From contig JAIKXN010000080.1 in NCBI GenBank assembly GCA_024684055.1, positions 1 to 34,058 of the forward strand: a DNA stretch of 34,058 nucleotides, in the 5' to 3' direction. The notes beneath the pieces are model-generated. The model was not told where the DNA came from. It did not search any database and saw only the letters and a list, made by a program, of their open reading frames with translations. The stretch comes from Lachnospiraceae bacterium. GTDB taxonomy: Bacteria > Bacillota > Clostridia > Lachnospirales > Lachnospiraceae. A program made the position numbers and the translations under genes. Positions 1-34,058 of the stretch are shown here, in pieces; the stretch's first letter is position 1, and each line of letters opens with the position of its first letter.

Positions 1-20
1 GGTTACGGGAAGGATTAAAA

Positions 21-716
21 ATGTTAGAGGAATTAAAAAAGAGAGTTTATGAAGCAAATATGCTTTTACCAAAGCACGGGCTTGTTACCTTTACCTGGGG
101 TAACGTCAGTGAAATAGACAGAGAGAAGGGACTTTTCGTTATCAAGCCCAGCGGAGTTGATTACGATAAGATGAAGCCCGAGGATATGGTGGTAATGGAC
201 CTTGAAGGAAATGTTGTGGAAGGAAAGCTTAATCCTTCATCCGATACGCCCACACATCTTGAGCTTTACAAGGGATTTCCCGAAATCGGAGGAGTCGTTC
301 ATACGCATTCCACATATGCGACAAGTTTCGCACAGGCGGGAAGAGACATTCCCTGCTACGGAACAACACATGCTGATTACTTCTACGGCGACATTCCCTG
401 CGTAAGATGTCTTACAAAAGAGGAGATCGAGGAAGCTTACGAGCTTAACACAGGTAAGCTTATCGTTGGTGAATTCAACTGTTTGAACAAAGATCCCATG
501 GCGGTTCCCGGAGTTCTCTGCAAGAATCACGGACCTTTCGCATGGGGCAAAAATGCAAGTGATGCGGTTCACAATGCGGTAGTTCTCGAAGAGGTTGCAA
601 AGATGGCACTCTTCACGGAGCAGATCAAATCCGATGTAAAACCCGCACCTCAGGAACTTCAGGACAAACACTATTTCAGAAAGCACGGAGCAAACGCTTA
701 TTACGGCCAGAAGTAG
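21..716 (+). CDS. araD: L-ribulose-5-phosphate 4-epimerase (class II aldolase fold)
   Basis: Converts L-ribulose-5-phosphate to D-xylulose-5-phosphate, the last step feeding arabinose into the pentose phosphate pathway, in the cytoplasm. The 231-residue length matches the family, and the N-terminus ([19 protein letters not shown]) follows the E. coli AraD pattern closely. The zinc ligands are visible as D75 (SSDTPTH), H94 and H96 (VHTHS) and H170 (KNHGPFAWG). The C-terminus ends in the typical [11 protein letters not shown]. An AGGA ribosome site lies just upstream. Any upstream operon partner is outside the window. It shows no link to the sulfur genes downstream. Class II aldolases also act on methylthio-sugars, but the full AraD signature argues against that here. 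Confidence 0.93.
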
Positions 717-738
717 ACTGGCAGCAAGGGAGGCTTAA

Positions 739-1158
739 GTGAAAAAAATCAAGGATGTAACCAAAGACATGATTTTGGCAGGCTTGGGCTCAATTGACGA
801 ACAAAACGAAGAGATTAAGGATCTTCTGCGAAGAGGCAGTGCCATTTTCGGTATGGGTGAAGTTGACAACGAAGAACTTTTGTACAACGGCAACCGCGAA
901 CGGATTATGGCAGAAAGGCTTGCCGGAGAGCAGGATGACAAAACCTACGATCTTGGCAACGGGCGAACCCTCTACTACAATCATGTAAAAGATGACGATG
1001 GTAAAACTCTTGAAAGAGAGATCGTTATCGACAAAAAGAAGAGCGAAAAGCCCGAAAAGAATATTGATATTGAGGCTTCGAAAACCCCGGATGAATCCAG
1101 GTTTTCTTTTAAGGAAGTCAATCAGACCGAAGAAAATAAGAAAGAAGGTGCGGATTGA
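739..1158 (+). CDS. Phasin-like / coiled-coil protein preceding a UbiB-like kinase
   Basis: A 139-residue protein starting at GTG with GGAGG nearby (about 728-733). It resembles small phasin-family proteins that sit next to ABC1/UbiB genes in Clostridia: residues 1-60 are amphipathic and probably helical (KDMILAGLGSIDEQNEEI), followed by a very charged, low-complexity tail rich in K, D and E. No signal peptide, membrane segment or catalytic motif is visible. Its stop codon overlaps the next start codon (TGATG), so the two are almost certainly translationally coupled. The family assignment rests on weak pattern similarity and gene context; a function cannot be given from the sequence. Confidence 0.6.
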   Translation: MKKIKDVTKDMILAGLGSIDEQNEEIKDLLRRGSAIFGMGEVDNEELLYNGNRERIMAERLAGEQDDKTYDLGNGRTLYYNHVKDDDGKTLEREIVIDKKKSEKPEKNIDIEASKTPDESRFSFKEVNQTEENKKEGAD

Positions 1159-2771
1159 TGAACAGAGCCGAAATGAAATTAAGAAGCGTTCCGAAGGAAA
1201 TGTTCGATGAGACCAAGCGTCTCGAAGAAATCCTCGGCGTTATTCGTAAATACAACCTTGTCAAAAACGGTCTGACACCCGAAACTCTCAGACATATTCT
1301 CGAGGATCTCGGCCCGACATTCATAAAAATCGGCCAGATAATGAGCAGTCGTGGCGACGTACTTCCGAAAGAATACTGCGAGGAACTTGAGCTTTTGAGA
1401 GCGGAGGTAAAACCGCTCGAAATAGATGTTGTCAGAAAAGAAATAGAAAATGAACTCGGAAAGCCGATAAATGAGCTTTTCAAATCGATAGACGAAAAGC
1501 CTCTGGGTGCTGCCTCCATCGCACAGGTGCATGCCGCGGTACTTCCCGACGGAAGGAAAGTCGTTATCAAAGTGCAGCGTCCCTACGTTGCCGACATGAT
1601 GATGAAGGACTTTGCCCTTTTGTCAAAGGCGGCAAAGATGGCGAAGATCACGCCTGTCAATCAGACCATAGATTTCAATATGGTTGTGCAGGAACTCAAA
1701 CAGGTTTCGATCAATGAACTCGATTTCAGGATCGAGGCCGAAACCACGATGGAATTCGCCAGAAACATGGAGGGCATTAACTATGTCACATGCCCCGTGA
1801 TCGAAGAAGAATATACGACTCAGCGTGTAATGACGATGAGTTTCATAGACGGTTTTTCCATTGGAAATCTCGAAAAACTCGATGCCGAAGGATATGACCG
1901 AAAGGAAGTTGCGACCAAACTCGTCAACAACTTCTTAAAACAGGTACTTGATGACGGACTTTTCCACGCAGATCCTCATCAGGGCAATCTGGAAATTTTA
2001 AACGGAAAGATCGTCTGGCTGGACTGGGGAATGGTAGGGCGCCTCGGCAAAAAGGAACAGAACATCCTTAAAACCGCCATTACCGCAGTAGTTCAAAAAG
2101 ACGTAAACTTAATGAAAAATGCGGTTCTTTCGCTCGGAAAGCCGAAGAAAGAAATCAATCATCCGATGCTTTTCAACGATATCGACGATATCATGGAAAG
2201 ATACTGTGCCATGAACCTCGAAGACATGAATATCGGCGAGCTTCTCGGTGAGGTTGTTGAGCTTGCGGGCATTCACGGAATTTCACTTCCGGAGGGTTTT
2301 TCGATGCTGGTCAGAGCCCTTGTTACCATCGAGGGCGTTATAGCAAAGCTCAATGTGGATGTTAACATGGCGGAACTTTTCTCCGGAAAAGTCATGCATG
2401 ACATTCTGGATGAGTTTGATCTTAAGAAAGAACTGCTCGGCGATTCGAGAGCACTTTACGAATCCGCCAAGAAATCGCTCTCAATCCCGTCCCTTTCATC
2501 GGATCTTATAAAGGCCGTGATCAAAGGACAGACAAAGATAAATGTTGAACCCGTCGGATTTGAACCCCTTATGAAAAGGGTTGAAATTCTTGTGGGAGAT
2601 ATGATACTTTGTATCATAATGGCTTCGCTGATTGTCAGCTCATCGCTTATCTGCACCACCAACATGCATCCGCAGATCCTCGGAATCCCGGCTCTCGGCT
2701 TTGGCGGTTTTGTGGCGGCGCTGGCAATGGGAATTTACCTGATCATCAAGCTTCACAATCGCAAAAAATAA
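1158..2771 (+). CDS. ABC1/UbiB-family atypical kinase-like protein, membrane-anchored
   Basis: A 537-residue UbiB/AarF-family protein. In known members the ABC1 domain is an ATP-binding kinase-like fold linked to isoprenoid-lipid metabolism; the substrate in anaerobic Firmicutes is unknown. Visible motifs, in order, are the family-specific KxGQ (FIKIGQ, about 55-60), the Ala-rich loop (AASIAQVHAA, about 118-127) that replaces a P-loop, the VIKVQRP lysine at 138, the catalytic segment HADPHQGN at 270-277, and LDWGMVG near 290. Two hydrophobic helices lie at the C-terminus (about 478-498 and 503-526), as in E. coli UbiB. The ATG at 1158 is preferred over a TTG one codon earlier because it overlaps the upstream stop. 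mnmA follows after only 11 bases. Confidence 0.88.
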   Translation: MNRAEMKLRSVPKEMFDETKRLEEILGVIRKYNLVKNGLTPETLRHILEDLGPTFIKIGQIMSSRGDVLPKEYCEELELLRAEVKPLEIDVVRKEIENELGKPINELFKSIDEKPLGAASIAQVHAAVLPDGRKVVIKVQRPYVADMMMKDFALLSKAAKMAKITPVNQTIDFNMVVQELKQVSINELDFRIEAETTMEFARNMEGINYVTCPVIEEEYTTQRVMTMSFIDGFSIGNLEKLDAEGYDRKEVATKLVNNFLKQVLDDGLFHADPHQGNLEILNGKIVWLDWGMVGRLGKKEQNILKTAITAVVQKDVNLMKNAVLSLGKPKKEINHPMLFNDIDDIMERYCAMNLEDMNIGELLGEVVELAGIHGISLPEGFSMLVRALVTIEGVIAKLNVDVNMAELFSGKVMHDILDEFDLKKELLGDSRALYESAKKSLSIPSLSSDLIKAVIKGQTKINVEPVGFEPLMKRVEILVGDMILCIIMASLIVSSSLICTTNMHPQILGIPALGFGGFVAALAMGIYLIIKLHNRKK

Positions 2772-2782
2772 GGTATAAATAT

Positions 2783-3850
2783 ATGAAAAAAGTAATCGTC
2801 GGAATGTCCGGCGGCGTAGACAGCGCGGTAACCGCATACCTTCTAAAAGCATACGGTTACGATGTGATCGGTGTGACTTTAAAGATGTGGATTTCGTCCA
2901 TGGATGAATTAAGCCGGTGCTGTGAGATAGACGTCGCAAAGGAAATCGCAGACAAACTCGAAATTCCATATTATGTCAGAAACATTAATGAAGCATTCGC
3001 AAAATACGTGACAAAGCCTTTCATTAACGATTATCTGGGCGGCCGAACCCCGAATCCCTGTGTTGAGTGCAATCACTATGTTAAATGGGCGGGAATGATG
3101 GAAGCGGCAGCAGCCTTCAATGCAGACTATGTCGCAACCGGACACTATGCCAATATCATTAAACTTGATAACGGCAGATATACCGTAAAACAGGCTGATT
3201 CGAAGATGAAAGACCAGACTTACATGATTTACAAACTTACACAGGAACAGCTTGCACATACATTAATGCCGCTTGGAAATCTATCCAAGGACGAAGTCAG
3301 GGAAATAGCAAGGAAAGTCGGAATTTCGGTGGCAAACAAACCCGATTCGATGGAAATCTGCTTTGTAACAGACGGCAAATACTCGGATTACATTGAAGAA
3401 TATTCCGAAAAAGAAATTCCGGGAGAAGGAAATTTCGTTGATGAAGAAGGCAATGTACTCGGACGACACAAAGGAATCATCCATTACACTATCGGTCAGC
3501 GAAAAGGACTCGGAATAGCGTTCGGGCACCCGATGTTTGTAAAAGAAATCCGTGCCGAAAGCAATGAAGTCGTTTTAAGCGAGGAAGATGCACTTTTTAC
3601 AAAAGAAGTTTTTGTCAAAGATCTCAATTTCATGAGCATAGAAGGTATCAGGGAGGGCGAGGAGATTCCCGCAAGGGTTAAGATACGTTACCGCCACGAA
3701 GGTGAGAAAGCAATTCTTACCATGCATGATGAGGATACCGTTAAGATCAGTTTTGAAAAAGCCGTTCGCGCGGCAACAAGCGGACAGTCGGCTGTGTTTT
3801 ATGACGCCGATGACTGCGTAATAGGCGGAGGAAGGATAATACTTCAGTAA
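2783..3850 (+). CDS. mnmA: tRNA-specific 2-thiouridylase MnmA
   Basis: Inserts sulfur at the 2-position of the wobble uridine (s2U34) in tRNA-Lys, tRNA-Glu and tRNA-Gln, using a persulfide relayed from a cysteine desulfurase. 355 residues, normal for the family. Seen: the PP-loop GMSGGVDSAV at 7-16, the catalytic pair context NPCVECN (C93, C96) and the persulfide-forming cysteine in MEICF (C193), plus the conserved KDQTYMIYKL tRNA-binding block around 143-152 and GQRKGLG in the central domain. The ATG at 2783 starts directly with the canonical MKKVIVGMSGG; a longer upstream reading frame would overlap the UbiB-like gene and is rejected. A strong terminator follows. It fits the sulfur theme of the window but is also a housekeeping gene. 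Confidence 0.95.
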   Translation: MKKVIVGMSGGVDSAVTAYLLKAYGYDVIGVTLKMWISSMDELSRCCEIDVAKEIADKLEIPYYVRNINEAFAKYVTKPFINDYLGGRTPNPCVECNHYVKWAGMMEAAAAFNADYVATGHYANIIKLDNGRYTVKQADSKMKDQTYMIYKLTQEQLAHTLMPLGNLSKDEVREIARKVGISVANKPDSMEICFVTDGKYSDYIEEYSEKEIPGEGNFVDEEGNVLGRHKGIIHYTIGQRKGLGIAFGHPMFVKEIRAESNEVVLSEEDALFTKEVFVKDLNFMSIEGIREGEEIPARVKIRYRHEGEKAILTMHDEDTVKISFEKAVRAATSGQSAVFYDADDCVIGGGRIILQ

Positions 3851-3856
3851 TGACAA

Positions 3857-3891
3857 ACCGCTGTCGGATTTACCGGCAGCGGTATTTTTTT
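3857..3891 (+). terminator. Intrinsic terminator after mnmA
   Basis: An 11-bp stem (ACCGCTGTCGG pairing with CCGGCAGCGGT, one G-T wobble) closes a 5-base loop ATTTA and is followed by A then seven T. It ends the araD-mnmA transcription unit and separates it from the regulated promoter 35 bases further on. Confidence 0.92.
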
Positions 3892-3922
3892 CGCAAAAAA
3901 AGCAATAAAAAAGCAAATCCGA

Positions 3923-3963
3923 CCTATTTACCTATTGACATAGTAGGTAAATAGGAATAAAAT
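3923..3963 (+). promoter_or_regulatory. Promoter with Rrf2-type operator, site 1 (LanC-like gene)
   Basis: A near-consensus promoter: -35 TTGACA at 3935-3940, a 17-base spacer and -10 TAAAAT at 3958-3963. The -35 box sits in the centre of a perfect inverted repeat with 12-base arms, CCTATTTACCTA (3923-3934) and TAGGTAAATAGG (3944-3955), separated by 9 bases. The core ACCTA-N9-TAGGT recurs at 23397 (cysK) and 29682 (suf) in exactly the same register. Overlap with the -35 box suggests repression. The Rrf2 protein encoded at 28127-28555 is the obvious candidate regulator (inference). Confidence 0.85.
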
Positions 3964-4005
3964 GCGAAATATCACGTGAAATACAAGAAAACAGAGAAGA
4001 AAAAT

Positions 4006-5391
4006 ATGGAAAAAATAAAATGGATCAAGAGTTTTGAGCCCTTGGAGAGACAGTATCTGATACGTACGGCGCTGGAAACTTCCAAATGGCTTGATAAATA
4101 CTCACACAAAAACGGAGATGAGATTTACTGGGACGTTAAGCCGGAAAACCGGTCATCCAACTCGGATCTTCTTTCATCGGATGCGAGCGTATACGCCGGT
4201 TCTGCGGGAATCGCACAGTTTTATTTAAGATTGTTTTTCCTGACAAAAGAAGAAAAATATCTTGACACGGCCAGGGCGGCAGTAAATCACAGTATCAATT
4301 CTTACGGCGGGGTCAAAGATTTCACATCGGATTCGGAATATCTGACAGGTGCATTTATCGGATTCCTTTGCGGACCGGCCGGCGGCGCATATGCGGCAAC
4401 GCAGATTTATTCTGTTACGGGAGAAGAAAAATACAAAGAATATGCGCTTCGCGTGGCTGATGACGCGATCAGGGCTTCGCATGAAGAAAACGGCAAACTC
4501 TTCTGGTACGGACAATACGGAATAATCGGCGAAGGAGGACTGATTCTTTTCCTTATTGATATTTATGAGAAATTCGGAGGAAAACAGTACCTGGAGGCAG
4601 CTCACAAAGCCGCAAATTTCATAGTTTCAAAAAAGGAAGATGCTCCTCATGGCGGATACAGATGGTATGTTATGCCGACTGAAGATTTCCCGACCATAAA
4701 AAAAGCGGGCGGATATTTCCCGGGATTTGAATACGGCGCAGCCGGATGCGGATATATTCTGTCAAGTGTTTACGAACACACGAAGGACGAAGAACTGCTT
4801 GATACGGCAAAGAAAGCTGCGGAGTACATTTTTAACATCGCGGATTATTCCGGGGATAAAAATGCCGCACTTGTAAGATACAACGATACATACCTTACAG
4901 ACCTTTATTATCTGGGTGTCTGCCAGGGACCGGTCGGAACTTCAAGACTTTTCTTTAAACTCTTTGATATTACGGGTGAAGAAAAATACAAAGACTTCGT
5001 GATCAAACTTACAAACGGTCTGATAGCATCCGGAGCACCTGCGAAGCATTCGAGAGGATTCTGGAGAACGAACTGCTACTGCTGCGGTGCACCCGGAATG
5101 CTTGAACATTTCATAAACGTACATAAGTTTACGGGCGATGATAAATATCTTGATGAGGCGTACAATGCAGCACAGATCATAATAGGAGATTCCACCGAAA
5201 ACGAAAACGACGGAACAAGGAACTGGTTCACCGCATGGAACAGACACGAACCGTTTACGTCCGACGCATATACGGGACTTTATCACGGAACAAGCGGATG
5301 TGCGGCGTCGCTTCTGGCACTTGCGGGATATATCGGCGGCGAGATGCCGAAAGCCTTTTATCTCGAGGATCCGTATAAGAAATTATATTAA
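4006..5391 (+). CDS. Stand-alone LanC-like protein (alpha/alpha toroid)
   Basis: A 461-residue protein built from about seven repeated helix pairs, each with a Gly-rich turn (for example FLCGPAGG, EYGAAGCG, VCQGPVGTS, CCGAPG, YHGTSGC) followed by a TGEEKYK-like helix. This is the toroid typical of LanC lanthionine cyclases and LANCL proteins, which add thiols to dehydrated or electrophilic residues. LanC zinc sites come from WCYGxPG and CHG. Here the first becomes NCYCCGAPG (C357, C359, C360) and the second has Y426-H427-G, so the usual CH cysteine is Tyr. No LanB, LanM or precursor peptide lies nearby, so a lantibiotic role is unlikely. The GTG at 3976 is only about 6 bases after the predicted transcription start, so ATG 4006 is chosen. 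A sugar-epimerase-like alpha/alpha barrel is the alternative. Confidence 0.72.
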   Translation: MEKIKWIKSFEPLERQYLIRTALETSKWLDKYSHKNGDEIYWDVKPENRSSNSDLLSSDASVYAGSAGIAQFYLRLFFLTKEEKYLDTARAAVNHSINSYGGVKDFTSDSEYLTGAFIGFLCGPAGGAYAATQIYSVTGEEKYKEYALRVADDAIRASHEENGKLFWYGQYGIIGEGGLILFLIDIYEKFGGKQYLEAAHKAANFIVSKKEDAPHGGYRWYVMPTEDFPTIKKAGGYFPGFEYGAAGCGYILSSVYEHTKDEELLDTAKKAAEYIFNIADYSGDKNAALVRYNDTYLTDLYYLGVCQGPVGTSRLFFKLFDITGEEKYKDFVIKLTNGLIASGAPAKHSRGFWRTNCYCCGAPGMLEHFINVHKFTGDDKYLDEAYNAAQIIIGDSTENENDGTRNWFTAWNRHEPFTSDAYTGLYHGTSGCAASLLALAGYIGGEMPKAFYLEDPYKKLY

Positions 5392-5530
5392 AAGCGCTTC
5401 AAAAGCCTGTAATCTGAATTAATAAGCAGGATGACAGCCAAATAATTAAAAAAACAAAAAAGAAGAAAAAAACAAAAAAGAAAAACTGATTAAACAAAAA
5501 ATATAACAGCACTTAATAAGGAGAGAAAAA

Positions 5531-6535
5531 ATGGGCAGAATAGTTAAGAACATAGAGGAACTTGTAGGACATACACCTTTATTCGAATTTGTAAAATATG
5601 AAGAGAAAGAAAATATCAAAGCACATATTCTCGGAAAGCTTGAGTACTTTAATCCTTCGGGATCCGTAAAGGACAGAGCTGCACTCAACATGATAAAGGC
5701 AGCAGAGAGAGAAGGAATCTTACATCCCGGGGATACAATTGTTGAAAACACATCGGGAAACACAGGTATCGGACTTGCGGCGTTTGCAGCCAGCAGGGGA
5801 TATAAGCTCACCGTATTTATGGAGCCCGGACAGTCGGAAGAAAGACAGAAGATTCTTCGTGCTTACGGCGCGGATTTACAGAGCATGCTTGATGTGCCCG
5901 GCGTTGCGGAAGCACTCGGAAACGGAACGTTTTCCACACAGTTTTATCAGGATGCAATTCAGGCATACTGCGATGCACAGCCTACACCTCATTATTTCAT
6001 AAACCAGCTTGCAAACGAAGCAAACCCCAGAGTTCACTATGCGACAACAGGTCCTGAGATCTGGGAAGACACGGACGGAAAAACAGATATTCTTGTTGCA
6101 ACGAGCGGAACGGCAGGAACGATCACGGGACTTACAAAATTCTTTAAAGAGAAGAATCCCGACATTAAGGTTGTGGCTGTTCAGGCTGACCCGACATCAA
6201 GACCGGGCGGATCAGAGAACCCTCAGACGATCGACGGAACGGCACCTTTCGGCGATCCGGGATTCCCCGATGCATTCAAGGCACCTTTCATCGTCGGCTT
6301 CAATTATGACGAATGCATTGATGTAAAGGGCGAAGACGCTTATGCGCTCGGAAGGGAAATCGCGAAGACTGACGGTGTATTCCTCGGACAGTCGGCGGCA
6401 GCAGCTTTGTATGCGGCAACACTGGTTGCGAAGAGACCTGAAAACGAAGGCAAAAACATCGTGGTTATTCTTGCGGACAACGGAATGAAATATTTAAGTA
6501 CAAACATGTATCCTCTTGATAAGAGAGTACAGTAA
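5531..6535 (+). CDS. Diverged cysteine synthase / CBS-family PLP enzyme (paralogue 1)
   Basis: 334 residues of the fold-type II PLP family that includes O-acetylserine sulfhydrylase and cystathionine beta-synthase. The PLP lysine is K47 in NPSGSVKDR, and the substrate loop TSGNTG is at 74-79. Other active-site parts depart from CysK: the phosphate loop reads TSGTAGTITG instead of GTGGTxTG, the late PLP-ring segment is GQSAAAAL instead of GISSGAAL, and the CysK block GIGAGFVPE is replaced by PGFPDAFKAPF. Residues about 105-145 also hold an insertion. It probably uses a PLP beta-replacement on a substrate other than O-acetylserine plus sulfide (inference). A GGAGAG ribosome site precedes the ATG, and 24 bases separate it from the next gene. 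It probably shares the operator at 3923. Confidence 0.82.
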   Translation: MGRIVKNIEELVGHTPLFEFVKYEEKENIKAHILGKLEYFNPSGSVKDRAALNMIKAAEREGILHPGDTIVENTSGNTGIGLAAFAASRGYKLTVFMEPGQSEERQKILRAYGADLQSMLDVPGVAEALGNGTFSTQFYQDAIQAYCDAQPTPHYFINQLANEANPRVHYATTGPEIWEDTDGKTDILVATSGTAGTITGLTKFFKEKNPDIKVVAVQADPTSRPGGSENPQTIDGTAPFGDPGFPDAFKAPFIVGFNYDECIDVKGEDAYALGREIAKTDGVFLGQSAAAALYAATLVAKRPENEGKNIVVILADNGMKYLSTNMYPLDKRVQ

Positions 6536-6559
6536 ATAAATATTTCGGAGACAGAGAAA

Positions 6560-7747
6560 ATGGCAGAAAGAAACTTAGATTTTGACAGTATTATCAACAG
6601 AAAAGGAACCAATTGTTTAAAATATGATTTTGCACTGAGACGCGGAATGCCGGAAGACGTCCTTCCTTTATGGGTTGCGGACATGGATTTCCCCACCTCG
6701 TCTTATGTGCAGGATGCGCTGATCGAAAGGCTGGCGCATCCTGTTTTCGGATACAGTGAAGTACAGGACGAGTATTTCAATGCCCTGGCGGGATGGATGA
6801 AAAGACATCACAACTGGGAAATCCAAAGAAGCTGGCTGACCAAAACCCCCGGCGTTATTTTTGCACTTGCAATGGCGGTTAAGGCGTACACCGAACCGGG
6901 CGACTGCATCCTCATTCAGCAGCCGCTTTACTATCCGTTTGCAGAAGTAATCGAAGACAACAAGAGGGTGGTCGTAAGCAGTGATCTTTACCTTGGCGAA
7001 GACAACAGATACCACATAGATTACGATGATTTTGAAAGAAAGATAAAAGAACATAACATCAAACTTTTCCTTCTTTGTAATCCTCATAATCCATCCGGAA
7101 GAGATTTTACAAAGGAAGAACTTACCGTAATCGGAGATATCTGCCTTAATAATGGAGTGATCGTTGTAAGTGACGAGATTCACAATGACTTTGTTTTTAA
7201 GGGAGAACATACAGTTTTCGCCTCCATAAAAAAAGAATACGAAGACATCTGTGTGGTATGTACTTCGGCAAGCAAGACATTCAATCTTGCAAGCATGCTT
7301 GTATCCAATATTTTCATTCCGAACAGGGAACTGAAAAAGAAATTCAGAAAACAGACGGATGCAGCGGGAATGAGCCAGTTAAACATTCTCGGACTCCTGG
7401 CAACACAGGCTGCCTATGAAAAAGGCGACGTCTGGTATGAGGCAATGCATTCGTATGTCAAAGCCAATATCGAATACACAAGGGATTATGTCAGAAAAAA
7501 TCTTCCGGGTGTGAATATCATTGACGGAGAAGGCACATATCTTATGTGGCTTGATTTCAGGGGAACCGGAATCAGTGCGGGCGAAATCGACAAAAGGATC
7601 GTGAACGATGCGAGACTCTGGCTTGACAGCGGAAGAATATTCGGAGAAAGCGGAGTCGGATTTGAGCGTATCAACGTTGCCGCACCGAGAGCAATCGTAA
7701 CCGAATGTCTTGAAAGAATCAGAAAGCATGTTCTGAAATTATCCTGA
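6560..7747 (+). CDS. MalY/PatB-type aminotransferase fold C-S lyase
   Basis: 395 residues, normal for MalY/PatB. These PLP enzymes cleave cystathionine or S-substituted cysteines to a thiol, pyruvate and ammonia. Signatures: ALRRGMPEDVLPLWVADMDF at the N-terminus (the WVADMDF motif is diagnostic), CNPHNPSGR for the aminotransferase NPxNPxG, VVSDEIHND with the PLP aspartate, and TSASKTFNLA with PLP lysine K239. It lies between two other PLP sulfur enzymes with short gaps, implying shared transcription. In this setting it could release sulfide or a thiol from a cysteine adduct made by the upstream paralogue, or convert cystathionine to homocysteine. The exact substrate cannot be read from sequence. 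Confidence 0.9.
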   Translation: MAERNLDFDSIINRKGTNCLKYDFALRRGMPEDVLPLWVADMDFPTSSYVQDALIERLAHPVFGYSEVQDEYFNALAGWMKRHHNWEIQRSWLTKTPGVIFALAMAVKAYTEPGDCILIQQPLYYPFAEVIEDNKRVVVSSDLYLGEDNRYHIDYDDFERKIKEHNIKLFLLCNPHNPSGRDFTKEELTVIGDICLNNGVIVVSDEIHNDFVFKGEHTVFASIKKEYEDICVVCTSASKTFNLASMLVSNIFIPNRELKKKFRKQTDAAGMSQLNILGLLATQAAYEKGDVWYEAMHSYVKANIEYTRDYVRKNLPGVNIIDGEGTYLMWLDFRGTGISAGEIDKRIVNDARLWLDSGRIFGESGVGFERINVAAPRAIVTECLERIRKHVLKLS

Positions 7748-7793
7748 AAAGCAGATAATTAAAGTATTTAGACTCTTTAGTACAAAGATAAAT

Positions 7794-7811
7794 AAGATTT
7801 TAGAAAATCTT
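7794..7811. repeat. Perfect inverted repeat in the malY-like / trans-sulfuration gap
   Basis: AAGATTTT-AG-AAAATCTT, two 8-base arms around 2 bases, inside a 177-base spacer that also carries three copies of CAAAGATAAA (7783, 7818, 7830). It could be a protein-binding dyad or just AT-rich symmetry. No promoter boxes are convincing around it, and there is no T tract after it. Confidence 0.5.
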
Positions 7812-7924
7812 TTAAAGCAAAGATAAATGCAAAGATAAACAGGCTTTTTGAAGCTTGATAAGTAAAGGAAAGCAGATCGATCATTAAGATTTGAAATAAA
7901 TAATAAACAAAAAAGAGGACGATA

Positions 7925-9073
7925 ATGGAAAGAGGACTTAATACAAAATGCCTTCATCTTAAAGAGAGCGAAGGCAAAAGCGAAAACTACGGAGCAATAA
8001 GTTTTCCGATATATCAGACGGCGACCTACGCGCACCCGGGTGTGGGCGAAAGTACCGGATATGATTACAGCAGACTTCAGAATCCCACAAGGGAACATCT
8101 TGAAAAGATCGTTGCAGGGCTCGAAGGAGGAACAGACGCATTTGCGCTTTCAACCGGAATGGCCGCTGTTACTCTTTTAATGGATTATTTCAAACCGGGA
8201 GACCATTTTGTGGTTGAGTCGGACCTTTACGGCGGAAGTATCAGACTTTTTAACAATGTTTCTTTAAAGAACAATTACGAGTTTACTTTTTTGAACTGTT
8301 CAAAAGACGATATCGAAGCTGCGATCCGTCCCAATACAAAGGCGATCTACATTGAAACTCCGACCAATCCCATGATGAATGTTTCGGATATTGCAAAAAT
8401 CTCCGGGATTGCGAAGGCTCATAATCTCATACTGATCGTGGATAACACGTTTTTATCGCCGTATTTCCAGAATCCTTTAAGCCTCGGCGCGGATGTCGTT
8501 ATTCACAGCGGAACCAAATTCCTCGGCGGTCACAACGACACGCTTGCGGGCTTCATTGTAACGAATAACGAGGACATACAGGAGAGACTCAGATTCCTTA
8601 TAAAGACAACGGGTGCAGGGCTTTCGCCTTTTGACAGCTGGCTTATCGAGCGCGGCATCAAGACACTCGGAATCAGAATGGAAAAAGCACAGCAAAACGC
8701 CATTGAAATCGCTAACTGGCTTAAAAAGCAGCCTGTGGTTACCGATGTTTTCTATCCCGGTCTTGAAGAGCATCCCGGTCATGAAATCATGAAAAAACAG
8801 GCAAGGGGCTTCGGTTCGATGATAACTTTTCGTGTTGACACGAAAGAGCATGCGCTTAAGATTTTAAGCGGAGTAAAGATGATCAAATACGCGGAGAGTC
8901 TCGGCGGTGTTGAGACACTCATCACATATCCTACGACTCAGACACATGCGGACGTACCGGAAGAAGTACGTCTCAAAAACGGTATTACACCGACAACTCT
9001 TCGTATTTCGACAGGTATAGAGGACGCAAAGGATCTGATCTTTGAACTCGAAGAAGTATTCAAAACTCTTTAA
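7925..9073 (+). CDS. Trans-sulfuration PLP enzyme (cystathionine gamma-synthase/lyase family)
   Basis: 382 residues of the Cys/Met metabolism PLP family. The PLP lysine is K198 in SGTKFLGGHND. Other marks are YDYSRLQNPTRE (phosphate-binding Tyr/Arg of the neighbouring subunit), ALSTGMAA, ESDLYGG, ETPTNPMM and VDNTF with the PLP aspartate. The family covers cystathionine gamma-synthase, cystathionine beta- and gamma-lyase and homocysteine synthase. The size and the ETPTNP-VDNTF spacing fit MetI/MccB-like enzymes of Firmicutes better than the longer O-acetylhomoserine sulfhydrylases (about 430 residues). GAGGACG precedes the ATG. The LysR gene follows after 18 bases. Together with the MalY-like enzyme it could interconvert cysteine and homocysteine. 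Confidence 0.87.
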   Translation: MERGLNTKCLHLKESEGKSENYGAISFPIYQTATYAHPGVGESTGYDYSRLQNPTREHLEKIVAGLEGGTDAFALSTGMAAVTLLMDYFKPGDHFVVESDLYGGSIRLFNNVSLKNNYEFTFLNCSKDDIEAAIRPNTKAIYIETPTNPMMNVSDIAKISGIAKAHNLILIVDNTFLSPYFQNPLSLGADVVIHSGTKFLGGHNDTLAGFIVTNNEDIQERLRFLIKTTGAGLSPFDSWLIERGIKTLGIRMEKAQQNAIEIANWLKKQPVVTDVFYPGLEEHPGHEIMKKQARGFGSMITFRVDTKEHALKILSGVKMIKYAESLGGVETLITYPTTQTHADVPEEVRLKNGITPTTLRISTGIEDAKDLIFELEEVFKTL

Positions 9074-9091
9074 AAAAGTAAGGAGGAGCAT

Positions 9092-9997
9092 ATGACAGTA
9101 CTGCAACTTAAATATGTAATAGCTGTGGCAAATGCGCCTTCTTTGCGTGAAGCCGCAAGCGGACTTTTTATCTCTCAGCCCGCTCTTTCCCTTGCGATCA
9201 GGGAACTTGAAGAGGAGCTGAACGTGCGCCTTTTCGAACGTACCAACAAGGGTATCAGAATAACCAAAGAGGGTGAGGAATTCCTGATCTATGCGAAGGA
9301 AACCGTCAGTCAGTACAAGATCATCGAAGACAGGTACCTCGGAAAAAGGAAGGAAAAAGAGCATTTCAGCGTGTCCATGCAGCACTATGTTTTTGCCGTG
9401 CACGCTTTTGTCAACGTCGTTAAAAAATACGACTCGGAAAAGTACGTATATTCGGTTCATGAAACCAGAACCGATGAAGTTCTTTCGAATGTACGCAATT
9501 TAAAGAGTGAAATAGGCGTTATTTCCTATACTGCCAGAAGTGAGAAAGTCATAAAGAAACTTTTCAGGGAATACGGACTCAAATTCCACCAGCTTATGAA
9601 AAGAGACACCTATGTTTATGTATGGAAAAAACATCCTCTCGCAAAGAAAAAAATACTTTCTTTAAAGGATCTTGAGGAGTATCCCTGCATTTCATTCGAT
9701 CAGAGCAGCGATAACGAATTCTACCTGCCCGAAGAGGCATTAAGCAATTACGAATTCGAAAAGATCATCAAGTCAAACGACAGAGCGACTTCTGCAGAAC
9801 TTATGGCAGCGCTCAACGGCTATTCGATCGGAACGGGAATAATGACCGACAGCGTTGCGATAAAAAACGATTACTGCGTAATCAAGCTTGAGGAGGAAGA
9901 TCCTCTGACAATCGGATATATCGTAAGGGAAAATCATAACTTAAGCGATATCGGAAAAAGCTATATCGAAGAACTGTTAAAGTACAAAGAAAACTGA
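9092..9997 (+). CDS. LysR-family transcriptional regulator
   Basis: 301 residues, standard LTTR length. The N-terminal winged helix-turn-helix is clear at about 16-60 (SLREAASGLFISQPALS, then RLFERTNKGIRITKEG). The C-terminal two-lobed effector domain spans about 90-295. Firmicute and proteobacterial sulfur regulons often use LTTRs (CysB, CmbR, YtlI types) that sense O-acetylserine-like metabolites, and the methylthio-alkane reductase genes of Rhodospirillum are under a LysR protein (SalR). It has a strong AAGGAGGAG site and lies 18 bases after the trans-sulfuration gene, so it is probably expressed with the PLP genes. Its likely targets are the shared elements at 10145-10200 and 15418-15473 (inference). 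Confidence 0.93.
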   Translation: MTVLQLKYVIAVANAPSLREAASGLFISQPALSLAIRELEEELNVRLFERTNKGIRITKEGEEFLIYAKETVSQYKIIEDRYLGKRKEKEHFSVSMQHYVFAVHAFVNVVKKYDSEKYVYSVHETRTDEVLSNVRNLKSEIGVISYTARSEKVIKKLFREYGLKFHQLMKRDTYVYVWKKHPLAKKKILSLKDLEEYPCISFDQSSDNEFYLPEEALSNYEFEKIIKSNDRATSAELMAALNGYSIGTGIMTDSVAIKNDYCVIKLEEEDPLTIGYIVRENHNLSDIGKSYIEELLKYKEN

Positions 9998-10034
9998 TAT
10001 CAGTACCGAAAAAAGTTAAGCAGAAACAGACTGC

Positions 10035-10066
10035 AAAACAGGAAAACAGGAAAACGGGAAAACAGG
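10035..10066. repeat. 8-bp tandem repeat, 4 copies
   Basis: AAAACAGG at 10035, 10043 and 10059, with AAAACGGG at 10051, in the 287-base gap after the LysR gene. It is noncoding, purine-rich and similar in character to the other spacer repeats of this window. Confidence 0.75.
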
Positions 10067-10144
10067 CCGGAAAAAGAATATCCGAATCCTGCAGGGAAAA
10101 GGATAAACACAAAAAGGATCACGGAGTTTTGCAATAAATATCAA

Positions 10145-10200
10145 TTATCACAAATGATAAATATTAGGAATTAGTCAGAAAGAAAAACAGGTGCTATATT
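10145..10200 (+). promoter_or_regulatory. Probable LysR-activated promoter of the ABC importer operon
   Basis: A dyad TTATCA-CAAA-TGATAA (10145-10160) lies upstream of a weak promoter: -35-like TAGTCA (10172-10177), a 17-base spacer and -10 TATATT (10195-10200). The dyad would be centred near -54, which suits a LysR-type activator. A 27-base stretch starting at 10145 matches the stretch starting at 15418 at 23 positions, with the same distance (31 bases) from the shared TTAGG to the -10 box. An alternative reading starts transcription upstream, making 10172-10226 a leader hairpin (AGTCAG pairing with CTGACT, and GGTGC with GTACC). Confidence 0.6.
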
Positions 10201-10228
10201 TTTAAGTACCCAAAGAAAAGCTGACTGG

Positions 10229-10261
10229 AAAACCGGAGGCGATAAACGCTTTCGGTTTTTT
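10229..10261 (+). terminator. Terminator hairpin in the leader of the ABC importer operon
   Basis: A 13-bp stem, AAAACCGGAGGCG pairing with CGCTTTCGGTTTT (two G-T wobbles), loop ATAAA, followed by more T. It lies between the candidate promoter and the start codon at 10285, so it would attenuate the importer operon unless antitermination occurs. It could also simply end read-through from the LysR gene, but no good promoter fits in the 23 bases after it. Confidence 0.8.
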
Positions 10262-10284
10262 ATTATTTAAAAGAGGTGACTGAT

Positions 10285-11343
10285 ATGAAAAAAAACAAAT
10301 TTACGGCATTAACACTAATAGCGTCCATGGCTTTACTGTCGCTGACAGCCTGTAATCCGGGAAACGCTGAAACAGGTGCAAAACAATCAGACGGCGACGT
10401 GGACGTTGTCATCGGAACAGCCAACGGTTCTCTTTGCCTCGCTCCTTTACACATCGCCATCGACAACGGATATTTCGAAGAAGAATTCAAGGCAGCAGGC
10501 GTAACATGGAGGGTTGAGGAAATTGACTTAGGCAATATTTCAGAACTTGTTGCATCCGAAAAGATCGATGCTTCAACACAGCTTGCCGGAGCAATGATAC
10601 CCCAAATCGACAACGGACTTGAAATTGCATTTACTGCAGGTCTTCATACTGGATGTACAAAATATTACGTAAAAGACACATCCATCAAATCGGTAGCAGA
10701 TCTGAAAGGCAAAAAGATCGGCGTACCCGCAATCGGTGATTCATCCGTGATCGCATTAAAGAGAAAACTTTTTGATGAGGGAATCGGAGTAACCACAGAC
10801 AATCTCGAAGTTGAATGGGTTGTATACGCTTTGACCGATCTTCCTCTTGCTTTGGAAAACGGTGCAATTGATGTTGCGGCATTACACGATCCCGTTGCTT
10901 ACAGCGCAGAGCAGGAATACGGTTTCACGAAAATTCTTGACCTTAGTACCGATGAGAAGTTTGCAAACGAATACTGCTGCATGGCTTTTGTAACACAGAA
11001 ACTCGCAGATACGAATCCCAAAGCCGCTGCAGCATATACAAGAGCAATGCTTAAGGCCAGCGCTTTTGTTGAAGCAAATCCCAGAGAAGCAGCCAAAATT
11101 CAGCTGGATAACAATCAGTGTTCCGGCGATCTGGATGTAAACGCATCACTCCTTGAAAGCTATAATTACGGTCCTTCGGTAAGCATCGCATCAACTACGA
11201 TAAACGATGCGGCAACAGAACTTATCAGAATAGGCGAACTTAAAGCAGACGATCCGAAAGTCTTCATAGACAAGGCTTTCAAAACCTTCGAAGGAGTTCC
11301 CGATACTTTCGTATACAGTGACGGAAAATTCGAAGAAAAATAA
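10285..11343 (+). CDS. ABC importer substrate-binding lipoprotein (NMT1/SsuA-like)
   Basis: 352 residues, exported and lipid-anchored: a lysine-rich start, hydrophobic core and lipobox LTAC with lipidated C23. The mature part is a type II periplasmic-binding fold of the NMT1/THI5-SsuA group (GTANGSLCLAPLHIAIDNGYFEEE, split here as GTANGSLCLAPLH then IAIDNGYFEEE; later DLKGKKIGVPAIGDS and ALENGAIDVAALHDPVAYS). Such proteins bind sulfonates, taurine, nitrate or thiamine precursors. The surrounding cysteine and nitrogenase-like genes make an organosulfur ligand most likely (inference). ATG 10285 has AGAGGTGA 9 bases upstream. It begins a compact six-gene run that extends to 15370. Confidence 0.88.
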   Translation: MKKNKFTALTLIASMALLSLTACNPGNAETGAKQSDGDVDVVIGTANGSLCLAPLHIAIDNGYFEEEFKAAGVTWRVEEIDLGNISELVASEKIDASTQLAGAMIPQIDNGLEIAFTAGLHTGCTKYYVKDTSIKSVADLKGKKIGVPAIGDSSVIALKRKLFDEGIGVTTDNLEVEWVVYALTDLPLALENGAIDVAALHDPVAYSAEQEYGFTKILDLSTDEKFANEYCCMAFVTQKLADTNPKAAAAYTRAMLKASAFVEANPREAAKIQLDNNQCSGDLDVNASLLESYNYGPSVSIASTTINDAATELIRIGELKADDPKVFIDKAFKTFEGVPDTFVYSDGKFEEK

Positions 11344-11365
11344 TAAATGCTCAAAGAGGTAATAC

Positions 11366-12328
11366 ATGAAAAGTAAAGGACTTGCAGTATTGAAACTGTT
11401 TTTACCGTATCTGGCGATAGCCGTTTCATTACTGGTATATTTCCTGGTTCCCGGGAACGGAAAACAAAAACAGACAGATCATCCCTATTACGTATATTTT
11501 CTTTTAATCCTTGGAGTCGGTTTTCTCGTTTTCGCATTAGTGGGAATTTTTAATTCAAACATAAGAAAAACTGCCTTTGAGAAGGCTCCGTTTTTTACGG
11601 GAGTTATAATATTTCTTCTTTTTCTGAATTTTATTACGACCAAAACACTTCTTTTGCCGACACTTTATTTTCCGTCCCTGGACAGGATAATCGGTCTTAT
11701 TGTGGAAAATAAATGGTTCCTGTTAAAGAATGTTCTGGATTCGTTCGGACTCTTGGGGAAAGGGTTTTTGTGGGGCGTTTCGGTCGGTTTTCTGACCGGT
11801 CTGGCACTTGGTTATTCAAAGCATGTGGGATACTGGCTTACACCGGTTACCAAGGTGATCGGACCCATTCCCACAACGGCATGGATACCGCTTGCACTTT
11901 CAACATTTCCGACGACACAGTCCGCAAACGTTTTTCTTATCGCTTTTGCGGTATGGTTTCCGGTAACGCTTATGACCAGCAGCGGTATACAGTCGATCCC
12001 AAATGTAAACTTTGAGGTTTCCAAAACTCTTGGCGCCTCAACATTTTATCAGATAGTTCACGTTGCTATACCTGCAGCGATGCCAAGTATCTTTTTGGGA
12101 ATTTTTTACGGTACTGTTTCTTCTTTCGCCACATTAATGGCGGTTGAAATGAACGGTAATTCAAGCGGAATAGGATGGTATATCAACTGGCAGAAATCCG
12201 TAATGATGTATGACGGAGTTTATGCGGGACTTATCATTATAGCGGCTATATGTTCGCTTACTCTGACAATACTTTTCAAAGTGCGTGACAAGGTACTTGT
12301 ATGGCAGAAAGGAGTAATCAAATGGTAG
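11366..12328 (+). CDS. ABC importer permease (NitT/TauT/SsuC type) with N-terminal membrane extension
   Basis: 320 residues. The core (about 110-315) is a binding-protein-dependent permease with the cytoplasmic EAA-type loop around EVSKTLGASTFYQIVHVAIP and SIFLG, which docks on the ATPase. Unlike the roughly 250-residue SsuC/TauC proteins, it has about 80 extra N-terminal residues holding three hydrophobic stretches (near 8-28, 38-62 and 76-96). It therefore has more membrane spans than usual. AGAGGT precedes the ATG. The last 7 bases overlap the ATPase gene, typical of a tightly coupled transporter operon. Confidence 0.9.
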   Translation: MKSKGLAVLKLFLPYLAIAVSLLVYFLVPGNGKQKQTDHPYYVYFLLILGVGFLVFALVGIFNSNIRKTAFEKAPFFTGVIIFLLFLNFITTKTLLLPTLYFPSLDRIIGLIVENKWFLLKNVLDSFGLLGKGFLWGVSVGFLTGLALGYSKHVGYWLTPVTKVIGPIPTTAWIPLALSTFPTTQSANVFLIAFAVWFPVTLMTSSGIQSIPNVNFEVSKTLGASTFYQIVHVAIPAAMPSIFLGIFYGTVSSFATLMAVEMNGNSSGIGWYINWQKSVMMYDGVYAGLIIIAAICSLTLTILFKVRDKVLVWQKGVIKW

Positions 12329-13107
12329 GAGAGATCAGAATAGAAAATGTTTACAAGAGTTTCAAAAATTCCGATCCCGCCAAAGAGGATCTGGTTGCTC
12401 TGAACGGCTTTTCGCTTGATATAAAAGCCGGCTCTTTTGTAAGTCTTATCGGTCCGTCAGGCTGCGGAAAATCAACGCTTTTAAGAATCATAGGCGGACT
12501 TGATAAGGCGACGGAGGGGAAAATATTTGTTGATGACAAGGAAATAAAAAAGCCGGGAAGCGACAGAGGATTTGCTTTTCAGGGTTCGAATCTTTTCCCC
12601 TGGCTTACCGTTGAAAAGAATATCGCATTCGGCCTTAAAGCCAGACATATTTATAAGGATCACAAAAAGGATGTTGAGGAGTATATAAAGCTTGTCGGAC
12701 TGACGGGATTTGAAAAATCCTATCCGCATCAGCTCTCCGGCGGTATGCAGCAGCGTGCTTCGCTTGCCAGAGCGCTTGTCGGACATCCGAACGTACTTCT
12801 TCTTGATGAACCTCTCGGTGCGCTTGATGCATTCACGAGAATGAATCTTCAGGATGAAATACTCAATATCTGGAAAGAACATGACATGACGATGGTAATG
12901 GTCACTCACGACGTGGATGAGGCAATTTACATGTCGGATTATGTTGTAGTCATGTCAGCAAGACCTTCAAAAGTTGAAGCAATAATGAAAATAGATCTTC
13001 CCCGTCCGCGTGCGAGGGCTCAGGATACATTCCAGGAATATCGTACAAAGATTCTGAAAGTACTCGATCTCGGCGGAAAAGTGGAAGACATAGAATACTA
13101 CTTGTAA
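12322..13107 (+). CDS. ABC importer ATPase (NitT/TauT/SsuB type)
   Basis: 261 residues. Walker A GPSGCGKST, Q-loop FAFQGSNLFPWLTV, signature LSGGMQQRASLARAL, Walker B VLLLDEPLGALD and switch histidine VTHDVDEA are all intact. The FPWLTV and GALDAFTR wording is characteristic of the sulfonate/taurine/nitrate branch. ATG 12322 with AAGGAGT upstream is preferred to the in-frame ATG at 12301. It energises the permease it overlaps and most likely powers uptake of the ligand bound by the lipoprotein at 10285. Confidence 0.93.
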   Translation: MVGEIRIENVYKSFKNSDPAKEDLVALNGFSLDIKAGSFVSLIGPSGCGKSTLLRIIGGLDKATEGKIFVDDKEIKKPGSDRGFAFQGSNLFPWLTVEKNIAFGLKARHIYKDHKKDVEEYIKLVGLTGFEKSYPHQLSGGMQQRASLARALVGHPNVLLLDEPLGALDAFTRMNLQDEILNIWKEHDMTMVMVTHDVDEAIYMSDYVVVMSARPSKVEAIMKIDLPRPRARAQDTFQEYRTKILKVLDLGGKVEDIEYYL

Positions 13108-13120
13108 AGGAAGGAATAAT

Positions 13121-13528
13121 ATGAAAAACAGAATCGGATTTTCCATAGGATATATTTTGCTCGGAACACTGCTTATACTCATACCGACCGTAATTTTCCC
13201 GGTATGCGTAAGTGAAAAGAAAATGGCTTGTTTTTACACTGCAAGGGCAGAGATCGGTGTCGGCACGGTGATCATCCTGCTTGGACTGGCATACATATTT
13301 TTTAAATCAGCGGAAATCAGAGCGGGAATTTCTCTCTCGATCGCGATCAATTCGATATTGATCGTCCTTCTTCCGCTCAAGCTTACGGGACTTTGCAAAA
13401 TGAGCGATATGGCATGCAGGATCGGAACACTTCCGGCACTTATCGTTATAACAATTATAATTGCGGCAGTTTCGTTAGGTAACTTTGTATATATTCTGAT
13501 ATCTTCAAAATCAAAAAACAATGAATGA
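13121..13528 (+). CDS. DUF4418-family small membrane protein
   Basis: 135 residues with four predicted membrane helices (about 7-27, 45-61, 67-88, 104-127). It carries the pattern of the DUF4418 family: FPVC (C29) and MACFYTARAEIG (C37) in the first external loop and a second pair C92/C99 in the next loop. These four cysteines could form disulfides or a metal site on the outer face (inference). The family has no known biochemical function but is usually found beside FtsX-like permeases, as here. It overlaps the next gene by 8 bases and follows the importer ATPase by 13, so all are probably co-transcribed. Confidence 0.75.
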   Translation: MKNRIGFSIGYILLGTLLILIPTVIFPVCVSEKKMACFYTARAEIGVGTVIILLGLAYIFFKSAEIRAGISLSIAINSILIVLLPLKLTGLCKMSDMACRIGTLPALIVITIIIAAVSLGNFVYILISSKSKNNE

Positions 13529-14720
13529 TCTGAACGTATTTAAAAGAGCAAAAAGAAACATTAAACAGGTGTATCTTCTGATTACACCTGTTGTTTTACT
13601 CTCGATGGTTTTATTCGCATCTTTTGTGATCGATCTGAGTTTAAAACAGGGAGTAAGTAATCTTGAAAAAAGAATAGGTTCCGACTACATCTTAGTTCCC
13701 AAAGGGGCTAAAAATGATGCCGAAGACATAATTCTGGAGGGAGCAAGAGGGATTTTTTATTTTGACAGATCGGTATATGACGAAGTTAAAAACGTCGAGG
13801 GCGTAAAAGAAGCAACCGAGCAGTTTTTCCTTAAATCCATGGCTGCTGACTGCTGTTCAAGCGAGGTCGAAATAATATTTTACAATCCCGAAACGGATTT
13901 CCTTATCCACCCCTGGATAAGCAGCGAATACAAAAAAGCACAGGATAAAAACTGTGTAGTGACAGGAAGTTTCGTTAATGTCGAGGATAACGGAAATATA
14001 AAAATATTCGGCCGCGAATACAAGGTTGCCGCCAAAATGGCAAAGACCGGCACAAGCCTCGACAGTTCGATCTACTTTACATTTGATTCTCTTGATACCG
14101 TTCTGGCGGATGCAAGCGAAAAGGGATCGTTTATTACCGACGAACAGCAAAACGGAGATTTGATCTCATCTGTTTTTATCAATATTGAAGAGGGATACGA
14201 AGAAGGCGATGTTTTAAACAGGATCAAGACTTCGGTCAGCACGGATTACGATCTGGTCTTTTCGAAAGAACTCTCGAGACAGTTTTCCGACAATCTTTCG
14301 AACATTTACGAAGTTCTCCACATCATAAACATTTTCGCAATCATGTTTTTTGTTGCCATTGATTTCTGCGTCAACTGCATTGTCGTAAATTCCCAAAAAA
14401 CGGAAATAGCACTATACAGAATAATGGGGATCGACAAGAAAAGCATCATAAAGATACTTTTTGAAGATGCCCTTTTAACAAGTATTTTGGGAGGAACAGG
14501 CGGCTGTCTCTTATCGGCGCTTTTTACCGTTCCCTTCGGTGATTATATAGGAAACATGTTGGAAATGCCGTATCTCGGACCGGACTTTTTAAGGGTAACC
14601 CTTTTCATTGTACTGGTTACATTGCTGACGGTGGTCATAGGAATTCTCGGATCGCTTTATCCTATAATCGTTGTCTGTGTTCTGGATCCCTATACCGCTT
14701 TGAGAAAGGAGGGCGAGTAA
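13521..14720 (+). CDS. FtsX/MacB-like ABC permease with a CCS motif in the external domain
   Basis: 399 residues: one membrane helix near 18-40, a large external domain (about 41-265) and three C-terminal helices (about 268-292, 315-340, 357-386), the FtsX/LolE topology. The external domain has a double cysteine C111-C112 in a CCS context followed by FYNPETDFLIHPWI. I associate this pattern with ABC permeases found beside DUF4418-type proteins, including those near Campylobacter-style P19 iron systems. That association is from memory and should be tested. The ATPase gene begins at the last base of its stop codon. Substrate unknown; metal or thiol-related export is plausible. Confidence 0.75.
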   Translation: MNDLNVFKRAKRNIKQVYLLITPVVLLSMVLFASFVIDLSLKQGVSNLEKRIGSDYILVPKGAKNDAEDIILEGARGIFYFDRSVYDEVKNVEGVKEATEQFFLKSMAADCCSSEVEIIFYNPETDFLIHPWISSEYKKAQDKNCVVTGSFVNVEDNGNIKIFGREYKVAAKMAKTGTSLDSSIYFTFDSLDTVLADASEKGSFITDEQQNGDLISSVFINIEEGYEEGDVLNRIKTSVSTDYDLVFSKELSRQFSDNLSNIYEVLHIINIFAIMFFVAIDFCVNCIVVNSQKTEIALYRIMGIDKKSIIKILFEDALLTSILGGTGGCLLSALFTVPFGDYIGNMLEMPYLGPDFLRVTLFIVLVTLLTVVIGILGSLYPIIVVCVLDPYTALRKEGE

Positions 14721-15370
14721 TGCTTCTTGAAGTTAAAGGAATCGAAATGACTTATCCAAAAAGCGACAGGAAGATTTTCGAAAACATCTCGCTCGAGCTT
14801 GACGAAGGTTCTTTTACCGCGGTAACAGGTCCTTCCGGCAGCGGAAAGAGCACTTTTCTGGCGAATGCCGGCGGCTATCTTAAACCGACCGCCGGAAAAG
14901 TGATATTTGAAAATGAAGATCTTTATGAACTGAATGACAAAAGGATTTCCGAAATACATGCGAATTCGATAGGATATGTTCCTCAGAGCAACGCAATGTT
15001 CAAAAAGTTTAACGTACTCGAAAATATCCTGATGTATTCGGAACTGAAAGATGCCAAAGGATCATTTGAGGAAAAAAAGAAAAGAGCCGGGGAGATCGCA
15101 GAAAAATTAAAGATAGATTTTCTTCTTAAAAGATATCCGTATGAACTTTCGGGCGGAGAATTAAAAAGAGTTTCCATAGCAAGAGCGCTCATAAACAGCC
15201 CGAAAATCCTGATTGCGGATGAGCCGACCACAGGTCTTGACAGGGAAACGGGAAAAATAATCCTGGATTTTCTTTCGGATTACAGATCGGAAAAAAATGC
15301 CGTTTTACTGGCAACTCACGATGACGAAGTTCTTAAATATGCGGATAAAAACGTACATTTTAGGTTATAA
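14720..15370 (+). CDS. LolD/MacB-type ABC ATPase
   Basis: 216 residues. Walker A GPSGSGKSTF, Q-loop GYVPQSNAMF, signature LSGGELKRVSIARAL, Walker B ILIADEPTTGLD and ATHDDEVLKYAD are intact, matching the LolD/MacB group that pairs with FtsX-like permeases. The TAATG overlap with the upstream permease shows they form one transporter. It closes the operon; an imperfect hairpin (TAACC...GGTTA with GATAAA/TTTATC, about 15378-15407) follows but lacks a T tract, so some read-through into the next leader is possible. Confidence 0.9.
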   Translation: MLLEVKGIEMTYPKSDRKIFENISLELDEGSFTAVTGPSGSGKSTFLANAGGYLKPTAGKVIFENEDLYELNDKRISEIHANSIGYVPQSNAMFKKFNVLENILMYSELKDAKGSFEEKKKRAGEIAEKLKIDFLLKRYPYELSGGELKRVSIARALINSPKILIADEPTTGLDRETGKIILDFLSDYRSEKNAVLLATHDDEVLKYADKNVHFRL

Positions 15371-15417
15371 AAAAAATTAACCGGCGATAAACAGAATTTA
15401 TCGGTTATAAGCAAAAC

Positions 15418-15473
15418 TTATCACCAATAATAAATTTTAGGAAATTTTCAAATAACACGGCGCGTGTTAAGAT
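15418..15473 (+). promoter_or_regulatory. Probable LysR-activated promoter of the nif-like sulfur operon
   Basis: Shares 23 of 27 positions with the block at 10145. It runs TTATCAC...TTAGG to a weak -35 TTTTCA (15445-15450), a 17-base spacer and -10 TAAGAT (15468-15473), in the same register as the importer promoter. A second dyad, GGTTATAAG-CAAAA-CTTATCACC (15403-15425, one mismatch), overlaps its upstream edge and could be the main LysR contact. Transcription would start near 15480, about 22 bases before the leader peptide. Confidence 0.62.
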
Positions 15474-15501
15474 TTTTTCAGTTGAAAAGAGGACAGAAAA
15501 A

Positions 15502-15585
15502 ATGATCAGAAGAGCAAACTTCAAACAGAATACATGTATGTGTAAAACGATGTGTTCCTTATTAAGACATAAGGTTTGTTTTTGA
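15502..15585 (+). CDS. Cysteine-rich leader peptide (27 aa)
   Basis: A short frame with a good ribosome site (AGAGGA, 9 bases before ATG). It encodes 27 residues with cysteines at 12, 14, 18 and 26, all TGT codons, and ends in VCF-stop. Four Cys in 27 residues, directly in the leader of a cysteine-related operon and immediately before a terminator (15612-15641), is what a translational attenuator of the trp/his type looks like, with Cys-tRNA as the sensed molecule. The last Cys codon (15577-15579) is close enough to the stop for a stalled ribosome to cover the hairpin TACC-CTGA-GGTA at 15586-15597. No protein function is expected. Confidence 0.72.
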   Translation: MIRRANFKQNTCMCKTMCSLLRHKVCF

Positions 15586-15611
15586 TACCCTGAGGTAAAC
15601 TTTGAGTTTGT

Positions 15612-15641
15612 GCAGTTACCGAAAGGTGACTGCTTTTTTTT
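15612..15641 (+). terminator. Attenuator terminator downstream of the Cys leader peptide
   Basis: GCAGTTACC-GAAA-GGTGACTGC (9 bp, one T-G) followed by eight T. Upstream are two small competing hairpins, TACC-CTGA-GGTA (15586-15597) and AAACT-TTG-AGTTT (15597-15609). The stretch GGTAAACT (15594-15601) can instead pair with AGTTACC (15614-15620), with one bulged A, which would destroy the terminator. This gives a plausible terminator/antiterminator switch. Confidence 0.83.
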
Positions 15642-15778
15642 GAGAAAGATCAGATTGAAAATTTTTTGAAGTTTTAGCGTTACCCTTTTTACTTTTGATC
15701 AGGCAAAGCAAAACGACGGTAATGAACGGATATTCAGATCCGAAGATCGATCAAAACGAAAAAGGCAGAGGTTTAAAT

Positions 15779-15925
15779 ATGGCAGAGATAAAAAAAGATA
15801 TCAACGAAAACTACATTGAAGAAGTTAAAAAGGCATTGAAGGAAATAAAATACGGAAGCCTGACACTTATTATTCAGGACGGAAAAGTAATACAGATCGA
15901 TAAAACAGAAAAAGTCAGACTGTGA
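15779..15925 (+). CDS. yezD: YezD-family (DUF2292) small protein
   Basis: 48 residues matching the YezD/DUF2292 pattern: an amphipathic helix (ENYIEEVKKALKEIKYG) followed by a beta-hairpin LTLIIQDGKVIQIDKTEK. The biochemical role is unknown. In Bacillus, yezD belongs to the cysteine-responsive sulfur regulon, so its presence as the first gene here fits. ATG 15779 with AGAGGT upstream is chosen; an in-frame start at 15695 would add 28 unconserved residues. It lies 137 bases after the attenuator terminator and 5 bases before the tRNA-like RNA. Confidence 0.85.
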   Translation: MAEIKKDINENYIEEVKKALKEIKYGSLTLIIQDGKVIQIDKTEKVRL

Positions 15926-15930
15926 CTATT

Positions 15931-16000
15931 GATGCCGTGGCCGCTGGAAAGGCATAGGCGTGCAAAGCTGAAGTTGGCGGTTCGAGTCCGCCCGGTGTCG
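15931..16000 (+). tRNA. tRNA-Cys(GCA)-like RNA with degenerate features
   Basis: Folds as a cloverleaf: acceptor GATGCCG/CGGTGTC (7 bp, two wobbles), D-arm GCC/GGC with GG in the loop, anticodon stem TAGGC/GCTGA (one A-G mismatch, one wobble) with loop GTGCAAA giving anticodon GCA for cysteine, a 4-base variable loop, and a perfect T-arm GGCGG-TTCGAGT-CCGCC. Oddities: base 73 is G where cysteinyl-tRNA synthetase normally needs U, no CCA is encoded, and the A14 and R15 core positions are C and T. It lies inside the operon between yezD and nifB, an unusual place for a tRNA. It may be a functional minor tRNA-Cys, a regulatory tRNA mimic or a pseudogene. Confidence 0.66.
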
Positions 16001-16050
16001 CTTAAAACCAACGAAGAAAGGAGGGGGCTTAAGCTTTTAGGCGAGAAAAT

Positions 16051-16926
16051 ATGAGCAGTAATAATTATAAGGATTTGCAGAATTCCCATCCATGCTTTGG
16101 AGGACACAAAAACAATGCGGGAAGAATTCACCTTCCTGTGAGTCCGGGATGTAACATAGCCTGCCGGTTCTGTGACAGAACAATAAATGATGTGGAAGAA
16201 AGACCGGGAGTTACGTCCAAAGTATTAAAACCCGAAGAGGTTGAAGACATTTTAAGAAAGGCTCTCGACATATGTCCGGATATTAAAGTTGCCGGCATAG
16301 CGGGACCGGGAGATACGCTTGCATCGGACAATGCTCTGAAAACTTTCAGAATAGTAAAAGAAAAGTTTCCTGATCTCATTAAATGTATGAGTACAAACGG
16401 CCTTTTATTAGCGGAAAGAGCCGATGAGATCATAGATATAGGAATAGATTCGCTGACGGTTACGGTAAATGCGATCGATCCCGAGATCGAAAGCAGGCTC
16501 AATGCCTACATTATCTGGCACGGAGAGAAGATCGAAGGAGTCGAAGGTGCAAAGATACTCATTAAAAACCAGCTCGAGGGTATAAGAAAAGTTGCCGCCG
16601 CCGGAATCACGGTAAAGGTCAATACGGTTCTTGTTCCCGAGATAAACGGAGATCACATCGAAGATATCGCGAAGGCGGTAAAGGAAGCCGGGGCGAGCAT
16701 TTACAATATTATCCCCCTGATACCGCAGCACGAATTAAAGGACTGCAAAGCACCGGTTTGCGCGGAGATAGATGCGGCAAGAACGAAGGCGGGCAGGTAC
16801 ATAGATGTTTTCAGACACTGTCAGCACTGTCGCGCGGATGCGGTAGGCGTTCCCGGAAAATCCGAGTTCGGAGACCAAATCTACCAGCGAAGATTAAACA
16901 CAAAGGAGACATTTTCGCATGGCTGA
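16051..16926 (+). CDS. nifB: NifB-type radical SAM cofactor maturase (no NifX domain)
   Basis: 291 residues. NifB fuses two Fe-S units with a carbide and a sulfide to make the 8Fe precursor of nitrogenase cofactors. Seen: the N-terminal HPCF (C15), the radical SAM motif C34-x3-C38-x2-C41 (PGCNIACRFCDR), the GPGDTLA and STNG segments, and the C-terminal FRHCQHCRADAVG (C257, C260). These are NifB hallmarks not found in generic radical SAM proteins. The C-terminal NifX-like domain of many NifBs is absent, but a separate NifX gene overlaps by 8 bases. The strongest Shine-Dalgarno sequence (AAAGGAGGGGG, about 16016-16026) is some 25 bases from the ATG; a weaker GGCGAGA is closer. It implies that the NifDK-like pair carries a NifB-derived cofactor. 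Confidence 0.93.
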   Translation: MSSNNYKDLQNSHPCFGGHKNNAGRIHLPVSPGCNIACRFCDRTINDVEERPGVTSKVLKPEEVEDILRKALDICPDIKVAGIAGPGDTLASDNALKTFRIVKEKFPDLIKCMSTNGLLLAERADEIIDIGIDSLTVTVNAIDPEIESRLNAYIIWHGEKIEGVEGAKILIKNQLEGIRKVAAAGITVKVNTVLVPEINGDHIEDIAKAVKEAGASIYNIIPLIPQHELKDCKAPVCAEIDAARTKAGRYIDVFRHCQHCRADAVGVPGKSEFGDQIYQRRLNTKETFSHG

Positions 16927-17278
16927 TGAAAGAATACTTATCGCGGCAGCTTCCGATGACGGAATAAACGTAAACAGACATTTCGGGAAAGCGGAAAAGT
17001 TCTATATATACGAGAGCATCGATGATGAAATAAAATTTCTCGAAGTTCGAAACGTTTCTCCCGGATGCGGAGGATGCGGCAATCATAACGATTCAAAGAT
17101 CGAAGCCAATCTTGAAGCAATCAAAGACTGCAGTTATCTGTTAGTCGAAAGGATAGGAGAAAGATCGTCTCAGGCGGCTGAAAGCTTTGGAATAGAACCT
17201 TACGAGATTCCCGGAAACATCGAAGAGGGGATCGACAAGATGATAAGGTACATAAAAGTACAAAGGCTCTTTGACTGA
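16919..17278 (+). CDS. NifX/NafY-family iron-cluster-binding protein
   Basis: 119 residues of the NifX family, which binds and carries NifB-co and related Fe-S clusters. It has the family opening ILIAAASDDGINVNRHFGKAEKFYIYE, cut here to its parts: SDDGINVNRHFG (H21) and KFYIYE, then PGCGGCGNHND with C50 and C53, and GxxxEPYEI-like segments in the second half. It overlaps nifB by 8 bases, so a newly made cluster could pass directly from one to the other. The CxxC between the strands is common in the stand-alone members and may assist cluster binding (inference). Confidence 0.9.
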   Translation: MADERILIAAASDDGINVNRHFGKAEKFYIYESIDDEIKFLEVRNVSPGCGGCGNHNDSKIEANLEAIKDCSYLLVERIGERSSQAAESFGIEPYEIPGNIEEGIDKMIRYIKVQRLFD

Positions 17279-17299
17279 AAGATTAAAAAAGAGCAAAAG

Positions 17300-17377
17300 A
17301 CCCGGAAGCAAAGCTTAAAACAGAAACCCGGAAGCAAAACTTAAACAGAAAACCCGTAAGAAAATCTTTAAACGGAA
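17300..17377. repeat. 26-bp tandem repeat, 3 copies, between nifX and nifH-like genes
   Basis: Units start at 17300, 17326 and 17352 with ACCCGGAAGCAAA, ACCCGGAAGCAAA and ACCCGTAAGAAAA. The first two are nearly identical and the third has drifted. It is noncoding and fills most of the 189-base gap before the NifH-like gene. No promoter or terminator is clear there. Confidence 0.85.
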
Positions 17378-17413
17378 TAAAAACAGTTTATCCGAAAAGA
17401 TTTTTGCTTATAA

Positions 17414-18316
<903 letters not shown>

Positions 18317-18328
18317 TCAACAGATAAA

Positions 18329-18550
18329 GTCCGGTTCAAAAAAGAACGGAACAGGAAAAACAAAAACTATCCGGTTCAAAGGAAAAGACCGACAAAACAA
18401 AAAACAGAAATAACCCGGTTTAAAGAAAAAGGCCGGCAAAATAAAAACAATCCGGTTCAAAGAAAAAAGAATCGGCAGAAAAGAAAATAAAAAACACGAA
18501 AGCATAAAACACGAAAGCAAAAAAACACGAAAGCAAAAAAACACGAAAGC
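18329..18550. repeat. Two adjacent tandem-repeat families between nifH-like and synthase paralogue 2
   Basis: First, about four units of 36-45 bases that begin TCCGGTTCAAA or CCGGTTTAAA (near 18330, 18370, 18415, 18451), each followed by an A-rich tail. Then four units of ACACGAAAGC with A-rich tails at 18494, 18509, 18525 and 18541 (period 15-16). The 270-base gap holds no gene, promoter or clear terminator. A minus-strand frame through it is Phe/Ser/Cys-rich low complexity and is not a gene. Confidence 0.85.
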
Positions 18551-18586
18551 AAAAAACAATTTGATCAGAAAAGAAGGAGAGAAAAT

Positions 18587-19606
18587 ATGGGAAACATTCA
18601 TAATTCAATTACGGAACTTGTCGGAAATACACCTATCGTTGAATTTCACAGATTAAAAAAAGCTCTTGGATTAAAGGGACGCATCGCAGGCAAACTCGAA
18701 TATTTTAACCCCGCAGGATCGCATAAAGACCGTATGGCTCTTGAAATTATCGAAGCAGCAGAAAGACGCGGAGACATCAGTCCCGACAAAACAACGCTTG
18801 TTGAATTTACAAGCGGAAATACCGGTGTTGCAATGGCAGCTTTTGCCGCAGCCAAGGGATACAAATTCAAGATCGGTGTTCAGAACGGCGTATCAATCGA
18901 AAGAAGCAAACTTCTTGAAGCTTATCAGGCAGATATTGCAACGGATATTCCACAGGAACTGATCCTGGGTGTATTCGAAAAAGGTATCGCTGCATTTTCT
19001 GAAGTTATCGAATTTATGGAAAAAGGTGTTGAGAATCCTTATTCCACAAGACAGCTTGACAACCCCGACAACATCAATGCGCATTACAAACATACCGGAC
19101 CTGAGATCTGGAATGACACGGACGGAAAAGTTGATATCTTTGTAGGCGGCGTTGGTACCGGCGGTTCAACACACGGCGTAAGCAAATACTTAAAGGAAAA
19201 GAATCCCAACGTTAAGGTTGTAATTACCCAGCCCGACCCCAATGATGTTGTAAATCCCATTGTAAACGGTGTTGAAGACGGCGGATTCCACGGCATCCAT
19301 CAGGTTCATGATGACAACGGTATTACACCCATGGCTCCCGCCAACTTTAATGACGGACTGGTTGACGAATATCGTTTCATCTCATACGCAGAGACACTCA
19401 GAGCAATTCATCTTCTTGCAAAATACGAAGGTATTTTCGTAGGCGCTTCTTCAGGTGCATCTCTTGCAGTGGCGATCAAACTTGCACTTGAAAGCGAAAA
19501 CGAAGGCAAACTTATCATTCCTCTTCTTCCCGACAACGGTGAGAGATATCTTTCCGAAGATTTACAGAAGATCAGACCCGAAGTTGAGGAGAAAGTTGGA
19601 TTCTAA
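18587..19606 (+). CDS. Diverged cysteine synthase family PLP enzyme (paralogue 2), embedded in the nif-like operon
   Basis: 339 residues of the CysK/CBS fold. PLP lysine K47 is in NPAGSHKDRM (the usual Val before Lys is His46), and the substrate loop TSGNTG is at 75-80. The phosphate loop GVGTGGSTHG is near normal. The region where CysK has GIGAGFVPE is replaced by a longer segment with GGFHGIHQVHDDNG and TPMAPANF. This suggests an altered second-substrate site. GAAGGAG precedes the ATG, and 20 bases separate it from the NifD-like gene. Being placed between H and D, it probably consumes the sulfur product of the HDK enzyme directly (inference), perhaps a thiol or sulfide joined to an activated serine or homoserine. 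Confidence 0.87.
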   Translation: MGNIHNSITELVGNTPIVEFHRLKKALGLKGRIAGKLEYFNPAGSHKDRMALEIIEAAERRGDISPDKTTLVEFTSGNTGVAMAAFAAAKGYKFKIGVQNGVSIERSKLLEAYQADIATDIPQELILGVFEKGIAAFSEVIEFMEKGVENPYSTRQLDNPDNINAHYKHTGPEIWNDTDGKVDIFVGGVGTGGSTHGVSKYLKEKNPNVKVVITQPDPNDVVNPIVNGVEDGGFHGIHQVHDDNGITPMAPANFNDGLVDEYRFISYAETLRAIHLLAKYEGIFVGASSGASLAVAIKLALESENEGKLIIPLLPDNGERYLSEDLQKIRPEVEEKVGF

Positions 19607-19626
19607 AGCATAAAAGGAGCAAACAA

Positions 19627-21093
19627 ATGTCTGTAAATTTAAGCAATTCAAATGTTGCTACAAGAGAAAACCGAATCGGATCGATCACGGGATATGTAGG
19701 CACATTAAAAGATCTCGCTTCAAAGAGCGAATGCGGCACACTTAAAGGCTGCTCGAGATGTTTTTCGCAGTCGAGCACATGTCTTTCAACCTGTGGTTTA
19801 AGCCAGCTTGCGGCAATCCGTGATGTTGCGATAATCCATCACGGACCGGCGGGATGTTCGGTTGCCGGTGCTGCAACATATTATATGTCGAAAGTTATGC
19901 CCAAGAAGAGAGGTGTAACAAGCAACACCATTTATGTCGGAACAGACATGAACGAAAACGATACAATTTTCGGTTCAACAAAGGCTTTAAGGGAAATCAT
20001 CATTGAAGTAAACAAAAGATATTCACCCAAAGCAATTTTCGTATCGAGTTCCTGTGCGACGGGTATCATCGGTGAAGATATCGACAGTATAGTGGAAGAT
20101 GTCAGAAGCGAAATCGACGTTCCCATCGTTGCAGTTCACTGCGAGGGATTCAAGTCGAGAATCTGGGCGACGGGATTTGATATTTCCGACCACGCTATAA
20201 TGCAGGAAATCGTAAAACCTCCCAGAGAAGGTGTTAAAACAAATAAGATCAATTTCAAGAACTTTTTCGAAAGTGCACGTCCCGAGATCATCGAGATATT
20301 TAAAAACTTCGACCTTGAACCGGTATTTCTTTACTGCAACTCAACGATCGAAGAACTTTCACACTTATCCGAAAGCATTGCAACCACTTGTATCTGCGGA
20401 ACACTCGGAAACTATCTTGGAAACGCGCTTGAGGAAAAATACGGCGTACCCTATGTAAGAAGCATCAACCAGTGCGGTATCGCAGGATTTGAAGCCTGGC
20501 TTCGCGCAATAGGAAGAGCAACCGAAAGAAGCGAAAAGATCGAAAAATACATCGAAGAGCAGAGGGCGATTTACATTCCTCAGATCGAAGAAGTAAAGAA
20601 GGAATTAAAAGGCCTTACCGCAGTGCTCGGTATGGGACCCGGCTACACATTTGAAGTATCGAGAGTTCTTAACGAACTCGGGATCAAAGTTGTATGGGCT
20701 CTTGCATGGCACTACGACAAAAAATACGAGAACGGCGATGTGCCTCCTTCAATGAAATATCTTCTCGACAATGATATTGATTTTGAGGCAAGTGTTGCGG
20801 ACCAGCAGAACTACGAGGTTATGAATATTTTAAAGAAATATCAGCCCGATATGTATTTATCAAGACACCCCGGTTCAACCGTATGGGCTATTAAGAACGG
20901 AACACCCGCAATTTACGTAGCCGACGAATATATGATATTCGGTTACAAACACACATTGGAATTTGCAAAGACAATAGTTGACGCCATCAAGAACAGAAGC
21001 TTTGAAGAAAACCTCGCAAAGAGATCGAAACTTCCTTACACGGACTGGTGGTACAAGCAGGAAGTCAGCGCATTTCTTGAGGAGGCAAAATAA
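19627..21093 (+). CDS. NifD-like catalytic subunit (nitrogenase-like reductase, alpha)
   Basis: 488 residues. P-cluster ligands are present: C42 (KGCSRC), C77 (HHGPAGC) and C143 (SSSCATGIIGEDI). The cofactor cysteine aligns to C257, exactly 12 residues before EEKYG, as in nitrogenase alpha-C275. Residues needed for N2 reduction are not kept: by alignment to CEGF (172-175), alpha-Q191 becomes W180 and alpha-H195 becomes F184, and the cofactor His ligand (alpha-H442) falls on A432 in GTPAIYVADEY. The N-terminus is unusually Cys-rich (C36, C42, C45, C52, C56). It is therefore a nitrogenase-like enzyme for another substrate. Its stop codon is shared with the next start. Best analogy: the methylthio-alkane reductase alpha subunit, though the substrate is unproven. 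Confidence 0.9.
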   Translation: MSVNLSNSNVATRENRIGSITGYVGTLKDLASKSECGTLKGCSRCFSQSSTCLSTCGLSQLAAIRDVAIIHHGPAGCSVAGAATYYMSKVMPKKRGVTSNTIYVGTDMNENDTIFGSTKALREIIIEVNKRYSPKAIFVSSSCATGIIGEDIDSIVEDVRSEIDVPIVAVHCEGFKSRIWATGFDISDHAIMQEIVKPPREGVKTNKINFKNFFESARPEIIEIFKNFDLEPVFLYCNSTIEELSHLSESIATTCICGTLGNYLGNALEEKYGVPYVRSINQCGIAGFEAWLRAIGRATERSEKIEKYIEEQRAIYIPQIEEVKKELKGLTAVLGMGPGYTFEVSRVLNELGIKVVWALAWHYDKKYENGDVPPSMKYLLDNDIDFEASVADQQNYEVMNILKKYQPDMYLSRHPGSTVWAIKNGTPAIYVADEYMIFGYKHTLEFAKTIVDAIKNRSFEENLAKRSKLPYTDWWYKQEVSAFLEEAK

Positions 21094-22391
21094 TGGCTAA
21101 GTTACTTGATAAACAAAGATATAAATGCGCTCTCGGAGCAATGCAGACGGTTCAGGCAATCGAGCGTGCGCTTCCCGTTTTACATTCGGGACCCGGCTGT
21201 GCGCAGAAGCTTTCCGAATCCACGGGAAGTTCGGGATATTTTTCACCGAACATTTTCCCCTGTACCAGTATCAATGAAAAAGACGTTGTATTTGGCGGTG
21301 TAAAGAAACTTCGTTCCACCATCGACAATGCGCTTAAGGTTATAGATGCTGATCTTTACGTGGTTCTTACCGGATGTATTCCCGAAATCGTAGGTGATGA
21401 CTCGGGCGAAGTGGTTTCTGAATTTGCGGATGCGGATAAGCCCGTAATTTACGCTCCCACGGCCGGATTTAAGGGCAACAACTACAAAGGCCACGAGCAG
21501 GTGGTTGAAGCCATTATCGATCAGTATTTAAAGAAGTCCGACAAAAAGCAAAAAGGACTCGTAAACATCTGGGCAGACGTTCCTTATCAGGATCTGTTCT
21601 GGCTCGGAAACTTAAGAGAACTCGAAAATCTTGTCAGCGAACTCGGACTTACACCCAATACGATCTTCGGATACAAGAGAGGGATCGAAAATATCAAAAA
21701 GATTCCCGAGGCCGAATTCAATCTTCTTGTTTCACCCTGGGTCGGACTTTCAAACGTTAAGAAGATGGAAAAGAAATTCGGAACACCCTATCTTCATTTA
21801 AAGACTCTTCCCGTCGGCGCTACAGAGACCGGCAAATTCTTAAGGGAAGTCGGTAAATTTGCCGGAGTCGATGAAGCGAAAGTCGAAGCGGTTATCAAAG
21901 AACACGAGGATTATTACTACTACCTGATCGAAAGATATGCGGATCTTTTCCTTGAAAACCGTGTAATCAACAAGCAGTTTACGATCGTTGCGGATGCACA
22001 GTACACGCTCGGAATTACCAAATTCCTTGTAAACGATTTGGGACTTGTTCCCGCAACACAGTTTGTTGTGGACGATACACCTCAGAAATACAGAGAAGAG
22101 ATCGCAGAGGAATTTAAGAAACTCAACTTCGGTATCGAGGCAAACGTATCTTTCGAGACAGACGGTTTCAAGATCCACGAAGAGATCAAAGAACATGATT
22201 ATCACGGATATCCTCTGGTACTCGGCGGATATTACGAAAAAGAAGTTACGGAAAACCTTAAAGGAAACTTCCTTAACATCTCGTGGCCGGTACAGGATAA
22301 AGTGGTATTTGACAGAGCATATGTAGGCTATTCGGGCGGTATCAGACTGATCGAAGATATCTACACCGTAGCCGTACAGAGATTTAACTAA
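21093..22391 (+). CDS. NifK-like beta subunit of the nitrogenase-like reductase
   Basis: 432 residues, shorter than NifK (about 520) because the N-terminal extension is absent. The three P-cluster cysteines are intact: C12 (RYKCALGA, like NifK CQPLGA), C36 (HSGPGCAQ) and C95 (TGCIPEIVGDDS). The serine that also contacts the P-cluster in nitrogenase lies near APTAGFKGNNYKGH and appears to be replaced. The A-T-G start overlaps the alpha stop codon by one base, so equal amounts of both subunits are expected. With the alpha subunit it should form a heterotetramer with P-clusters and a cofactor in alpha. Confidence 0.9.
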   Translation: MAKLLDKQRYKCALGAMQTVQAIERALPVLHSGPGCAQKLSESTGSSGYFSPNIFPCTSINEKDVVFGGVKKLRSTIDNALKVIDADLYVVLTGCIPEIVGDDSGEVVSEFADADKPVIYAPTAGFKGNNYKGHEQVVEAIIDQYLKKSDKKQKGLVNIWADVPYQDLFWLGNLRELENLVSELGLTPNTIFGYKRGIENIKKIPEAEFNLLVSPWVGLSNVKKMEKKFGTPYLHLKTLPVGATETGKFLREVGKFAGVDEAKVEAVIKEHEDYYYYLIERYADLFLENRVINKQFTIVADAQYTLGITKFLVNDLGLVPATQFVVDDTPQKYREEIAEEFKKLNFGIEANVSFETDGFKIHEEIKEHDYHGYPLVLGGYYEKEVTENLKGNFLNISWPVQDKVVFDRAYVGYSGGIRLIEDIYTVAVQRFN

Positions 22392-22399
22392 GAGGAAAA

Positions 22400-22834
22400 A
22401 TGGGATACTTAATCGCAGTCGGATCATCGGATGAGATCAATGTCAATCTCAAATTCGGAGAGGCAGATGAAGTGCTGATCTACGAGGTTGAAGGTACCGA
22501 TTATTCGTTAAAAGAGAAAAGAAAACTGAATAAAGAAGCAAAACCGCAAGAAGCCGGGTCGGATAATGCATGTTCGTCCGATTCCTGCAGATCCTGCAGC
22601 TGCTCTGGCAGCGGACAGGGATGCAACGGCGGTTCCGATGCGGAGGAAAAGGTTCGTCTGATGGCAGACTGCAGATGTGTTCTGTTCAAAAAGGTCGGTT
22701 TTCAGGCACAAAAGCAGTTTGAAAAAAAGGCCATTTCAATATTTGACATCGAATGCGAAATAAGTGATGCATTTGAAAAGATTACGAAGTATTATGAGAA
22801 AGTAGATTCGCATTCATCTTTAAGAAACAGATGA
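22400..22834 (+). CDS. NifX-like protein with a cysteine-rich insertion
   Basis: 144 residues. The ends follow the NifX fold (YLIAVGSSDEINVNLKFGEADEVLIYEVEG split as SSDEINVNLKFG and DEVLIYEVEG), but the family His in HFG is Lys18. Residues about 50-83 form an acidic, flexible insert with five cysteines (C58, C63, C66, C68, C75) and CxC at 91-93. This looks like an added metal- or cluster-binding arm, perhaps a carrier or scaffold for the cofactor. It is 8 bases after the NifK-like gene and the last clear member of the operon. Family assignment is good; the role of the insert is inference. Confidence 0.83.
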   Translation: MGYLIAVGSSDEINVNLKFGEADEVLIYEVEGTDYSLKEKRKLNKEAKPQEAGSDNACSSDSCRSCSCSGSGQGCNGGSDAEEKVRLMADCRCVLFKKVGFQAQKQFEKKAISIFDIECEISDAFEKITKYYEKVDSHSSLRNR

Positions 22835-22862
22835 CGGTTCGGTTTCATCGGTAAACGAACCG
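22835..22862 (+). other. RNA hairpin at the end of the nif-like operon
   Basis: CGGTTCG and CGAACCG form a perfect 7-bp stem that continues with GTTT/AAAC after a bulged G. No T run follows, so it is not a standard terminator. It may protect the 3' end of the operon messenger or slow transcription. Confidence 0.5.
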
Positions 22863-22901
22863 GAAAATAAAGAAATATTGAGATCGATCACAGGAGAAAA
22901 C

Positions 22902-23384
22902 ATGACTATACGACTTGCAACCCCAAAAGACGCAGAAGAAATATCAAAACTTGAAAGCATCTGTTTTCCGGCAGCTGAAGCCGCAAGCAGGGAAACTTTC
23001 GAGAAACGCCTTAAAGTGTATCCGAGACATTTTGCGGTAGCTGAAGAAGACGGAAAGATCATAAGCGTGGTCAACGGACTTGCAACGGATTTCGAAGATC
23101 TTACGGACGAAATGTTTGCGGATACTTCCTTTCACTGCGAAAAAGGTGACTGGCAGATGATATTCGGAGTCGAAACCCATCCCGATCATCAGAGAAAAGG
23201 TGTTGCCGGGGAAGTACTTAAATTCTTCATTTCCAAAGCCAAGAACGAAGGAAGAAAAGGTCTTGTTTTAACCTGTAAGGAAAAGCTTATCGGATATTAT
23301 TCGAAATTCGGATTCGTCAATGAGGGCGTTTCGGTATCGGAACATGGCGGCGCGGAATGGTATCAGATGAGATTAACCTTTTAA
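22902..23384 (+). CDS. GNAT-family N-acetyltransferase
   Basis: 160 residues from ATG 22902, which has AGGAGA just upstream; a TTG at 22878 would add 8 residues without a ribosome site. The acetyl-CoA pyrophosphate loop is visible in ETHPDHQRKGVAGEVL (Q/RxxGxA). It is followed by the strand-helix LVLTCKEKLIGYYSKFGF, typical of GNAT proteins related to arylalkylamine/amino-acid acetyltransferases. The substrate is not evident. Position between the nif-like operon and cysK hints at acetylation of a sulfur-containing amino acid or amine (weak inference). Confidence 0.85.
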   Translation: MTIRLATPKDAEEISKLESICFPAAEAASRETFEKRLKVYPRHFAVAEEDGKIISVVNGLATDFEDLTDEMFADTSFHCEKGDWQMIFGVETHPDHQRKGVAGEVLKFFISKAKNEGRKGLVLTCKEKLIGYYSKFGFVNEGVSVSEHGGAEWYQMRLTF

Positions 23385-23396
23385 AATTTATAATAA

Positions 23397-23430
23397 ACCT
23401 ATTGATTTAGTAGGTAATAAGCGATATAAT
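23397..23430 (+). promoter_or_regulatory. Promoter with Rrf2-type operator, site 2 (cysK)
   Basis: Core dyad ACCTA-TTGATTTAG-TAGGT at 23397-23415. -35 TTGATT at 23402-23407, a 17-base spacer, and consensus -10 TATAAT at 23425-23430. The operator and -35 have the same register as the sites at 3930 and 29682. A strong AGGAGGT follows before the ATG at 23451. Confidence 0.87.
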
Positions 23431-23450
23431 TTCAAAAAAGGAGGTAAGTT

Positions 23451-24383
23451 ATGGCAAAAATTTATAAAGGGGCATCAGAGCTTATAGGAAACACACCTCT
23501 TGTTGAGGTAGTAAATATTGAAAAGGAGTTCGGACTTAAGGCTACAATTCTTGTAAAACTTGAATACTTTAATCCCGCAGGAAGCGTTAAAGACCGTATT
23601 GCAAAAGCAATGATCGAGGACGCTGAGTCAAAGGGACTTCTTAAGGAAGGTTCGGTAATCATCGAGCCTACCAGCGGAAATACGGGTATCGGACTTGCAG
23701 CCATCGCAGCAGCCAAGGGATACAGGATCATTCTTACAATGCCCGAGACAATGAGTGTTGAAAGAAGAAACATTCTTAAAGAATACGGCGCTGAGATCGT
23801 TCTTACGGAAGGCGCAAAGGGTATGAAGGGTGCCATTGCAAAAGCAGACGAACTCGCAAAAGAGATTCCCGGAAGCTTTATTCCCGGACAGTTTGTTAAC
23901 CCTGCCAACCCTGCTATTCATAAAGCAACCACAGGTCCGGAAATCTGGAACGATACAGACGGAAAGCTTGATATCTTTATCGCAGGCGTAGGTACCGGCG
24001 GAACGGTTACAGGTACAGGAGAGTATCTCAAAGAGCAGAATCCCAACATCAAAGTTGTTGCTCTCGAGCCCGATTCATCACCCGTTCTTTCGGAAGGAAC
24101 AGCAGGTCCTCACAAGATTCAGGGTATCGGCGCAGGATTCGTTCCCGAAGTGCTTAATACAAAGGTTTATGATGAAGTATTCCGTGCAAAGAACGAAGAT
24201 GCTTTCGCAGCAGCAAAACTTCTTGCAAAGAAGGAAGGTATTTCCGTAGGAATCTCATCAGGTGCTGCACTTCACGGTGCGATCGAACTTGCAAAGAGAA
24301 GCGAGAATGAAGGCAAGGTTATCGTAGCTCTTCTTCCCGACAGCGGTGACAGATACTATTCAACTCCGCTTTTCACTGAATAG
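23451..24383 (+). CDS. cysK: Cysteine synthase (O-acetylserine sulfhydrylase A)
   Basis: 310 residues, canonical CysK length. Makes cysteine from O-acetylserine and sulfide. PLP lysine K47 in NPAGSVKDR, substrate loop TSGNTG at 74-79, phosphate loop GVGTGGTVTG, HKIQGIGAGFVPE and GISSGAAL all match the classical enzyme, unlike the two paralogues in this window. It has its own Rrf2-type operator/promoter and is closed by a terminator (24446). cysE downstream supplies O-acetylserine. It can bind CysE through the usual C-terminal contact, but the C-terminus of this CysE ends WYYII, so formation of a complex is plausible (inference). Confidence 0.95.
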   Translation: MAKIYKGASELIGNTPLVEVVNIEKEFGLKATILVKLEYFNPAGSVKDRIAKAMIEDAESKGLLKEGSVIIEPTSGNTGIGLAAIAAAKGYRIILTMPETMSVERRNILKEYGAEIVLTEGAKGMKGAIAKADELAKEIPGSFIPGQFVNPANPAIHKATTGPEIWNDTDGKLDIFIAGVGTGGTVTGTGEYLKEQNPNIKVVALEPDSSPVLSEGTAGPHKIQGIGAGFVPEVLNTKVYDEVFRAKNEDAFAAAKLLAKKEGISVGISSGAALHGAIELAKRSENEGKVIVALLPDSGDRYYSTPLFTE

Positions 24384-24445
24384 TCAGAAGTGAAAAACAA
24401 ATTACAAAATTACATGAAAATGCGCTTTGTAATTAAATAAAAGAT

Positions 24446-24489
24446 AAAAAATATGCACGGGCGCCAAAACGCATTGTGCATATTTTTTA
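24446..24489 (+). terminator. Intrinsic terminator after cysK
   Basis: A-rich arm plus ATATGCAC (24451-24458) pairs with GTGCATAT and the following T run (24476-24488), giving about 12-13 bp. A second hairpin, AATTACAAA with TTTGTAATT (24400-24408 and 24426-24434), lies just upstream. Confidence 0.85.
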
Positions 24490-24592
24490 TTTTAAACATC
24501 ATTGTCCGTTTGCGGTCAGATTTAAGTCTGCAGCCTGATAATATATGTATTCCGGGGTGTTTCGGAAAATACAAACAGAATGGAAAAAGAAA

Positions 24593-25552
24593 ATGAGCAA
24601 AATAATTAAAGAAGAAGAAATAAACGAGATAGTTCAGAATATAATCGCCGACTTTGACGGTTCAAAAAACATTGATGCGGTCAATATTTTCAACAAACCC
24701 GACAAGGCCGAGGTCATAGATCTCGTCAACAACCTGATCCGTGTGATCTATCCCGGTTATTTCAGAGACAAATCATATAAGATCTACAATCCGAACAACT
24801 CTTTCGCAGTAAATATCGAAGATGCATTCTATCATCTGAACAAGCAGGTTACGCTTGCCCTTGAGTTCAGAAATTCGGAGAATTCCTTAAGCGATGAAGA
24901 GCGTGAGGAGGAAAGCTACAGAGTCTGCAAAACCTTTTTCCGAAGGATTCCCACAGTCAGGGAGTATATCGAAACAGACCTTCTTGCAACATATGACGGA
25001 GACCCCGCAGCAGGCAACTTCGATGAGATCATACTCGCATATCCCGGATTAAGGGCGATCACCGTATACCGGATTGCGCACGAACTTTACAAACTCAAAG
25101 TTCCCGTGCTTCCCAGACTTATGACGGAATATGCCCATTCGGAAACCGGAATCGACATTCATCCCGGAGCCGAAATTGACAAGTTTTTCTTTATCGATCA
25201 CGGAACCGGCATTGTTATCGGTGAGACTTCGATCATCGGTAAAAACGTAAAGATCTATCAGGGCGTTACCATCGGTGCGCTTTCAACAAGGGGCGGACAG
25301 AAGCTTTCCGGCAAGAAACGTCATCCGACCATTTGCGATAACGTAACCATTTATGCCAATGCTTCCATTCTTGGAGGCGACACTGTTATCGGTGAGAATA
25401 CGGTTATCGGCGGTAACTCTTTTATTACGAAATCAATCGACGCCAACACCAGAGTAAGCCAGAAGAACCTCGAGATGGAATACGCCGCAAGGGGCGAAAA
25501 ACATCACACCGAGGAAGTTAGTCAGGGCGAGGCCTGGTATTACATTATTTAA
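24593..25552 (+). CDS. cysE: Serine O-acetyltransferase (CysE/EpsC type)
   Basis: 319 residues from ATG 24593; a possible start at 24545 adds 16 residues with no better ribosome site. Makes O-acetylserine from serine and acetyl-CoA, the acceptor for CysK. The N-terminal helical part (about 1-170) is followed by the left-handed beta-helix with hexapeptide repeats: IDIHPGAEIDKFFFIDHGTG broken as DIHPGAEI and FFIDHGTGIVIGET, then GKNVKIYQGVTIGAL, CDNVTIYANASILGG and GENTVIGGNSFI. The long N-terminal type is common in Clostridia. It has no clear operator of the 3930 type; a T-rich region before it gives no convincing promoter. Confidence 0.93.
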   Translation: MSKIIKEEEINEIVQNIIADFDGSKNIDAVNIFNKPDKAEVIDLVNNLIRVIYPGYFRDKSYKIYNPNNSFAVNIEDAFYHLNKQVTLALEFRNSENSLSDEEREEESYRVCKTFFRRIPTVREYIETDLLATYDGDPAAGNFDEIILAYPGLRAITVYRIAHELYKLKVPVLPRLMTEYAHSETGIDIHPGAEIDKFFFIDHGTGIVIGETSIIGKNVKIYQGVTIGALSTRGGQKLSGKKRHPTICDNVTIYANASILGGDTVIGENTVIGGNSFITKSIDANTRVSQKNLEMEYAARGEKHHTEEVSQGEAWYYII

Positions 25553-25569
25553 ATTATGGAATTTATGCT

Positions 25570-25606
25570 AAATCCCGTTTCGGAAATACTCCGGAGCGGG
25601 ATTTTT
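25570..25606 (+). terminator. Intrinsic terminator after cysE
   Basis: AAATCCCG (25570-25577) pairs with CGGGATTT (25597-25604), with an inner CGGA/TCCG helix, followed by T. Ends the cysE transcript. Confidence 0.87.
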
Positions 25607-25611
25607 CCTGT

Positions 25612-25780
25612 GTGCAGGGGTGTGTAGGGAAATTTTCCGGCTTCGCCGGACACACCCCGCACGGCAAGTAGGGAGGTTTTCGTCATCCCAGCCCGATTAA
25701 AATTGGGATGTTTGAAAACAAATTGGAAAATAATATCGGATAATTTACTCCGGAAGGTGCATTAAAAAAATATAATGCAC
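25612..25780. other. Run of inverted repeats in the cysE-SPFH gap
   Basis: The 312-base gap holds no gene but three dyads after the terminator. At 25612-25662, GTGC-A-GGGGTGTG pairs with CACACCCC-GCAC around an inner TCCGGC-TTC-GCCGGA, giving an 18-bp stem with an 11-base bulge. At 25684-25710, CATCCCA pairs with TGGGATG. At 25757-25780, GTGCATT pairs with AATGCAC. Beyond these, an AT-rich imperfect palindrome (about 25784-25828) includes a possible -10 TAAAAT (25814). Just before the SPFH ribosome site a further hairpin, GAGATG/CATCTC, appears. They may be a small structured RNA plus operator sites. Confidence 0.5.
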
Positions 25781-25864
25781 ACCTGTATATATTTATGCTA
25801 TAACAATATAGGCTAAAATATATATACAAGAGAGATGAAGAAAACATCTCAGAAGGAGTAAATA

Positions 25865-26761
25865 ATGAAAAAATTCAAAGTATCTTATGTAATTGGAATT
25901 GTGATAGCCGTTTTGGCAATTATTCTTTTGATAAATTCCATTAAGATAATTCCTACCGGCTACACAGGAGTTCGTACAACATTCGGACAGATTTCACAAA
26001 ACGTTGTTCAGCCCGGTTTGAGTTTTAAAATCCCGTTTGTTCAGAGCATTACACTTGTTAACAACAAACAGCAGGACGTAACGTTCGACGGAACAATCAA
26101 TTCGGAAACTTCAGAACGTAACGAAGTATTCTTCTCGGGAATCACGGTAACATATCAGATCAACGCTGAGAAGAGCTCATGGATTTATGCTAACGTAAGC
26201 AACTACAAGAACAACCTCATTACGGAAAGCCTTGTAGCAAGCTCAATTAAAACAGCTTCCAAAACTCTTACACCTACCGATGTAACAAGCCGTAACATTC
26301 TCGAACCCATGGTTAAAGACAACATTCAGGAATCACTTAATGAGAAATACGGTTCAGAAGTTGTAAAGATCAACAAAGTAGTTATCAACAACGCTACATT
26401 CGATGAAGAATACAATGATAAGATCGCTCAGAAACAGCAGGCCCAGATGGCATACGAAACACAGCAGATCGAAAACAAAACATCTGTAGAAAAAGCCGAA
26501 GCCGATGCAAAGGTAAAACTTACACAGGCACAGGCTGATGCAGATGCAAGACTTATCGAAGCAAAAGCCGAAGCTGAAGCAAACCGTCTTATTCAGGAAT
26601 CATTAACCGATGAAGTTTTAAAAGAAAGAATGATCGAGAAATGGGATGGAACTCTTCCGAAAGTTACAGGCGAGAACGGTATGATGCTTGATGTATCGGA
26701 TCTCATGAAAGATTCCGCACCGACAGCAACAAATAATACCGAACCTGCAGTAACCGAATAA
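25865..26761 (+). CDS. SPFH/prohibitin-family membrane protein
   Basis: 298 residues: one N-terminal membrane helix (about 8-26), the SPFH/prohibitin domain (about 28-200, with GYTGVRTTFGQI, PGLSFKIPFVQSI and NNATFDEEYNDKIAQKQ), then an Ala/Glu-rich coiled coil (about 195-245, VEKAEADAKVKLTQAQADADA split by helical heptads) and a flexible tail. Such proteins form large rings on the membrane that organise microdomains or proteases; the exact job is unknown here. AGAAGGAG precedes the ATG. The final codons are repeated downstream in a 44-bp tandem array. It lies outside the sulfur operons and is the least connected gene in this half of the window. Confidence 0.9.
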   Translation: MKKFKVSYVIGIVIAVLAIILLINSIKIIPTGYTGVRTTFGQISQNVVQPGLSFKIPFVQSITLVNNKQQDVTFDGTINSETSERNEVFFSGITVTYQINAEKSSWIYANVSNYKNNLITESLVASSIKTASKTLTPTDVTSRNILEPMVKDNIQESLNEKYGSEVVKINKVVINNATFDEEYNDKIAQKQQAQMAYETQQIENKTSVEKAEADAKVKLTQAQADADARLIEAKAEAEANRLIQESLTDEVLKERMIEKWDGTLPKVTGENGMMLDVSDLMKDSAPTATNNTEPAVTE

Positions 26762-26875
26762 TTTGGAAGCATAAAGAAAATGCCGAACCTGCAGTAACCG
26801 GATAATTCTAAAGCATAAAGAAAATGCCGCACCTGCAGTAACCGAATAATTTGGAAGCATAAAGAAAATGCCGTA
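26744..26875. repeat. 44-bp tandem repeat copying the 3' end of the SPFH gene
   Basis: Three units start at 26744, 26788 and 26832, each beginning CCTGCAGTAACCG and ending AAAGAAAATGCCG, with a decayed fourth after 26876. The first unit contains the last codons and stop of the SPFH gene, so the array arose by duplication across the gene end. Each copy holds an in-frame stop and so adds no protein. Confidence 0.92.
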
Positions 26876-26938
26876 CTCGGAGTGATCGGATAAACCGTCA
26901 GCAAAATGGGTTATCGGCAGTAACTGAATGATCGTACA

Positions 26939-26975
26939 GAAAAAGCAGCTTGTCCGCAAGGATAAGCTGCTTTTA
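26939..26975. terminator. Bidirectional terminator between convergent SPFH and TtcA-like genes
   Basis: AAAAGCAGCTT pairs with AAGCTGCTTTT (11 bp) and continues with GTCC/GGAT around GCAA. It has A before and T after, so it can serve both strands. The minus-strand gene ends 4 bases away. Confidence 0.92.
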
Positions 26976-26978
26976 AAT

Positions 26979-28124
26979 TTAGTATTCATCAAGAAAGTTA
27001 TGTCTTACACCGTCTTTTTTGTACTCGATGACAGTGTCGAGGATTACGTTTTCCACACTTTTGAAAATATTTGACTCGACATACGGATTGTCTTTTTTCA
27101 GTTCGGCGATCAGCTTCTTGGTTTCAAGTCTTTTTGATGATGTGGTCCCGTCCTCGTGACAGGTCGTGCATGTATCGGTGAAATGGCATGCGCACTGCAG
27201 AAAATGCAGTTCATTGTAATCGCGCCATGCGATAATGTCGCTTTCTCTTATAAGATAAAGAGGTCTTATAAGCTCCATTCCTTCGAAATTGGTGCTGTGA
27301 AGTTTGGGCATCATTGTCTGTATCTGGGCACCGTGAAGCATTCCCATTAGAATGGTTTCGATAACGTCATCGTAATGGTGTCCGAGCGCAATTTTGTTGC
27401 AGCCGAGTTCTTTGGCTTTGCTGTAGAGGTAACCCCTTCGCATTCTTGCGCAGATATAACAGGGGCTTTTTTCTATATTATCAACGGAGTCAAAAATACT
27501 GCTTTCGAAGATAGTGACGGGTATTCCGAGCGTTTTGGCGTTGCTTTCTATGAGTGCGCGATTTTCTTTGTTGTAGCCCGGATCCATAACGAGGAAAGTC
27601 AGTGAAAAGTTCACTTTTCTATGCCTTTGTATCTCCTGAAAGAGCTTTGCCATCAGCATCGAATCTTTTCCGCCGGATATGCAGACGGCAATGTTATCGC
27701 CTTCGTTTATCAGCTGATAGGTTTTGCAGGCTTTTGCAAACGGGGTGAATAATTGTTTGTGAAATTTTTTGCGGATGCTTTCTTCTGCCTTGTGCTGACG
27801 CTCTTCCCGCAGGGTTACATTTTCGGAAAGAGATCTGAGGTAGCTTATGTACCCGCCTTCAAGACTGTAGCAGTCACGGTTTCTTAAGCTTTCTTCCTCT
27901 TCGAGTCCGTGTGTTTTCCGGCCGACCTGACAGTAAAATACAAGCTTTTTGTCCGGATTTATTTCATTTATTTTAGAACAGTTTTTTCCGATTATCTCTT
28001 CGCTGTCGATATGCAGTGCATCGGGCATCATTCCGTAAGCGGTCAGTCCGTCATCCCTTATATCTATCAGTTCGTAGGATTCTTTATTCCATTTTGAAAG
28101 TTCTTCAAGCGTAATTTCTTTCAT
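26979..28124 (-). CDS. Rhodanese-TtcA fusion, probable tRNA thiolation or sulfur-transfer ATPase
   Basis: 381 residues. Residues 1-100 are a rhodanese domain with active cysteine C65 in FYCQVGRKT. Residues about 125-350 are a TtcA/TilS PP-loop ATPase with SGGKDS at 150-155, LGHHYDDVIET, C222/C225 (PCYICARMRRGYLY) and C311/C313/C319/C322, enough to bind a [4Fe-4S] cluster as in TtcA. TtcA makes 2-thiocytidine-32 in tRNA; the fused rhodanese could supply persulfide sulfur within the same chain. The start lies 2 bases after the Rrf2 stop, so the two are co-transcribed. Substrate tRNA is not proven; a sulfur-carrier role is possible. Confidence 0.88.
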   Translation of the reverse strand: MKEITLEELSKWNKESYELIDIRDDGLTAYGMMPDALHIDSEEIIGKNCSKINEINPDKKLVFYCQVGRKTHGLEEEESLRNRDCYSLEGGYISYLRSLSENVTLREERQHKAEESIRKKFHKQLFTPFAKACKTYQLINEGDNIAVCISGGKDSMLMAKLFQEIQRHRKVNFSLTFLVMDPGYNKENRALIESNAKTLGIPVTIFESSIFDSVDNIEKSPCYICARMRRGYLYSKAKELGCNKIALGHHYDDVIETILMGMLHGAQIQTMMPKLHSTNFEGMELIRPLYLIRESDIIAWRDYNELHFLQCACHFTDTCTTCHEDGTTSSKRLETKKLIAELKKDNPYVESNIFKSVENVILDTVIEYKKDGVRHNFLDEY

Positions 28125-28126
28125 AT

Positions 28127-28555
28127 CTAAATAACGTAATCGTCCGAATCTTCCTTAACGGGTAAAAGATCCGTAAGATGCTTGTTTTTGAAAAAGTTAT
28201 GTATCAGGTCGTAGTACTCTTTCCAGAAAGGAAGAGTATCGCATTTCAAGGCATTCGGGCATTCTTTTGCGTCTTCTTTAAGGCAGGCGATCGGTGCGAG
28301 AGTACCTTCGGTGGCAACGAGAATTTCCTCGACCGTGTATTCTTCGGGCAGTTTGTTGAGCCTGTATCCGCCGCCTTTTCCGGCAAGCGAATCGACCAGA
28401 TTGTGAACGACCAACTCTTTGATTATTATTTCAAGGTACTTCTTTGAAATAGTCTGACGTGCAGAAATGTCTTTGAGCGGAATAAAACTTCCGTCGTTGT
28501 GCTGCGCAAGATCAATCATTATATGAAGAGCGTATCTGCCTTTTGTGGATATCAT
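28127..28555 (-). CDS. Rrf2-family transcriptional regulator with IscR-like cysteines
   Basis: 142 residues. N-terminal winged helix MISTKGRYALHIMIDLA, recognition part ARQTISKKYLEIIIKEL and wing GKGGGYRL are typical of Rrf2. Three cysteines in a Cx7CxxxxxC order (CLKEDAKEC then PNALKC) resemble the cluster-binding triad of IscR (Cx5Cx5C), so it may sense Fe-S status; CymR-type sulfur regulators usually lack it. It has a good CGGAGGA site. The dyads ACCTA-N9-TAGGT at 3930, 23397 and 29682 are its likely targets (inference), giving one regulator for LanC-like, cysK and suf genes. The suf operon lies about 1.2 kb away, divergently. Confidence 0.9.
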   Translation of the reverse strand: MISTKGRYALHIMIDLAQHNDGSFIPLKDISARQTISKKYLEIIIKELVVHNLVDSLAGKGGGYRLNKLPEEYTVEEILVATEGTLAPIACLKEDAKECPNALKCDTLPFWKEYYDLIHNFFKNKHLTDLLPVKEDSDDYVI

Positions 28556-28591
28556 AGATTTCCTCCGTAAAAAATGTTTAATCCAAAGTTT

Positions 28592-29464
28592 CTATTTTGA
28601 ATCGGAATGCTTCATCGAGTGATTCCATCTGATAAAAGCCATTCCGATAATGATTACATATCCGATAATACTTAGAATACCGGGTGTTTCTTTTAAGAAT
28701 ATGATTCCGAGAAGCGCCGCGAAAATAACCTGAGTGTAGTCGAAAACGGATATTTCCTTGGCGGGTGCGAACTTGTATGCCGAGGTGATTCCGAACTGTC
28801 CGACCGATGCGAAAACGCCTGCGAGTATCAGACAGAGCAATTGTTTAACGCTCATCGGGTGGAAGTCGAAAATAAGGAAAGGCGCCGTTACCATGCAGGA
28901 AAAAAGCGAAAAGCACAAAACTATGATGGGAGTTCGCTCGCCTTTTCTTCCAAGCCTCCTTACAAATGCATAAGCAACGCCGGCGCCGAAACCGCCGTAG
29001 AGGCCGACCAGGGCAGGGAAAACCGAGAGATTTCCGCCGGGTTTTATGATAAAGAGCGCTCCGATAAAAGCAATTACCGTGGCAATAATATCAAGCTTTG
29101 TCGGAACCTCTTTTAAAAGAGGTATAGAAAGCAGTATCGCAAAAAACGGTGAAAGCTTGTTTAACATGTTTGCGTCGGCAATTCCGAGACGGTCTATCGC
29201 GTAGAAGTTGCAGATAAGACCGCTGGTTCCGAAGAAGCATCTGAACGCCAGATCGCCCCAGCTTTCCTTTTTTATATGAAATTTTTCTTTGCTTTTTATC
29301 AAAAGAACGATGGTAATAATCGCGGCAAAAGCATTTCTGAAAAAGGCTTTCTGCATTGTCGGAAGGTCGCCGGAGAGTCTTATGAAAAAAGTCATCAGCG
29401 AAAATCCGAAAGCCGCGGCGATAATACAAAGAATTCCTTTAATATGGGAATTTGTCAGTTTCAT
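28592..29464 (-). CDS. EamA/DMT-family transporter
   Basis: 290 residues with ten predicted membrane helices in two similar halves (for example CIIAAAFGFSLMTFFIRLSG opening the first EamA repeat, and VFDYTQVIFAALLGIIFLKE in the second). The drug/metabolite transporter superfamily includes many amino-acid and metabolite exporters, such as those for cysteine pathway metabolites, but the substrate cannot be told. It lies 36 bases upstream of the Rrf2 gene on the same strand and may lead that operon. A TATAAT-like box (minus strand, about 29505-29510) lies upstream with no clear -35 box. Confidence 0.87.
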   Translation of the reverse strand: MKLTNSHIKGILCIIAAAFGFSLMTFFIRLSGDLPTMQKAFFRNAFAAIITIVLLIKSKEKFHIKKESWGDLAFRCFFGTSGLICNFYAIDRLGIADANMLNKLSPFFAILLSIPLLKEVPTKLDIIATVIAFIGALFIIKPGGNLSVFPALVGLYGGFGAGVAYAFVRRLGRKGERTPIIVLCFSLFSCMVTAPFLIFDFHPMSVKQLLCLILAGVFASVGQFGITSAYKFAPAKEISVFDYTQVIFAALLGIIFLKETPGILSIIGYVIIIGMAFIRWNHSMKHSDSK

Positions 29465-29681
29465 AAATTCGGGTAAAAATATTTTTCTGTTATAACCATC
29501 CGTGGATTATACAATAAAATTTTCAGCGGATTTTTAAAGAGAAACAGACAAAATCCTTATTTTGCGGGAGTTGCGATGAAAAATTACCTGCTACCTTAAG
29601 CGAACATTTTGAAAAAAGTATGTAAAATCAACGGTTTTTGGCTTATTATACATCACTTTCGAAAAAAATAAAAGTACTTTT

Positions 29682-29715
29682 ACCTATTGACATGATAGGC
29701 GAATAGGTTTATATT
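29682..29715 (+). promoter_or_regulatory. Promoter with Rrf2-type operator, site 3 (suf operon)
   Basis: Dyad ACCTA-TTGACATGA-TAGGC (29682-29700, one arm mismatch). -35 TTGACA at 29687-29692, a 17-base spacer and -10 TATATT at 29710-29715: the same layout as the other two sites. The 297-base divergent gap between the EamA gene and sufC otherwise contains only AT-rich DNA. Confidence 0.85.
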
Positions 29716-29788
29716 ACAAACGGTTAAAAACACAGGTTTTATGTAAAAAAAAAAGGATTCAATGGAATCAGTCAGAAGGAGTAACGAT

Positions 29789-30529
29789 ATGGAAAACATT
29801 TTGGAAATAAAAAATCTGCATGTTTCCGTTGCGGATAAAGAAATACTGAAAGGTGTGGACATGGAGATAAAACCCGGAGAGACACATGTTCTTATGGGAC
29901 CCAACGGTGCAGGAAAATCAACGCTCGGTCATGCGATTATGAGCGATCCGAAATATGAAGTTACCGAAGGAGAGCTTTTCTTTGATGGAGAAGACATTAC
30001 GGAGGAAGGCACGGACAAAAGGGCAAAAAGAGGATTGTTCTTATCTTTTCAGGACCCGATACCCGTACCCGGAATTTCTCTCGGAAGTTTTACGAGAAGC
30101 GCGATCGAGCAGGGTGGCGAAAAACATATCAAACTTTGGGATTTTAAGAAAAAAAGCAAAGAAGTTTGCGCTGTTTTAAACATGGATGAATCATATACGG
30201 AAAGAGATCTCAACGTCGGTTTTTCGGGTGGTGAGAAGAAAAAAGCCGAGATTTATCAGCTTCTTATGTTAAATCCCAAACTTGCAATTCTCGACGAGAC
30301 CGATTCAGGTCTTGATGTTGATGCGGTAAAAACAGTATCTGCAGGTGTGGAAGAATTCAAGAAAAACGGCGGCACACTTTTGATAATTACACACAGTACA
30401 AGAATTCTCGACAACCTGAAAGTTGACAGGACTCATATTCTTGTTGACGGAAAAATAGCCAAAACAGGCGGTCCCGAACTTGTTTCCAAAATAAACGAGG
30501 AAGGATTCGAAGAATATTTGAAGCAGTAA
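29789..30529 (+). CDS. sufC: SufC Fe-S assembly ATPase
   Basis: 246 residues from ATG 29789, with AGAAGGAG at 29774-29781; an upstream ATG at 29762 would include this ribosome site in the coding region. SufC is the ABC ATPase of the SufBCD scaffold. Walker A GPNGAGKST, Q-loop LFLSFQDPIPVPGI, signature FSGGEKKKAEIYQLL (the SufC form), Walker B LAILDETDSGLDVDAV and ITHSTRIL are present. The FQxPxxxPG wording is diagnostic. It is the first gene of the suf operon under operator site 3. Confidence 0.95.
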   Translation: MENILEIKNLHVSVADKEILKGVDMEIKPGETHVLMGPNGAGKSTLGHAIMSDPKYEVTEGELFFDGEDITEEGTDKRAKRGLFLSFQDPIPVPGISLGSFTRSAIEQGGEKHIKLWDFKKKSKEVCAVLNMDESYTERDLNVGFSGGEKKKAEIYQLLMLNPKLAILDETDSGLDVDAVKTVSAGVEEFKKNGGTLLIITHSTRILDNLKVDRTHILVDGKIAKTGGPELVSKINEEGFEEYLKQ

Positions 30530-30600
30530 CTACTCAGGAAACAACGAAAAACAGAATATTTGTCAGTACAGTAAATTCAAAAAAAGAAACGGAAAGAAAA

Positions 30601-32010
30601 ATGAAGGAAAAAACATACATAGAAGATATCGACGAAAGCATATATGACTTTCGCTTCGAAGAAGACGAAGAAGACATTCTCGGACGCGGCATCGGAGCGG
30701 ATCTGATTGATGAGATATCAAAGGAAAAGAACGATCCCGAATGGATGAGGGCATTCCGTCAGAAATCCCTGAAGATTTTTCACAACACAAAGATGCCTCA
30801 GTGGGGTCCGTCCATCGAAGGTCTTGATATGGACAGGATCGTAACTTATATTCGTCCGAAGGCAAAAATGAGAAACAAATGGGAAGATGTTCCCGAAGAA
30901 GTTAAACAGACTTTTGAAAGACTTGGAATTCCTCAGGCAGAGAGAGAATCACTTTCGGGAGTAGGAGCGCAGTATGACTCGGAAATCGTATATCACAACC
31001 TTCGTTCCGAGGTTGAGAAACTGGGCGTTGTATATACCGACCTTGAAACGGCGATGAAGGATGAGCGATTTTCAAAAATGATTGAAAGTCATTTCATGAA
31101 ACTCATCCCTCCCACAGATCACAAATTCGCGGCTCTTCACGGGGCAGTGTGGTCAGGCGGTTCGTTTGTATACGTTCCCGAGGGTGTTAAGGTTGAAGTT
31201 CCCCTTCAGTCGTATTTCAGACTTAATGCCGAGAGTGCGGGCCAGTTCGAGCATACACTCATTATCATTGAAAAGAATTCATATCTTCATTTCATAGAAG
31301 GCTGTTCGGCACCCAAGTATTATGCGGCAAGCCTTCATGCGGGATGTGTGGAACTCTACATCGGCGAAGGCGCAACGCTTCGTTATTCGACCATTGAAAA
31401 CTGGTCAAAGAACATGTACAACTTAAATTCCAAGAGAGCGCTGGTTGAAAAGGGCGGCAAGGTTGAGTGGATCTCGGGTTCATTCGGATCGCATGTATCA
31501 TATCTTTATCCCACAAGCGTTTTAAACGGCGAGGGTTCAACCAGCGAGTTCACGGGAATTACATTCTCGGGAGAAGGTCAGGATCTGGATACCGGCGCAA
31601 AGGTTATTCACAATGCACCCAACACTTCTTCCTACATGAATACAAGATCGATTTCAAAGAGCGGCGGTAGAAATACTTTCAGAAGCGAAGTTATCGTAAA
31701 ACCTCAGGCAAAAGGAAGCAAATCATCCGTATCCTGCGCATCGCTCATGCTTGATTCGATATCCAATTCGGATACTATTCCCGTAATGGATATTCGTACA
31801 AAAGATGCGGACATCGGACATGAAGCAAAAATCGGAAGAATCAGCGACGATGCGGTCTTTTATCTCATGACGAGAGGTTTGTCGGAGGAAGAGGCCAAAG
31901 CCCTTATAGTAAGCGGTTTCTGCGAGAATGTTTCCAAGGAACTTCCCGTGGAATATGCAGTTGAAATGAACAACCTTATCCGTATGGAGATGGTCGGAAG
32001 CATAGGATAG
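30601..32010 (+). CDS. sufB: SufB Fe-S cluster scaffold protein
   Basis: 469 residues, normal SufB length. SufB carries the nascent cluster in the SufBC2D complex. Typical stretches: PKMPQWGPSIEGLD-like MPQWGPSIEGLD near 60-75, HGAVWSGGSFVYVPEGV, the beta-helix core NSYLHFIEGCSAP, ENWSKNMYNLNSKRA and GSFGSHVSYLYPTSVL, and the end region GFCENVSKELPVEYAVE with a conserved Cys. No SufE or SufU is seen in the window. GGAAAG precedes the ATG 71 bases after sufC. Confidence 0.95.
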   Translation: MKEKTYIEDIDESIYDFRFEEDEEDILGRGIGADLIDEISKEKNDPEWMRAFRQKSLKIFHNTKMPQWGPSIEGLDMDRIVTYIRPKAKMRNKWEDVPEEVKQTFERLGIPQAERESLSGVGAQYDSEIVYHNLRSEVEKLGVVYTDLETAMKDERFSKMIESHFMKLIPPTDHKFAALHGAVWSGGSFVYVPEGVKVEVPLQSYFRLNAESAGQFEHTLIIIEKNSYLHFIEGCSAPKYYAASLHAGCVELYIGEGATLRYSTIENWSKNMYNLNSKRALVEKGGKVEWISGSFGSHVSYLYPTSVLNGEGSTSEFTGITFSGEGQDLDTGAKVIHNAPNTSSYMNTRSISKSGGRNTFRSEVIVKPQAKGSKSSVSCASLMLDSISNSDTIPVMDIRTKDADIGHEAKIGRISDDAVFYLMTRGLSEEEAKALIVSGFCENVSKELPVEYAVEMNNLIRMEMVGSIG

Positions 32011-32203
32011 AAAGCATGCGCGGAAAACAATGATTCGGAACAAAAGAAAGATTTTTTAATTTGATTATCGGAAAGGATTTCCCGCATTTTGCGTGAAAAT
32101 TGAAATCGGAAACAAAGTTAATACAACAGAAGAGATAAATCTGAAACAAAGTGAAAACAGCGAATATAAAATTCAGAAATGATAATTCAGCGGAAGGAAT
32201 AAA

Positions 32204-33151
32204 ATGAATACCAGTGAAAATGCAAAAATAAACATTTTACCTGTACCGACATGGAATCACCTCAGGGTAAACGAGGCAGTATACGAAGGGGTTCGTACAG
32301 TCGAAGAGATTTTTGAAGGACTTGAAAAAGTGGAAATCAGTCCGACTGATGAAACACCGGTTGTTTATGATTTTAAAGCAGACGGTTCGGTTAAAGGTGT
32401 GGATTTTGATTTAAAAATAAATACGGATTCGACGATCATATTAAGATTCACTGCAGATGACAATCTTTACGGTGAGAGAGATGTCACGGTCAGAATCGGC
32501 TCTAATATAAAAGAGGGCAGAAAACTTCATCTCGTGATTGTCAATCTTACAAAGAATGCAAGATTTTATGCTGCTTCGGATGCAGTTTGCGAAAAGGAAA
32601 GCGCTCTTACAATGACAACGGTTTCGCTTGGAAGCAGTAAAGCTTACCTTGAAGGAAAGGTAAAACTTCAGGGTGAGAGTTCAAATTTTGATACTTACAC
32701 GGCATACATACTTGAAAAAGGGCAGTTCCTTGACATGAATTATGTCGCAGATCACACGGGAAAGAATACCGAAGCGAATATAGTTTCGGCAGGCGTACTT
32801 AATGAAAAGACCCAAAAGGTTTCGAGACAGACGGTCAATTTCATAGCCGGATGTGCAGGATCGAAGGGAGCCGAGAACGAGGAAGTTCTTTTACTCGACG
32901 ATGATGTGATCAACAAGTCGGCTCCGCTTATTCTTTGTACCGAGGAGGACGTCGAGGGCGAACACGGGGCATCAATCGGTCAGCCGGATGAGGATGTGAT
33001 CTTCTATCTTAAATCAAGGGGCCTTGCGATAGAGAAAATCTATGAAATGCTCAGCATCGCAAAGGTTGAAGCGGCACTTTCGAGAATCGACCATCAAGAA
33101 ACAAAGAAACTCGTGAGAGATTTCCTCGAAATCAAAGAAGAGGAAGAATAA
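32204..33151 (+). CDS. sufD: SufD-like Fe-S scaffold subunit (short form)
   Basis: 315 residues, shorter than E. coli SufD (423), as is common in Clostridia where the N-terminal helical part is reduced. The start PVPTWNHLRVNE matches SufD, and the C-terminal part has the family pattern ASIGQPDEDVIFYLKSRGL, close to the SufB end. It pairs with SufB and SufC in the scaffold complex. A 193-base gap separates it from sufB; this gap has no gene, only A-rich sequence with GAAACAAAGT-like repeats and no clear terminator, so the operon may continue through it. Confidence 0.9.
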   Translation: MNTSENAKINILPVPTWNHLRVNEAVYEGVRTVEEIFEGLEKVEISPTDETPVVYDFKADGSVKGVDFDLKINTDSTIILRFTADDNLYGERDVTVRIGSNIKEGRKLHLVIVNLTKNARFYAASDAVCEKESALTMTTVSLGSSKAYLEGKVKLQGESSNFDTYTAYILEKGQFLDMNYVADHTGKNTEANIVSAGVLNEKTQKVSRQTVNFIAGCAGSKGAENEEVLLLDDDVINKSAPLILCTEEDVEGEHGASIGQPDEDVIFYLKSRGLAIEKIYEMLSIAKVEAALSRIDHQETKKLVRDFLEIKEEEE

Positions 33152-33228
33152 AAGAAGTTTATCCTTTAGGTTAACATCAACGGACTATTCATAAATAAGG
33201 ATAAAAATCAGTTTTCCTGTTAAAAACT

Positions 33229-33288
33229 GGCAGAAATAAAGCATGGGCAGAAATAAAGTATGGGCAGAAATGAATTATCGGCAGAAAT
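33229..33288. repeat. 17-bp tandem repeat, 4 copies, before sufS
   Basis: GGCAGAAAT recurs at 33229, 33246, 33263 and 33280, an exact 17-base period with A-rich fill. A hairpin CAGTTTT/AAAACTG (33209-33229) lies just before it. The 161-base spacer is noncoding. Confidence 0.87.
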
Positions 33289-33312
33289 ATAAAAAAGGAA
33301 TTGGGTAAAATT

Positions 33313-34058
33313 ATGGATATAAAAGAAATCAGAGCGCAGTTTCCGCTCATAACCAAACAGAATATAGCATATCTTGACAACGCGGCTACTTCGCAGAAAC
33401 CTCAGTGCGTAATTGATGCACTGGCAAAATTTTACACCGATCTTAACGCAAATCCGATGAGGGGACTTTATGAATTAAGCATTGCTGCGACCGATTCGTA
33501 TGAAGAGGCGAGAAAAAAGACGGCTGCTTTTATTCATACCGACGACCCTTCGGAGGTTATTTTTACAAGAAATGCTTCGGAAAGTCTCAATCTTGCAGCG
33601 AACATCCTCTCATCAGAACTGAATGAGGGCGATGAGGTACTTGTTGCGACAAGCGAGCACCACAGCAATTTCCTTCCCTGGAAGAAAATCTGCGAGAAAA
33701 AAGGTGCAAAAGTAAAGTTTCTGGACTGCACTCAGGATGGCGTTTATACCAAAGAAGCTCTTAAGGAAGCACTTACCGAAAAGACGAAAGTCTTTACGAT
33801 AGCATATATTTCAAATGTTTTCGGACGCATCAATCCGATTAGGGAATTTGCAAAGATCTGCCATGAAAACAATACGCTGATCGTTGCGGATGCGGCACAG
33901 AGCGTGGCTCACGTTCCGACTTTTGTCAAAGAGGACGATGTGGATTTTCTGGCATTTTCAGGCCACAAAATGTACGGTCCGATGGGCATCGGCGTGCTTT
34001 ATGCGAAGAAAGAACTGCTTGAAAAACTTCCTCCTTTCCTTGAAGGCGGGGAAATGAT
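33313..34058 (+). CDS. sufS: SufS cysteine desulfurase (3' end outside the window)
   Basis: 248 codons are visible from ATG 33313, and the frame is open to the window edge, so the gene is partial here. SufS removes sulfur from cysteine and passes it as a persulfide to the scaffold. Seen: IAYLDNAATSQKP at the start, TRNASESLNLAA (group II form), SEHHSNFLPW, VADAAQSVAHVP with the PLP aspartate, and SGHKMYGPMGIGVLY with the PLP lysine. The persulfide cysteine expected near the C-terminus is not in view. Its position after sufCBD is the usual order in Clostridia. Confidence 0.94.
   Translation, partial: MDIKEIRAQFPLITKQNIAYLDNAATSQKPQCVIDALAKFYTDLNANPMRGLYELSIAATDSYEEARKKTAAFIHTDDPSEVIFTRNASESLNLAANILSSELNEGDEVLVATSEHHSNFLPWKKICEKKGAKVKFLDCTQDGVYTKEALKEALTEKTKVFTIAYISNVFGRINPIREFAKICHENNTLIVADAAQSVAHVPTFVKEDDVDFLAFSGHKMYGPMGIGVLYAKKELLEKLPPFLEGGEM

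Follow-up and report, generated by a model that had tools for sequence, protein, structure and literature searches.

The window analyzed here, a stretch of 34,058 nucleotides from a Lachnospiraceae bacterium, a gut-type anaerobe, appears to contain a cysteine-starvation operon built around a nitrogenase-like reductase of the methylthio-alkane reductase (MAR) type and equipped with a cysteine attenuator and a mimic of tRNA-Cys (probability about 0.6, judged from sequence). Genes for NifB, NifX, NifH, a cysteine-synthase paralogue, NifD, NifK, and a second NifX form a single run on the plus strand. An earlier sequence-only reading of this DNA had described the nif-type gene set, which was confirmed at the positions it gave, together with the motifs it named: C97, R100, and C132 of NifH; HPC, CxxxCxxC (C34/C38/C41), and HCQHC (C257/C260) of NifB; the six P-cluster cysteines contributed by NifD (Cys 52, 77, and 143) and NifK (Cys 12, 36, and 95); and two NifX-type proteins. 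The LysR regulator, importer, and PLP enzymes upstream of the operon proved real by profile or Pfam matches. The features are as follows.

5531..9073, plus strand: cysteine-synthase-like protein, PatB-type C-S lyase, and cystathionine gamma-lyase/synthase family protein (profile matches)
9092..9997, plus strand: LysR-type regulator (Pfam HTH_1 and LysR_substrate)
10276..13107, plus strand: SsuA/SsuC/SsuB-type ABC importer, with NMT1-like binding protein, permease, and ATPase (profile matches)
13121..15370, plus strand: DUF4418 membrane protein, FtsX-type permease, and ABC ATPase (Pfam)
15502..15585, plus strand: Cys-rich leader peptide MIRRANFKQNTCMCKTMCSLLRHKVCF, with Cys codons at 15535, 15541, 15553, and 15577
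15612..15633, plus strand: intrinsic terminator stem directly 3' of the leader peptide, with a T tract 3' of the stem
15779..15925, plus strand: YezD/DUF2292 small protein (Pfam PF10055, 69.6 bits)
15931..16001, plus strand: tRNA-Cys-like element with GCA anticodon and G73, CCA not encoded (ARAGORN, Rfam; model R1, 94 bits)
16051..16926, plus strand: NifB/MarB-like radical SAM protein without a fused NifX domain (profile match, motifs)
16919..17278, plus strand: NifX-type cluster-binding protein 1 (profile match)
17468..18316, plus strand: NifH/MarH-like reductase (NifH equivalog, 465 bits, above cut-off)
18587..19606, plus strand: cysteine-synthase paralogue retaining the PLP Lys in SHKDR (cysKM, 267 bits, under the cut-off of 344)
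19627..21093, plus strand: NifD/MarD-like catalytic subunit (ligands C257 and H414; R413, W180, H362)
21093..22391, plus strand: NifK/MarK-like subunit (sequence comparison)
22400..22834, plus strand: NifX-type protein 2 (profile match)
23451..24383, plus strand: cysteine synthase A (452 bits, above cut-off)
24545..25552, plus strand: serine O-acetyltransferase-type protein (profile match)

In the proposed pathway, NifB would make the cluster, NifX would pass it on, NifH would drive electrons with ATP, and NifDK would reductively cleave the C-S bond of an organosulfur compound, which in the window the Ssu-type importer would bring in. The sulfide or thiol set free would then be coupled to O-acetylserine by the neighboring cysteine-synthase paralogue; NifDK probably draws sulfur from organic molecules for cysteine. 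Because the Cys-codon-rich leader precedes the terminator, ribosome stalling for lack of Cys-tRNA would be expected to let transcription pass the terminator and into the tRNA-Cys-like element, located 5' of the first nif gene. The tRNA core and the triplet, GCA or ACA, are conserved and U73 is never kept, which suggests that this element is a tRNA-Cys mimic that CysRS would bind and scarcely charge. Such a mimic would sense starvation or act as an operator at the sulfur operons of Lachnospiraceae, and the element may help to switch sulfur genes on when cysteine is short.

The window has the layout of an attenuator: a leader ORF rich in Cys codons and, after it, a terminator. There are two terminator-type sites in the region 15300-16100 (mean in shuffles 0.7, sd 0.8). 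Of 56 loci, 15 have a Cys-rich ORF somewhere in the 450 nt that lead up to the head of the operon; in shuffles the frequency is 1.1%, and among random stretches 29 of 1114 have one. By this rule, the leader is absent from the other 41 loci. The arrangement resembles trp-type leader-peptide attenuation, in which a short ORF rich in codons for the end product precedes a terminator and of which the polycysteine leaders of mycobacteria provide an example. It differs in that the leader is joined to a tRNA-shaped element, present in both nitrogenase-like and metK operons, and in that folds from stalled positions show no clear antiterminator, the terminator still forming there. We infer that leader and terminator act as a cysteine-starvation attenuator, beside which the tRNA-Cys mimic would exert its effect.

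The cloverleaf of the element has been kept by selection through compensatory changes: 99.9% of its base pairs are standard and 9 of the 19 pairs are changed on both sides, an outcome reached in 0 of 500 shuffles. Taken alone, the window copy does not fold better than shuffled versions of itself (z -0.22), nor is its MFE structure a cloverleaf. The anticodon triplet is GCA in 40 of 42 copies and ACA in two; the latter still fits UGU. The window copy has a 7-nt anticodon loop with GCA and U33, the base found in 30 copies, while C33 occurs in eight and a GGCA tetraloop closes the anticodon arm in four others. All 42 copies share an A28-G42 mismatch and a purine at base 73, none having U. Ordinary tRNA-Cys has U73, an identity rule for CysRS, and in a set of 37 tRNA-Cys sequences base 73 was scored as T in 34, G in two, and A in one; of the exceptions, L145 in fact has T, and L116 has A in the 7-bp GGTGTCA acceptor register. 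A separate U73 tRNA-Cys was present in all 15 genomes tested, 13 of them with the element and two with its kin, and an ordinary U73 tRNA-Cys is encoded in the window's own genome as well. The missing CCA was dropped as a sign of mimicry, since the host's ordinary tRNA-Cys likewise encodes none.

The element lies 5' of nifB in 26 of the 61 loci with readable nifB (93-102 bits with model R1) and is missing from 35, which indicates that the enzyme can do without it. In two even draws of genomes, it adjoined sulfur genes (nif, cysK, metK, or Ssu-type importers) in 22 of 22 carriers, the window's own genome counted. Carriers include the named strains Eubacterium ruminantium ATCC 17233 and [Clostridium] polysaccharolyticum DSM 1801 (L083 and L054). 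A second attenuator motif precedes 21 of 41 copies and is absent in the window and in L038. Upstream of the element lies a conserved hairpin/terminator, ACTGACTGGAAAGACCAGAGG, to which Rfam gave only weak matches, all below gathering score.

Two other explanations of the element have to be weighed. It might be a processing signal only, excised by RNase P and RNase Z so that the operon mRNA is separated from its leader and its 5' end is set. The intact acceptor and T arms, with their compensatory changes, fit such a role, as does the fact that many copies are preceded by a terminator and followed by the first gene, with a T-run in the 70 nt upstream of 23 of 41 copies against a background of 11%. 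We consider this unlikely, however, as it explains neither the retention of GCA/ACA, even in the tetraloop, nor the constant absence of U73. The element might instead be a genuine extra tRNA-Cys, co-transcribed to boost decoding of Cys codons while the sulfur operon is induced. ARAGORN and Rfam both call it a tRNA, the triplet and U33 counts are compatible with decoding by most copies, including that of the window, and the lack of an encoded CCA is shared with the host's ordinary tRNA-Cys. Nevertheless, the invariant purine where CysRS wants U73, the constant A28-G42 mismatch, the C33 and tetraloop copies, and the ordinary U73 tRNA-Cys in every tested genome render this explanation improbable.

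Known systems linking tRNA-Cys with sulfur genes offer partial parallels. In Clostridium, charging of tRNA-Cys sets transcription termination at cysteine genes via T-box-Cys (PMC2940859). The control proposed here likewise joins cysteine genes, termination, and tRNA-Cys charging, whereas the window has no T-box (RF00230) at gathering score and its tRNA-shaped RNA lies in cis, inside the operon. The idea that the element serves T-boxes as a ligand that is never charged was rejected on the absence of this match and is further disfavored because pairing with a specifier codon would be difficult for copies with the GGCA tetraloop. In the window's own genome, RF00230 matches seven sites, three of them above cut-off; the T-box motif is readable in four of the seven, and by eye no evident cysteine gene is seen among the ORFs downstream. 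In SepRS/SepCysS operons, a tRNA-Cys gene also adjoins sulfur genes (PMC5424206). Unlike those systems, the window's own genome has an ordinary CysRS and no SepCysS match above cut-off (the top score was 37.8 bits, close to the end of the window), and tRNA-dependent cysteine synthesis by SepCysS was set aside. A SAM riboswitch before the metK-type operons was likewise discarded, the Rfam matches at gathering score in L172-L177 being to tRNA only. No account of such a tRNA-Cys-like element was recognized in the open-licence literature on tRNA-Cys and tRNA-like elements.

We tentatively suggest, at somewhat less than even odds, that Lachnospiraceae possess a family of non-decoding tRNA-Cys mimics at sulfur operons, which would report the uncharged state to their mRNAs or impose it on them, because they keep the shape and the triplet and have lost U73. 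The partner would be CysRS or another partner of tRNA-Cys, and the target mRNAs would encode nitrogenase-like C-S reductases, MetK, CysK, and sulfur importers or, for kin of the element, cysteine desulfurase and a sulfur-carrier/encapsulin-like set. Should the mimic reading hold, a feature that gene callers report as an ordinary tRNA would function as a switch, and sulfur scavenging in the gut would be coupled to tRNA-Cys charging. A regulatory layer has possibly been hidden by annotation programs under the label 'tRNA-Cys'.

By its sequence, NifDK is an enzyme of the MAR type. The best PDB matches of NifD and NifK are 9fmg/9d9u, with 296 and 390 bits (E 4e-87 and 2e-115), and the next-best reach 123 and 100 bits, respectively. 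Entry 9FMG is MAR (PMC12552129), named only 'Nitrogenase' in the PDB listing itself. Identity is 34% to MarD and 42% to MarK, and NifD of the window keeps the MarD residues C66, C91, C158, C270, R428, H429, W195, F199, and H375. NifDK retains both [Fe8S9C] ligands, Cys270 and His429 (C257 and H414 in the window), and the Arg-His hallmark of MAR with Arg428 (R413); the 26 rows that make up the Mar and window clades all keep these three residues. The nitrogenase NifD signature (His442 loop, Gln191/His195) is replaced by Trp180, Phe184, and an Arg-His loop, and the window's NifD also lacks the Isr signature, a single P-cluster Cys in D with no cofactor Cys.

In a DK tree that contained one characterized MarD and no Nfa, BchN, or CfbD, the window fell in a clade sister to MAR (support 97/95 and 100/99 for the clades, 94/96 for their union), its NifD outside the clade of that MarD. 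A reductase related to MAR yet distinct, as the sequence-only reading had it, agrees with this placement. The NifD/NifK tree it had suggested as a check set the window apart from NifD/NifE and Isr-like rows.

The surroundings of the enzyme were compared in the best 80 of 248 confirmed relatives (NifD identity 84-96%), which span Lachnospiraceae, Bacteroidales, and Treponema. NifK follows NifD in 78 of 78 testable loci. In 69 of 79, a cysteine synthase is found no more than 700 nt 5' of NifD, which makes it a frequent partner, and the other 10 have none there; NifH lies within 1.8 kb 5' of NifD in 61 of 73. The gene grouping is not due to chance, as these positions recur across the best 80 relatives. 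The importer, described earlier as dedicated, varies among loci: the fetched stretch includes an SsuA-type binding protein in 22 of the 80, and in 11 of these it is less than 60% identical to that of the window.

MarBHDK of Rhodospirillum rubrum (PMC12552129) is similar in its NifB-type maturase, its H protein, its DK with six P-cluster cysteines, its cofactor Cys270 and His429 with Arg428, Trp195, and His375, and its oxygen-free scavenging of sulfur. The window differs in belonging to a sister clade and in having separate NifX proteins, a cysteine synthase between H and D, a Cys leader, a DUF2292 protein, and the tRNA-like element. That NifDK is a methylthio-alkane reductase proper, acting on dimethyl sulfide and methylthio-ethanol, would agree with the identical cluster ligands and hallmark and with the Treponema plasmid cluster, which carries an O-acetylhomoserine sulfhydrylase gene. 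The separate clade, the replacement of the MAR pocket residue Cys73 by G, S, N, or D in the window's 19-row clade, and the cysteine synthase as usual neighbor make this doubtful. Of similarly low probability is a sulfonate reductase convergent with Isr, for which the Ssu-type importer upstream in the window would take in a sulfonate and from which sulfite would be freed. IsrBHDK of Rhodobacter capsulatus is also a nitrogenase-like sulfur enzyme and operates with SsuCAB (PMC11423573). However, IsrB is not NifB-like, and IsrD retains a single P-cluster Cys and lacks the cofactor Cys, whereas the window keeps both the P-cluster set and the cofactor Cys. Moreover, another enzyme, Isr-like by its residues, is present in the same bacterial family in metK operons (L174, L175), and the metK operons L174-L176 carry the same tRNA-like element. 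A Group IV nitrogenase fixing N2 has P-cluster and cofactor cysteines in its favor, and such a claim for Endomicrobium (Nfa) is cited in PMC11423573, but the surrounding cysteine genes and the MAR hallmark in place of the nitrogenase His loop make it highly improbable. The MAR-type cysteine operon that we favor would add a second lineage of [Fe8S9C]-type C-S reductases, one that is connected with cysteine instead of methionine and many of whose members occur in anaerobes of the rumen and gut.

Assignment of the host to Clostridium in the earlier reading is unsupported, since its closest named relatives are Lachnospiraceae. That reading began its operon at 15931, the first base of the tRNA-Cys-like element, which it did not discuss, and was silent on the Cys-rich leader peptide, the terminator, and the DUF2292 protein. 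The latter bears a weak likeness to the sulfur-starvation protein OscA (NF033785, 31 bits, under the cut-off of 85). The DUF4418, FtsX-type permease, and ABC ATPase set is found upstream in a number of relatives too, and cysteine synthase A has a counterpart 5' of nifB in many.

The seven-gene operon that a sequence-only reading had described as a nitrogenase-like sulfur operon is present, all genes lie on the + strand, and the residues named for it were found: C97, R100, and C132 in NifH; HPC, C34xxxC38xxC41, and HC257QHC260 in NifB; and the six P-cluster cysteines, C52, C77, and C143 in the NifD-like subunit (D) and C12, C36, and C95 in the NifK-like subunit (K). In a family profile search, NifH scored above its NCBIfam cut-off, while NifB, both NifX proteins, D, K, and the cysteine-synthase paralogue gave family matches, all below the curated NCBIfam cut-offs. 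A-rich tandem repeats (17300-17377, 18356-18447, and 18489-18556) occupy the spacers 5' of nifH and 5' of the paralogue.

Features of the operon and its upstream region
15502-15585, Cys-rich leader peptide MIRRANFKQNTCMCKTMCSLLRHKVCF
15612-15633, terminator (two terminator-like sites in the region, against a shuffle mean of 0.7)
15931-16001 (+), tRNA-Cys-like element
16051-22834 (+), seven-gene operon

Among PDB sequences, D matched 9fmg (E = 3.6e-87) and 9d9u (2.1e-86) best, with nitrogenases next, from 1.4e-34; K matched the same two entries (1.6e-115), with a nitrogenase next at 1.5e-27. The cited account identifies 9FMG as methylthio-alkane reductase (MAR) and gives Cys270 and His429 as ligands of its [Fe8S9C] cluster and Arg428 as a possible hallmark (PMC12552129). 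Identity to MAR is 34% for D and 42% for K. Window D has C257, H414, and R413, respectively, at these three positions and retains MarD Trp195, Phe199, and His375 as W180, F184, and H362, but MarD Cys73 and His194 are replaced by S59 and I179.

A tree of 37 D-type proteins included NifD, NifE, isethionate reductase (Isr)-like, and D-prime rows and two D-type rows from L007, a locus of the window's own genome; BchN, CfbD, and the Group IV nitrogenase candidate Nfa were left out. Window D and 11 close loci fell within a 19-row clade (support 100/99), outside the 7-row sister clade that contains MarD (97/95; joint node 94/96), in keeping with the earlier proposal of a reductase related to MAR but distinct. 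The NifD, NifE, Isr-like, D-prime, and L007 rows lay outside both clades, their branching order unsure because of long branches. All 26 rows of the two clades retain the three P-cluster cysteines, Cys270, Arg428, His429, Trp195, and His375, and 25 of 26 retain Phe199. Position 194 is I or V in five Mar-clade rows, as in window D, and Cys73 is C in 6/7 Mar rows versus 0/19 in the window clade, which has G, S, N, or D there. Nitrogenase-like sulfur enzymes are already known from accounts of MAR (PMC12552129) and Isr (PMC11423573), and the window-type D clade appears to be a new variant among them. D/K would reduce a C-S bond, and the product would feed cysteine synthase.

A second nitrogenase-like cluster, H-D-K-H-D-K, very distant from the window DK, lies on contig C174 of the same genome (L007, 7751-14476). 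A D-prime/K-prime pair lies 3' of the operon in a number of relatives' loci (L043, 8650-11386; L046, 14574-17286; L050, 13312-16039; and others), and such a pair occupies the place of D-K in locus L199. The five D-prime rows examined retain the P-cluster cysteines and Cys270, have lost the Arg-His loop, and carry Cys for Trp195; the pair may serve as a scaffold or as another reductase.

A scan of genome contigs for relatives confirmed 248 places, and the best 80 were kept. These 80 were mostly from Lachnospiraceae and unplaced Clostridia, with others from Bacteroidales/Paludibacteraceae, Treponema, and Saccharofermentans, and many carried a rumen label. A common order among the loci listed was [lysR, ssu importer, ftsX, abc]-cysK-(yezD)-nifB-nifX-nifH-cysK paralogue-nifD-nifK-nifX, then metB/patB-type genes. 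Gene order, which the sequence-only reading had proposed checking, was counted in the best 80 of 248: K lay immediately 3' of D in 78/78 testable loci, cysteine synthase at most 700 nt 5' of D in 69/79, and NifH at most 1.8 kb 5' of D in 61/73. Within the same 80, an SsuA-type protein was present in the fetched stretch of 22 (identity to the window's at least 60% in 11 of those 22), and 26 had a second, distant D. The fetched stretch of the Bacteroidales loci seen contained neither nifB nor nifH. The cysK beside D is of two kinds, SHKDR (window, L038, Treponema L108) and NQSVKDR (L043, Bacteroidales L095); the two are 43% identical, which points to more than one recruitment of a cysteine synthase next to D. 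Of 392 genomes drawn from the order, 44 (own genome included) encode a D relative with an E-value no higher than 1e-60. One relative of the system (L209) is on the Treponema saccharophilum plasmid pTS2, in a cluster with two DK pairs, OAH sulfhydrylase, cysK, a radical SAM protein, nifX, nifH, LysR, and an ABC importer.

A tRNA-Cys (Rfam 35.3 bits; gathering 29) starts exactly at position 15931, where the earlier reading began the operon, and ARAGORN called a tRNA-Cys just 5' of nifB in many loci. U73 is the identity rule for tRNA-Cys. In 42 aligned copies of the element (39 distinct), base 73 is A in 23, G in 19, and U in none. All 42 share the A28-G42 mismatch; 40 carry a GCA triplet and two carry ACA. 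U33 occurs in 30, and the other 12 comprise eight C33 copies and four (L174-L177) in which a GGCA tetraloop closes the anticodon arm. The D stem, T loop, and much of the variable region are nearly invariant. In the alignment fitted to the model, 99.9% of paired cells were standard and 9/19 pairs changed on both sides (0/500 shuffles match; partner sliding destroys the signal); an unfitted MAFFT alignment of 27 copies gave 5/19 (0/500 shuffles).

Ordinary tRNA-Cys had U73 in 34/37 by script count; of these 37, the script-flagged L145 reads T and L116 reads A (7-bp GGTGTCA acceptor register). A separate U73 tRNA-Cys was present in 15/15 genomes tested, 13 with the element and 2 with its kin. These kin, three more purine-73 tRNA-Cys closer to the normal ones, also lie 5' of sulfur genes, named by reading and not by family search: L210 has a cystine-type importer, L116 a NifS-type desulfurase, and L205 (286-5958) JAMM, ThiF-rhodanese, and encapsulin-like genes with a SulP-type transporter upstream, a possible sulfur-storage operon. 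The element may be a tRNA-Cys mimic that is bound by CysRS and poorly chargeable. A tRNA-Cys-specific partner seems preferable to a mere RNase P site because U73 is lost while the GCA/ACA triplet is retained.

With a covariance model built from 27 copies, the window and 26 of the best 80 of 248 loci scored 93-102 bits, and no other place in these loci exceeded 47. A + strand nifB was readable in 61/80 (three with less than 300 nt 5' of it); 26 of the 61 carried the element, 26-142 nt from the nifB start. The window's genome has one copy (94 bits), and its ordinary tRNA-Cys scored 42. Nine of 392 genomes in the order draw reached at least 70 bits (the other 28 matches listed, 53-58), and 16 of 397 in the family draw reached 92 or more, with one at 62; in the phylum draw (398) the own genome scored 94 and none other exceeded 56. 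The order and family draws overlap by three genomes, own included, leaving 22 element-carrying genomes, and in 22/22 the element adjoins a sulfur gene.

Context of the element in the 22 genomes
5' of nifB in a window-type operon: 11 genomes, a YezD (DUF2292) ORF seen in 9 (G322 taken from L043, identical coordinates)
with nifB-nifX-nifH-cysK and a D-prime/K-prime pair: one genome, L199
element-yezD-metK with Isr-like nifHDK or Ssu-type importer: five, L172 and L174-L177
element-metK-ssuCB: L203
element-cysK: L202
near Ssu-type importers: L173, L204
3' of cysK, no sulfur gene recognised downstream: L196

The element is tied to sulfur operons beyond nif; in L173 and L196 it stands behind the sulfur genes, not ahead of them. 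Control of Clostridium cysteine genes by T-boxes (PMC2940859) and tRNA-Cys genes near SepCysS (PMC5424206) are known from the cited accounts, and no earlier report of the element was found in the open-licence literature searched.

A Cys-rich ORF at most 450 nt 5' of the operon head occurred in 15 of the 56 nif loci with enough upstream sequence (shuffles 1.1%; random stretches 29/1114); the other 24 lacked a + strand nifB or had too little sequence. In L043 and L051 a leader is visible though uncounted by this rule. The metK-type operons have a short upstream ORF, e.g., MRHILKSENCCCMNMCMCRML..., then a terminator with its U-run touching the element. Among 41 of the 42 copies (one had a short flank), 23 have a T-run no more than 70 nt ahead of the element (background 11%), 21 have a CTGACYGG-type motif no farther than 260 nt from it (background 2.4%), and 30 have a YezD-type ORF beside it. 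Ribosome stalling on the leader would provide attenuation control; folding gave no clear antiterminator for the window's leader. A conserved hairpin, ACTGACTGG...CCAGAGGTTT, overlaps a terminator just 5' of the element in L043 (upstream of 1598) and relatives, and also occurs in L210 and L116; it resembles a second attenuator.

Elsewhere in the window, a LanC-like protein (3976-5391; Pfam 88.8 bits) is encoded upstream of the cysteine genes, and a rhodanese-TtcA-like tRNA thiolase fusion (26979-28555, - strand) adjoins an Rrf2-type regulator.
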